Shown here piece after piece: positions 1-64,000 of a stretch of DNA of 64,000 nucleotides. The position numbers were made by a program, and so were the translations under genes. The stretch spans positions 5,917,501 through 5,981,500 of the forward strand of contig JAKSXM010000288.1 in the NCBI GenBank assembly GCA_022575985.1, given 5' to 3'. The stretch is from Anagrus nilaparvatae. Lineage: Eukaryota; Arthropoda; Insecta; Hymenoptera; Mymaridae. Each line of letters starts with the position of its first letter. The first letter of the stretch is position 1. The notes under the pieces were generated by a model. It made no database searches and was not told where the DNA came from. It saw only the letters and a list, made by a program, of their open reading frames with translations.

Positions 1-2011
1 AAAATGCATATAGACAAAAATTGACATCCCTTTTTAAAAAAGAAACACCCTCTGAATCTACCTTTTTTCTATTGACGTAAAGTATGTGTTGTTAAAGATG
101 TTTCATGAGTCATGATAGTAATAGTCAATATTATAAAAATATAATCGGCATTTCTTCAAACGATCCTTAAAGATATTAACGCACGAGCGATTTTAAAAAA
201 TGTGTATAAAAAAATAAAATAAGTATAAAAAAAAAACGATCGATTTCTAGCCCTTCTTCTTAAGTTTTTTTTTGTTCTCTATGTCTTCTATTATTTCTTA
301 GATATTTTTGGAAAAGGTGCGATTGGTTTATATATATTTTCAGGTGCAAGCTGCATCGACATACTGGCATATTTTTATATCCGCCGACACATACATTAAA
401 ATTATAGTTTTTGATGAAAATCAAAAAGGACTAATTCGATATGAGGATCAACAAAAAAATAAAAGTTTAAAGTGTGTGCTCAAATTATTTCCTTGTATTT
501 AAACTTTAAAAAAAAAAATAATATTTTGGTATATTATTAAGTTTTTGTATTATTAAAAAATAGTTAAGGGTGTTGAATGGTTAAATATCTTTTTAAATTT
601 ATAAATTTTTTAAGCTCAAATGTTTCTTTAAAATGAGTCAATTTAGTTAATTAGAATTCTCATCTATAAATTTTTCATATCAAGTACCTTTAATTTACGA
701 CTTTGCTTGGCTTTTATACGGAATCCAGGACAGTTTGAAGGTCCCACGGGAAATTAAAAATCGTTCATTTCCTAGATTTGCAAATTTTTCACATTTAATG
801 TATAATTAAAAAATCAAACATTTTGTTGCTATCTAAAAAAAAAAACGTTTTCGATACTTTCAGTCCCCTGAAAAAATCGGAAGCCTGCCTCGGAATTTGG
901 TAAACAAACTTTTTTTTCTGAAGTGTTTGTGGTACAAATAAACTTTTGGTAAAGATGAATCTTAAGTTAATTTTTTGATTTCTATCAAAATTTTTATACA
1001 ATACTAGTAATTATTTATTAGTTTTGAATTTCCTGATAGGGACATTTTCATAATTGGGGTGCATTTTTGAAAAATATTTTGTGCACTCCTACCAAGACGG
1101 ATAAAAACTAAAATAATAAATGAAATTATTAGCTTAGAAAATTGTATAATTTAAAAAAAAAATACTAGTTTATTTTGATAAAATATTAATAAATAATTTA
1201 GGGCATTTAAGCAATATTCAAACTTGGCCATACAGTCTTTTTATTCCTGTCTTTTGCATTTGATTGATTTGTACTTGTAAAACAATGCTTGCAAAAATAC
1301 TGAGCAACAAACAATACAATTGATTCTTAAAAATCTAAAAATTACTTCTTAGAAAATTTTACTTTTATCCTTGTTTCATTATTCAAGCTAATTTATAATA
1401 CCTTTTATCTTATTTTGGCCCCAAACTCTTTTGTATTTATATAAAAACATAAAATATTAGCTTATCTATAACAGAGCAGCTGCAACTTTTTTAATTAAAA
1501 TGACAATTCTATAGTCAAAACTATTTTGAATATACAAAAATTTGTAAGAAAAAAAATAATAAGAATAAGATAAATATAATAAAAACAAAAAAAAGAAGCA
1601 AAAAATTTATTATACATAAAAAAAAAAAAAACTAAACGATCTTCTTTATTTTTTTGTCATGGATACACTAACACAATACATTTTAGCGTGTGCCTGGCAG
1701 CGTGTCTGTTAAGTTATGAACATTGAATTTTAAACGAAATCGTTGAATTTTTTTTTTTTTATTTTTTTTTTAAAGTCAATTGGGTTAACACCTTCTTGGT
1801 ATAGAATGAATAGTTACAGACGTTTAAATAACAGGGCTTTTTTTTAGTATTTGATTCTTCTTATTTTTTAAAAATTAAAAAGCTATTATGCTAAATAATA
1901 ATAATGATAATAAAAAATACAAGAAGTTGCTTTTTCAATTTGTAAATTATATAGAGTTTTTTTATTTGTATTTTATGACAAAATCATATTTTTATAGAAA
2001 ATTTCACGTAC
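1..2011. other. gene-poor AT-rich sequence, no gene seen
   Basis: The stretch is dominated by poly-A and poly-T runs. Short open frames on both strands show no recognisable motif and no splice-linked continuation. I see no RNA gene and no structured repeat. Confidence 0.6.
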
Positions 2012-2381
2012 TACCTTGTAGTAGAAGAGCCCATACAAGTTAAGGTGAACTTTTTAGTTACCAAACATAACTGCAAATGGACAATACAAATATAATGAAA
2101 CTTAAGTACATTTGTAATCCTTCCCCTCTCAGGTTGGTTCAGGATTTTTTACAAACCGATTTAGAATTATATTTGAGGGATGGGGTGTAGTCATCAAAAT
2201 TTTCCCCTACGTCTCGACCTACGTAACAAGCTAGACTACTAGCCTAGGTAATTTCAGTTCACCAAGGCTTTTAACATAAGATTCAGTAGGTATCCTTACA
2301 TGAGTCGCATTGTCCATTTCCAGTTATGTCTGGCAACTTAAAAATTCACTTTAACTAGTATCAGCTGTTCTACTGTTGGTA
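2012..2381. repeat. MITE-like element with ~75-bp terminal inverted repeats
   Basis: The left end (from 2012, beginning TACCTTGTAGTAGAAGAGCC) is matched, with scattered mismatches over about 75 bp, by the reverse complement of the right end (to 2381, ending CTACTGTTGGTA). Both arms contain a related CATAACTG...AAATGGACAAT block. The interior of about 220 bp has no coding potential. Size and structure fit a miniature inverted-repeat transposable element; a TA target site is possible but not certain, and no superfamily is assigned. Confidence 0.7.
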
Positions 2382-4454
2382 TAATAAAAATAATAAATAA
2401 AAATTGAGATTCTTTATAATTTCTTTATTTATTAATTTTTATTTTAATATATTAGACATGTCGTAAAATACAAGGTTTTGTCTTTTCTTTTTTGAAGAAT
2501 CTTTTATTGATACTGGTTTTATTGATTGTATTTATTTTATATTTTGCCTCCAGCGTCTCTGTTAAAGATCCTTTCCAGGTATTTACTATCATCATTATAG
2601 TAAATTTACTAGCAGGGTAATAAATTTAGTATAGCCGATTTTAAATACCTGGGTAGGAATGAACTCGTAAAATTAAACCAAACTTGTAAGAATTTTTACT
2701 CGGGTAATTAGTTTTGATAATTTTTTATTGCAGCTGATTAATTTTATTTGGTTAAATTATTCCTAATATAAATTTAAAATGAATTCTCAAAATTTTACTC
2801 CATTTGCTTTAATTTTTTTTGATAATTCATGTTTGCTTTAAAAAACCACGCTTATTCTCATTTTAATGCTAATTTCTTTCCTAATAGATATTTAATCTAA
2901 CTCCCTCAAGATATGTTCGAATTTTTTATTAAATTATAAAAATTTTCAAAACCTGAAAAATTTTTAGTTGACTTTAATAAATTTCAGACAATAAATCCAG
3001 TAGTCTGACACCTTTTTTTTATCAACCACTGGAAACTTTGAACCCTTAACCAACTTACATCTCTTTATCGTGTTATAATTATTAAAAGCAAAGAGGAACA
3101 AAAAATTCTCTCGTGCCTCTCTACGCTTCTATTATACCTCTTTGTAAATAAAATACTTACTGGACTTAACAAAATTTATCTCTGAAGCAAAAACAATATA
3201 TCACCTACTTATTTCAGTTTCGCCTTGGATACTAATAAACGTGCGATTTGGGCCATTCTTTTTTTTGCTCTCTTGCATGGTTAAAAATGTACTATTATGA
3301 GGTATACTCATCTAGAGACCCTAAAGTGTCCACCATTAATTTGCATTTAAAATTACATGTAAAAAAACACGGCGGAATTTCCGATTTTATTTTAGTTTCT
3401 TACTAATTTTAGTTAATTTATAATTTTATTTGAAATTTGCTAATTTTTGGAAAATTGATTATTGTTTCTGTTTAATGTACAGGAGATACTTTTAACAGTG
3501 TAGATTTTTGAGCTTGTTTTAAAGTGATTTTATTTTGTTAAAAGTCTGGAATTGAGAATTTCCAAAAAATCTAGACTAGATAATTCAAGGCCTAACAACA
3601 TTAACATAAATTGTTAAAAATTTAATTGAAAATAAAATGTTCATCTTAAAATCCTCTAAAAAATCCTTAAAATCTATATAATTTTATAATCCTTCCGAAT
3701 AGGGGAAAATAAAGAAGACGTTACAATATAGTTTATAAAATACATAAAAAAAAATCAACGATTTTGGTGTAATATATATAAAGTTGAAACTCGCGACCCT
3801 TTTTACAAAAAAAAAATATCATTCGCACGTCACCACGCGCGTTCGCGTTTCTATATATATTTCTTCCTTAAAAAGTATAAATTTTACCCCATAATAATAT
3901 CGCCTGGTTAAAATGAAATACTAAAAGAAAGAAAAGAAAAGGGGGTGATACTTATATGTTATATTTTTTTGCTATTATAAAACGTGGCTCGTGCGCCCTT
4001 TACTCTCGACATGTCGAAATCAAGTAACTTGAGAAGATACCTTTAGAGTTTTTAAAAAAGTGTATACATTATAGACATTGATGCTTCAACGAACTTATAA
4101 AAAATTTTGTATTATTTTTATTTTTTAGAGTGAATGATGGCTTACAAAAAAGTTGTAAAATATAATGTACATAAGAACGCGTGCATTCATTGATTTATGA
4201 AATTTTTAATGCTTTAATACTTTTATTGATAAATATTTATTATCATTTTATTTTCGTGGTTATTTAATTAATATTTTTTATATGAGGGATTCTAAGTTAT
4301 TTGCGAATTATCTTAGAGATCAAGGTTGAAAATTTAAGGGTGATTTTTTAAATTAAATATGCTAGTTCTCAAAATTTTAGCCCTTTATAAGTAATAAATA
4401 TTGTGATTAATGGGGTTTGAAAAATGATTTTGTAGACAAAGAAAATAAGACTAA
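2382..4454. other. gene-poor sequence with one hairpin-repeat fragment
   Basis: No gene is recognised. At about 3236-3268 there is a fragment containing GTGCGATTTGGGCCATTCTT. It equals the right half of the hairpin repeat at 6160-6286 and marks a truncated copy of that family. Confidence 0.5.
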
Positions 4455-4843
4455 TTATTCCAGTTAATATATATACGGTTTAGGTCGTTTAGTTACTATG
4501 GATGTCACCAGATTTGGTCTATTATGAGATTTTGGGTTGATGATCACGAATTTCGGGATCTTTTCTATAAGAAATTGGGGCTAAACTCTTAAGTTTACTG
4601 ATCACAAATTTCGGGTTCCTGTCTACGAAAAATTGACGTTTCACACTTAAATTTGCAATACTAAAAAGTACCTTAAAAATACCCTTTTTAGGGATAGTTT
4701 TTGCAAATTTAAGGGTGTAGCCTCCATTTTTCATAAAAAGACCCCGAAATTCTCGAGATCAGTGACCTATATAACCTGTAGCAGACCAAATCTGGTGACG
4801 GATAGTAAATAAACCCCTCCCCCGTATATTGACTGGAGTAAAA
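4455..4843. repeat. MITE-like inverted-repeat element (~390 bp)
   Basis: The left arm (TTATTCCAGTTAATATATA, then TTACTATGGATGTCACCAG) is mirrored on the right, where CTGGTGACGGATAGTAA is followed by CCCGTATATTGACTGGAGTA. Inside the outer arms, further inverted blocks (ATCACGAATTTCGGGATC against the complement of the right side) extend the homology to at least 80 bp. The short open frame across it on the minus strand is a by-product of the inverted repeat. Confidence 0.7.
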
Positions 4844-6065
4844 CGTGTATGTTTTTTACTTACATTTGTCCTATATTTCTAGACCCAAAGGGCCTATTAG
4901 AATTAACGAAGGATTTAGGGGATGCTTTTCCAACATAAAAAACTCATCCATTATTATAGCTTACAATTTGGCGCACCACAACTCCCAAATGCTAAATTAT
5001 GATTTTTAACTTTAAAGATTTTTAATAATTAAAACTTTAAGCAAATTACCCAAAACTTTGTCCCGCTGATATGTATATCCAAAAATGAATTAAAATTTTA
5101 AAAAAATATGCAAATTTTCTTTCAATTTCATGACTTAACCATCCATACAAAAAATTATTGATTTTATAATGATATGTATACAAGGATATGTAAGATTTAA
5201 TTAAGCAATATATTTTTACAATGTACCATATCTTTCTAAAATAAAACGTTTTCATTTTAAATATTTATAATTAAGATTTGAAATCTGGCTTTTCAGTTTA
5301 AAAAAAATACAATAAATAAAAAATCATACAATAATTAGAATAACCTGAAATTTTATGACCTATATTTTGTTTTTTTGTTTTTTTCTGTTTGTTTTTGAAT
5401 TCATAAATATTATGTTTGCATAATAATGAAATTTACAAATATTAACAGTTAAAAAAATCAAAGGAAATTGTATTTTTAATTAAAGCAACGAAGAAAAAAA
5501 AAATTCTTTAAAAATAAAAAACTACACACGTTGATGTTTTTGTATGCATTTTAAAAAAAGTGATAAAAAACTGCTGTGATTACAATTTTTAGTTTTATAA
5601 TAATTTTTAAATCGTTATATTCCTGTTTCATGAATTTATATCTAATATAATAGATTTACTCTGGTTTAAAAAAAACTCTCCTGTCTAATTGTAGCTGGTT
5701 TATTCATGGTTTATTATATTTTAAGTTGTTTTTAAATTATGCCTTGGAATCTATTTGAGATTTCATTTTATCATGCGTTCTAAAGTAAGTAAATTATTAT
5801 ATCATTTTCATCAAACAGTAGCTAATAATAAACCATGACAAATTGTATTGGTGCAAATTTAAAAAGATTCACTATGCTAAATATGATAGTATAAATTTAG
5901 AAACAATTATTTTTGTCAATATTTATTTTTATTTTTGATGAATATTCCAAAAGATAGGCAGGAGAACTAACTTATGGATAAAATGTTACTTATTGTTGTT
6001 TTTTAATACACCAAAATACTGCAGTCAATAATATATTAAAAAAAACCTTTATGAAAATTAAAAAT
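4844..6065. other. gene-poor AT-rich sequence, nothing recognised
   Basis: Only short spurious frames and homopolymer runs are seen. Confidence 0.5.
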
Positions 6066-6071
6066 AATTTT

Positions 6072-6286
6072 TCTGTACAGTAGCCACGAAAATACGATTT
6101 CCTGTCCGCTGCGCGGCCAAGGAAATCGAAATTTCTTACTACTGTCGCAGAAAAATTTTATACGGCCCTTGTCCATATAAATAAAGAGTGCCCCAAATCG
6201 CAGTTTACCATCCTCGGCTTCGCCTCGGAAGGTAATTTACGTGCGATTTGGGCCATTCTTTACTTTTCTGGACACGAGCCGTAAAT
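6072..6286. repeat. paired short hairpin repeats (GGCTTCGCC family)
   Basis: Two adjacent hairpins are visible. The first (about 6072-6160) has arms TTTTCTGTACAGTAG and CTACTGTCGCAGAAAA around a GC-rich centre. The second (about 6160-6286) has outer arms TACGGCCCTTGTCCA and TGGACACGAGCCGTA. Its inner arms are AAAGAGTGCCCCAAATCG and CGATTTGGGCCATTCTTT, around the core CCTCGGCTTCGCCTCGG. Related copies lie at 10553-10655 and 46361-46600, with fragments near 3240 and 62060-62220. The GC-rich core stands out sharply from the AT-rich surroundings. Confidence 0.7.
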
Positions 6287-8140
6287 ATACTATTTTGTAA
6301 GAAAAAGAAATATTTTCTGGATTAATGGGGTAAAAATGGGATTATGCTGTCCTTTTCTGACTTCTTTCAATTTTGTTTCTAACTTTAGTCTCTAACAATT
6401 TAGTTTCAGATCAAACGCCCAAAAATTAATTTTTTGAAAATTTTATTTTTAAAAGAAGGAAAGGGTAAAAAAGGGTGTGATTCAACCCTTTTAATATAAT
6501 TTTTGACTATAGTTTTAAATCCCGTGGTCCAACAAATACAGTTAATCCTGTCAAAAAAAAAATTTTTGTAGCTATTTAATTCAAGGGTTGCAGAAGTAAA
6601 AAGTATACTTTTTTGACCACACCCCTTATTTAACTAATGAAAAACCAGTGACGTAAATTTAAAAATAAATAAATTTAAGCATGCATGAAAAATTTCCCAT
6701 AATCTAATTTATGTATGACTTTTGACTGCAATTAAAAAATATTAACATAAAAGATTTATAATAATTACATTTAATTTATGCAAAAATAAAACAATTGTTC
6801 AAAGGTTTTAGAATAAATAATTTCTTGACTTTTTAACATTGTCTACAGGTTATAAATCACAACCAAGACATCATAAATAATAAATTAAATTTTTAAAGTA
6901 TAATTTGTGACCCATATTGCTTTGATATCTGAGATTTATTATTTTCAAAAAAAAAATGCAAAATAATTTCAATAGAATTTAAAAAGGCATAAAATTTGTA
7001 AATTTAATTATCTATGCTTAGAATTTTTCTGGGCTTGAAAAACAAATTGATTTAAAAAATACTAACCTTTTATAAATATTCATGTGCTTATTGATTTTTT
7101 TTTTCTTCAAAATTTAAATAATTAATGCATGTAACATATACTTTCAAATATTTGGTTTTAGTTAGAAAAAAAAGTAACAGAATGCGACAACTTTTTTTTT
7201 TTACTGATAATTAAAAATACATAAAAAAGGAATAAAAATCACAAAAGAAAATTGTCAAAGCATATAGAATTGAAACATTTTTATCTATTTATTAGAATCA
7301 AAGGAAAAAAAAGTACATTTATTTCTTGATATGTTAATTTGAAGAAAAAAAATAAGTTAGATTCATTTAAATAAATCAGAATGTAATAGCCACAGTGGTT
7401 TCTATTGCTACCGGAAAATCATGATCTCTGCAAGTACGTAATTATTTAGAATGTCGCATGCCATAGGTCGCATGGTAGCACTGCAGTTACTTTTTTAAGA
7501 ATTAAATTTTAAAAATATTTAAATTAAAGAAATTTTTCAAGAAAAAAAATATGACTATTTATGTTTTTGTTTTATTTTGAAATTTTTTACAGTTGAATCA
7601 AAACACGATTTGAAATTAAAATATTTAATGGCTGTTTAATGATATAAATAAGGTTGTGAATCAACACTGATTGGTAATATCTCAAAGAAAATTTTTAAAG
7701 GCTTTTTACATTAGTAAAGTTCAGTCTCTTTGCAATTTCCAAAAAAAAAACAACTGAAAGTTTATATTAAATATAAGTACTTACAGAGGTAGCCAAATTT
7801 GCAAACTGAAATTTTCTGTTGCTAAAATTTTAATTTTAAGTAAGCAGAAAAATCTAAAAATAATAATTATAGGTTAAAGTAAAAGATTCTTAAATGGTAA
7901 GGTAAGGTATAATCAAAGGTTCCAGGGAACTTGAAAAAGAAATTTAAAATCATAAAAAATAATTTCATTTTTGCATATATTTATTTATATTATTGATTGA
8001 CTTGAAATAAAAATCGGCTATCTATACACTTTATTCGTATATAATATTTATATAAATAGCTGAGCACGTTTTTTATTTTAGTGATAAATTTTGGAGTAAT
8101 AAATAATTTTATTCTATTTTTTTGCATGTAGTAATAAAAT
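6287..8140. other. gene-poor AT-rich sequence, nothing recognised
   Basis: No gene or clear repeat structure was found. A less AT-rich patch near 7385-7490 may be an old repeat, but nothing identifies it. Confidence 0.45.
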
Positions 8141-8347
8141 TTAATTATTTGTTTTAGCGTAGGCGTAGACCTCTTGAAGTAATGTTTTATCCCTGATATG
8201 TCCATAAAATTTTGCGTAGATTATTTTTTGTATCAATGAATATGAACATGTCAGCTGTTTTGCCAAAAGTGGCTCATTTGCCCGCGTAAGGCAATTTTTG
8301 GTTATTTTTTCAGTTTTTTTGACATTTTTTGTGTGGATAACTGCCAT
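8141..8347 (-). pseudogene. possible mariner/Tc1-type transposase fragment
   Basis: The 68-residue frame starts M-A-V-I-H-T-K-N-V-K-K-T and continues with a helix-turn-helix-like stretch (LLAKQLTCSYSLIQKII). The layout resembles the segment 'TPKNVxKTxxxIxxNPxRSxRKLAxxxxVSxxSMxxI' found in the N-terminal HTH region of many mariner-like transposases. Only this piece is seen: there is no DDE catalytic part and there are no TIRs. Chance resemblance is possible. Confidence 0.25.
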
Positions 8348-8652
8348 TTTTAATAAAAACTAATGATTTAGACTTTACGTGGAGCACTATTTTATAGACA
8401 TTTTTAATTCTTTATAGGTCGATAAAATTTTCTGCCAGTATTTACGTTTTTTGGGTTACTGAATGGATCTTACTTTTCGCCCCCCCCCCACGAACGCGCT
8501 AAAATTTTTGTTGGAAACTGCAAAAAAGCATTGAATAAAGTAAAAAAGTTTTGGGTGAGAAAAATGCAAAAAAAATTTTCACTCTATTTTTGAAACGAAA
8601 CGAGACTTTGACAAATTGAGACCGAGACGAGACTCTCCGAAAATAAGATTTT
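8348..8652. other. esterase copy 1 3' flank with GAGACGAGAC repeats
   Basis: A C9 tract is followed by repeats of the type GAGACGAGACT around 8600-8700. Compared with copies 2 and 3, where CTCCGAAAATTAGAG contains the stop codon, copy 1 has about 55 extra bases here that move the stop codon downstream. Confidence 0.5.
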
Positions 8653-11600
8653 TTAAGAACGATACGAAGCCAAGCCAAGTCTCGTCTCTCTCGTCTCGCG
8701 TGAAATACTAATACTGTTCCAAAAGTTTTTATTTCCAATGTTATTATTAATTTGTACTGTAAAATTTTTCGGCCCTGCTATATTCATAAATTTAAAATCA
8801 GAAGATGAAATCTTAGGCCAATTTACACCTGGTATTTCCGGTTCTCTGTAACAAAATATTTTATTTACAGTTTCATTTTCACTCATATAAGATTTTTAAA
8901 CAAATTAATATTTACCCATTTTTTGCAACTGAATACCAATAGTCAAGAACATCTTCTAACATAGCTCGATCGTTTTTGGTTACAGGATTTATATATTTTC
9001 CAAATATAAAGAAAACGTCATCTGCATGACTCACTCCTAAATAAATTTAAAATGAATTGTACATAATGAATAAAACGTTTGAATTATAAAATTTGAATAG
9101 GAAAAATTAACTACTATTAATATCATACCATAATTATATCCTGTTCCTGCAACTTCATCTATGTGACTTTGACTGGCTCTAAAAGTATAAAGAGAATAAC
9201 GAACTGGACTTTTACTTACTGAGGAATGTAATTCCGCAGCATTTACACAATCAGTCACAAAATATCTATCACCTATCATTTCGGCCGTCAATTTGACTGC
9301 ATCGTAGTCATTAGAAAATTTTTTATTACCCATGTAAAATCCTCTTATACTTTTAGCGACTTCTGTATAATTTTTAGCTAGCTTTATTTCATCGAAATGG
9401 TATATTATTGGTGCTAAGGTTTCCCAGTTTTGGTTAAGCAAATCTAAATTTCTTTTATAGATCTTTATAAGATCTAACAATAATATTTAAAAAAATCATA
9501 AATTTTACAGACTAAATAAAAAGTATTTTAAAATATTACTTATTGCCAAATAGAGACCTTCATCGGCTACATTTTCTATTATCAAAGGTACATCGTTTAT
9601 AATACCTTTTTTAATTATTATTTTTTCGGGTTCATCATTTATAAAATAATTTTTGTTTATCTTTTCTGCGACAGGAATAAATAAGTGAGCGAAATAAGTT
9701 AAGCTTCCGTAAAATTCATCTGCCACTGCAATAACACCAGTGGATATTTCTTCTACAGATTTCTTTTTTAAGCAGTTCCTTAAAGCCAAAGTATTTTTCG
9801 TTGGGCAATGTAAAGCGACACCTAAGGCCTTAGTTACTTTCCATGGATTATTCGTAAATGACCATATAGATAATGCACTACCACCAAAAGCCATCCCACT
9901 GTGGAATAATCCAGCACTTAAAGGTGACAGATAATGATAATGTACACAAGCTCCTGCAGAACTAGATCCAAGTAGAGTTATTTTTTTAGGATTACCCCCA
10001 AAAAATTGTATGTTTTCGTGGACCCATTTAAGGGCTAAACTTTGGTCTTTCAAGCCCATATTTCCAGGAATAACCTCATCACCACTGCTTAAAAATCCAA
10101 GAGGTCCAAGGCGATAATTGAAAAATACTAGGATCAAATCTCTATCCATGAGATACTGTGGATCCCAATCTTCAATAGTCCCTCTTTGGAATGCACCTCC
10201 AATAATATAAAATAAGACAGGGAAGTTTGTTGTATTTGTACTTGATACAACAGGGCGATAGATATTTAAATACAAGCAATCTTCATGACCCACAATTCGA
10301 TATTTTGTAGAACTCTTAAAATAATTTTAATAATTTTATTTATTAAATAAATTCAAAACAAAAATTTTTTGTTTTAATAGATTTTTACCGTAACAACAAA
10401 TTGCGGACATTTATTTGGTAGTTTTGTGGCCATTAGTTTTGGAGGCCATGATTTGATTGGAACTGGAGGCTAAAAGTTATTTAAAATTAGATTTGTTTGA
10501 CTTTTATTTAATAAAATGTTGTTATTTTTAACGTGAATATTTATAGTACATTTACGGCTCGCATCCAGAAAACTAAAGAATGGCCCAAATCGTACATAAA
10601 TCACCTTCCGAGGCGAAGCCAAGTGTGATAAACTGCAATTTGGGGCATTCTTTATTTATGAAAGAAAAAGTATTTTTAGAAAATTTTTTATTTTTAATAA
10701 TATTTAAATATTTTTTTGAATAGCTTATTTCGTTTTTATTTTTTGCTTGGATTAGTGTGCCTAAAAATTTTTGAAATTTCTGAGTATAGCAATTCAATTA
10801 AAAGATAGGTTAAGGTACTATTGCACTTGTTATAATTTGAAAAAGAAACTTTTGCTTTTCTCTTTTTTTTTTTTTAGTTCAAAATATCTTTAGGAATAAC
10901 GTCTTAACCCATTAATGCTATACATAATATTTTGTAAGCAAAAATTTGACTACATAACTTATAAGGTAAGATCTCAACCCTTACTTGGTGAATAGGGGTG
11001 GTATCCTAAAAACATTGAAAATAAATTTTCTTACCCTAAAAGGTATGTAGTCAAATTTTTGTTTACAAAATATTAATTTTATATCCAAAAAAGATATTTT
11101 ATGAACTTTTTACTATATTGTTTCATAAAATTGGCAGTCTTTTATCCGTCGTTTTCTCCAAATTCTCGTTTTACAACAAAATTCACTAACTTTTCGAAAA
11201 AATTCTATTTTTTTTGTAAATCTAAGAAAGTTACTTTTTACAGTGTATAATAGTTTTTTGGAGAAAGACGATATGGATTGTAGCTTTGAAACCTATCGTG
11301 AATTTGTAATTGTTGACATGAATATATCGTTTGCAAAACTGGGAAATGAAGAGTGTGAAACTTGCGAAGAACACGAAATTCACAAAGCAGACAGTCATGA
11401 AAATCAGGAAGCTGATGATTGCAAAATTTTTCAAAATTGGAGAGATCATAAAGTGAGATATAATAATGCCCGCTAAGAATGCACTCAAGATAAAGAAAAG
11501 ATTGGGAATCCAACCTACTATGTTTTAGTGTTGATATGCTGAAAATAATCATTTTACCCTAAATGGACACTTTTAAACAAGTTTTATTTATCCGAAGACT

Positions 11601-14600
11601 TTTTAAATTTATTGATTGCTTTGTGCCTGTTGGTGAAAAGCAGAAATGGCAACGATTTGCATCAATATGGCATGAAGCTTTAGCTCGAAGAAAAAAGAAG
11701 AACTTACGAGTACTTTTTACCAATTCTTAATATATTATCGTGATGTTAAACACATGATATTATGGCTGGATAATTTTGCTGGCCAAAGCCATTTTATTTT
11801 TATTTTTTGTGAATTTGATCAATTCATCAAAAATAGGTGTTGAAACAGTTGAGTAGCAATACTTCGAGCCTGGTCACACTTTAATGAGTGCGGATAGCTT
11901 GCACCACCTAATAAAAAAAAAAATGAAAGAATCTGGAAAAATGTATGATTTCCAAGATTTCTCTATATGTGACAACGACTCAAAGCCAAAATTAAAGTAT
12001 TTGAAATGAATACCATAGATTTTTACGACTGGGAAGATGCTGCTTCTCAACATAAATTAAAAAATATAAGGCCAAGGCCTTATTTAAATCAAATGGCAAA
12101 AGTAAGGTTTGACCTATTAACGCCTAAGCGGACATCCTTGGACACTTGCATTTTTCGGTAATAAAAACTGCATATTTAAGGCTAAAAACCCCACTTATTG
12201 GGTAATTTGGGTCGTTCTTTTCATCTCCGGGGCCCGTTTTTAGATACAATCCTTGCGAAACGAGATATCAACCCCTAAAGTGGGGTAAATTTTCAAATAA
12301 TTCTTAAAGAAACTTAAGGTCTTCCCAAATGCAAAGAAGACTCTATTTAGCATATATATTACTAGAACTCCCAAGAAATAGTTAAAAGTCAAATAAGCAT
12401 GTATTAGCCATTGCAACCCTCCCTGGGGGTGTCTTTTGTAAACAAAGGGGTGAGTTTTATAAATAAATGAAAGATTGATTATTTTAGAGGTTGTTATCTT
12501 ATTTCGTAGGTGTTGTAGCTAAAAATGGGCTCTAGAAATGAAAAGAGCGACCCAAAATACCTATTATGTGAGTTTTTTAGCCCAAAATATTCAATCTTTC
12601 ATTTATTTACAAAAGTCACCCCTTTGCTTACTAAAGACACCCCCAGGGAGGGTTGCAATGGCTAATACATGCTTATTTGACTTTTTAACTATTTCTTGGG
12701 AGTTCTAGTAATAATTTTTTATGCTAAATATAGACTTTTTTGTATTTGGGAAGTACTTAAGTTTCTTTAAGAATTATTTGAAAATTTACCCCACTTTAGG
12801 GGTTGATATCTCGTTTCGCAAGGGTTGTATCAAAAAACGGGCCCCGGAAATGAAAAGAGCGACTCAAATTACCTCCTAGGTGAGTTTTTTAGACCCAAAT
12901 ATTCAATCTATCATTTATTTATAAAACACACCCCTTTGCTTATTAAAGACACCCCCAGGGAGGGTTGCAATGGCTAATACATGCTTATTTGACTTTTAAC
13001 TATTTCTTGGGAGTTCTAGTAATAATTTTATATGCTAAATAGAGTCTTTTTTGCATTTGGGAAGAACTTGAGTTTCTTTAAGAATTATTTGAAAATTTAC
13101 CCCACTTTAGGGGTTGATATCTCGTTTCGAAAGGGTTGTATCAAAAAACGGCCCCCGGAAATGAAGAGAGCGACCCAAGTTACCAACTGGGTTGGGTTTT
13201 TAGCCTAAAACATGCAGTTTCGATTACCGAAAAATGCAAGTGTCCAAGGATTTCCGCTTAGGCATTAATAGGTTAAAAGAGGTAAAAAAAACATCGAATA
13301 TGCAAATCAATTTCAGGCTCTATACACTAAAATTTATTTTCTAGAGGTTAGGTGTAAAAAAATGATTACCATACCAAAACGCCGCAAAAATGCCAGAGGC
13401 TTACAAAAGCAAAAAAAGATGATATTATAAAAAATATTTGTAGTTTAATTCCAAAATTCCAATTGCACTTTTGGAAAGATATACAAGTGGCGGATATTCC
13501 AGATTTAATAAATGAAAATGATCCAGAAATTTCTAATGATACATATATCTAATATAAAATTTGTAAATAAATATTTTATTAATAAAAATGATATTATAAA
13601 AACAGTTTTATTTTGTGTAATATATACATCACACCAGTCTTGAAGGAAAATTTATCCGATCCAAAATGGTGACAAGAACGGATTGTTACTACTCATTAAA
13701 GACACTTTGTACATGACAAAAACACCCGGGAAAAATCTGGAACTGCTGCGCTTTTTAAAAAATTCAAAAAAAGCGTATTTTACATGCATACCTATACAAA
13801 ACCTACACAATTTTAGGGTTCTTAAGAATTTTTATAGAATTTTTTTTTGAATTAATACTATTCTGTTTTATTTATGATCCCAGGAAAAATATAGTAATCA
13901 AACATTAAAATTTTTGAAAAAATAATTAAATAAAGATTTTTTTAAGGGCAGTACTTTAATTTTATCCTGTACCTCTTACATGTGAATTTAGGTTTTTATT
14001 ATGGTATCAATCATTCCAAAGCATTAAAAATTTTTCTTGACATTTATATTCCAGAAAAATATAATCTATTATCAAATAAAAATCGATTTCATGATTAGAG
14101 AAGTTTATAAAATGCTTAATTTATCAATTTCACTGATAACAGGCGGCAGTCTCAATTTTTTCATTCAAGGGTCCAGGGAGTATTTCAAATATATTGTAAT
14201 TGTAAAATTTTTCTCAGACTTAAAACTTTTTCAGGCATTATTTTCCGAAATTATATGTAGTTCTTGCACACAGAAAAATAGATTCAAATATTAATTTAGT
14301 GTAATAATAATTATTTTCAACTCATTTAATTATTAGAATTCCAATATTTTATCTAAATGACATCGCAATTCTGAATGACTACATGCTTTAAATTTCTTCA
14401 AATTCTATATTTTATGTTTAAAAATGATGCTGTAATTATTACATAATAGCTGAAAAAATTTTTAGGCTTAGAAAGAAGTTATAAGTGTGTAATAACTCAA
14501 AACTGAAATGTCATTTATATAAAAAATTGGGATTCTAATAATTCAATGAGTTGAATATAATTATTCTAAGACTAAATAAATATTTAAATCTGTTTTTTTG

Positions 14601-17600
14601 TGTGCAAGAACTACATATAATTTCAGAAAATAATGTATGAAAAAGTTTTAAGTCTGAGAGAAATTTTACAATTACAATATATTTGAATAATTATATTAGA
14701 AACGGTCACTTCGTACTAAACAATATTTATCTTATATTACAGTCGGCTGTTATCAGTGAAATTGATAAATTAAGCATTTTATAAACTACTCTAATCATGA
14801 AATCGATTTTTATTTGATAATAGATTATATTTTTCTGGAATATAAATGTCAAGAAAAATTTTTAATGCTTAGGAATGATTGATACCATAATAAAAACCTA
14901 AATTCACATGTAAGAGGTACATGATAAAATTAAAGTACTGCCCTTAAAAAAATCTTATGAATAATCATTTAATTATTTTTTCAAAAATTTTAATGTTTGA
15001 TTACTATATTTTTCCTGGGATCATAAATAAAACAGAATAGTATTGATTCAAAAAAAAAATTCTATGAAAATTCTTAAGAACCCTAAAATTGTGTAGGTTT
15101 TGTATAGGTATGCATGTAAAATACGTTTTTTTTGAATTTTTTAAAAAGCGCAGCAGTTCCAGATTTTTCCCGGGTGTTTTTGTCATGTACAAAGTGTCTT
15201 TAATGAGTAGAAACAATCCGTTCTTGTCACCATTTTGGATCGGATAAATTTTCCTTCAAGACTGGTGTGCATTAGAGTGTGTCTTATTTTTTTTTCGATA
15301 TTTTTTGTCTCCCCCCATTTTTTTCGAATATTTTGATCATAAAAAACCCACAGCTCCAAGGATTTTGATTTTCAATTTTTTTAACCCGTGCCACCGAGCA
15401 CTTGAAGTTTCCCATTTAAATAAAATGGGAATTTTGAGTTTTTAGCTATACAAATTTTTACAGAAGCCACAAAGCGTTTTAAAAAGCTAATTTTTACTGG
15501 AAATCATACTTTTATATGTTGTAAAGATATGCAAGCAGCCCTGCATTCATTCCAAAGGGAATTATGGGGCTAGAAACGCAAATTTACATTTTGGCTCAAT
15601 CTTATAAAATAGGGTTTTTCGGTAATTTTCAATAAAACGCTACAACCTCAAAAATTAACCAAAATACTTCTGGTTATTCTACTTTTTTGGGTGTAAGTGT
15701 CACCTTTCAAACTACGTAAACCGTGTATTTATATCACTGATTCTCTCACCGCTATAGTCAATTAACCTATTGGTAATTTTTGACTCGAAAGGCTTAATTT
15801 TTAAATTTGTTTAAATTGCTGCCAAAATTATAATTTTCGACAAAATTGAGTTTTATAGGCCTTAAAAGTTTTCTGCAAGCTTCAAGTTTCCAAAAAATTT
15901 TTACTCGTCTCTTTTCTTTAAATAGTTTTTAAGATATCATTTTTCAAAGTAAATGATAAAAATAGATTTTTTTTTTAAACCCTGAAATTGGGACTATGAC
16001 TTCAAATTATCATCTCTGGTTAATAATTTATTGAAAAGCAGTGAGTAAAAAATTTTTGGAAATTTGAGGCTTGTAGAAAATTTTTAAGACCTATAAAGCT
16101 GAATTACGTCAAAAATTACATTTTTGACAGCAGTTTAAAAAAAATTCAAAAATTGGTTACTTTTAGTCGAAAATTACTAGTAGGTTAATTGACTATAGCG
16201 CTGAGAGAATCAGTGATAAAAAAACGCAGGCATTTGAAAGGTGACATTTACACCAAAAAAAGTAGAATAACCAGAAGTGTTTTGGTTAATTTTTGAGGTT
16301 ACAGCGATTTATTGAAAATTACCGAAAAACCCTATTTTATAAGATTGAGCAAACATGTAAATTTGCGTTACTAGCCCCAAAATTTGCTTTGGAATGAATG
16401 AAGGGCTTTTTGCGTGTCTTTACAACATATAAAAGTATGTTTTCAGTAAAAATTAGCTTTTTATAACGCTTTTTGGATTTTGTAAAAATTTGTATAGCTA
16501 AAAACCCAAAATTCCCATGTTATTTAAATGGGAAACTTCAAGTGCTCGGTGGCACGGGTTAAAAAAATCGAAAATCAAAATCCTTGGAGCTGGGGGTTTT
16601 TTATGACCTAAATATTATCTATCTAAAGTGGACTATGTCCCCAAATTTTAGCCATTAATGTTGAAAACTAAGCCCAGGGCGAATTTTTGAGAAAAAAAAC
16701 ACGTTTTCATCTTTTCTCAATCGCTCATTCTTCTTTTATATTCCATTCCTTCTGGAAATGATTATCAATTATGAGAAAAGAGGTACTGTAGTAAAATTTC
16801 CGCAGAAATCCAGTCCTGCCATTACTTTTGGAAAATTTCTACACGGGAAGCCGGAAAATCCATAAATTCACAGGGTATTTTACGGAAGCTACAGAAAAAT
16901 TGTATATCCGAGTTTTTTATTAAACTTCTCAGAAAAAGCATGTTTTTATATATATTTTTGAATGCCATATCAACCTAGATGCGTCCTAGACCTTCCTAGA
17001 CCCTAAAATAATTGAAAAATCGTGAATTTTTTTTGTGAATTTTTCTGCTCTAAATGACTCCGATTGATTTAAATAAGGTAAGATACGGATTCCCAGAGAA
17101 TTTTCACATACTTTCTTTATTTAAATAATTTTTAGGCTTTAATGTAAACGAGCTCACATCAAATCCCTTAAATACAAAAGTCGGATATGCGATTTTTCTA
17201 TAGCTTTCGTAAAATACCCTGTGAATTTATCGATTTTCCAGCTTCTCGTGTAGGAATTTTACAAAAGAAATGGCAGAACTGGATTTCTGAGAAAATTTTA
17301 CTATAGTACCTCTTTTCTCATAATTGTTAATCGTTTTCAGGAGGAATGGCATATAAAAGAAGAATGAGCGGCTGAGGAAAGATGAAAAAGTGTTTTTATT
17401 TCAAAAATTCGCCCTGGGCTTAGTTTTAAATATTAAGGGCTAAAATTTGGGGCCATAGTCCATTTTGGATAGATATTTAGCAAAAAAAAGTTTTTAGCCT
17501 TTTAAATTAAATTTTTTTTATCAAATAAAATAATAATCAATGTAATCAATGCAAGAAATTTACTTGTAAAGGTTATAGTGGAGTTCAACGAAAAAAGTTT

Positions 17601-19781
17601 ACGGTGTTTTTTACTTTGTAAATCCGCCTCGCCTTCATTTAATTTAGGGATAAAAACATCGTAAGTACTAATTTGTTAATAAAAACCATTCTTGCTGACA
17701 TTTTGCTCGATCAGCTCGCGGGCGAGACAGACTCTAGCGTCGTCTTGCTATCCGAGCCGCTTCGCAATAGGAACCAGCAATTCTCGTTAACCGATGACAC
17801 AGGTCGGTGCGCTATATGGCAACGAGGTCGTGCTCAGACGTCTATGTCCCGACATGAAAAAGGCAACTGCCACGTCTGGGCAAAGTGCGGTGATACAACT
17901 TTCATTAGTTGTTATTTGTCACAGAATGACACTATTGGGGTGTTCACCGCAAAGCTGGCCTCATTGGAGGAAACGATAAGGGAAGTGTCTGATAATATCA
18001 TGATTGCCGGGGACTTAAATGCCAGGGCCGTGGAATGGGGAATCCCAACCACGAACCGTAGGGGAACGTTGATGCTAGAGATGGCCGCTAGAACTGATCT
18101 GGTGGTCATGAACTCTGGGAACAATCCAACCTACGTAAGGCCAGGCTTTGGCGAATCGATCTCTGACGTCACTTTTGCCTCGGCTTGGAAAGGCAGGCGA
18201 TCTATAACCGTGTGGAAGAAAAGCGCGACGTAGCTTTCGTTCGCGCTCGCTCCCGCACAATGGAATGTTGGTAGTATAGGTGGATAGGTGATCCGAGGGG
18301 AAGTTGGACGCACCGACTTATCATCGACTTGGAAAGCTGGATGAATCGCGATCATGGGGAGGCAGACTTCTACCTCACACAGTTCCTAACTGGTCACGGT
18401 TATTTCCGCGATATGCTTTAAAGTAGCGCAAGGTGACATCTCCGGAATGCTTGCATTGACCGGGCGAGCCGGATACCGCTGAGCACACCTTTTTTGGGTG
18501 TCCTCGCTTCGATGAATGGAGGCCAGAAGAAATCATCCCAGAAATTCTGCGCAGTACCGCGGACTGGTACAGTGTGGCAGACTACGTACAGGCGACATTG
18601 ATTAAAAAAAACTTATAACCAGTTTGTGTAAACACAACCTAAATGCATGGAACATGTTTACTTCCAGCTGAGAAAACAAGGTATAATACAAATGTTACTC
18701 AATATTACAATACAATTTTCTATTTTTATAATTTGTAATTATCACCTCATTAGTTGTTAGGATTCTAAACCCAAACTATTTCGATTCCCTTTAAACCTGA
18801 ATTATTCTAAGTCCCTTAATCGATATTATTCCAAGTCCCTAAACCTGAATTATTCCAAATCCCTGAACCTGAATTATTCCAAGTCCCTAAATCGATATTA
18901 TTCTAAGTCCATAAACCTGTATTATCCTAAGTCCTTAAGCCCAGATTTTTCAAAGTCTATTAAAAGTATTTTATTTATTTATATATACTTACCTAATTAT
19001 TCTAAGTCTTATTTGACCCCCCCCCCTTAAATAGGACAAATTTGACCCCTTCCCTTAAATAGGACAAATTTGACCCCCCCCCCCTTAAAAAAGACGAATT
19101 TGACCCCCCCCCTTAAATAGGACAAAATTGACCCCCCTTAAATAGGACAAATTTGATCCCCCCCCCCTAAATTTTCAAGTTCTGAAGTACCCCCTCCCTA
19201 TAAACATGTTCCATGTTAAAAAGGAGGAAGGTTTCCTCTCGTAGGAAACTCTCCTCCTTTATTGACAGGGTATGGCGAAGAAATGCATTGGCTGCATTGT
19301 TTCCGGACCGAAGTAATACCTAAACAGGGAGTCCCGGTCCGGATTCTATGATATTGTAATAAATGCAGTAGGGTGGGGAGTTCAGTGGGTATTGCCCTAA
19401 ATTTGAGGTTGAGTCCCACATAACCATACAGAGATTTTTAAACAAATAATTTTATTTACGTTAATTTATTTAATAATTTATGATTTTTACGTTGTGCCAA
19501 TTTCATAATTCTAGAGCAAATATTAGTGAATTCCCCGTAGCTTAAAAGTATTAACTAATGATCTGTTTTTTTCTTACCTCAAAACGAAGATTACCTATTG
19601 GTGGAAGAGCATATGGAATACTTTCATAAGCTTCAAAAATTCTACCTTTATAAGATTTTTTAAAATAACCTTCAATTTTTCCAAAAGTAAGTTTAGCAAC
19701 AGGTCCAACATTAGCGCATAGTGAAAAACTCAATAAATGAACAAATAAAATTAGACTTAGTTTAAAATTATGATGTATCAT
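8653..19781 (-). CDS. secreted carboxylesterase, copy 1 (six exons)
   Basis: Type-B carboxylesterase/lipase of the alpha/beta-hydrolase fold, expected to hydrolyse carboxylic esters outside the cell. Exons read 19578-19781, 10389-10469, 9540-10314, 9129-9473, 8916-9036 and 8653-8845; every junction is GT-AG and phases match, giving 572 aa (family usual 540-580). Residues 1-23 form a signal peptide. Family landmarks are EDCLYLN (106-112), GNMGLKDQ, VHENI..FGGNP, ADEG with the acidic triad residue near 347, and GVSHADD with His472. Oddities: the oxyanion-hole H is Ile (IGGAF, 133-137). The nucleophile elbow reads GSSSAG (211-216) rather than GxSxG; aligned without gaps the nucleophile is Ser213 and position +2 is Ala. 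The C-terminus carries about 14 extra residues rich in R, E and T from a local repeat. Intron 1 is 9.1 kb and packed with transposons; the other introns are 66-92 nt. Confidence 0.9.
10553..10655. repeat. short hairpin repeat (GGCTTCGCC family) in esterase intron 1
   Basis: Inverted arms AAAGAATGGCCCAAATCG and AATTTGGGGCATTCTTT enclose a GC-rich centre containing GAGGCGAAGCC. It is the reverse orientation of the copy at 6160-6286 and nearly identical to the one at 46361-46465. The latter sits at the same place in intron 1 of esterase copy 3, so the insertion probably predates that gene duplication. Confidence 0.65.
10924..11083. repeat. small inverted repeat
   Basis: The block ATAATATTTTGTAAGCAAAA...GACTACATAAC is repeated in inverted form as GTATGTAGTC...GTTTACAAAATATTAA, with about 90 bp between. 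It may be the subterminal part of the decayed transposon that follows. Confidence 0.45.
11243..13560 (+). pseudogene. decayed DDE-type transposase interrupted by a fold-back insertion
   Basis: The first open part (11243-11476) has a Cys-rich stretch (CETCEEHEIH) followed by the FQNWRDHKVRYNNAR region. After frame breaks, the 11560-12110 region in shifting frames shows 'RVLFTN', 'MILWLDN(F)AGQSH', 'YFEPGHT.MSADS.HH' and 'YDFQDF'. These are the catalytic-region signatures of a transposase-like protein family common in arthropod genomes, whose name I cannot fix. At 12113-13272 a fold-back element interrupts it. The C-terminal part resumes at about 13415-13558, ending '...FWKDIQVADIPDLINENDPE...'. 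Multiple stops and shifts mark it as dead. It lies in esterase copy 1 intron 1, on the opposite strand to the esterase. Confidence 0.6.
12113..13272. mobile_element. 1.16-kb fold-back element nested in the transposase relic
   Basis: The ends CCTATTAACGCCTAAGCGG (12113) and CCGCTTAGGCATTAATAGG (to 13272) are inverted copies. Homology continues inward past ACACTTGCATTTTTCGGTAA for well over 100 bp. The interior is made of about 310-bp modules: one in plus orientation (from about 12250) and two in the opposite orientation (about 12560-12870 and 12870-13160). Each module contains CCCCACTTTAGGGGTTGATA-type and CACCCCCAGGGAGGGTTGCA-type blocks. There is no coding capacity, which makes it a non-autonomous fold-back transposon. 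Confidence 0.75.
13630..15269. mobile_element. 1.64-kb fold-back (near-complete palindrome)
   Basis: Arms begin CACACCAGTCTTGAAGG at 13630 and end CCTTCAAGACTGGTGTG at 15269. They stay alignable almost to the centre near 14430 (for example TTAAGAACCCTAAAATTGTG against its complement). Small asymmetric insertions occur near 14170 and 14700. No coding capacity; the short frames at 14037 and 15004 are reflections of each other's arm. Confidence 0.8.
15327..16616. mobile_element. 1.29-kb fold-back, family shared with 53.7-56.3 kb
   Basis: The outer block ATTTTGATCATAAAAAACCC is mirrored near 16600. The block AGCACTTGAAGTTTCCCATT (about 15397) is mirrored near 16535. Inner arm segments (AACCAAAATACTTCTGG, GTCACCTTTC, TTAATTGACTATAGC-type) also occur in the arms of the palindrome at 53735-56279 and in a fragment at 48620-49010. 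The centre is near 15970. Confidence 0.75.
16611..17478. mobile_element. 0.87-kb fold-back
   Basis: Left arm TATCTATCTAAAGTGGACT and CCCCAAATTTTAGCC; right arm GGCTAAAATTTGGGG and AGTCCATTTTGGATAGATA. The inner arms share the AGCCCAGGGCGAATTTTTGA block. It abuts the previous fold-back directly, so the two may be one composite insertion. Confidence 0.7.
17673..18640 (+). mobile_element. internally deleted R1-like non-LTR retrotransposon
   Basis: GC content and codon use differ sharply from the flanks. The frame 17673-18233 encodes an apurinic-like endonuclease domain of LINE type: GNCHVWAKCGDTTFISCYLS, then the AGDLNARAVEWG motif (near residues 112-123) and SDVTFAS. Directly afterwards, from about 18290, a different frame gives an ORF2 C-terminal region (RLIIDLESWMNRDHGEADFY, FLTGHGYF) and a Cys/His zinc knuckle (ECLH-stop-PGEPDTAEHTFFGC). 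The whole reverse transcriptase is missing. It is therefore an internal-deletion derivative, with one knuckle cysteine replaced by a stop. It is inserted in esterase copy 1 intron 1, opposite strand. Confidence 0.8.
18640..19215 (+). repeat. R1-like 3' UTR unit with 24-bp tandem repeats and C-rich block
   Basis: Between CATGGAACATGTTTAC (about 18650) and AAACATGTTCCATGTTAA (about 19202) lie degenerate tandem copies of CCCTAAACCTGAATTATTCC-AAGT (about 18790-18970). These are followed by about 32-bp repeats combining a long C run with TTAAATAGGACAAATTTGA (about 19015-19170). The same unit occurs at 30846-31185 and, on the other strand, at 20480-20700, 49270-49530 and 58925-59250. Confidence 0.7.
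19215..19440. other. GC-richer retroelement-like remnant
   Basis: The base composition (GGACCGAAGTAATACC, AGTCCCGGTCCGGATTC, GAGTCCCACATAACC) resembles the 3' region of an arthropod non-LTR element. No protein motif confirms it. Confidence 0.3.
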
Positions 19782-19905
19782 TTTTACAATAATTAGTAAA
19801 ACGAAGAATTTAAACCTGATAAAAATTTACTAAATATGCATGCATTTATTCAAATTATTCAATTTTATCATCAGTTTAATCATTATAAAGATAAGAAATA
19901 TTTTA
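19782..19905 (-). promoter_or_regulatory. upstream region of esterase copy 1, conserved between copies
   Basis: Read on the minus strand, a GATA-factor type site AGATAAG (19889-19895) is followed by a TATA-like ATAAATGCATG (about 19839-19849). About 28 bp further is an initiator-like TCAGGT (19814-19819), then the ATG at 19781. The same order appears before copies 2 (AGATAAG 36832-36838) and 3 (47277-47283). Conservation among paralogues is seen; promoter function is inferred. Confidence 0.35.
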
Positions 19906-20479
19906 ATTAATGTCGTTTTTGGCCTTCAGTTATTCATACCTAATTTTCTTTAATTTATTCATGTTAATGTTAAGTATTAAATAGTATATTGATTATTCAT
20001 GGCTCGCGTACGTACATATTTTTCGTATTTAGCTAGTATTTGTAATTTCCTTTTTAAGTAGATTAATCAAGTACCCAATGAATTTTTTTGGCTCTAAAAA
20101 TTTAATACACTTACTACTTTTATCTTGAATCTGAAGTTGCATTTCCAAATACAGAACTCATTGAGTAAGCAATAAATAACTTTATATTTAATAATCCTTC
20201 ACTTCCAATCTTAGTCCTGTATTTAAATTGCCATTTGTTCAATTACTGAAATTGAAATGAAATTTCTATTAAAAATTTATTTTTTTCGACCTCTTTTTAT
20301 AAGCAATATTTTGGTATTTTTTCTTTTCTTTCCAACATATCTTGGGTTATCTAACAAAATTGGATGCCATTGGGTTTAGCCAGTTGTCTCTAAAAAGCCA
20401 ATCTAATGAGTAAGAGAGAAATAACAGATTTAACGAAACATCAGCAATGTATCATATCTGTTAAACAAACAATGGAGCT

Positions 20480-20700
20480 ACTATTAATATGTAACATGTT
20501 CATTGGATGGGGTATCTGAAAAAGTCTGTCTCGGTAGGGGGTGGGTGAATTATTGACGTTTTTAGGGAGGGGGGGTGAAGTAAACTAAGAATATATTCGA
20601 TTTAGGGACCTTAGGTGAAGAACTACCTAGGGAGCATTGGTGGAGAAGTACCTAGGGACCTTTGGTGCAGAATTTTTAAAGAATTTATTGTAAAAATGAA
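20480..20700 (-). repeat. partial R1-like 3' UTR unit
   Basis: Contains AACATGTTCATTGGATGGGG, a G-rich block and several copies of GATTTAGGGACCT-like repeats, the reverse complement of the unit at 18640-19215. The end with CGAGCATGG is missing. It begins about 30 bp beyond the point where homology between the esterase copy 1 and copy 2 upstream regions stops (about 20453). Confidence 0.55.
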
Positions 20701-20753
20701 TAAAAAAAATAAATTTATATTATTTAAAAAATAATAATAATTTGAAAATTTAA

Positions 20754-21560
20754 TTAATTTTCTTGTTTTATCTTTCTTATGACCAGTACTGGGCTATATT
20801 TTTTTTTTTTTTTTTTTTTTTTGATGTCATTTTTATTAATGTCACCAGGCACACTAAATTTATTACCTAAACCTGCTATTTCTGCTATTTCTGGTGGTAT
20901 TTGAGTGTCTGAGATGTTTACAAACCATTTGTTAGTAAAAGGATTATCTGAATCTATTATATTGTTATTGTTGCTTATTGATGAACTATTGTTTATTAGT
21001 GTGAATTTGTCATTCAATCTATGGTTATTTTGAAAATATAGTTGATTTCTTTTGTTATCTTGTGATTTAAAAAAATAATTGAGATTGTAGTGGTTGACAT
21101 TTCTAGTTAACAAATTATTTTTAATCTCAAATAGAGATTTCTGCAAATAATTTATGTATATATTAATATCTTTTATTTGTAGGTTAAGTAACTTGATCGC
21201 TGTTCTATGTAAAATATTTTTAAATGATTCATATGATGACTCTTGATGATATGTAAAATCCTTAAATCTATATTTTATACTGTTGTTGTGCTTTGGTAGA
21301 CAATCTTCAAATCTACATCTTAGAAGAAATTTTCTTCTAGAAATGGCAATGGCAAGTTTATTGACAGTTTTTGAGTAAGCATGGATTTGGTTTAAAGTGG
21401 AGAAATCTTGTTTATAATAGACTTCACTATATATATTATTGAATGAAGGGGTATGGGCGCTAAAGCGCATAGTCACGTTATAAAACAGCTCCATGAAAAA
21501 ATAGTTATTATTTATATAAAAAGTTAAAAAAATACCAGAAAAATCGGTCAAAAGTGTCAA
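20754..21560 (-). pseudogene. Penelope-like element, N-terminal fragment
   Basis: The open frame of 268 codons is rich in N, K and Y. Near its end it has the segment WFVNISDTQIPPEIAEIAGLG followed by NKFSVP, which matches the conserved PLE pattern 'NLS...L....LLxLGxKFxxP' located before the RT domain. A K9 run and a short basic tail follow, and then the frame stops, so the reverse transcriptase and GIY-YIG parts are lost. The true start may be an internal Met. The sequence upstream to about 22430 probably belongs to the same element. Confidence 0.55.
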
Positions 21561-22465
21561 AATAAAACTTATTAAATAAATGAAAATAAAAGAAAAACTC
21601 CAGCATAAAAATTAAATCGAGATTAAAAGAAAAAAAGAGTTGAGAAAAGTAAGGTTAGAAATGTGGCTTATGTGGCTTGTATAGATCAAGTATAGAGTAT
21701 TTATAACAAGAGTTTAAAATATACAAACAATTGATATAATAATAGGTAATGAAAACAGTAATAAAAATAGTCCTGATGAAAATGCCGTTTTTTGCTGAAA
21801 AAAAAATAGGGAGAAATCCAGATAATTATAATAGTAAAGTGGAAAATGGCAATTTTCATATATAAAAAGAAATGAAAAATAGTAAGTAACTTATAAATTT
21901 CTCATCACATCATTTACAATGAAAAGAAGTGAATTTGTAAGCGAACAGCAATTTAAAACAGTAAATACACAACAATATAAACAGATACATATCACGAAAA
22001 CAGCACCAGCGATTGCAAAAAGGCTGTCACATCCTCAACCCATTAAAATAGAAAAAGGAATTTCGGTTTAATAGGAATTCCTTGAGAAATAAATTAAAAT
22101 AGTGCAGTGATGTGCCAGCATAATATGTAATTGTTAGTGATCTTTGTCAACAGATATAATTGAAAACAGAAAAATTAAAAAATCAAAGAAATTCAAAATA
22201 ATAGAAAATTGAAGAAAATACAAGAAATAGATCTGAAGAATTTTTTTTTTTTCTTTCTAAATTTAAATTCATATATTTTTTTACTTTAAAACCAAAACAT
22301 GTTCTTTAAATAATTTTAATGTTTATACTTTAAATTTGTATTAATAACTTATATTTCAATCTTGTAACAATTATGTATATAATTTGACAAGAATAAAATT
22401 ACTACTACTACTATATTATTGAATATGTTGTTATGGATGGAATGGTCGGATTCGGGTCTACGACC

Positions 22466-22609
22466 TTTTAAATAATTGTTGCTTTGTGTATCGCCCATTT
22501 TTTGATGAATAAATTCTTGTTTTATCTTTCTTAATGACCAGTACTGGTCTGATAAAACAAGAATTTATTCATCAAAAAATGTGCGATACACAAAGCAACA
22601 ATTATTTAA
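22466..22609. repeat. 144-bp hairpin carrying the PLE tail motif
   Basis: About 60-bp arms (TAATTGTTGCTTTGTGTATC and its complement near 22590) enclose TTCTTAATGACCAGTACTGG. That centre also occurs at 20766-20795, at the truncated end of the Penelope-like frame, so the hairpin probably arose from a copy of this element's junction. Confidence 0.5.
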
Positions 22610-22729
22610 TTAATTCTGTTTACTTTAAAGTGTAAGCAGTATTATTTCTATAATAAAAATTTAATTATAAATATTAAAATATAAATATTGATATTATTAT
22701 GAACACAATAGATATTTTAATATATCAAT

Positions 22730-22800
22730 GTTATAAGTGAAGATGTTCCATACTCGTTGGTTGTGTAGTTACACAAACCGGTTATAAATTTTTTGTAAAA
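22730..22800 (-). repeat. solo 3'-unit fragment of the R1-like element
   Basis: GAAGATGTTCCATACTCGTT, then GGTTGTGTAGTTACACAAACC and GGTTATAAATTTTTT. It begins at the same position as the copies near 49520 and 59240. Confidence 0.55.
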
Positions 22801-23159
22801 GAACAATTCTCTTGGGTAATTTCTGTATCAATAATAAATATTAAGTTATAAACAATTTTTGAAAAACTACTTTAAGTCATAAGCAACATTTTTTTTAAAA
22901 CTTCATTTAGTGATATTAAAACGTATTTTGTGGTAGAAATGCTTATTTATACATCTTTGATAGCTTATACTTACTATAAAAATTGGCGACGTAACAGATT
23001 ACAGTTTTAGTGTTTATAATAATTTTTTGTTTATATTTTTTAATATAAATTTTTTTGGCCTCGATTTAAAAACTTGACCATACAACTCATATAAATTTCA
23101 AGCAATTGAAATTTCAAGCAAAGCAACCTAACCATGTATTTCAGAAATATATATAATAG
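22801..23159. other. intergenic, no gene seen
   Basis: A short block near 23095-23130 (AAATTTCAAGCAAAGCAACC) also occurs at about 51210-51235, which suggests an unnamed interspersed repeat. Confidence 0.4.
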
Positions 23160-24687
23160 ATATATGTGCATTTCTAAGAAAAAATCCTTTTTATGAGCAT
23201 CAAAAATGAAGAAAAAAAAATTTACGAGGCCGCGACTGCCACCATGATTTTCTGGTAGTTTGAACCCTACAGAATGCAAAAAAAAAGCGTGAACACGAAA
23301 TCGGCGATGGATGCCAAAAAGATTTTGCCACTTTTATGTCAAAAACCGTGTTTTTCGTATCTAAGCTACCCCAAATTTTCAAAATAACTTTTTAGGTAAA
23401 TAAAATTTTAAAAAAATTGGTAAAAAATCTGATTGCCAGGAAAAAATCACTCCAGAAGAAAAAAAAACTTTTCTTTTTCCGATGAAATTTAGCCAAGTTA
23501 TCGTCAATTTAAGATTTTACTCAAATTTGTCTTAAAAAAGATTGAAGTTCTATATTGAAAAATGCCTGTTTCTGAACTTTAAACATGCATTACTCGCTTG
23601 ATTTTCATCGTAAAATAGTAATTTTTTTTTTTAAATCGATGTATTTTTCCCTGGCAATTCATTTCTTTATCAAAAAAATCATTTTTATGTACCAAATTTC
23701 AATTTTCAGGTCAAAAGCCTTTGAAAACTGTAAGTCGCAAAATTTACTTAACACCGTTTTCGACCCAAAAATTGAAATTTGGTCAATAAAAATGGTTTCT
23801 TTCTTGAAGAAATGAATACTCAGGAAAAAATTAATTGATTTAAAAAAAAAATTTATTATTTTACGATGAAAATCAAGCGAATAATGCATATTTTAAGTTC
23901 AGAAACAGGCTTTTTTCAATAGAATTTCAATCATTTTTAAGACAAATTTCAGCAATAATATGCATTACTCGCTTGATTTTCATCGTAAAATAATAATTTT
24001 TTTTTTTAAATCAATTAATTTTTCCCTGAGTTTTCATTTCTTCAAGAAAGAAATCATTTTCATTGACCAAATTTCAATTTTTAGGTCGAAAACTGTGTTA
24101 AGTTTTTTATCAATTTCAGTTTTCAAAGGCTTTTGACCTAAAAATTGAAATTTGGTACATAAAGATGATTTTTTTGATAAAGAAATGAATACTCAGGAAA
24201 AAATTAATCGATTTTAAAAAAAAAATTATTATTTTACGATGAAAATCAAGCGAGTAATGCATGTTTAAAGTTCAGAAACAGGCATTTTTCAATATAGAAC
24301 TTCAATCTTTTTTAAGACAAATTTGAGTAAAATCTTAAATTGACGATAACTTGGCTAAATTTTATCGGAAAAAGAAAAGTTTTTTTTTCTTCTGGAGTGA
24401 TTTTTCCCTGGAAATCAGAATTTTCACCAATTTTTTTAAAATTTTATTTACCTAAAAAGTTATTTTGAAAATTTGGGGTAGCTCAGATACGAAAAACACG
24501 GTTTTTGACATAAAAGTGGCAAAATCTTTTTGGCATCCATCGCCAATTTCGTGTTCACGCTTTTTTTTTGCATTCTGTAGGGTTCAAACTACCAGAAAAT
24601 CATGGTGGCAGTCGCGGCCTCGTAAATTTTTTTTTCTTCATTTTTGGTGCTCATAAAAAGGATTTTTTCGTAGAAATGCACATATAT
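23160..24687. mobile_element. 1.53-kb fold-back element
   Basis: The arms mirror about position 23923: features at x reappear at 47847-x near both ends. Outer arms contain TTCTGGTAGTTTGAACCCTA and TGCCACTTTTATGTCAAAAA. Inside are several alternating inverted copies of an approximately 150-bp module beginning ATGCATTACTCGCTTGATTT (about 23585, 23890, 23960, 24262). The outer ~150 bp is shared with the arms at 53735-56279. The small frames here are all arm reflections. Confidence 0.8.
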
Positions 24688-24739
24688 ATGTTGCTGTATA
24701 ATAGACATTTTAGTATTATAGGCTATTATCCGTATTATA

Positions 24740-24955
24740 GAAAAATAAAGCCTTTAAATTCACATCTTGCCTACGATACTGAATTTTTTAGTATTATAGC
24801 CTATTATACGTGAATTAGCCTATAAAATGACGAAACGCCGTATTATAGAAATTAAATTTTTTTTCTAGTCTACTATAATAAAAATTCATAAGCGCGCCAA
24901 ATATAAAATAAATATGTTATTTATTAATTTTTTGTACATTTATATTAACATTTTT
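24740..24955. repeat. interspersed repeat, second copy at 42785-43005
   Basis: AATAAAGCCTTTAAATTCAC through to ACATTTATATTAACA is nearly colinear in the two copies. Internal TATTATAGCCTATTATACG-like blocks alternate in orientation. Confidence 0.6.
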
Positions 24956-25065
24956 GGTTCCTCAAAGAGGAACCATTGTGTTAGGTCAAAATTTGATTAT
25001 CTATTTTTTGGCATATAAGCACGTTTTGGGACCCCAGGAAGCTAAAAAACCGGTTTTTAAAAAAA

Positions 25066-25140
25066 GTCTGTATGTGTGTGTGCGTGTGCGTGCGTGCGTG
25101 CGTGTGTGTGTGTGTGTGTGTGTGTGTACGTATGTATGTA
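25066..25140 (+). repeat. (TG)n/(CGTG)n microsatellite
   Basis: Uninterrupted TG runs mixed with TGCG units. Confidence 0.9.
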
Positions 25141-25294
25141 ATCGGTGATATTTCACAAATATTATGGAATTAAAAAAGTAAAAATAATATTTTATTGACC
25201 AGAATTGGAGCTGAACTTAATTTTTTATTGTTTCAAGTTATTTAAAATAAATAAAACAATACAAATTAATTTGATGTGTAACAATTTTTTTATT

Positions 25295-25340
25295 TCACAA
25301 TATTTCACCAACAAATCCGTTGGCCTCTTCAGGTGATCTG
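25295..25340 (-). ncRNA. hammerhead-ribozyme-like motif 3' of a PLE fragment
   Basis: Read on the minus strand: TCAC, then CTGAAGA (matching the CUGANGA core), a stem II with CCAAC/GTTGG arms around GGATTT, GAAA, TATT, then GTGA, which can pair with the initial TCAC as stem I. Stem III would be only two bases, as in the minimal dimer-active hammerheads known from Penelope-like elements. It lies about 270 bp downstream of the GIY-YIG frame in the same orientation. Activity is inferred. Confidence 0.4.
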
Positions 25341-25602
25341 AATACAAAAGTTATATAATTTTTTCTTAATTACTAATGAACAATATGAGAATTTAAAAAC
25401 ATTTTTATATTAACAATGTGTTAAACTTACATAAAAATACTTGTTTTCTTGAGCTATGCGACACTGGGTGCTGCCGACATGAGACTAATTATTTTTTATT
25501 TTTTAAAAAAATCTTTGAAAAAATCTTTATAAATACATTAAATAGCCATATGTTTTTCATCACATTTCTTTAATATACGTATCATATGTATTTGAATATT
25601 TA

Positions 25603-25910
25603 TTAACGTGGGACTATGACATTTTTGTATATAGAATTAAACGACCCGGCATTCTCATTTTCATTTATCGTATTATTAAATTTATTGATATACACCGCTT
25701 CCGAAAATTTTCTTGTTCTAAAATCTGGTTCCGTGTCTAATATCACGATATTGTTAAAATCCATATTATGCAACAGTTTGCAATGATTAGGTATTGGTTT
25801 ATCTAACTTTTTCTTGATGTCTTTCAAATGGCCCTCCATCCGTTTAAAAATTCTACGTTTAGTTTCACCAATATATGACACATCACAATCCGCACTAAGA
25901 CCTAATTTTT
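25603..25910 (-). pseudogene. Penelope-like element, GIY-YIG C-terminal fragment
   Basis: The peptide contains CDVSYIGETKRRIFKRMEGH (GIY-YIG nuclease core: YIG, then the Arg of the second helix), followed by a hydrophobic ILDTEPDFRTRKFSEAVYI region with the conserved Glu. It is the endonuclease end of a PLE polyprotein. Upstream (above about 25905) the sequence passes straight into satellite DNA, so the RT portion is missing. Confidence 0.65.
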
Positions 25911-25964
25911 TTTTCAAAAATTTTTTCACCAAAAAAGCTCGAGGTACTTTTTTTTTTTTTATTT

Positions 25965-28900
25965 TGGATGTAAGACCTCATTTATTTCCACGAAAGTACT
26001 TATATTTGAAAGTATGGTTTTCACATGATATTTTGAATCGGATACTTAATTTTCTGAAAATTTTTTTTCTAAAATTTTTTTCACAAAAAAATACAAAAAA
26101 TACCAATTTTTTTTTTCTTATTGGAAGAAGTATCTAACTTATTTCCATGGAAGTACTAGTTTTAAGAACCTCGTTTATAGTAATTTTTTGGATCTGATAC
26201 TTAGTTTTTTCAAAATTTTTTTCTCAAGATTAAAAAAAAAGAAAAATAAAAAAAACTGCAATATTTTTTTTTTTTTGGTGTAATACCTCATTTAATTCTA
26301 TGAAAGTACTAGTATCTCACAGTGGTCTGGAATGCGAAAAAAGTTTCACCACGATGCTCCCAAAAATCTCTGGTATTTTCTTATTCTATAGGGTCTCCTG
26401 AGGCAGGAAATGCTTGTCCCAAAATTAAAATCGTAGCTCTCGGGGAGAACCGCCCCAATTTGGGGGTTCTTGGGGGGTAAAAAAAAAATATTTTTTTTTT
26501 TAATTTAACATTTTTTACATGATTTTAGACCATATAAAGTGACGAACAAGTGAGGAACACAAAAAATTTTGCTTCTCCTATAGTTTTTTTTTAGTTGGAA
26601 GGCTCAAAATCATATTTTTTCAATATTTGGAAAAAACCAATTTCTGAAATTTTTTAAATAAATTAAAATTATTTTTAATGATGGATTTATTTTTTTTCAA
26701 TTGTTTTGTGATTATAATTTACTAAAATAAGTTTATTAAGTACCAAAAAATACAAATTTTCAATTTTCAAGGTCTTAGAGCAACTCAAATGTTAAATATT
26801 GGATTTTTTTAAAATTTCACAGACTTGGGATTTTTCTATCAGATTCAAATGAGGTTATAAACTGGATTTAAAGACGTATTCTATATTAATTTTTCCAGTA
26901 CAATCTGAATTCGCTATTTATTTTAACATTTTACCACGATTTTTAGGAGAAAAATCCGTTTTTTTGTTTTTTGTGGTTTCAATTTTAAAGAGACCAAGTT
27001 TCGCAGGTTTCAAGAAAAAATTTTCTGAATAATATTTACAAGAGTCACTTATATATTTTTTCCTCTGAAATTCAATGAAATCGCTAGTTTTTTAGTCCGG
27101 AGTTTTCCTTTCTAGTGAATTAAAGATTTTGTAATAATTCTATAATCTCAGTTTCATGTAACTAAAAAATTGGTTAGGTCAGTGAAGTTTCACCACAAGA
27201 CAGAGAAAAGTTTTTATATTTTCTAGAGTACTTTTTCTCTCAATATTCATTTATTTAAAAAAATTTTAGACATTTCAAACCCTTCAGGCTCAAATTGGCT
27301 ACTTTAGCAAAATAGCAAATATGAAATTGGACAAAATCAGTAAAAATAGAAACAAATGATTTTTTGGCGAAGGAAAATTCCGGATGAAAAAATTAGCGAT
27401 TTCATTAAATTTCAGAGGAAAAATATATAAGTGACTCTTGTAAATATTATTCAAAAAATTTTTCCTTGAAACCTGCGAAACTTTAAAAAATTGGTCCCTT
27501 GAAAATTGAAACCACAAAAAACAAAAAAACGGATTTTTCTCCTAAAAATCGTGGTAAAATGTAAAAATAAATAGCGAATTCAGATCGTACTGGAAAAATT
27601 ACTATGGAATGCGTCTTTAAATCCAGTTTATAACCTCATTTGAATCTGATAGAAAAATCCCAAGTCTGTGAAATTTAAAAAAAATCCAATATTTAACATT
27701 TGAGTTGCTCTAAGACCTTGAAAATTGAAAATTTGTTTTTTTTTGGTCCCAAATAAACTTATTTTAGTAAATTATAATCACAAATAATTGAAAAAAAATA
27801 AATCCATCATTAAAAATAATTTTAATTTATTTAAAAAATTCCAGAAATTGGTTTTTTTCAAATATTGAAAAAAAATGATTTTGAGCCTTCCAACTCAAAA
27901 AAAAACTATAGGACAAGCAAAATTTTTTGTGTTCCTCACTTGTTCGTCACTTTATATGGTCTAAAATCATGTAAAAAATGTTAAATTAAAGAAAAAAAAT
28001 TTTTTTTTTACCTCCCAAGAACCCCCAAATTGGTGCGGTTCTCCCCAAGAGCTACGGTTTTAATTTTAGGACAAGCATTTCCTGCCTCAGGAGACCCTAT
28101 AGAATAAGAAAATACCAGAGATTTTTGGGAGCATCGTGGTGAAACTTTTTTCGCGTTCCAGACCACTGTGATCTGAAAATATTGTAACTAGTGATATTTC
28201 AAAACCATTATCGAATTAAGACCTAATTTTTTTTCCAAAAATTTTTTTATTAAAAAAATCTCAAACCCCCTTTTTTTTTAATTTGGATGTAATACCTCAT
28301 TCATTTCCACGAAAGTACTTATACTTGAAAGTATGGTTTTTACTTGATATCTCCAATCTGATACTTAATTTTTTGAAAATTTTTTTCCTAAAATTTTTTT
28401 CACAAAAAAATACAAAAAATACGAAACTTTTTTTTCTTTTTGGACGCAGTACCTAATTTATTTCCATGGAATTACTAGTTTTAAGAACCTCGTTTACAGT
28501 AATTTTTTGGAATTGATACTTAATTTTTTCAAAATTTTTATTCTCTAAATTAAAAAAAAGAAAAATAAAAAAAATTGCAATATTTTTTTGGTGTAATACC
28601 TCTTTTAATTCTATGAAAGTACTAATATTTTAAAATATTGTAACCAGTGATATTCCAAAATAATTATCGAACGAATTCCTAACTTTTTTTTCCAAAAATT
28701 TTTTTATTAAAAAAATCTCAAAATACTTTTTTTTTTTTTTAATTTGGATGTAATACCTCATTCATTTCCATGAAAGTACTTATACTTGAAAGTATGGTTT
28801 TTACTCGATATCTTGAATCTGATAATTAATTTTTTGAAAATTTTTTTCTTCAAAATCTTCGTTACAAAAAAATATATAAAACATCAAATTTATTTTTCGT

Positions 28901-28990
28901 ATTGGACATATCTAATTTATTTCAATGAGAGTACAAATTTTATAAATTTAGTTTATAGTAATTTTTTGTATCCGATCACAATTTTTTTTT
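25965..28990. repeat. satellite-like array, ~154-bp monomers in 462-bp trimers
   Basis: Three diverged monomer types alternate. Each has a 'taccTCATTTATTTCCATGAAAGTACT' core (shown here only in part) and the ATTTTTTGAAAATTTTTTTC tail. The type starting at about 28290 recurs at about 28752 (462 bp). The partial array at 25965-26313 continues at 28175-28990 after interruption by the fold-back at 26318-28170. Related monomers occur in inverted orientation at about 61880-62460. Confidence 0.65.
26318..28170. mobile_element. 1.85-kb fold-back inserted in the satellite array
   Basis: Terminal arms CACAGTGGTCTGG (26318) and CCAGACCACTGTG (28170) extend about 900 bp to a centre near 27243 with few differences. 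The flanking ATCT (26314-26317 and 28171-28174) is a probable 4-bp target-site duplication. Joining the flanks restores the satellite monomer (AGTACTAGTATCTGAAAATA), as in the intact monomer near 28620. No coding capacity. Confidence 0.8.
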
Positions 28991-29908
28991 TTATTTTCAT
29001 ATAAATTATAACACACAAGAAAGAATGATCGAAATCTTGCCTCTTTTTGACTTCATCGGATTATTTTGTTCGTTGCTATGTTTATTTATGTATGCAGCTT
29101 AATGAAATTATAAACAATAATAAACAGCCTAAAAATATTAAATGGTTATGTTTGCATTTTAAAATTAAGATTTAAAAGTTATATTGGCATTTTTTAAAGA
29201 ATCAAACAATTTATAGAATTAAATAATTTATTATTTTGTGATTAATAGAAATAATAGAAATAATATAAATAAAAATCATTGAATTTGTGCTACATGTGCC
29301 GGTGCCTATTTTTGTGCCTGTGTCTTATGTTTGTGCCTAACTTTATTTTGACGTTTAAAAAGGTTATGCACTTTAATTTATGAAAATTTTAACGAAATTT
29401 TAAGAATTATTAAATAATATTTTAAATATTAAAAAAAAACTTATATAGGTTACCTTAACTAAAATAGGTTATTTTTTCAAATTCATTAGAAATTTATATA
29501 AAAATTAAAAAATAATTATTTTGAGTAATAGAATATAAAAAAAATAGTATTAACAAATAATAACGAAAATATAACCGACACTATAACAAATTTAATTAAT
29601 AGATTTTAAAAAAGTTATTTTGTTAAAAATAATATTTTTTTTTAATTTAATTATTATTATTTATTTAGGTACTAGATGCCGTCAATGACGGGTAGAGTGA
29701 AGCTGACCAAATTAGGAAAAACTTGAAGTATTTTTTTAATTTTGGGGTTTTAAAAGCTTTGATTTGATCGAGTTCAATATCAATGTGTAAATAAGACGTA
29801 AAAATCTATTAATAATAATTATACAGATCTCAAATTCTCTTTCCTTTCCCAAAGTTTAAATAATACGAATCAACTTGAAAAGTTTAATATGTTAATTTGT
29901 TGTATATT

Positions 29909-30845
29909 TGCCGGGGACTTAAATGCCAGGGCCGTGGAATGGGGAATGCCAACCATGAACCATAGGGAAACGTTGATCCTAGAGATGGCCGCTAGAACTG
30001 ATCTAGTGGTCTTGAACTCTGGGAACAATTCCAACCTACGCAAGGCCAGGCTTTGGTGAATCGATCCCTGACGTCACTTTTGCCTCGGCCGGGTTGGCAG
30101 AAAGAGTGGGTGGTTGGAGGGTGATGGATGGAGCCAATGGCAGTGACCATAATTACATCACCTTCAAAGTGCGTGATAGGGTCGTTAATCGGCCCCCGTA
30201 CAAAAAGCGCCCACTAGGCTGGAATGTGTCAAAGATGGACGAGGATAGATTTGTGGAATATCTTCGTGAAGAGTCCTCGTCTATCCCAGCCTGGCATGGA
30301 GGACCGACCACCCCTGGAGAGGCAGAGACTCTTGTCAAGAGGGTAACTGCTCTTCTGAGGGGAGCTTGCGATGCCTCTATGCTGCGTAAACTGTCCAGGG
30401 AGGGTGAAAGAAGCGTGTACTGGTGGAATGAAAAAATTGCGGAGCTTAGGCGGGTCTGTCACGGGGCACGCAAAAGACGGCAAAGAGCGCATGGCCGCCC
30501 AGAGCTGGCTACGCGCTCTGAAAAGTACAAGGAAGCCAAGCATAGGCTTGCAAAAGCCATCCGCCTCAGCAAGGCGCGCTGTCTTCGGTCGCTAAGAGAT
30601 GATATCAACAGCGACCCGTGGGGCCTGGGATATAAGGTTGTCATGGGTAAACTTAAGTCCGGGTGTGACAACACGATTGATGAAGCAGCGACCAAAAGAA
30701 TAGTGGACGCTCTCTTTCCGGATCATCCAAACCAACAACACCCGGCTTTGGGTGTCCCGAGGGAGCAAGTTCCGCTATTTAGCGAGGCGGAGATGCTTCA
30801 GGCAATTAGGTCAATGGAAAATAGGAAAGCGTCAGGACCAGGCTA
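29909..30845 (+). mobile_element. R1-like LINE fragment (endonuclease end to pre-RT linker)
   Basis: It begins abruptly at GCCGGGGACTTAAATGCCAG, i.e. at the AGDLNAR motif, and shares about 170 bp with the copy at 18007-18180. A frame break precedes the open frame 30094-30846, which encodes the end of the endonuclease (GSDHNYITF: the conserved S-D-H) and a basic linker. It stops at KASGPG, the known lead-in to LINE reverse transcriptase. The junction to the 3' unit is direct, so RT and C-terminal parts are deleted. Confidence 0.75.
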
Positions 30846-31185
30846 GGTATAATACAAATGTTACGCAACGTTACAATACAATTTTCTAAATTTATAATAT
30901 TTAATTATCACCTTACTAGATGTTAAGATTCTAAACTATTCTGATTCCCAAAATGCGTAAATTCTAGGACTCTAAATCAAAATTATCCCAAGTCCTTAAA
31001 TCCGAATTATTCCAAGTCATTAAATCGATATTATTCTAGGTCACTAAGACCAGATTTTTCAAAGTACCTAAATTGAAATTAATCGAACTCTCATTTGACC
31101 CCCCCCCCTTAAACCGGACAAATTTGATCCCCCCTTAATTTTCAAGTTTTGAGGTACCCCCTCCCCATAAACATGTTCCATGTTA
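30846..31185 (+). repeat. R1-like 3' UTR unit, second copy
   Basis: TAGGTATAATACAAATGTTA through to AAACATGTTCCATGTTAA, with the same degenerate TTATTCCAAGTC tandem repeats and C-run block as at 18640-19215. Confidence 0.65.
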
Positions 31186-31839
31186 ATATTGTTTTAATTG
31201 AGCTTCTATAGTGTAAATTATACTCAAGATCGTTAAGGGCGCTCTCTCCGACACTGGTGTTTTTTCGCAGCACATTTTGAAATTAAGATTTTTTAACCAT
31301 ATAATTATTTATAATATGTATTTTTTAATAAAATATTTTAATGCATTTATTATTAGGTACAAAAATAAAAAAAAAGGAAAATGTTTATTTCTTTAAAAAA
31401 ATACGTTATGTTAAATTTTTAATATTTTTTGGGTCATAAAAGCCTGAATTTCCATATCTGGATAACTTAGATCAAAATTCTGCTTGGCTCATATTGAATT
31501 TTTAACGGTTAATACTATTTTTATTTATATTCTACTACTCAAAATAATTATTTTTTAATTTTTATATTTTCTAATGAATTTGAAAATATAACCTATTTTA
31601 GTTAAGGTAACCTATATAAGTTTTTTTTAAATATTTAAAATATTATTTAAAATTCTTGAAATTTCGTTAAAATTTTCAAATTAAAGTGCATAACCTTTTT
31701 AAACATCAAAATAAAGTTAGGCACAAACATAAGGCACAGGCACCAAAATAGGCACCGGCACATGTAGCACTAATTAAATGATTCATAAATAATGTTAAAA
31801 TCTTGAAGCAATTAATGTGGTTATTTTTTTTATTACAAA

Positions 31840-31872
31840 ATATTATTATTATTATTATTATTATTATTATCG
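31840..31872. repeat. (ATT)n microsatellite
   Basis: About ten uninterrupted TTA/ATT units. Confidence 0.9.
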
Positions 31873-32369
31873 TTGTTGCGGAAGATTGGTCAAATGCAAG
31901 AAGTACACTAAGAAAATAAATTATGAGAAATTATTAGAAATTAATTATTATAAATTATTATAAATTTTCGCATCGTTACCAACCATTTATTTGACAAAAC
32001 AAAAAAATCATGTTACCCAATATTTTAATTTTTAAGGGATAATTATACATTCTAATAAAATAAAATTTTATAAAAAAAAATAAAATTAGCTTTTTTTATA
32101 TTTGTCTCTTTTTAATTATGCAAAAATGATTTAAAATCCATTAATGCCGGCGCGACCAATCCATGGACGCTAGAATTTTCACTTTAATAACAAAATGATC
32201 TTAATAATCTACTCTACCAGCTACTAAAAACGAAAAATGTATGTATAATTGCATGGTTGTAATCAATAATATTTGTTGTAAATTAAGATTACAGCCCATT
32301 GTTTGAGGAACCTCAGTGCCAGCTAGTTGGCAGGGTATTTATTACATCTTAAATTTTTAAAGCAGTATA

Positions 32370-33335
32370 ATATAATATGATTAAAAATTTTTATTTAATT
32401 GTACAAGGACCACTTAAATGACACCTAGAACTACATAAAACCTCAGATATATAGCAATTACACCTATTTCTTGAACATTGTTTTGCAGAAGCACTACAAT
32501 TGAATTTTTTATAACCTTGATCATCCATAAGTGATTGCTAGGCTGCAGCTTCTTTCAAAGATACTATGCTTTCTCTAGGTACATCGACAATAGAAATAAA
32601 TTTTGAAGCACATTATTGTAATTCTTTTCATGGGAACCAGCCTTTTATTTTCTCATCTTTTGTGCCAATCTGATAAACGTTATTTTTAATTTTGATTATT
32701 ATACCGCAAATATTCGGTAGGTCCAAGGGCCCTCGATCTACAGTTGGTACATGTACTGTAACATTATCACCGACTTCTAGTGGAGGAAATTCTTTTTCTG
32801 TGGTATTTATCATTTTATCAGGTGCTATTTTTTGCCTTTTAAAACGATCACTGCGAGTATCGTTCAAAATTTTGTCTTTCACATAAGTTATATAAAAAGT
32901 TTTTACCATAGCCAACTGGTAAAAAATTTTCTTAGCATTCTTCACAAGCTTTTAAGTCTTTAACTGAATCGTTATCATCGCTATCATCTATGTAATGTAT
33001 CAATTTTTATCATTTATATTTTTATTAACTAACCTGAAATTATCACTTTGAAGTCTTCGTATGGAAGTTTTTGAATTATTACGCTATTTTAGTCCGATTA
33101 TTTCAGAATGATATTTTCAATCACTATAAATTCATAATTTTTATTATAATAAAAGTTTAAAACGTTTTTTTTCACACTGTGATCAGTTATATCTTTTAAA
33201 TGCTGAATGACGAGATGCTCTTGCTTTCTATCCCACAAAGCTTTATATTTTTCTTATTAGAATACACTTCTTGAACTTTTTTTTTTGAAATCTACTTGAT
33301 TTACCATTTCATTATAATCAATCATTGTTTCGCGA
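32370..33335 (-). pseudogene. KRBA2/SCAND3-like integrase element, C-terminal relic downstream of esterase 2
   Basis: Minus-strand frame 32628-32945 contains FPPLEVGDNVTVHVPTVDRG and the following IxGIIIKI..NVYQIGTK, the SH3-like segment seen in KRAB-A domain-containing protein 2-like proteins. After a frame break, 32370-32600 gives a Cys-rich tail (FNCSASAKQCSRNRCNCY, then CSSRCH..GPC) that fits the same family's end. N-terminal remnants (MIDYNEMVNQVDF...) are at about 33190-33330. The integrase catalytic domain is deleted here; it is present in the sister copy at 43428-43802. Confidence 0.7.
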
Positions 33336-33556
33336 GTATTTAAATTATTTTAAAAAAGAAATTACTTTTATACTAATATATATATCTATTTATAATAAAT
33401 ATAATAATCTAATTATAATAAATAAATAATAAATCTAATCAGGCTGACTGATTTTTTGAATTTTCACTCTAAAAAATATTTAAATTTGAAAGGGCAAGAT
33501 TTTCGAAACGTTTTGATACTTTGTCAAGTAGAGACTGAGACGAGGCACTCCGAAAA

Positions 33557-36500
33557 TTAGAGAGAAATACTAATACTGTTCCAAAAGTTTTTATTCGCTA
33601 TATTTCTATTAATTTGTACTGTAAAATTTTTCGGCCCTGCTATATTCATAAATTTAAAATCAGAAGATGAAATCTTAGGCCAATTTACACCTGGTATTTC
33701 CGGTTCTCTGTAACAAAATATTTTATTTACAGTTTCATTTTAACTCATATAAGATTTTTAAACAAATTAATATTTACCCATTTTTTGCAATTGAATACCA
33801 ATAGTCAAGAACATCTTCTAACATCGCTCGATCATTTTTGGTTAAAGTAGGATTTATATATTTTCCAAATATAAAGAAAACATCATCCACGTGACTCACT
33901 CCTAAAAAAATTATGCATAATGAATGAAACTTTCGAATTATAAAATTTGAATAGGAAAAATTAACTACTATTAATATCATACCATAATTATATTCTGTTC
34001 CTGCAAATTTATCTATGTGGCTTTGATTGGCTCGAAACGTATAAAGAGCATAACGCACTGGACTTTTACTTACTGAGGAATGTAATTCCGCAGCATTTAC
34101 ACAATCAGTCACAAAATTTCTATCACCTATCATTTTGGCCATTAATTTGACTGTATCATAGTCATTAGAAAATTTTTTATCACCCATGTAAAACCTTCTT
34201 ATACTTTTAGCGACTTCTGTATAATTTTCGGCCAGCTTCATTTCATCGAAATGGTATATTAATGGTGCTAAGGTTTCCCATTTTTGGTTAAGCAAAGCTA
34301 AATTCCTTTTATCGCTTTTTATAAGATCTAACGATAATATTAAATAAAATCAGAAATTTGCTACACAGACTAAATAAAAAGTATTTTAAATTATTACTTA
34401 TTGCCAAATAGAGACCTTCATCGGCTACATTTTCTATGATCAAAGGTACATCATTTATAATACCTTTTTTGATTATATTTACAGGTTTATCGTTTATAAA
34501 ATAATTTTTGCTCATCTTTTCTGCTACAGGAACAAATAAGGAAGCGAAAAAATTCAAGCTTCCATAAAATTTATCTGATACTGAAAGAACACCAGTAGAT
34601 ATTTCTTCGACGGATTTCTTTTTTAAGCAGTTCTTTAAAGCCAAAGTATGGTTTGTTGGGCAATGTAAAGCGGCACCTAAGGCCTTAGTTATTTTCCATG
34701 GGTTATTCGTAAACGACCATATCGATAATGCACTACCACTAAAAGCCATCCCACTGTGGAATAATCCAGCACTTAAAGGTGACAGATAATGATAATGAAC
34801 ACAAGCTCCTGCTGAACTGGGTCCAACTAGAGTTATTTTTTTAGGATTACCCCCAAAAAATTGTATGTTTTCGTGGACCCATTTAAGGGCTAAACTTTGG
34901 TCTTTTAAGCCCATATTTCCAGAAATAACCTTATCACCAGTGCTTAAAAATCCAAGAGGTCCAATACGATAATTGATGGTTACTAGGATTAAATCTCTAT
35001 CCATGAGATACTTTTGATCCCAACCTTCGACAGCCCCTCTTTGAAATGCACCTCCATGAATAAAAAATAAGACAGGCAAGTTTGTTGTATTTGTACTTGA
35101 TACAACAGGGCGATAAATATTTAAATACAAGCAATCTTCATGACCCTCAATTCGATGTTTTGTAAAACTCTTAAAATAATTTTAATAATTTTGTTTATTA
35201 AATAAATTAAATAAATTAAAAACAAAAATTTTAGATGTTTTAATAGATTTTTACCATAGTAAGAACTTGCGGACATTTATTTGATAGTTTTGTGGCCATT
35301 ATTTTTGGAGGCCATGATTTGATTGGAACTGGAGGCTAAAAATTATTTTCAAATAGATATGTTTTATATGTTTTATATGTTTTACTTCAATTTATTTAGT
35401 TATTTTTTGAAAGTAAATATTTTTTAAACAGCCAAACTAATTATTTATTTGAATATATTAAATTTCTTTACATTCTTGCCTATTAATGCCGGAACGGAAG
35501 ATTTCACAAACTTAACGAAAAAATGAAGATTTTTAATAGACATAAGGCTAAAAATTGCTTCCTGTAGGTAAAAGTGGACTTCTTAAAAGTGGTCTTTTTT
35601 TTTTAATTTTGCCGTTGGTTTTTACCTAGCATTCTTTTTGTGTACGCGAAAAATAGAGATGAAAGGAGGTAAAACAAAAATTAGTAGAAAACGATGGATA
35701 AGTATTATAAATAAATAATGGCATTTAACTATCATAAAATGCGATAAATAAATTCACCCCCTGGGGTAAACATAGCATAAAATATTTTAAATACTTAATT
35801 CCACAAAAAAAATAAAAAAATAAATAAAATGTTATCATAGTTTTTATGTATTTATATATTTAGGGGTTGTTTTAACCCCCAGAGGGGTGAATACATTTTA
35901 TGAAGGTTAAATTTCCTTAAAATATTTTTAAATGCTTGACTACAGAAATAAAAGTCAAAAAATAAAATTTTAACATGGCTTTTATGTATTTATAAATTTA
36001 GGGGTGGTTTTACCCCCACCCAGGGGGTGAATTCATTTTATGATGGTTAAAATAGCATAAAATATTTTTATTAATACTTGAATGCCCAAAAAAAAGTAAA
36101 AATCATGTTTTTTTTTAATTTTTTTAAATTTAGATGTAGTTTTCACCCTCTATAATTAACCCATGTATCCTAATTTTGGTGAATTATAAAAAAGTCGTAA
36201 TATATTTTTAATTCATTATCAAAAAATAAAATATGTTTGATCATATTAACTTTACTTTCGAAATTTTGCGAAAAATTCCTAAAAAGGGGTAGTTTTTTTT
36301 GTTTTAATGGTGTTCCACTATTTTCCAGCCTGTCAACAGGTTTCGACCCCCCCCCCCCCCCACATTTTGACTTCAGAAAAGGTGAAATAATTATTGCGCA
36401 ATCTTAATTTATTTAATAATTTATGATTTGTATGTTGTGCCGATTCCATAATTCTAGAGAAAATATTATTGAACTCCCCGTAGCTTAAAAATATTAACTT

Positions 36501-36724
36501 ATGATCGGTTTTTTTCTTACCTCAAAACGAAGATTACCTATTGGTGGAAGAGCGTATGGAATACTTTCATAAGCTTCAAAAATTCTACCTTTATAAGATT
36601 TTTTAAAATATCCTTCAATTTTTCCAAAAGTAAGTTTAGCAACAGGTCCAACATTAGCGCATAGTGAAAAACTCAATAAATTAACAAATAAAATTAGGCT
36701 TAGTTTTAAATTATGAAATAACAT
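33557..36724 (-). CDS. secreted carboxylesterase, copy 2 (six exons)
   Basis: Exons: 36521-36724, 35255-35335, 34398-35169, 33983-34327, 33778-33901, 33557-33707. All junctions are GT-AG with matching phases; 558 aa. The signal peptide is followed by NVGPVAKLTFGKIEGYF. This copy keeps the canonical oxyanion-hole motif HGGAF (133-137), EDCLYLN, an ADEG acidic residue near 346 and GVSHVDD with His471. The nucleophile elbow reads GPSSAG (211-216), so position +2 of the aligned Ser213 is again not Gly. Intron 4 (81 nt) happens to have no stop, so exons 4 and 5 look continuous; paralogue comparison shows it is an intron. Intron 1 (1185 nt) holds a tandem repeat. The upstream ~700 bp is homologous to that of copy 1, the downstream ~900 bp to that of copy 3. 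Confidence 0.93.
35745..36130. repeat. ~155-bp tandem repeat in esterase 2 intron 1
   Basis: About three copies of a unit with a GGGGTGAATTCATTTTATGA-type block, TAGCATAAAATATTTT and ATTTAGGGGTGGTTTTA. A C-run near 36348-36361 follows. Confidence 0.7.
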
Positions 36725-36845
36725 TTTTACAATAATTAGTAAAACGAAGAATTTAAACCTGATAAAAATTTACTAAATCTGCATGCATTTATTTAAATTT
36801 TTCAATTTTATCATCATTTTAATCATTATAAAGATAAGAAATATT
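36725..36845 (-). promoter_or_regulatory. upstream region of esterase copy 2
   Basis: Same order as in copy 1: AGATAAG (36832-36838), a TATA-like ATAAATGCATG and an initiator-like TCAGGT close to the start codon. Conservation is seen; function is inferred. Confidence 0.35.
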
Positions 36846-37530
36846 TTAATTAATGTCGTTTCTGACTTTAGTTACACATACCTAATTTACTTTAATTTGT
36901 TCATGTTAATTCAAGTATTAAATTGTATATTTATTATTCACGGCTCGTGTAGGTACATAAAAGTAAAGAATTTTTTGTATTTAGCTAGTATTTGTAGTTT
37001 CAATTTTAAGTACATCATCAATCAAGTATCCAATGAATTGTCCTAGCTCTAGAAGTTTACTGCGCTTACTACTTTCATCTTGAATCTGAAGTTGCAGTTC
37101 CAAATACAGAACTCATTGAGTAAGCGATAAATAACTTTATATATAATTCTTCGCTTCCAATCTTGGTCTTGTATTTGGAATTGCCATTTCTTTAATTACT
37201 GAAATTGAAATGAAATTCCCTATTTAAAATTTATCTCTCTTATAGACTCCAAGAAGTCCTTTTATCAGCAATATTTCGGTGTTTTTTCTTTTCTTTCCAA
37301 CATATCTTAGGTTTTCTAACAAGATCTGATGTCATTGGCTTTAGCCTGATATCTCTAAAAAGCCAATCTTAAAAAAAAATAGTAATAAAAGTAAAAGAAA
37401 CATAACAGGTTTAACGAAACATCAGCAATGTAGGTTTATACGCTGTTTAATTAAAAACTGCGAAATTTTCAAAATTTTAATTTAATATCTTAATATCAAA
37501 AATATACTGGCTTGGTGTGTTGATATGTAG
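36846..37530. other. esterase 2 upstream flank homologous to copy 1 flank
   Basis: Colinear with about 19906-20453 (for example TGAAGTTGCAGTTCCAAATA, TTTAACGAAACATCAGCAAT). It ends at about 37433. No gene seen. Confidence 0.55.
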
Positions 37531-40500
37531 AGGCAGTGTCTATCCGAACAAACCGTTTTTCACGGCAACCGTCTCTAACGGCTGGGATTTCGACCGTTTT
37601 TAACAAAATCCAACCGTTTCAAACGGTACCCGAGAAGAATTTCACTTGCCATTGAAGGCCAAATCGTCTACCGTTTTTAACCGTCTCATAGTAAATAATG
37701 GTTAGTCAGCCGTTTCTAACCGTAGTAAAGAAGAAATTAGTGTATGAGCCGTTTTTAACCGTAGGAAAATAGATGTACAAGTTCCTGCCGTTTTAAACCG
37801 TACCAAAGTTAATAATAATTGCTCTGCCGTTTCTAACCGTATTAAAGCATAAATTAATGTATGAGCCGTTTTGAACCGTAGGAAAATAGATGTACAAGTT
37901 CCTGCCGTTTAGAACCGTGTGAAAAGAACTTAATATACCGCCTGCCGTTTTTAACCGTGTCAAAGTAAATAATAGTTGCTCTGCCGTTTCTAACCGTATT
38001 AAAGTATAAATTAATGTCTGAGCCGTTTTTAACCGTAGGAAAATAGATATACAAGTTCCTGCCGTTTTGAACCGTGTCAAAGTAAAAAATATTTGCTCTG
38101 CCGTTTCTAACCGTATTAAAGTAGAAATTAATATCTGAGCCGTTTTTAACCGTAGGAAATTAGATGTAGAAGTTCCTGCCGTTTTGAACCGTGTCAAAGT
38201 AAAAAATAGTTGCTCTGCCGTTTCTAACCGTATTAAAGTATAAATTACTGTCTGAGCCGTTTTTAACCGTAGGAAAATAGATATACAAGTTCCTGCCGTT
38301 TAGAACCGTGTGAAAAGAACTTAATATACCGCCTGCCGTTTTTAACCGTATCAAAGTAAATAATAGTTGCTCTGCCGTTTCTAACCGTATTAAAGTATAA
38401 ATTAATGTCTGAGCCGTTTTTAACCGTAGGAAAATAGATATACAAGTTCCTGCCGTTTAGAACCGTGTGAAAAGAACTTAATATACCGCCTGCCGTTTTT
38501 AACCGTGTCAAAGTAAATAATAGTTGCTCTGCCGTTTCTAACCGTATTAAAGTATAAATTAATGTCTGAGCCGTTTTTAACCGTAGGAAAATAGATATAC
38601 AAGTTCCTGCCGTTTAGAACCGTGTGAAAAGAACTTAATATACCGCCTGCCGTTTTTAACCGTGTCAAAGTAAATAATAGTTGCTCTGCCGTTTCTAACC
38701 GTATTAAAGTATAAATTAATGTCTGAGCCGTTTTTAACCGTAGGAAAATAGTTGTGCAAGTTCCTGCCGTTTTGAACCGTGTCAAAGTAAATAATAGTTG
38801 CTCTGCCGTTTCTAACCGTATTAAAGTAGAAATTAATGTCTGAGCCGTTTTTAACCGTAGGAAAATAGTTGTGCAAGTTCCTGCCGTTTTGAACCGTGTC
38901 AAAGTAAATAATAGTTGCTCTGCCGTTTCTAACCGTATTAAAGTAGAAATTAATGTCTTAGCCGTTTTTAACCGTAGGAAAATAGATGTACAAGTTCCTG
39001 CCGTTTTGAACCGTGTCAAAGTAAATAATAGTTGCTCTACCGTTTCCAACCGTATTAAAGTATAAATTAATGTATGAGCCGTTTCTAACCGCTGGAAAAT
39101 AGATGTACAAGCTCCTGACGTTTTAAACCGTGTGAAAAGAACTTATTGAAACGCTTTAGAAAATCTTTAAAAAGAATAAGGGGGCCGAAGGCCCCGTGCG
39201 CTTGCACTTTAAAATCTTAAATTGTTCTTTATATTTTCACCATTAAAAAAGTAAATTATTTTGTTTTGAATGAAAGTTGGACATAAGTCTCATGTGCTAC
39301 GTTACAATAGTTCCTTTTAAATTTTTTATTATGCATACAGCAAGAAAAAATCTGTCGTTGAAAATATAATACTTTTCAAAAAAGGCGCACGGGGCCTTCG
39401 GCCCCCTAATGCTTAGTTACATCAGTTTTTCAGGATTTCTACAATGGTCTAAAACGGCAGATAACAAATTTATTAATTTAACATGATTAAAAATGGCTCA
39501 GAATCAATTTTATTAAATCCACATGGTTCTTTTCGTACGACTCAATGAGTCAGGAATTCGCATACCTATAATCCTACGGTTATAAGTGCCTCAGACATTA
39601 ATTTCTACTTCATTACGGTTAAAAACGGCAGAGTAACCATTATTTACAATTGAACGATTAAAAATGGCAGGTGTTTCTTTAAGTTCTCTAACCACGGCTC
39701 AAAACGGCAGGAACTTGTATATCTCTTTTCTTACGGATAGAAACGGTTCAGACATGAATTTCTACTTTATTACGGTTAGAAACGGCAGAGTAACCATTAT
39801 TCACTATAGGACGGTTTCAAACTGCAGGCGTTTCATTAATTTCTTTTGACACGGCTCAACACCTCAGGAACTTGTAATTCAATTTTTCTACGGTTAGAAA
39901 CGGCTGAAACATTAATTTCTAGTTTAATACGGTTAGAAACGGCAGAGTAACCTTTACTTACTATGGGACGGTTAAAAACGGCAGGGGTTTCATTAATTTC
40001 TATACATAAGGCTAAAAACGGTTGAAACTTGTAAATATATTTTCCTACGGTTGGAAACGGCAGAGTAACCATTTCTTACTATGGGACGGTTTAAAACGGC
40101 AGACTACTCTTTATTTTTTATTTTCACGGCAAAAAAACGGCAGAAACTTGTAAATATATTTTCCTACGGTAGGAAACGGCAGAGTAACAATTATTTATTG
40201 TTGGGCGGTTATAAACGGCTGGCTTCTCAATATGTTCTATTCTCACGGCTCAAAACGGCAAGAGCTTGTAGATCTATTTTTCTACGGTTAGAAATGGCTC
40301 AGACATTAATTTCTACTTTACTACGGTTAGAAACGGCTGAGTAACCATTGTTTACTATGGGACGGTTAAAAACGGCTGGTGTTTTATTAACTTCTATACT
40401 CACGGCTAAAAACGGCAGAAACTTGTACATATATTTTCCTACGGCTAAAAACGGCCAAGCAATCATTATTTACTATGGGACGGTTTAAAACGGCAGGCCT

Positions 40501-40972
40501 CTCAATATGTTCTATTCTCACGGTTCAAAACGGCATGAGCTTGTAGACCTATTTTCTTTTTTGTACGGTTAGAAACGGCTCAGACATTAATTTCTACTTT
40601 ACTACGGTTAGAAACGGCAGAGTAACCATTATTTACTATGGGACGGTTAAAAACGGCAGGAGTTTCATTAAGTTCTATACTCACGGCTCATAACGGCAGG
40701 AACTTGTACATCTGTTTTCCTACGGTTAATAACGGCTCAGACATTAAATTCTACTTTTTTACGGTTAGAAACGGCAAAGTAACTATTATTTACTATAGGG
40801 ACGGTTAAAAACGGCAGAATGATTTGGCCTTTAATGGGGCATGCCTTTTAATGGCAAGTAAATTTCTTCTCGGGTGCCGTTAGAGACGGTTGATTTTTGT
40901 TAAAAACGGACGAAATCCCAACCGTTAGAGACGGTTGCCGTGAAAAACGGTTTGTTCGGATAGACACTGCCT
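37531..40972. mobile_element. 3.44-kb fold-back element built of 39-bp GCCGTTTNNAACCGT monomers
   Basis: Terminal inverted repeats begin AGGCAGTGTCTATCCGAAC at 37531 and mirror at 40972, running at least 150 bp (through CACGGCAACCGTCTCTAACG and ACCCGAGAAGAA). The left arm (to about 39150) is an array of 39-40-bp monomers, each a constant 15-bp box plus a 24-25-bp tail. Four tail types follow in fixed order: A TGTCAAAGTAAATAATAG.., B ATTAAAGTATAAATTAAT.., C AGGAAAATAGATATACAA.., D GTGAAAAGAACTTAATAT... Together they make 117-bp (ABC) and 157-bp (ABCD) higher-order units. The right arm (about 39600-40850) is the same array inverted and more diverged. Long stop-free frames (for example 38420-39049 minus) are artefacts of the 39-bp period. 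No transposase is visible. Confidence 0.8.
39180..39406. repeat. core of the fold-back, bounded by GGGGGCCGAAGGCCCC hairpins
   Basis: GGGGGCCGAAGGCCCCGTGC (39180) faces its reverse complement GCACGGGGCCTTCGGCCCCC (to 39406). Each arm is also a small hairpin by itself. About 185 bp of AT-rich sequence without coding capacity lies between. This is the turning point between the two monomer arrays. Confidence 0.7.
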
Positions 40973-40984
40973 TAATAAATATGA

Positions 40985-42590
40985 TAAATAAAATATTTAT
41001 TTGCACAAAACAACACTGTGTTGACATTTTGAGCGCGCGCTTTAAAGGCCGGCCAAACACTGATTTTAATATCTTGATGGAATAATAATTTAAAATTTTT
41101 AAAACACGTTTATTAGATATCATTATTATTATTGTTGTTGTTTATGTTTATCGCTATATTATATAAGGAATTTGATTTAAAATGTAACTGGTCATTTAAA
41201 ATTTGTGATGATTGAAATTTAAATGCCTTATATATTTTAAATTCCTCGAAAGCGTTCTTAACATTTCCTTTATTGCATATATGTAGTGGCTTTAAGTATT
41301 TCTGTAAACTGGAGCAGTTATGATTTTCTTTTATCATATGTTTAGCGAAGTTTGACTTTAGGTTTTCTGCGACTATGGGAACTCTTGGATTTTTTGATGC
41401 TATGTGTTCCGTGTATCTTTCTGAGAATTTTCTGCCAGTTTGACCGATGTGAAAGGATTCGCAGTTGTCACAATAAAGCTTATATATGCCCAATTTTTCT
41501 TCTAAAGGTATATTATGAGTATTCCTGAGTAACTTGGATAGTTTATTATTGGTTTGAAAACTAACTTGGTAGTTGAATTTTTTGAAATTATTCATCAGAA
41601 TAAAAGGAGTATGGTTACCGTACATTGCGGATACGTATTTTGTTTCTGGTTTAATGATGCAATTTTTGTGTTTATAGATTAATTTTTCTATTATATTGCT
41701 GTTATATCCATTGGCTATTGCTATGTGTTTTACGGTACTGACTTTAATATTGTAGTTATCTTTGCTGAGTGGAAAAGTGAGTAATCTGTGTACAAAGGCA
41801 TTGAAGCTGGCCATTTTCTGCGAGTAAGGTTGATATGAATCTGCATGTATGACGATGTCTGAAGTTGTTTGTTTTCTGTATATATTAAATTCAAATTTGT
41901 CTCCTGATTTTAAAATATTGATATCCAAAAAGTTTATTTTATTTTCATTTTCTACTTCCAGTGTAAACTGCATATTATTGTTGATACTGTTTAAATATGC
42001 TTTTAAACTGTCTAGTTGTCTATTGGTACCATTGTATATGATGAAAATATCATCCACATATCGAGAATATGAAATAATGTTTTTTGTGTAAATATTATTG
42101 TTTGAAAAAAGATATTTTTGTTAATAGTGGTCTAGGTATATGTCAGCTAAAAAACCGGATAATGGTGAGCCCATTGCCAAGCCTTTATTTTGTGTATAAA
42201 ATTTTTTATTAAAGGTGAAATAATTCTGTGATAAAACTGTTGTTAATAATTTAATTATTTCATTTATTTGTTGATTGTTGAGATTATTATTATTCATTAA
42301 GTTTTCTTTAACAAAAGCTATTGTTTCTGTGACTGGAACTTTTGTAAATAAACTGACTATGTCGAATGATGATATTTTATATGCTTTCTTTAAATTTATA
42401 TTTTTAATTTTATTTATGAATTCTATGCTGTTTTTTACTCTATGATTGTTGTGTATTTTAATATTAGAAGATAAAATATCCAAGATGGCTTTCTTGGTTC
42501 TGTATGATGGTGGAGGTTTCCGATTAATTACTGGGTGAGCAGGAATTTCTTGTTTGTGTGTTTTTAATAGTCCATTAAATTCTTAGTGTT
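40985..42590 (-). pseudogene. Penelope-like element: reverse transcriptase + GIY-YIG, 5'-truncated
   Basis: Reading down from about 42575: FNGLLKTHKQEIPAHPVINR (PLE RT motif region 2), SSFDIVSLFTKVPV (motif A with catalytic Asp), GLAMGSPLSGFLADIYLD (motif B), one in-frame TAA (42121-42123), then RYVDDIFIIYNG (motif C, YVDD). Next come the thumb and a C-terminal GIY-YIG region: IYKLYCDNCESFHIGQTGRK, ERYTEH, with the YIG Tyr replaced by His. The frame ends at 41113 after an N-rich tail. One stop and lost N-terminus make it inactive; otherwise it is well preserved, so fairly young. A hammerhead motif lies just beyond its 5' end on the opposite strand. Confidence 0.85.
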
Positions 42591-42610
42591 AAGTGTTAGT
42601 GTTTTAATTC

Positions 42611-42654
42611 ACCCTGATGATGGAAGTATAATACAAGTTCCGAAACGCGTCGGT
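42611..42654 (+). ncRNA. minimal hammerhead ribozyme motif of PLE type
   Basis: ACC (stem I) - CTGATGA (42614-42620) - TGGAA...TTCC stem II with an AT-rich loop - GAAA - CGCG (self-complementary stem III, as in dimeric PLE hammerheads) - TC, cleavage expected after C42651 - GGT pairing with ACC. All core positions are present. It is on the plus strand, antisense to the adjacent reverse-transcriptase relic, so it may belong to an inverted terminal piece of the same element. Confidence 0.65.
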
Positions 42655-42784
42655 TTTGACGTTAAATAGTTTACGAATTCACTAGACGGATTATTAAGGT
42701 AAAAATACAAAATTTATTTCAGAATCACCCTTTAAATTGCATGAAAAAGTCTGGCCCGTTAGGGGGGGGGGGGGTGAAAAAATA

Positions 42785-43005
42785 TCATAGAAAAATAAAG
42801 CCTTTAAATTCACATCTTGCCTATGATACTGAAATTTTTAGTATTATAGCTTATTATACGTGTTTTAGCTTATAATACTGACGAAGCGCCGTATTATAGA
42901 ATTAAATTTTTTTTATAGATTACTATAGTAAAAATTCACAAGCACACTAAATATAAAATAAATGTGTTGTTTATTAATTTTGTGTACATTTACATTAACA
43001 TTTTT
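42785..43005. repeat. interspersed repeat, second copy of 24740-24955
   Basis: Colinear with the other copy from AATAAAGCCTTTAAATTCAC to ACATTTACATTAACA. It is preceded by a G-run (about 42758-42773) resembling the R1-like 3' unit. Confidence 0.6.
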
Positions 43006-43014
43006 TATTACATC

Positions 43015-43995
43015 TTAATTGTTTAAAGCAGTATAATATAATAATGATCAGAAATTTTTATTTATTTGCACAAGGACCATTTAGATGACCCCTAGAACTA
43101 TAAAAACACCAGATTTATAGCAATTACACCTATTTGTTGCAATATCGCCGACTTCTAGTGGAGGAAATTCTTTTTCTGTGGTATTTATCATTTTATCAGC
43201 TGTTATTTTTTGCCTTTTAAAATAATCACTGCGAGTATCGTTCAAATTTTTTTGTCTTTCACATAAGTTACATAAAAAATTTTCATCGGTTCGAACTAGT
43301 AAAAAATTTTCTTAGTATTCTTCACAAGCTTTTAAATCTACAGCTGAATCGTTATCATCGCCATCATCTATGTAATGTATCATTTTTTATCATTTATATT
43401 TTTATTAACTAATCTGCCATTATCACTTTAAAGTATCCTGGAAGATACAAATAAATAAAAAATTTTTAGTAACTCATCTGCAACATTTACAGCTGCTTTC
43501 GATTTTAGTGGCTTAAGATGAAGAAATTTGGTAGCGTGATCCTGATAGTTTAAATGAAATTTATAATTACCATCTGGACAGGACTGGAAGTCAATTAAAT
43601 CAATCTGGCCTCTAGTGTTAAACCCATTTGATACAATAGGTATAATAACAACACCCTTTTTCGGAAGCAGACGCTTCCTGTTACAAAGTTTTACAAAGAT
43701 CGGCAAAAATGGAACAAGCTTTGATTGAAACAGCGTATTTTTTTCTGCAATGATAAAACATTTTGTTTCGGCCTTCATGGATACTGTGATAATGTGTCTC
43801 AATAAAAATGAAAAACGTTTTTTTTTACACTGTGATCAGTTATCTCTTTTAAATGCTAAATGACGAGATCCTCTTGCCTTCTATCCCACAAAGCTTTATT
43901 ATTTTTCCGATTAGAATACACTTCTTGAAGTTTTTTTTTGAAATCTACTTGATTCACCATTTTATTATAATCAATCATTATTCCGCGAGTATTTA
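43015..43995 (-). pseudogene. KRBA2/SCAND3-like integrase element relic downstream of esterase 3
   Basis: Frame 43428-43802 includes PIVSNGFNTRGQIDLIDFQS and CPDGNYKFHLNYQDHATKFL, the start of the retroviral-type integrase core of KRBA2-like proteins (first Asp in 'QIDLID', second block 'YQDHATKF'). C-terminal segments follow at 43330-43140, joined by an internal deletion to the tail region (about 43015-43140). It is homologous to 32370-33335, in the same position relative to the esterase stop codon. Confidence 0.7.
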
Positions 43996-44205
43996 AATTA
44001 TTTTAAAAAAGAAATTACTTTTACACTAAATATTATATATCTAATTATAATAAATAAATAATAAATCTACATCTAATAAACATAATAAATAATAAATCTA
44101 ATCAGGCTAACTGATATTTTGAATTTTCACTCTGAAAAATATTTAAATTTATAGAAACGTTTTGATACTTTTTCAAGTAGAGACTGCGACGAGGCTCTTC
44201 GAAAA

Positions 44206-47171
44206 TTAGAGAGAAACACTAATACTGTTCCAAAAGTTTTTATTCGCTATGTTTTTATTAATTTGTACTGTAAAATTTTTCGGCCCTGCTATATTCATAA
44301 ATTTAAAATCAGAAGATGAAATCTTAGGCCAATTTACACCTGGTATTTCCGGTTCTCTGAAACAAAATATTTTATTTACAGTTTCATTTTCACTCATATA
44401 AGATTTTTAAACAAATTAATATTTACCCATTTTTAGTAACTGAATACCAATAGTCAAGAACATCTTCTAACATCGCTCGATCGTTTTTGGTTAAAGTAGG
44501 ATTTATATATTTTCCAAATATAAAGAAAACATCATCTACGTGACTCACTCCTAAAAAATTTAAAACAAATTGTGCGTAATGAATAAAACGTTCGAATTAT
44601 AAAATTTGAATAGGAAAAGTTAACTACTATTAATATCATACCATAATTATATTTTGTTCCTGCAAATTTATCTATGTGGCTTTGATTGGCTCTAAACGTA
44701 TAAAGAGCATAACGCACTGGACTTTTACTTACTGAGGCATGTAATTCCGCAGCATTTATACAATCAGTCATAAAAAATCTATCACCTATCATTTTGGCCA
44801 TCAATTTGACTGCATCATAGTTTGTAGAAAATTTTTGATCACCCATGTAAAACCTTCTTATACGTTTAGCGACTTCTGTATAATTTTCAGTTAGCTTCAT
44901 TTCATCGAAATGGTATATTAATGGTGCTGCGGTTTCCCATTTTTGGTTAACCAAAGCTAAATTTCTTTTATCGCTTTTTATAAGATCTAACGATAATATT
45001 AAATAAAATCAGAAATTTGTTGCACTAAAAAAGATAAGTATTTTTTATAATTAGGACGTCTAAGGTATAGTTTTACAAATTTTAATCTGAAAGCAAATTC
45101 GACCTTTTCTTCATTGATAAAAAGTGTGGGTAAAGTTTCACTTTACGCATACGTAGACGTCATAATTATATAAAATACTTTTTAAAACACGATCTAAAAG
45201 AAACTGTGATTTGATACAGGATCAAGAAGTATAAGCAAAGATAACTCAATTATTATAACTCAATTAGTTACCTATGTGTATAATTCTTTTTTCTATATTA
45301 AAAACAGTATCTTTAAAAACTTGTTTTAAAAAACACTTTCAAATTATTACTTATTGCCAAATAGAGACCTTCATCGGCTACATTTCCTATTATCAAAGGT
45401 ACATCGTTTATAATACCTTTTTTGATTATATTTATAGGTTTATCGTTTATAAAATAATTTTTGCTCATCTTTTCTGCTACAGGAACAAATAAATAAGCGA
45501 AAAAATTCAAGCTTCCATAAAATTTATCTGAGACTGCAAGAACACCAGTAGATATTTCTTCGACGGATTTCTTCTTTAAGCAGTTCCTTAAAGCCAAAGT
45601 ATGATTTGTTGGGCAATGTAAAGCGACTCCTAAGGCCTTGGTTACTTTCCATGGGTTATTCGTAAACGACCACATTGATAATGCACTACCACTTAAAGCC
45701 ATCCCACTGTGAAATAATCCAGCACTTAAAGGTGACAGATAATGATAATGAACACAAGCTCCAGCAGAACTGGATCCAAGTAGAGTTATTTTTTTAGGAT
45801 TACCCCCAAAAAATTGTATGTTTTCGTGGACCCATTTAAGGGCTAAACTTTGGTCTTTCAAACCCATATTTCCGGAAATAGCCTCATCACCAGTGCTTAA
45901 AAATCCTAGAGGTCCAATGCGATAATTGAAAGTTACTAGGATCAAATCTCTATCCATGAGATACTTTGGATCCCAACCTTCGACAGTTCCTTTTTGAAAT
46001 CCACCTCCATAAATAAAAAATAAGACAGGCAAGTTTGTTGTATTTGTACTTGATACAACAGGGCGATAAATATTTAAATACAAGCAATCTTCATGACCCT
46101 CAATTTGATGTTTTGTAGAACTCTTAAAATAATTTTAACAATTTTATTTATTAAATAAATTAAAAGCAATAATTGTTTAAATAAATTTTTACCATAATAA
46201 GAACTTGCGGACATTTATTTGGCAGTTTTGCGGCCTTTATTTTTAAAGGCCATGATTGGATTGGAACTGGAGGCTAAAAGTTATTTAAAATTAATTTTTT
46301 TTCACTTTTATTTAATAAAATTTTTTTATTTTTAACTTGTACATTAATTATAGTATATTTACGGCTCGCATCCAGAAAACTAAAGAATGGCCCAAATCGT
46401 ACGTAAATCACCTTCCGAGGCGAAGCCAAGTGTGATAAACTTCAATTTGGGGCATTCTTTATTTATGAAAGAAAAAATATATGCCATATAAAATTTTCTG
46501 CCTTTGTGGCGAGAAATAGAATTTTTGCCGGACGCGCAGATTCCGGGAAATACGTGCCTTCGTGCCGCAGACCAGAAAAATATTCATTGGCAAGGCATTA
46601 TACAGGACAAAATCCTCCATAGCTATAAAGATTTATACATGAGCCATTTCTTCCTGTATTATTTTTAGAAATACACGTAAAACTTTTATCGATACAGAAG
46701 ACCGTGTAGATGAGCCGCGATATTTTACAAATTAGAGTAAGAAAAAAATATTTGCACCATCTAATAGTTAATTCAATGACGATTAAGCCCATAAAAAAAT
46801 TAAATTTTTCATAAAAATGTAGATATGGAGGTTTTTGATCTTTAGGGCAGTAATGGTATGTTTTTTTAAACATAATAAAGTGCTCTATGACCGTTAGTGA
46901 ACTCCCCTTATTAGATATAAAATTAAATAGCTTAAAAGTATTGATTATGATCTGTTTTTTTTCTTACCTCAAAACGAAGATTTCCTATTGGTGGAAGAGC
47001 ATATGGAATACTTTCATAAGCTTCAAAAATTCTACCTTTATAAGATTTTTTAAAATATCCTTCAATTTTTCCAAAAGTAAGTTTAGCAACAGGTCCAACA
47101 TTAGCGCATAGTGAAAAACTCAATAAATTAACAAATAAAATTAGGCTTAGTTTCAAATTATGAAGTAACAT
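44206..47171 (-). CDS. secreted carboxylesterase, copy 3 (six exons)
   Basis: Exons: 46968-47171, 46193-46273, 45351-46122, 44642-44986, 44427-44550, 44206-44356; GT-AG throughout, phases consistent, 558 aa. Signal peptide as in the other copies. The oxyanion-hole segment reads YGGGF (133-137, canonical H replaced by Y), the nucleophile elbow GSSSAG (211-216), acidic residue in GNVADEG, His471 in GVSHVDD. The C-terminus is NFWNSISVSL. Exon lengths and the KRBA2 relic downstream show it is the closest sister of copy 2. Intron 3 (364 nt against 66-70 nt in the others) contains a 146-bp MITE. Intron 1 holds a hairpin repeat homologous to that in copy 1. Confidence 0.93.
45036..45181. mobile_element. 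146-bp MITE in esterase 3 intron 3
   Basis: Inverted ends AAGTATTTTTTATAATTAGG (left) and ATAATTATATAAAATACTTT (right), with the GACGTCT / AGACGTC block inside. It is absent from the same intron in copies 1 and 2, so it inserted after the gene duplications. Confidence 0.75.
46361..46600. repeat. hairpin repeats (GGCTTCGCC family) in esterase 3 intron 1
   Basis: TTACGGCTCGCATCCAGAAA and AAAGAATGGCCCAAATCG...GGGGCATTCTTT are as at 10553-10655. An adjoining GC-rich block (about 46500-46590, GCGCAGATTCCGGGAAATAC) resembles 6072-6160 and 62140-62210. Confidence 0.6.
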
Positions 47172-47290
47172 TTTTACAACAATTAGTAAAACGAATAAGT
47201 CAAAACTGAAAAGAGTTTACCAAATTCATGTATTTATTTAAATTAACCAATTTTATCGTCATTTTAATCTTTACAAAGATAAGAAATATT
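47172..47290 (-). promoter_or_regulatory. upstream region of esterase copy 3
   Basis: AGATAAG (47277-47283), TATA-like ATAAATACATG and, about 30 bp on, initiator-like TCAGTT. Homology to copies 1 and 2 ends at about 47296, next to a tandem repeat. Confidence 0.35.
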
Positions 47291-47298
47291 TTAATTAA

Positions 47299-47330
47299 GG
47301 GTTTTACCGGGGTTTTACCGGGGTTTTACC
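47299..47330 (+). repeat. 11-bp tandem repeat GGGTTTTACCG x3
   Basis: Three perfect head-to-tail units (last one short by a base), placed exactly where upstream homology among the esterases stops. Confidence 0.8.
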
Positions 47331-48619
47331 TGCAATTATTCGTACTCCAATTACGTTAATTAAATGTAAATGTAATATTATAAATAAAAAAAACAATAAT
47401 TGATAAAAAAATATATAACAAATACTACACTGATTATAAAATAATCCTTAATTAAATATTTTTATTCAAAAATTTTTTTTCTTGTCATGATTTCTAATAA
47501 TAGAATGACGCGTTATTCCTAAAACAAGAACTTTAAGACAGTAAAACTAAAAGAAAAGATAGCAAATTCGCAAAAACAAATTTAAAATTAGTAAAAAAAA
47601 AAAGATAAAATTTTAAAATATCATAAAAATTTTTTTTCTTTGATATAGAATGATCTAAAAAATTAAAGATAAGATAAAAACTGAGTTAAAAAAAAATTTA
47701 AATAAAAAAATAATTTATGAGTGTAGAAAATTGTATAATTGACCAAAACTTAAAAATTTATTTTAAAAATAGAAAAACAAGGATTATAATTTCAATAACT
47801 TTGATTTTATTATAATATTTTTAGTATTTAAAAGTCATAAATTATTTTAGAAAGAATTAAAATTTCTGGTTTAGTAGGTCAATAATATTTAAATGAATCT
47901 TTTTTAATTCTTTTATTGAGTTATTGGTAAAAATTTTTTCTGATTCAATTGTTATTTACTTACGAGTGCATATTTAATATGTTAAACAGATTTATGAATT
48001 GTAAACAGATTTTTAAAAATGAAAATTCGTTCTGCTTTTAATTTAATGTCTCTGACAGATTTATTAGTGTATCAATTGATTATAGTGTATAATTATGTAA
48101 TACTTTATTTTTAAAATTTACAGTTTTTCAATTTACTTACTTGATTTTTTTAAGATTATGGTAAAATTTAGAAGACGTCTTCTTTTTGATTTCATTTACA
48201 AAGTTTAATTTTTAAAAATAAGGCACCATCTCTTTAAATGTACTAACACAACTAAGTATGTGACACATACGGGCACGATCTGCAGTAAAAGGGTTAATTG
48301 TGATTGCCTGAAAAAACATTACTGGGTTTCTTATTTGCTTAATTTTTTTATCTTTTAAGCCAATGTAATTGCTTTTTTAAAATAAGAAGCTAAAGCTTTG
48401 ATTTAGCCTTCTAAGAAGTCAACACAGTGGATCAAAGTTGGCCAAAAATCATAAAAAATATTCATGTAAAACCAAAATATTGTGAAAATAATCTTTTAAT
48501 TTTACTGAAAATCAGTACATTTTCGCTTATGTTTGGAAATTATTTATATTTCAAGAATAACTCAAGCAAAACCTCTTGGCTGTAGTTATAATTTAACATA
48601 ATTTAAATTCAGAGTAAAA
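47331..48619. other. intergenic AT-rich sequence, no gene seen
   Basis: Homopolymer-rich; no coding or structural signal recognised. Confidence 0.5.
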
Positions 48620-49010
48620 ATTTTGTGTATAATCACCTTTAAATCTCCGTAAACCGGCAATCTTTGATCATCGGCAATTCTCTTCCGTTATAGTCAATAA
48701 ACCAAGTGTCCATTCTTAGTTCAAATTGACCAATTTTAAACTGCTACCAAAATTATAATTTTTAATAAAAATAGGTTTTATAGGTCTCAAAATTTTGTAC
48801 AAACTTCAAGTTTTTAAAAATTCTTTACTTTTCCTTTTTCAATTATTTGCTAGCAAGGTACGATAATTGAAACCTAGGGTCTTAAATTATTTGGAAAATA
48901 GTTTAAGAAGCTTATCTTATGCCTTGGGGCTCTCCGTTTCTAGGCCCAATTGGAATAAACGGAGGGTATCGGGAATTTTTTTTTAAATATTGAAGTCATC
49001 CATAACTATA
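48620..49010. repeat. solo arm fragment of the 15-kb/55-kb fold-back family
   Basis: Shares CGTAAACCG, AATTATAATTTTTAATAAAA, TTTTATAGGTCTCAAAATTT, ACTTCAAGTTT and CGTTTCTAGGCCCAATTGGA with the arms at 54600-54990 and 15550-16000. Only one arm is present. Confidence 0.55.
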
Positions 49011-49269
49011 TATTGTAATTTAATTTTGTGTCTCAAAAGAGAGGCGTTTCCTTGTTAGTTTTAAAATTCACAATTTATCTGATAAGATAATAATATGAGT
49101 TAAAAGAATAAAAACACCGTAATTTTTAACTGTATTTTTATTATATTTCCCATCGATGATAGTAATATCATCGGTATCCTCAAAATAGTAAAGGGATAGA
49201 TTACTGTACTTGAAATTTCAGGTGTGTTTGTTATTTTTATCTGAAAAGTTACTTTAAAAAAGTTTTCTA

Positions 49270-49530
49270 CATGTAACATGTTCACAGATGGGGGTACCCG
49301 AAAAAGTCCCAGTAGGAGAGGGGGGGGGGGGGTCAAATGGACTTATAATATTTTCGATTTAGGGACTTAAAATACTCTAGGTTTATGGACTTGGGTAATT
49401 TAAATTTAAGGATTTATTATAATTTCGGTTCTAGGAATTATAATAACTAGGAATTATAAGTTAAAACTGTTATAAGTGAACATGTTCCATGCTCGTTGGT
49501 TGTGAAAACACACAAATCAGTTATAAGTTT
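49270..49530 (-). repeat. solo R1-like 3' UTR unit
   Basis: Bounded by AACATGTTCACAGATGGGGG and GTGAACATGTTCCATGCTCG, with a G12 run and GATTTAGGGACTTAAAATA repeats between. It is followed by the AAATCAGTTATAAG end. Confidence 0.6.
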
Positions 49531-50367
49531 TTTTTTTTTAATATTTGGTCTGAAAAACTTATTAATAACTAATATAAATATAACTTTATATATTTAAAAT
49601 TTTATAAATATTCGATCTTCCTTGAAAAAACCTAAATGTGTACTAATCACTGATATTAGCATATAAATTAAAGTTATTTACAATTATAAAAATTAATATT
49701 GTTAAGATCACCCATAATTAAATAAAGTTATTTTCCAATGACTAATACTGAGCAGGTTGTGCAGGCAATTGTTAATTATTAAAATGAATATTATTTAGAA
49801 TCCTATCAAATTAATTTATTATCTTAGATTTTATTAAATTAAACAAACACAGTTTAAAATATAACAAATAATTATATTTACTTAATTAGTAGATATAATA
49901 AAAAAGGAATTCTCACGTTTTATTCAAAAAAAGTTTTTACATAGATAAATTTAATTAAAAAAATTTTTATCTATTCCTTAATTTTCGATTTTATTTCAAT
50001 AATTTTGACAAGTGATTTTAAATTATCTGTATTACATTACTTTGCTTATTAAATAATGAAATTATTAACACTTGTAATTTGTTATCTCACCTGAAGAAAA
50101 CCATTACTCGTGAACATTCGCCTTTTCATTTTTCGTCTTTCTACCCATGGTATCTACAAAAGTTTACTTTTCTCCTATTGTAAGAAAACTTTTATTAAAA
50201 GTTTAAACTTATTAAACTTTTAATTTATCAATTTCGTTATATTTAAATTATTATATTTAAATTATATTTATATTTAAAAACTTAACACCTCTTTACTTTT
50301 TTAAATAATATTATTTTATAATTATAATATGTAGAAATAATTGCTAATTATTTAATTACAATTTAAT
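49531..50367. other. intergenic and probable 3' region of the secreted-protein gene
   Basis: Very AT-rich; no gene seen. Confidence 0.4.
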
Positions 50368-51311
50368 TTATAAATTTTCCTTTATTTTATCAATTTCATG
50401 AGTCGCCTGAGAATCACAATTTTTTTTAATGCTTTGTAAATATCCAATATCTTTTGATTTTATTCTAATTTTAATACCTACAAATAAACTTTCTGATGTT
50501 TCAACATAACTTTTCCATGTCTCTATATTTGATTTAAAACAATTTAATAAATCTTCATTTTTTAATTTCTTGCATGTTTTATAATCTTCTTGCATCAATT
50601 TTAATGCATTTTGAATTTTCTAAAAAAAGGACCCAAAAGCATAATATTAATTAAAGATAGAAAAATAAAATAATTACTCACTGCTATAATCTCATCAATC
50701 TCTTCACCAATTGATTTTATTTTTTTAAAACCAATATTTAAACAATTTTTCAAATTTTTACGAATTTCCTTTCTTAAAATTTCAATAGTTGAATTTTTTT
50801 TTGAAAAAGCTGGTGCCATAGAACTTCCATCGATTTCTTTTAGCTGTTATTCCAAAAAAAACAAAAATTTAAAAAGATTGTTTTTGTAAAACCTAAGAAA
50901 AATTATTACTTTATAAAATAAAACGTGAGAATTAAAAGTATCAATTCTTTTGTTCATATAAGTTTCAGCATTTTCAAAATATGCAGTCCAATCATAAATA
51001 AAATTTAATTTATACATTTTAACATCTTGTAATAAAGATATTAAATTATTTTCGTTTGATTCATATATTTTACGATAATTATCTTCTTCCTGAAGAATTT
51101 CTTGTCCATTAGCAAACTAGAAAATTTTTTCAAAATTATTTTCTTTAAAATAAAATTAAGTTATACGGTTAAATTACTTAGCTTGAAATATCAAAGTGCT
51201 TGAACTGGTTGAAATTTCAAGCAAAGCAACCTAACCGAGTTGTTCGAATAAAATTTAAAAACGAACCTTTGAAATAAATATAAGAACAATAAATTTTAAG
51301 ATGAAAAACAT
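50368..51311 (-). CDS. small secreted alpha-helical protein, four exons, family not recognised
   Basis: Exons 51267-51311, 50910-51116, 50682-50843 and 50368-50619 are all in phase 0 with GT-AG borders (GTTCGT, GTAATA, GTGAGT donors), giving 221 aa. Exon 1 encodes only a hydrophobic leader (MFFILKFIVLIFISK). It joins FANGQEI, so signal cleavage is likely after ANG. The mature part is lysine- and glutamate-rich and predicted helical, with four cysteines: one in exon 3 (LKNC) and three in exon 4 (KTCKKL, LLNCF, KKNCDS). Spaced cysteines in a helical secreted protein recall the TsetseEP/DUF725 type, but I cannot confirm this. Two exons also read as short open frames; exon 1 and exon 2 are too short to stand out alone. 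Candidate secretory (gut, haemolymph, gland) protein. Confidence 0.7.
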
Positions 51312-53734
51312 TTTCGAAATTAATGTGTATATTAAAAACAATTTTATTCACTAATGAGAAGATATTTTAAGAATTTTTTTATTTATATATAACACAATAG
51401 TACAACTTATATATGAATGATTCCATGTAAACTGAAAAATAAAATTTTATAAATTTACAAATTTTATTACGCCATATTTATAATTATTACCAAAGCTTTC
51501 AAAAGACGATAATATTTACTTGTCCTGGTAAAATTTTTGAAAAGCTGGGAATGCGTAATTTTACAGGAAATCTGAAAATAAAAAGGCATAGGACCAATTA
51601 ATTAAGTTCACGAATAAAAATTTTTTTTTACAAATTAAAAACTATTATAGCCAAATTTAATTTAGACCAAAGAAGCTGAACTTTAAATGAAGGACTTAAT
51701 CATTCAGAAAAAAATAATTTTAACTGAATCTGACGTTTTTCATAAAACCCAACTTGAGCCCAAAAACTCTTATAAACGTGAAAAATTATTTCTCCTTCTG
51801 GGTCCAGAGATCAAATTACAATCACTCATTTCTCACTATTCGCTAATATTTGGTTATATTTTTAGTGAAAAATGATTGAATCGTGAATCGTGAATGATGA
51901 CAACTCAAATAAAATTTTTATATAAGTAAACGATATTCATATTATTCAAAATATTTTTAGTAGGGCTTAAATTACTTGTGCACTTTTTTTTGAAAAAAAG
52001 AAACAAATGGGCAGGTATTGCGTTTTGCGAGTCCCATATCCAAAAAAAACAGCTTTTAAAAGTTCATTTTTTCCGAATTTCAAATTTCTCGTTAAATTAC
52101 GTGACCAATTAAGAATCTGACCTAAAATTAGAATTCCGTGAAAAATTTTACATTAACACGATAAAGTTCGAATGCTGCACATGGTATCTAGATGAAAAAT
52201 ATCAAAAAATGAAAATCGTTCTAAAAACTAGTTGTTATAGAAATATTTATGTAGCTAAAATTTACAATAAGAAATATTAATAATTATGGATTTCAAAGTG
52301 TAGGTTTAAAAGGGACTTTGACCCCACAAACTTATAAAAAAAGATAACTAAATAACTAAAATCCTCAAAAAATTTTTTTGTTTCTTTGGAGTCTTTAAGA
52401 AATATTTCAAAATTTTGATGTACACTTTAAAAATGACATTAGATTTATATGAATGGTCAAGCATTTAAATACATCTTACCCATATTAAATTACGTAATAT
52501 GATTGAATATAATACGAAATATAATCTTCAAATTTAAAAAATTTGTCCTTTTTATTGAAAAAAAATCGTTACATTACCCCAATGATCCATTTGCAAAAAA
52601 TAAAAGATCAAAAAACAAGTTACACTGGAAATCTGAAGCTTTTTTTAAAATGTAAAATATACTACTACCTATAAATATCGAATAATAAATTTTTTTTTAT
52701 AATTTGTCTTATATGCAAAGGAAAAAAGGATATTTGGGTATTTGAATGAGGTAATTTAAACAAAAAAAGGATATTATTGCATAAAAAAAATCTATTATTA
52801 TTATATAATTTGGACTGATGTAGATCTTTGATGTAAAGTAAAGAAAAAAAAGGACAATAGGAAAAAAATTGATGAAGGATAACATAGTCTCCTTAAATTT
52901 TTTAAAAAATGAAATATTTCATATGATTTACCCAACAGGATAACATTCAATGTGTGACGCATTTTGAAATATGAAATGGACTATTACAAAAAATAGGAAA
53001 GGCAATTTTAGAATTATAATTTAAGAAATTATTTAACTTATTCTAATTTCATAAAATTATTTCTCCGAATGTATGCTTAAAATAATTTTTCGACAAATTT
53101 TAATATTTTATAATTTTAATCATTCACAAAATTGAACTTCTGTGACAGAAAGTTTCTAAAGCTTGGAATATCTTTTTACTTCTAAGAATTTAAATTATAA
53201 AGTATAAGAAATCCAAAATATTTCTCAACAGGAATCAGAGAAGTGTACAAAAAAATTAGCGCGATAACTAGCTTGAGTGCTAAGGGTTTATGCTAGTGTC
53301 AAAAGTTTTTAGCCCATGTATGATAATTTTTGCCTATACTTAGACGTAAGACATGTGATAAAAAACTCTCGCGGTCGTCTGCTAGAGCTCGGTAAGGTAG
53401 TGACGACAACTGAAATAAATGATAAATAAAAATAAATATGCATATTTATTTTATGTAAAATTTGCACCACTAACTTGTGGACCTATTACAGAGGATCGCA
53501 AGAGTTTACCGGATAATTGTAAAAACTCTCTAATTCAATGGTTCGGAGTTATCGCCGTTTACATATGGGTGCTTTTCACAGAAACGGTATATATAGAGTA
53601 CCCCGTACTTATATCAGAAACGAAAGCTCTTTTGGACTTTTTTTTCTTTTAAAAAGTTGACAAATAATATTTTTTAAATAAGTTTAAGTCATAAACTACT
53701 ACGCACATATTGCTAAGTTAACAAAAAAATTGAG
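51312..53734. other. intergenic, no convincing gene
   Basis: A 77-codon plus frame at 53419-53652 (MINKNKYAYLFYVKFAPLTC...) has somewhat higher GC but no recognised motif and no splice partner, so I leave it uncalled. The AAATTTCAAGCAAAGCAACC block near 51210 is a repeat shared with 23105. Confidence 0.4.
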
Positions 53735-56279
53735 CATATGACGCATTATTTTTTTTTTACTACTTAATTCGGACAAAAAACTGAAAAAAAAAAATTTGAA
53801 AGGACATCGATATGACCCGTGTTTTCTGGTAGTTTGAACCTTCAGAAAACCGAAAAAAATCGTGAACAAGAAATCGGAGATAGGTGCCAAAAAGATTTTT
53901 CCACTTTTATGTCAAAAACTGCCTTTTTTCGTATTTGAGCTACCCGATTTTCGAAAATTTTTATTTTACGGGTTTTTCACGGTATTTTTCGGGATTTTTG
54001 TTTAAAACAAGTTAAAACAAGTTCAAAACTAATAGAAAAAAGGATTTAGCATCGGTTTTTAGCAATATTTTGACATTTATGAGCTAGAAAACCTGTTTTT
54101 ATTTTTTGCTTTTTTTCAAATTTGGTTTTATTACTTTTTCATGCATCTTAGGCTGTTCTTAATCTATGTAAGAGTTAAAATGGTAAATATTGATAATTTT
54201 TAGTCCAAATTGATTGTTACATACCATTAAGATGCCCTAAAATAATTATTTTAATGCGCTACAATGATAGAACCCGAGAGTCCCAATTTTTTAATTCTTG
54301 TTAAAATGAAGTAATTATACTTTTCTTTCTTAAATATATTGTCTATTTTATTTTTATCTCATAAAATATATTTTTCCAAGCAAATAAAACTCCATTAATT
54401 ATTATATGCCCAAATATTTTTCATTTTTACACCTTTATAACCAATTTTTTCAATTTCATACAATACGTAATTTTTGACTTATTATACATATTTTCAAGCT
54501 GTAAAATTAATTTAACAAGGGGAGTTCAATACATTAGGAACACAAATTACATCAAATGGTTATGAATGAGTTTATTATGTTGAAAAAATGCCGAATACCC
54601 TCCGTTCATTCCAATGGGCCTTCTGAGCCTAGAAACGCAGGGCTCAATGAAATAGGGTTTTTTGATAATATTCAATGAAACGCTAAAACCTCGCAAGTTA
54701 ACCAAAACTCTTCTAGCTGGTCTCATTTTTTTGGTGTAAGGGTCACCTTTCGAACGCCGTAAACCGCGGTTTTTCATCATTAATTTTTTTATTAATGTAG
54801 CCAATTAACCAAATGGCCATTTTTGGCGAAAAATGACCAATTTTTAAATTGCTGCCAAATTTGTAATTTTTGACGAAAATGGGTTTTACAAGTCTCAAAA
54901 TATTTGCGCAAGCTTCAAATTTCCAAAAATTCTTTACTCTACTTTTTTCAATGATTTGTTAATCAGATATGATAATTTGAAGTCAGAGTCCCAATTTTAT
55001 GGTTTTATAAAAAGATAATTTTTAATGTTAACTTTGAAGAACCGTATCTTAAAAACGACTCAAGGAAATGAGACGAGTAACAAATTTTTGGAAACTTGAA
55101 GCTTGCGCAAATATTTTGAGACTTGTAAAACCCATTTTCGTCAAAAATTACAAATTTGGCAGCAATTTAAAAATTGGTCATTTTTCGCCAAAAATGGCCA
55201 TTTGGTTAATTGGCTACATTAATAAAAAAATTAATGATGAAAAACCGCGGTTTACGGCGTTCGAAAGGTGACCCTTACACCAAAAAAATGAGACCAGCTA
55301 GAAGAGTTTTGGTTAACTTGCGAGGTTTTAGCGTTTCATTGAATATTATCAAAAAACCCTATTTCATTGAGCCCTGCGTTTCTAGGCTCAGAAGGCCCAT
55401 TGGAATGAACGGAGGGTATTCGGCATTTTTTCAACATAATAAACTCATTCATAACCATTTGATGTAATTTGTGTTCCTAATGTATTGAACTCCCCTTGTT
55501 AAATTAATTTTACAGCTTGAAAATATGTATAATAAGTCAAAAATTACGTATTGTATGAAATTGAAAAAATTGGTTATAAAGGTGTAAAAATGAAAAATAT
55601 TTGGGCATATAATAATTAATGGAGTTTTATTTGCTTGGAAAAATATATTTTATGAGATAAAAATAAAATAGACAATATATTTAAGAAAGAAAAGTATAAT
55701 TACTTCATTTTAACAAGAATTAAAAAATTGGGACTCTCGGGTTCTATCATTGTAGCGCATTAAAATAATTATTTTAGGGCATCTTAATGGTATGTAACAA
55801 TCAATTTGGACTAAAAATTATCAATATTTACCATTTTAACTCTTACATAGATTAAGAACAGCCTAAGATGCATGAAAAAGTAATAAAACCAAATTTGAAA
55901 AAAAGCAAAAAATAAAAACAGGTTTTCTAGCTCATAAATGTCAAAATATTGCTAAAAACCGATGCTAAATCCTTTTTTCTATTAGTTTTGAACTTGTTTT
56001 AACTTGTTTTAAACAAAAATCCCGAAAAATACCGTGAAAAACCCGTAAAATAAAAATTTTCGAAAATCGGGTAGCTCAAATACGAAAAAAGGCAGTTTTT
56101 GACATAAAAGTGGAAAAATCTTTTTGGCACCTATCTCCGATTTCTTGTTCACGATTTTTTTCGGTTTTCTGAAGGTTCAAACTACCAGAAAACACGGGTC
56201 ATATCGATGTCCTTTCAAATTTTTTTTTTTCAGTTTTTTGTCCGAATTAAGTAGTAAAAAAAAAATAATGCGTCATATG
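53735..56279. mobile_element. 2.5-kb palindromic fold-back with ~1.19-kb near-identical arms
   Basis: Every marker at x recurs inverted at 110014-x (for example open frames 53890/56124, 54547/55467, 54804/55210). The arms therefore contain no length differences from 53735 to about 54925 and from about 55090 to 56279. Arm ends are CATATGACGCATTATT and its complement. The central ~165 bp is only partly symmetrical and looks older. The outer 150 bp is shared with the fold-back at 23160-24687 (CTTTTATGTCAAAAA, TTTCTGGTAGTTTGAACC). The inner arm is shared with 15327-16616 (GTCACCTTTCGAAC, ATTGCTGCCAAATTTG). The identical 85-residue frames on the two strands are arm reflections and show no known domain. 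Confidence 0.85.
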
Positions 56280-57321
56280 TGTTCGAAATGTAGACACCGT
56301 ACGCTGTCCTTTTGCAATTTACCCTTTAATAACTTTCGATATTAATATTTAGCTTAAAATTTGAACTTAAATTTTTCTGTAGGGTGCATATCACGTATTT
56401 AGGTCTTAAAAATACATTTTTTTCCTTAAAATAAATTTTTATGCAGTCCTCTTAGTTTATCGTCATATATAAGTCTGTACCTCGATTTCAGCTATTTTTA
56501 AGCTTTCCACATTTTAAAAGTGCGCAGTCTATATTTATGCACTTGAAAGCTCTGCCATATTTTTTTCCCACTTAACTACTCATATATGAACCGCAAAAAA
56601 CTTAAAATTTTAAATATTAAAGCTTTAACTATGAAAATTATAAATATTAAATTTTTAAAATGCCTTTACAAAGATACAATGTCACCACCGTACATTTCGT
56701 TTTCTCTAAGTGTATGCAATATTTTACGTTAATACATCTTGTTCAGTGATGTGTTTTGATGAAAAAATAAGTTACCCAGAGTTTGAGAAAATTTGATGGC
56801 TTCATTACAGAATTATTTCAATAATGCACATAAAATGTCGCAACCGTACGCATAAGTAAAAAATCCCATAATAATAACGCGTCGAATTCATTTTTACATT
56901 TTTAGCAGTACCATTGAAAATTTTAGGTATTTTTAGACCTTGATAAACATAAAAGTACAAAAAAATTGAAAGAAAAAAGATAGTAAGTAAACAATAAAAA
57001 AATATACAGTTCCCATGAAAAACACTCATATGCATGCATGCGTACACACACCCAGAAGAGTTATTTTAAAAAAATCGGTTTATTAAAACGTGCTTATCTT
57101 AACTGAATGTGTTAGATAGTAATTTCGAAAATTGGTTTTTCTAAAAAAATAATAACATGCCTTTTATCACCAAATGTAAATACAAATAAGAGTAGATAAA
57201 AATTTATCTATTATAATTTAAAAAAAACTAATTTTTTTAAAAAATTTTGTGTGAAGTTAGGTGATGTGTCTTCTTTATAATAAACATATTTTATATTTTT
57301 CTAACAGAAAATACTTATAAA
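56280..57321. other. intergenic / Toll 5' region
   Basis: No other gene seen. TTTTTCTAACAG at about 57297-57308 just before the ATG could be the acceptor of a 5' UTR intron. Confidence 0.35.
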
Positions 57322-60148
57322 ATGTGCATGTTTTATTTTCTTTTCATTTTATTGCTGGTTACCATGCATTTAGAATCTGTGAAGAGTGAGGTAAAGTTTT
57401 CATATGAAAGGAGAATTGAATATGGTAATTCTTTTAAATTGACAAAATCAACGAAAGATGGAAGCTTTTCCGATATGATCTTTTATCGAATCAGCAATTT
57501 AACAAATAAATTTTTTAAAAATTATCCTGATTTACAATATATCGACTTAAATTTCCAAGGCAAGCAAGATATTAACCTTGGAGAAGTTGATCCATATTTA
57601 ATAAAAGGTAATATAATTATTTTTAATTTATTGGTTATTTTAAAAATTAATGCGTTATTTAAATATAAATTTTTAGATTTAGAAAAATTAGAATATTTTT
57701 ATGCTGATGGCACTAAAATTAAATTTTCAAGTGATTTTTTTAAAAACTCGAAAAAATTGTTACATTTGAGGCTTAAGAATAATTTTTTAAAGGAAATTGA
57801 GTCAAATACGTTTAAAGAACTGAATAATCTTATTGAATTAAGTTTGTCTTATAATAATTTAACTTTCTTAAAAGTTGACGTATTTAAGCACATGAAACGT
57901 TTAGAATATTTAGATCTTGATTGGAATAATATTAGTAAAATTCCACCTACAATTTTCCATGACCTAAAAAAATCAATTCGATTCCAGAAAATTTGTTTAA
58001 AAATAATAAAAATATTCTTAAAATACGAATTAATGACAATCTTTTAGAATTTCTTACAACGAATCGACATTTGAAAATTCTCCATTTCAATACTCTAAAA
58101 ATTTAAAACTATTAAATCTTACAAATAATAATATGAGTGATTATTTACAAGACTGGATTCAGGATCGATCTAAATCACTTATTTTAAGAAATAATTCAAT
58201 TAATAAATTAGATGTAATTAATTACATTCAAAATTTTTTACTTAAATGAAAATTTATTTAAATTTTGTTTTTTACAGTTACATGAGATGCTGAATGACTA
58301 TTATGCACTTACTGATCATTCGTATGTTGATCTTTCATTCAATAAAATTTCGCACATAAATGTAAATTTAAAAAATGTGGGTGTACATAGAAATGGAAAA
58401 AAAAAATTTATCACTAATGTCGATATTGGAAATAATCCGATCAAATGTGATGCTAAAATTTATGATTTTCTTAAATTTATCAAAAAAAAACAAAATCAAA
58501 TTGTTTTTAATGTGGATAAACTTATTTGTCATGATTCAGATTTTAACACTGGTAAAAAAGTATCTGATTTGCATCCTGAAAATTTTGAATACAGTCTACG
58601 TTATTACAACTTTTCGTCTGAAAATGCATGTACTAGAATTTGTGATTGTCGGATTAGACCTGTTGATAAATTAATGTCTGTTAATTGTACAAATCAAGGT
58701 CTTCAAAAAGTTCCAGAACTTTTAAATATTCAAAATATTTCGAAAATTTGGTTGTACTTGGATTCAAATAATATAACGGAGTTTCCAGATATGTATAAAT
58801 CTGGTTACAATATCGTTGAATTATTGGATCTGTCGAATAATCTAATTACGAAATTTGATGAGAATATTTTTACCATGAACTTAAAGGTAAAATCTTTCTT
58901 ACGAGAGGCTTGTATTTTTATTAACATGGAACATGTTCATTAGATGGGGTATTTGAAAAAGTTCGGCTCGGCAGGGGGGGTGGGTTAAAAAGTGACATTT
59001 TTAGGGGGGTGAAATGGACTTAGAATATTTTCGATTTAGGGACTTAGAATAATTTAAAGTAGGAGTCAGGGCCTGATTAGGCCCTGATAAGAACAAGAAC
59101 TTAGAATACTTTAGGTTTCTGGAGTTAGGATAATTTATATTTCGGGATTTATTGTAATTTAGGTTTTTGGATTTATTACTGTTATGAGTGAATATGTTCC
59201 ATGCTCGTTGGTTGTGTAGTTACAGAAACCGGTTATAAATTTTTTTTCTACATAAAATGTACAGATTTTAATTTAATTAATAAATTTTAATTACAGGATT
59301 TAAGACTTTCAAACAACAATATATCATCATCATTGAATGCAACAAAGCTGGAAAAGTATTTTAAATCAATTAAAAAATTAAAATTTGACAACAATCCATG
59401 GGACTGCGAATGTTCCGTAGTTGATTTCATTCAAAATAATAATTTGTCTGATACCCATGCATATAATTTAAAAAATATTACTTGCTTTAAAGAAAAAATG
59501 TCAGTTAATCAGTTCAAAAGAGAAAAATGTTCGAATTTCTTTTACTCTCAAAACTTTGTAATTATTTGTGTTGCTTTATCAACTTTGAGTATCATAATTG
59601 GAATTATAGTTTGTTTATTAATTCGATACTGGATGCATGTAAAAATATTTTTATATTCTCATAACATCGGCCATTTTTGGATCAATAAAAATGATTTTCA
59701 TCTTGATAAAAAATTTGATATTTTTCTTAGTTATTGTTATAAAGATGAAAACTTTGTTTTAGAAGAATTATTACCAAAAATAGAAGAAGGACCAAATTCA
59801 TACAAAGTGTGCATTCATTTACGAGATTGGAAAGCTGGCGAATGGATTCACAGCAATATTATACAATCAGTAAAAAATTCTAAATGCACCCTTATCGTAT
59901 TATCAGAAAATTTCATCAATAGTGTCTGGGGAATGGTGGAATTTCGAGTTGCGTACAGTGAAATGCTAAAAGACAAACGTACTCGAGTTATTATAATTTT
60001 GTTCGAGGACTTAAAAAAATTTAAACGTTTAGATTCTGAATTGAAAGGTTACTTACAACTGAATACTTATGTTAAGTGGAGAGATCCATATTTTTGGAAA
60101 AAGTTGTTGAAAGCCTTACCAGAGCCAATGGTATCGGTAGCGAATTGA
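57322..60148 (+). CDS. Toll-like receptor (Drosophila Toll type), exon 2 frame-broken
   Basis: Single-pass innate-immunity/developmental receptor; Toll-type proteins usually bind Spatzle-like ligands and signal through MyD88. Exons: 57322-57607, 57677-58213, 58278-58886, 59297-60148. In order: signal peptide (1-22), LRRs (LEKLEYFYADGTKIKF, LLHLRLKNNFL, LIELSLSYNNL, LEYLDLDWNNI), first LRRCT (IGNNPIKCDAKIYDFLKF), LRRNT (CTRICDCRIRPVDKLMSVNC), more LRRs, second LRRCT (FDNNPWDCECSVVDFI), transmembrane segment (FVIICVALSTLSIIIGIIVC), TIR domain (FDIFLSYCYKDENF, IHLRDWKAGEWI BB-loop, SKCTLIVLSENF, DPYFWKKLL). The LRRCT-then-LRRNT order marks the Toll-1 class. Exon 2 has two single-base-equivalent frame breaks, near 57970 (in A7) and 58056; allowing for both restores phase at the next splice site. 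About 761 codons, with fewer LRRs than Toll. Either a young pseudogene or assembly errors. Confidence 0.85.
58925..59250 (-). repeat. R1-like 3' UTR unit inserted in Toll intron 3
   Basis: Starts AACATGGAACATGTTCATTA and ends GTGAATATGTTCCATGCTCG then AAACCGGTTATAAA. It includes the GATTTAGGGACTTAGAATA repeats and G-run. It accounts for the intron size (410 nt against 64-69 nt for the other two). Confidence 0.7.
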
Positions 60149-61443
60149 AAAAAATTTATGATATTTGTCAAAAGGCAAAAGAAGGAAAAATTTATTGAAA
60201 AAAACATAGTTTAGGCTTCAAATAACAACTTGAGGAGCCGAAAGAGAAGCTTAAAAAATTTTTCTCTGAGAAAATTTAATAACAGATGGTCCATGAAAGT
60301 AATCTGATTATATTATAACTGGTTAACCCTTTAATCATTAAAATCAACTAAATTGAAAATCTAAACTGCTAAAATTGTTAGATTACTAGACTATTCCGTA
60401 ATAGAAATAACCACTTCCATTTTGAACGAATCATACCCCCAAAATGATACCAAAATAAGCAGTACCATTTTTATACTCACAATATCAGCTTGACCTATAG
60501 GGTTTCATTTAAAATAAAATTAATTGATTATATTATACATACAAGATCAATTTCTCGTATTACTCACAACTCGACATAAGGCTAATATAACAATCTCTTT
60601 GATCAAAATAAATATGCTGACCAATACTTTTTTTAAAATACAAAAAAAATGAATCTATAAACCTAAATTTTTTTAAAATAAAAATACAAATGTACGGATG
60701 TGATATAAAAAAAAATATTTATTATAACCAATAAAAAAAAGTGCGATATAATCAACTACTGAAAAATAAGTAACCGAATCTCATGCTGGTTTTTATTTAC
60801 TTATATGGTCTAGTATTTAAAGATGAAAAAAAAATTATGTATAAGTTTTCAAGCGCAAAATTTCTTTCCCTTTATGTATGTACAATTCTTTACTTCTTTA
60901 TTACAAACGTTTTTTTGAAAAAATAAAAAGATTGAGCAAATGTTACATATGTGTGGTTATTTTTATAGGTATTATTTGTTAGATATTATAAAAGGAGAAT
61001 CGTAATATATTTGTGGTATTTTCATTTCCTCATTGTTTCCGTAAATGATCCTTTTCCTTGAAGAAGAATATAAAAATTTACTGTACTATCGGCGCCACTT
61101 TGTAAAATGCCGGTTAAATTTTTACATATTTTTTTTTTTGCGCGCACTATTGTGTTTTATTTTTTTCATATTGAGACAGAAAAACGTGATTTTTCATACA
61201 TTATTATTTTATTTAATTATTTCTGAGAATTATTTTACTATTTCAATATAAAATTTTTATTTTTTTGGTGAATTTTATTGTAAGAATAAAAATTTATTAT
61301 TTTATAGCTCTTGTATTATAAATTATACTTTATTTTTATACGTATTAAATAAAAGCTGAAATATTAAAAGTTTACTGAAACTTTTAGTAGCCAAAATCAT
61401 TTCGAAGTTTCATCGCAAAGTAGGTGTAAAGAATTTTAAAAGA
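60149..61443. other. Toll 3' flank, no further gene seen
   Basis: A candidate polyadenylation hexamer AATAAA occurs near 60607. The short frame at 61045-61251 shows no motif. Confidence 0.4.
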
Positions 61444-61451
61444 TTCAAACC

Positions 61452-63414
61452 CAGGGATAGCAAATATTGTAATTTTCCATTACCCATTACAATTAACGAA
61501 TTTGTAATGAGTAATGGAAAATAATAATGATACATTAATAATATTAATAACCATTACTTTTTATAATGGTTAATGGCCGAAAATTATTAACCATTACAAA
61601 AAGTAATGGTTAATGGCTAAAAGTCCATTACCATTACAAAAAATGTAATGGATTGTAATTACATGTAATATTACACAAATTTTGACTATTTCAATAAGAA
61701 AAAAATTATTCCTGCATAATAGTATAAGATTGCTTGTTATGATCCAACTATTTGGTTATTTTTTAAGCTGAAACTGATTTGTGAAATTATAAGATTTATT
61801 TAATATAGAGTTTTAAGCTTATACGTATAAATTCTATAAATTCTATATAATTTTTGGATTTTTTAAAGGAAAAAATTTATTTTTTAGACAAAAATTTTCA
61901 AAAAATTATGTATCAGATTTGAGATATCGAGTAAAAGCAATAATTCTAGATATTAGTACTTTTATAGAAATAAATTAGATAATACGTCCAAAAAAAAAAA
62001 AAATAATGGTGTTTTATTTAATTTTTTTCTGAGAAAAATTATGAGAATAGTATATTTTTATCCTAGGCCGCAAAAATAGACGAACTTCGATCTGGGACAT
62101 TCTTTTTTTACGGCCGAGGAGAAAACATATAATTTATCTTCGTCAGTGGCTAGAAAACACGTATTTTCGAATCGCACTGCGGCCGGGAAATACATACTTT
62201 CTGGCCACTGACAAGAAAATTTTTTTTTTTTAAATTAATTATTATAGATTCAAGATAAGGAGTAAAGCCATACTTTCATATATTAGTACTTTCTTAGAAA
62301 AAAATCAGATATACTACGTCCAAAAATAAAAAAAAATAATAGTATTTTTTTATTTTGTTTATGCAAAAAATTGAGTATTAGATTCGATATAGAGCAAAAA
62401 CCATATTTTCAGATATTAATACTTTTATAGAAGTTAGGTACTACGTCTAAAAAGAAAAAAATATTGCGGGTCTTCAAAACTGCCCAAAACTTTTTTTTTC
62501 TGAAAGTACTGCAAAAAATAAGTTACCAGCCCAATTTTTAGCTTCCCAGAGCGAAATCTCGATTATTGGCAGCCATTTTTGTGTTTTCTATACTTTTATA
62601 AAAAAAATTAAGAAAAATGAGGGATAATTTTTTATATTTTTTCTGTTAAAAACTATCATTAACGTGAAAAATTTTTTCCTCCTTGATCCGGATAGGAAAT
62701 TTCCCTGGCTATCCGATTACGGGGTTAACAAATTTCTGTGAATAGCGCATGCGCAAGAAATCGCTAAGATAGGCTCTTTTTCTTCAAAAGTCGATTTTTC
62801 AAATTCCCATTAGTGAAAAATCGTGTAACCAGGCTTAAATTTTTTCTTAAAATTTTCGATGGGACATTACTTTTTGAGAGCTCTAGATCAAAAAATAGCA
62901 GCTTTCAAAAGTTAATTTTTTACAAATTTCGAATTTCCCACCAAGTCACATGACCAATTAAAAATCTGCCCAAAAATTGGTACTTTCATAGGAAAAAATA
63001 AAATGCTACAAACAAAAAGAAAAATAAACTACTTACTATAGGAATTTCATAGTTTTAAAATCAAAAATAGAATGAATAATAAAACTTAATAATATATCCA
63101 AAACATTAAATATAAAACATAAAGTACACCTAAGTAAACTAAGATAAATTTTGACTTTGCTTAAAATAAATTGGAAAACTATAGTATTTTCAATAAAATA
63201 GGCAAATTATAGGTAATGCAACGTCTCATTACTTTTTGTAATGGTTAATGGTGTTTTGGCAATTAACCATTAATTTTTGTAATGGTTAATAATTTTTTGG
63301 CCATTAACCATTACAAAAAGTAATGGAGTAATTGGACAATGAATAATTACTATTAATCAAAAATGTAGTTAATTGGAGTAATATTACGAATGTAATGGAG
63401 ATATGCTATCCCTG
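61452..63414. mobile_element. non-autonomous hAT-like element (1963 bp) with 8-bp TSD
   Basis: TIRs CAGGGATAGCAAATA (61452) and TATGCTATCCCTG (63414). The flanks carry a perfect 8-bp duplication TTCAAACC (61444-61451 and 63415-63422), the hAT hallmark. Subterminal regions of about 200 bp are filled with alternating-orientation copies of TAATGGTTAATGG / CCATTAACCATTA (61480-61680 and 63210-63400). The centre holds inverted monomers of the 26-29 kb satellite family (about 61880-62460) and a GC-rich hairpin (62060-62220). No transposase frame. Confidence 0.85.
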
Positions 63415-63422
63415 TTCAAACC

Positions 63423-64000
63423 TTATTTAACAATTCATCGCCTAATCTAAAGCAGTTAAATGAACAAACAAGTGTAGCAAGCGAACATATGGAGGCGCTG
63501 ACAAGGAGTTTTTTGATGAATCAATTAATGTATAAAATTGTAATTTTTTAAAAAATGTTTATTTATAAAATACTGATAAAAAATTTAAAATTTCTGCTAA
63601 TAGCATGGTCATTCGGTTCCTCAAAAATTAGCAATTTTTTTAATAAAAAATTTTTATTTTTAACAAATTTTCGAACTTGCTTGAAATTTCAAACGCAGTA
63701 ATTTAGCTGTATTTTAGCTTTAATATTATTTACTAAATATTTATAGTTAATGAAGAAAAAAAATTTTTACCTTATTCACAGGGACGTATTTAGCCAAAAA
63801 AACTAAAGTAATATAAAAAAAATAAAAATTTTTAATATACTAAATAAAATAAACTTGACTGCAGTTTTATATAGGCTGAAAAAACGCGTTAGTCTAAAAT
63901 ATTTAACACGACCGTAGATATCGATATCTATTGAGTTTACGTTATGACTTAAATGTAAACTTTAATACGCTTTTTATTTTATTTTTTTATTTTAATATAC
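63423..64000. other. AT-rich sequence at window end, no gene seen
   Basis: Only homopolymer-rich sequence; nothing recognised. Confidence 0.4.

What the first reader, a model, noticed from the sequence alone, without database searches (positions are those of the whole stretch)
37531..40972. Fold-back element made of two opposed arrays of a 39-bp 'constant box + recurring tail' monomer
Seen: a 15-bp box GCCGTTTNNAACCGT every 39-40 bp, several dozen copies, with four tail types in fixed cyclic order (117- and 157-bp higher-order units). The array is inverted in the right half around a core flanked by GC-rich hairpins, and is enclosed by TIRs of at least 150 bp. Each box has two direct CCGT half-sites 10 bp apart, one helical turn, which suggests a protein-binding array (transposase or a host Myb-like factor, since CCGTT resembles the Myb core). 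The left arm is homogenised and the right arm is diverged, so the arms evolve independently. Fold-back elements with tandem-repeat arms are known (Drosophila FB, Galileo), but I know of none with this box-tail grammar.
Basis: partly seen in the sequence, partly recalled or inferred. Interest (0 to 1): 0.85.

Follow-up and report, generated by a model that had tools for sequence, protein, structure and literature searches.

The report
Fold-back jumping gene with repeat arms
This looks like a recently active, non-coding insect jumping gene whose two halves carry opposed arrays of a short repeated box; it is a new family of a known fold-back type, useful for asking why such elements pile up repeats in their arms.

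Summary
Window 37532-40971 is one copy of a fold-back DNA transposon family in a 489-Mb insect-like genome. I read 21 copies: all share the inverted ends (GGCAGTGTCTATCC...), the core and inverted box arrays. In 10 of 21, not this one, an exact 9-bp target duplication abuts the ends; exchanged pairings give 1 of 420. The window holds a paralogous empty site for copy L048. This copy differs from L043 by 3 substitutions and one 157-bp unit, so jumping was recent. The left arm has 7 to 84 monomers; the right arm keeps nearly one pattern, with deletions.

New here: the plain ends hold three inverted dyads, CCGT-N5-ACGG (21/21 left, 18/21 right). The array box is that 13-mer with one base changed, suggesting arrays amplified from a terminal transposase site. 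Boxes diverge less than tails.

No transposase with these ends was found. The 9 bp point to the Mutator/Rehavkus group; Galileo's 7 bp are not met. Closest are Rehavkus, Tm1, Muta1, FB, Tetris: a new family of a known kind. The Myb idea is unsupported.

The parts
37532..37661 (+). left terminal inverted repeat, begins GGCAGTGTCTATCC
   Evidence: 131-bp arms 91-92% complementary; 40 scored genomic matches at 95-100% identity, of 147 candidates
40842..40971 (-). right terminal inverted repeat
37553..37565 (.). inverted dyad 1, CCGTTTTTCACGG
   Evidence: mirrored at 40938-40950 in the right end
37569..37581 (.). inverted dyad 2, CCGTCTCTAACGG
   Evidence: mirrored at 40922-40934
37614..37626 (.). 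inverted dyad 3, CCGTTTCAAACGG
   Evidence: mirrored at 40877-40889 as CCGTCTCTAACGG: spacer changed, half-sites kept
37670..39155 (+). left array: 38 monomers of 39/40 bp (15-bp box + tail A, B, C or D), homogenised, variable in number between copies
39180..39406 (.). core: about 227 bp bounded by inverted GGGGGCCGAAGGCCCCGTGCGC, TAA on both sides; MITE-like; found in all 21 copies read (in L037 the left hairpin motif is not intact)
39444..40815 (-). right array: inverted, diverged, about 29 called monomers in a pattern shared with deletions among copies
30114..30122 (+). paralogous empty site for copy L048: single, uninterrupted target 9-mer (TTGGAGGGT) in a non-LTR-like retroelement; L048 has CTGGAGGGT on both sides of its element

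Best explanation
A non-autonomous fold-back DNA transposon that moves by cut and paste, using in trans a transposase of the Mutator-like/Rehavkus/FB group (9-bp target duplication). Shown: shared ends, 9-bp duplications in about half the copies, one empty site, near-identical copies, and left-arm changes mostly in whole 117/157-bp units. Inferred: (a) the three CCGT-N5-ACGG dyads in the plain end are the primary transposase contact; (b) a 39-bp piece holding one such site, with ACGG changed to ACCG, was tandemly amplified inward, so each arm is a ladder of secondary sites that raises local transposase concentration; (c) A-B-C(-D) units expand and contract by in-register unequal exchange, slippage or gap repair, mostly in the left arm, while the right arm is carried along.
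For: Copies: search with the end, 40 scored of 147 candidates, all at 95-100% identity; all 20 ten-kb loci fetched contain both inverted ends; the exact 14-mer end occurs 76 times in the genome against 1 for the reversed-pattern control, forming 25 close inverted pairs 2.3-6.6 kb long, with 26 ends unpaired at that stringency. Duplication: 9 of 21 exact 9-mers by script, 10 with a one-base boundary correction for L046; two more (L039, L041) carry the left 9-mer displaced by 3 bases. At the same boundary 7, 10 and 11 bp fit in 0 of 21 and 8 bp in 1 (L046, uncorrected). Exchanged pairings: 1 of 420. Empty site: L048 flanks match window 29904-30122 and 30115-30813 at 93%, with one 9-mer in place of two. 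Recency: window copy against L043, L031 and L032, 3 substitutions each over about 3 kb. Array: left arm 7 to 84 monomers on the same core. The 6 left-arm indels between the window copy and its four closest copies (L031, L032, L033, L043) are 117, 234, 117, 314, 705 and 157 bp, all sums of 117 and 157; over all nine pairs aligned, 9 of 11 left-arm indels are such sums. Site model: dyads 3 per end in 21/21 left and 18/21 right ends (2 in the other 3); 0 of 20,000 shuffles have 3. In the window copy's right arm, departures from class consensus are 17/338 in constant box positions against 81/630 in tails, Fisher p=8e-5. Binding of a transposase domain to sites in the tandem repeats inside long ends is reported for Galileo (PMC3688188, abstract and passages).
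Against: No transposase was found: none of 150 scored MULE-domain places (of 341 candidates) lies within 28 kb of any of the 76 exact ends, and the two atypical spans sampled held array or other repeats, not a gene. 11 of 21 copies, the window copy among them, lack an exact adjoining 9-bp duplication. Two of 11 left-arm indels are single monomers (39 and 40 bp), not whole higher-order units. The left/right difference in dyad half-sites (0/24 against 7/76 elsewhere) is not significant, p=0.19. Monomers are related, so the Fisher p is optimistic; low box divergence could also come from conversion among all monomers, which share the box.
Confidence: 0.72

Rival explanations
1. Same mobile element, but the arrays are passive: they expand by recombination, and the box is conserved only because every monomer carries it and converts its neighbours. 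No binding role.
For: Indels mostly in whole higher-order units (9 of 11 left-arm indels) and one-sided homogenisation are what recombination alone can give. Three copies have only 7 left monomers (L035, L037, L042).
Against: Boxes are also the better kept part in the diverged right arm, whose tails differ by 18-23% in five copies. The plain ends hold the same half-site as three dyads.
Confidence: 0.33
2. A Galileo-like (P superfamily) fold-back element bound by a THAP-domain transposase.
For: Galileo has long ends with internal tandem repeats that bind its THAP domain, and chimeric copies without matching duplications.
Against: Galileo duplications are 7 bp; here 0 of 21 fit 7 bp and 10 of 21 fit 9 bp.
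Confidence: 0.05
3. A host-factor array (Myb-like, chromatin or small-RNA source) that happens to lie in a transposon, kept because the host uses it.
For: Regular direct half-sites about one helical turn apart, and inverted arms that could give hairpin transcripts (sequence).
Against: Dozens of dispersed, closely similar copies with variable arrays are what a mobile element predicts; chromosomal niche and host use were not tested. The box does not fit the recalled Myb consensus.
Confidence: 0.06
4. A local inverted duplication of a satellite array, not mobile.
For: Tandem monomers in higher-order units look like satellite DNA.
Against: Same ends and core in 21 dispersed copies, 9-bp duplications and an empty site.
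Confidence: 0.01

Closest known systems
Rehavkus (e.g. Rehavkus-1_TC, Tribolium)
   Same: 9-bp duplication and a minisatellite before the 3' end (PMC6446971, passages); [quoted passage not shown]
   Different: the Rehavkus group encodes a transposase with a PHD finger; here no gene, and 39/40-bp monomers with box and tails. Sequences were not compared
Tm1 (Meloidogyne, Phantom-class MULE/Foldback)
   Same: mostly 9-bp duplications, composite inverted ends with variable numbers of a short internal motif, members without a transposase (PMC3169594, passages)
   Different: about 14-bp motif and asymmetric 7-bp terminal motifs; no 39-bp box-tail higher-order array in the passages seen
Muta1 (Aedes aegypti MULE)
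   Same: 8- or 9-bp duplications, 145-bp ends with a palindromic terminal motif and a subterminal repeat array; classed there as type 2 Foldback (PMC5225508, passages)
   Different: 12-bp repeats with 3-4-bp spacers, 9 copies; encodes a FLYWCH transposase
Galileo (P superfamily, Drosophila)
   Same: fold-back ends; repeats hold transposase THAP sites; chimeric copies without matching duplications (PMC3688188, PMC3573991, passages)
   Different: 7-bp duplications, not met here
Tetris (Drosophila virilis)
   Same: fold-back, variable tandem repeats in the ends, repeats proposed to derive from the outer end, no transposase found (PMC4079207, passages)
   Different: 220-bp repeats; seeds satellites; no higher-order units or dyad in the passages seen
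Drosophila FB
   Same: fold-back with tandem-repeat arms (recalled; the MULE link of FB-NOF is recalled too)
   Different: not compared by sequence

Membership tests
Fold-back (FB-type) transposons, as a structural class | long inverted ends made of tandem repeats, variable between copies | tested here: met
   21 of 21 copies
Fold-back (FB-type) transposons, as a structural class | dispersed insertions with target duplications and empty sites | tested here: met
   10 of 21 exact 9-bp; one empty site, L048
Mutator-like / Rehavkus superfamily | 8-11-bp, mostly 9-bp target duplication | tested here: met
Mutator-like / Rehavkus superfamily | mobilised by a MULE/Rehavkus transposase sharing the ends | tested here: inconclusive
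   150 MULE-domain places scored of 341 candidates, none within 28 kb of the 76 exact ends; a census of diverged ends was asked for and never answered (tool busy)
Rehavkus | PHD-finger transposase | not tested
   no reference sequence on hand; PHD-type transposases were not searched for
Galileo / P superfamily | 7-bp target duplication (Galileo) | tested here: not met
   0 of 21 fit 7 bp, 1 of 21 fits 8 bp (that one, L046, is 9 bp after boundary correction)
Satellite DNA only | arrays without transposon ends | tested here: not met
   890 of 1926 exact genomic boxes lie in the 21 copies read; the rest were not all placed
Myb-binding array | match to the animal Myb site | tested here: inconclusive
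   by eye against a recalled consensus only; AAACGG lacks the pyrimidine

The most novel reading that the evidence does not exclude
The element shows how a fold-back arm is born and grows. An inverted two-headed transposase site in the plain end was changed by one base into a direct-half-site box, captured in a 39-bp monomer, and amplified into an A-B-C-D higher-order array that changes length, mostly in 117/157-bp steps, nearly each time the element spreads, and mainly in one arm. Array length would then be a fast-evolving dial for transposase capture.
Probability: 0.25. Interest if true: 0.62.

Novelty: new member of a known kind. Interest (0 to 1): 0.42.

Why it matters
Why fold-back elements accumulate repeats in their arms is open. 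Here a young family offers copies that differ by about three substitutions but by one or more array units, a slowly changing arm as internal control, and a candidate ancestral site in the plain end. That makes the binding-ladder idea and the satellite-birth idea directly testable.

Tried and rejected
Transposase hunt. PF10551 over the own genome gave many MULE-domain places (150 scored of 341), none near the exact ends. The one MULE region read (L051) was taken from the top of the list and is not linked to these ends. A gap inside a box cluster on C1 was sampled (1.2 kb) and held other repeats. The longest end pair (6.57 kb) was sampled at two places of 401 bp and held array. A census of diverged ends (24-mer, 3 mismatches) was asked many times and never answered.

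Other. The phage records hold no match to the end and the viral contigs none to an 18-mer of it; both collections may leave out near relatives of this genome. Chimeric copies: a left flank of one copy matched the right flank of another exactly in 1 of 420 pairings; L046 left and L045 right share TAATAATAA, the duplication of both, so no reciprocal exchange is shown. The species was not identified: the esterase ORF has 2934 relatives, and in the best 120 shown the named ones are nearly all insects, at 39-59% identity. The core was considered as a nested TAA-flanked MITE; outside the elements I searched only the window, the flanks in the 20 loci and L051, and found one 27-bp match, in L034 beside another box array, so this stays open.

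Full report
What is there. The box GCCGTTTNNAACCGT occurs 34 times exactly on the + strand and 16 times on the - strand of the window, all inside the reported interval. With one mismatch there are 63 matches against 0.10 expected, all between 37670 and 40815. Left-arm monomers are 39 bp (tails A, B, C) or 40 bp (tail D) in the order A-B-C or A-B-C-D. Over the forward arms of 21 copies the steps are A to B 171, B to C 167, C to A 114, C to D 56, D to A 58, against 12 A to C and 9 A to A (monomers called by edit distance, '?' of 613; two copies, L034 and L048, were stored reversed there, so their right arms are in this count).

It is a transposon family. A search with the 131-bp end gave 147 candidates, of which 40 were scored, all 95-100% identical. 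All 20 hold both inverted ends (the match to the right end of L044 lacks the outermost bases); with the window copy, elements run from 1,905 to 5,898 bp. The exact 14-mer end occurs 41 + 35 times in the genome (control 1 + 0) and forms 25 close inverted pairs, 2.3 to 6.6 kb, with 26 ends unpaired at that stringency. Exact boxes number 1024 + 902 in the genome against 4 + 6 for the control pattern; the 21 copies hold 890 of these 1926.

Insertion. A 9-bp duplication abuts GGCAGTG and CACTGCC in 9 of 21 copies by script, 10 with L046, whose right end carries a point change that shifted the script's boundary. L039 and L041 have the left 9-mer 3 bases away from the right end, L037 has 2 mismatches. 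The other 8, the window copy among them, do not match. Exchanged pairings match in 1 of 420, and that pair shares the target TAATAATAA, seen on both L045 and L046. L048 sits in a retroelement; the window carries a related copy of that retroelement without the insert, 93% identical on both sides, with a single 9-mer at 30114-30122. So the step from empty to filled site is shown for one copy; for the others nothing was tried beyond the flank comparison.

Age and array change. Over 626 bp of core and right arm the window copy, L031, L032 and L033 are identical, and the mean over 210 pairs is 98.3%, lowest 92.2%. Whole-copy alignments: window against L043, 3 substitutions and a 157-bp indel; against L032, 3 substitutions and 234 and 117 bp; against L031, 3 substitutions and 117, 6 and 281 bp; against L033, 17 substitutions and 314 and 705 bp. 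The six left-arm indels here are all sums of 117 and 157; the 6 and 281 lie in the right half and are not. In the other pairs aligned, left-arm indels are 234 and 40 (L039/L047), 117 and 234 (L044/L049), 39 (L045/L047) and none (L034/L048; L031/L032 repeats an indel already counted), so 9 of 11 in all are whole higher-order units and 2 are single monomers. Left arms have 7 to 84 called monomers on the same core; right arms share one pattern with deletions. A 6.57-kb pair sampled at two points is array at both, so longer left arms probably exist.

Ends and box. The first 110 bp of each left end hold three CCGT-N5-ACGG dyads in 21 of 21 copies; right ends hold three in 18 and two in 3. No end holds the direct form CCGT-N6-CCGT there. 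Shuffles of the end give at least one dyad in 21 of 20,000 and three in none. The array box CCGTTTNNAACCG is the same 13-mer with ACGG changed to ACCG. Between left and right end consensus, half-sites differ at 0 of 24 and other positions at 7 of 76, which is not significant (p=0.19). In the window copy's right arm, constant box positions depart from class consensus at 17 of 338 and tails at 81 of 630 (p=8e-5); pairwise rates in five copies show lower box than tail divergence in all ten arms. Monomers in a copy are related, so the p-value is optimistic. I read this as secondary transposase sites amplified from a terminal site; the order of events is inference.

Filing. 9 bp fits the Mutator-like group, Rehavkus and Tm1 (PMC6446971, PMC3169594, PMC5225508, passages) and not Galileo's 7 bp (PMC3573991, passages). 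Membership stays open because no transposase with these ends was found: 150 scored MULE places of 341 candidates, none within 28 kb of 76 exact ends; MULE places not scored, diverged ends and PHD-type transposases were not examined. Copies without duplications resemble the chimeric Galileo copies, which were attributed to ectopic exchange; I could not show partners here. Literature searches run: open-licence PubMed Central only; none of the passages I read described a 39-bp box-tail higher-order array or a dyad-to-box change, and Repbase entries were not available.

Verdict. Real, mobile, young; a new family of a known structural kind, with unusually legible arm evolution.

Noticed in passing
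window 9037-10326, 33774-35181, 44532-46134 (-): Three similar carboxylesterase gene copies (ORFs); Pfam COesterase tested on and found in two of them; named relatives of one include insect venom carboxylesterase-6-like proteins.
   Followed up: partly
window 41113-42582 (-): Penelope-like retroelement remnant next to the element: RVT_1 match below the curated cut-off; the GIY-YIG part and the name are my reading by eye, from recall.
   Followed up: no
window 57265-60148 (+): Toll-like gene: leucine-rich stretches by eye, then a TIR domain by Pfam.
   Followed up: no
L034 about 5600-5951: A second, partial box array with a 27-bp fragment of the core hairpin, about 1.5 kb beyond the end of a full copy.
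   Followed up: no
L048 4087-6510; window 17871-18184 and 29904-30846: A family of non-LTR-like retroelements; the stretch right of the element in L048 is open for 808 codons, so that family may be young too.
   Followed up: partly
L051 (G000:C342:1229400-1231700): A MULE-like transposase ORF of at least 464 codons, with a SWIM-like end by eye (recalled motif); one of 150 scored MULE-domain places in the genome.
   Followed up: no
window 23404-24443 and L052: The 373-bp tandem unit of the window and its surroundings match L052 on another contig at 83-88%, so it is part of a dispersed repeat.
   Followed up: partly
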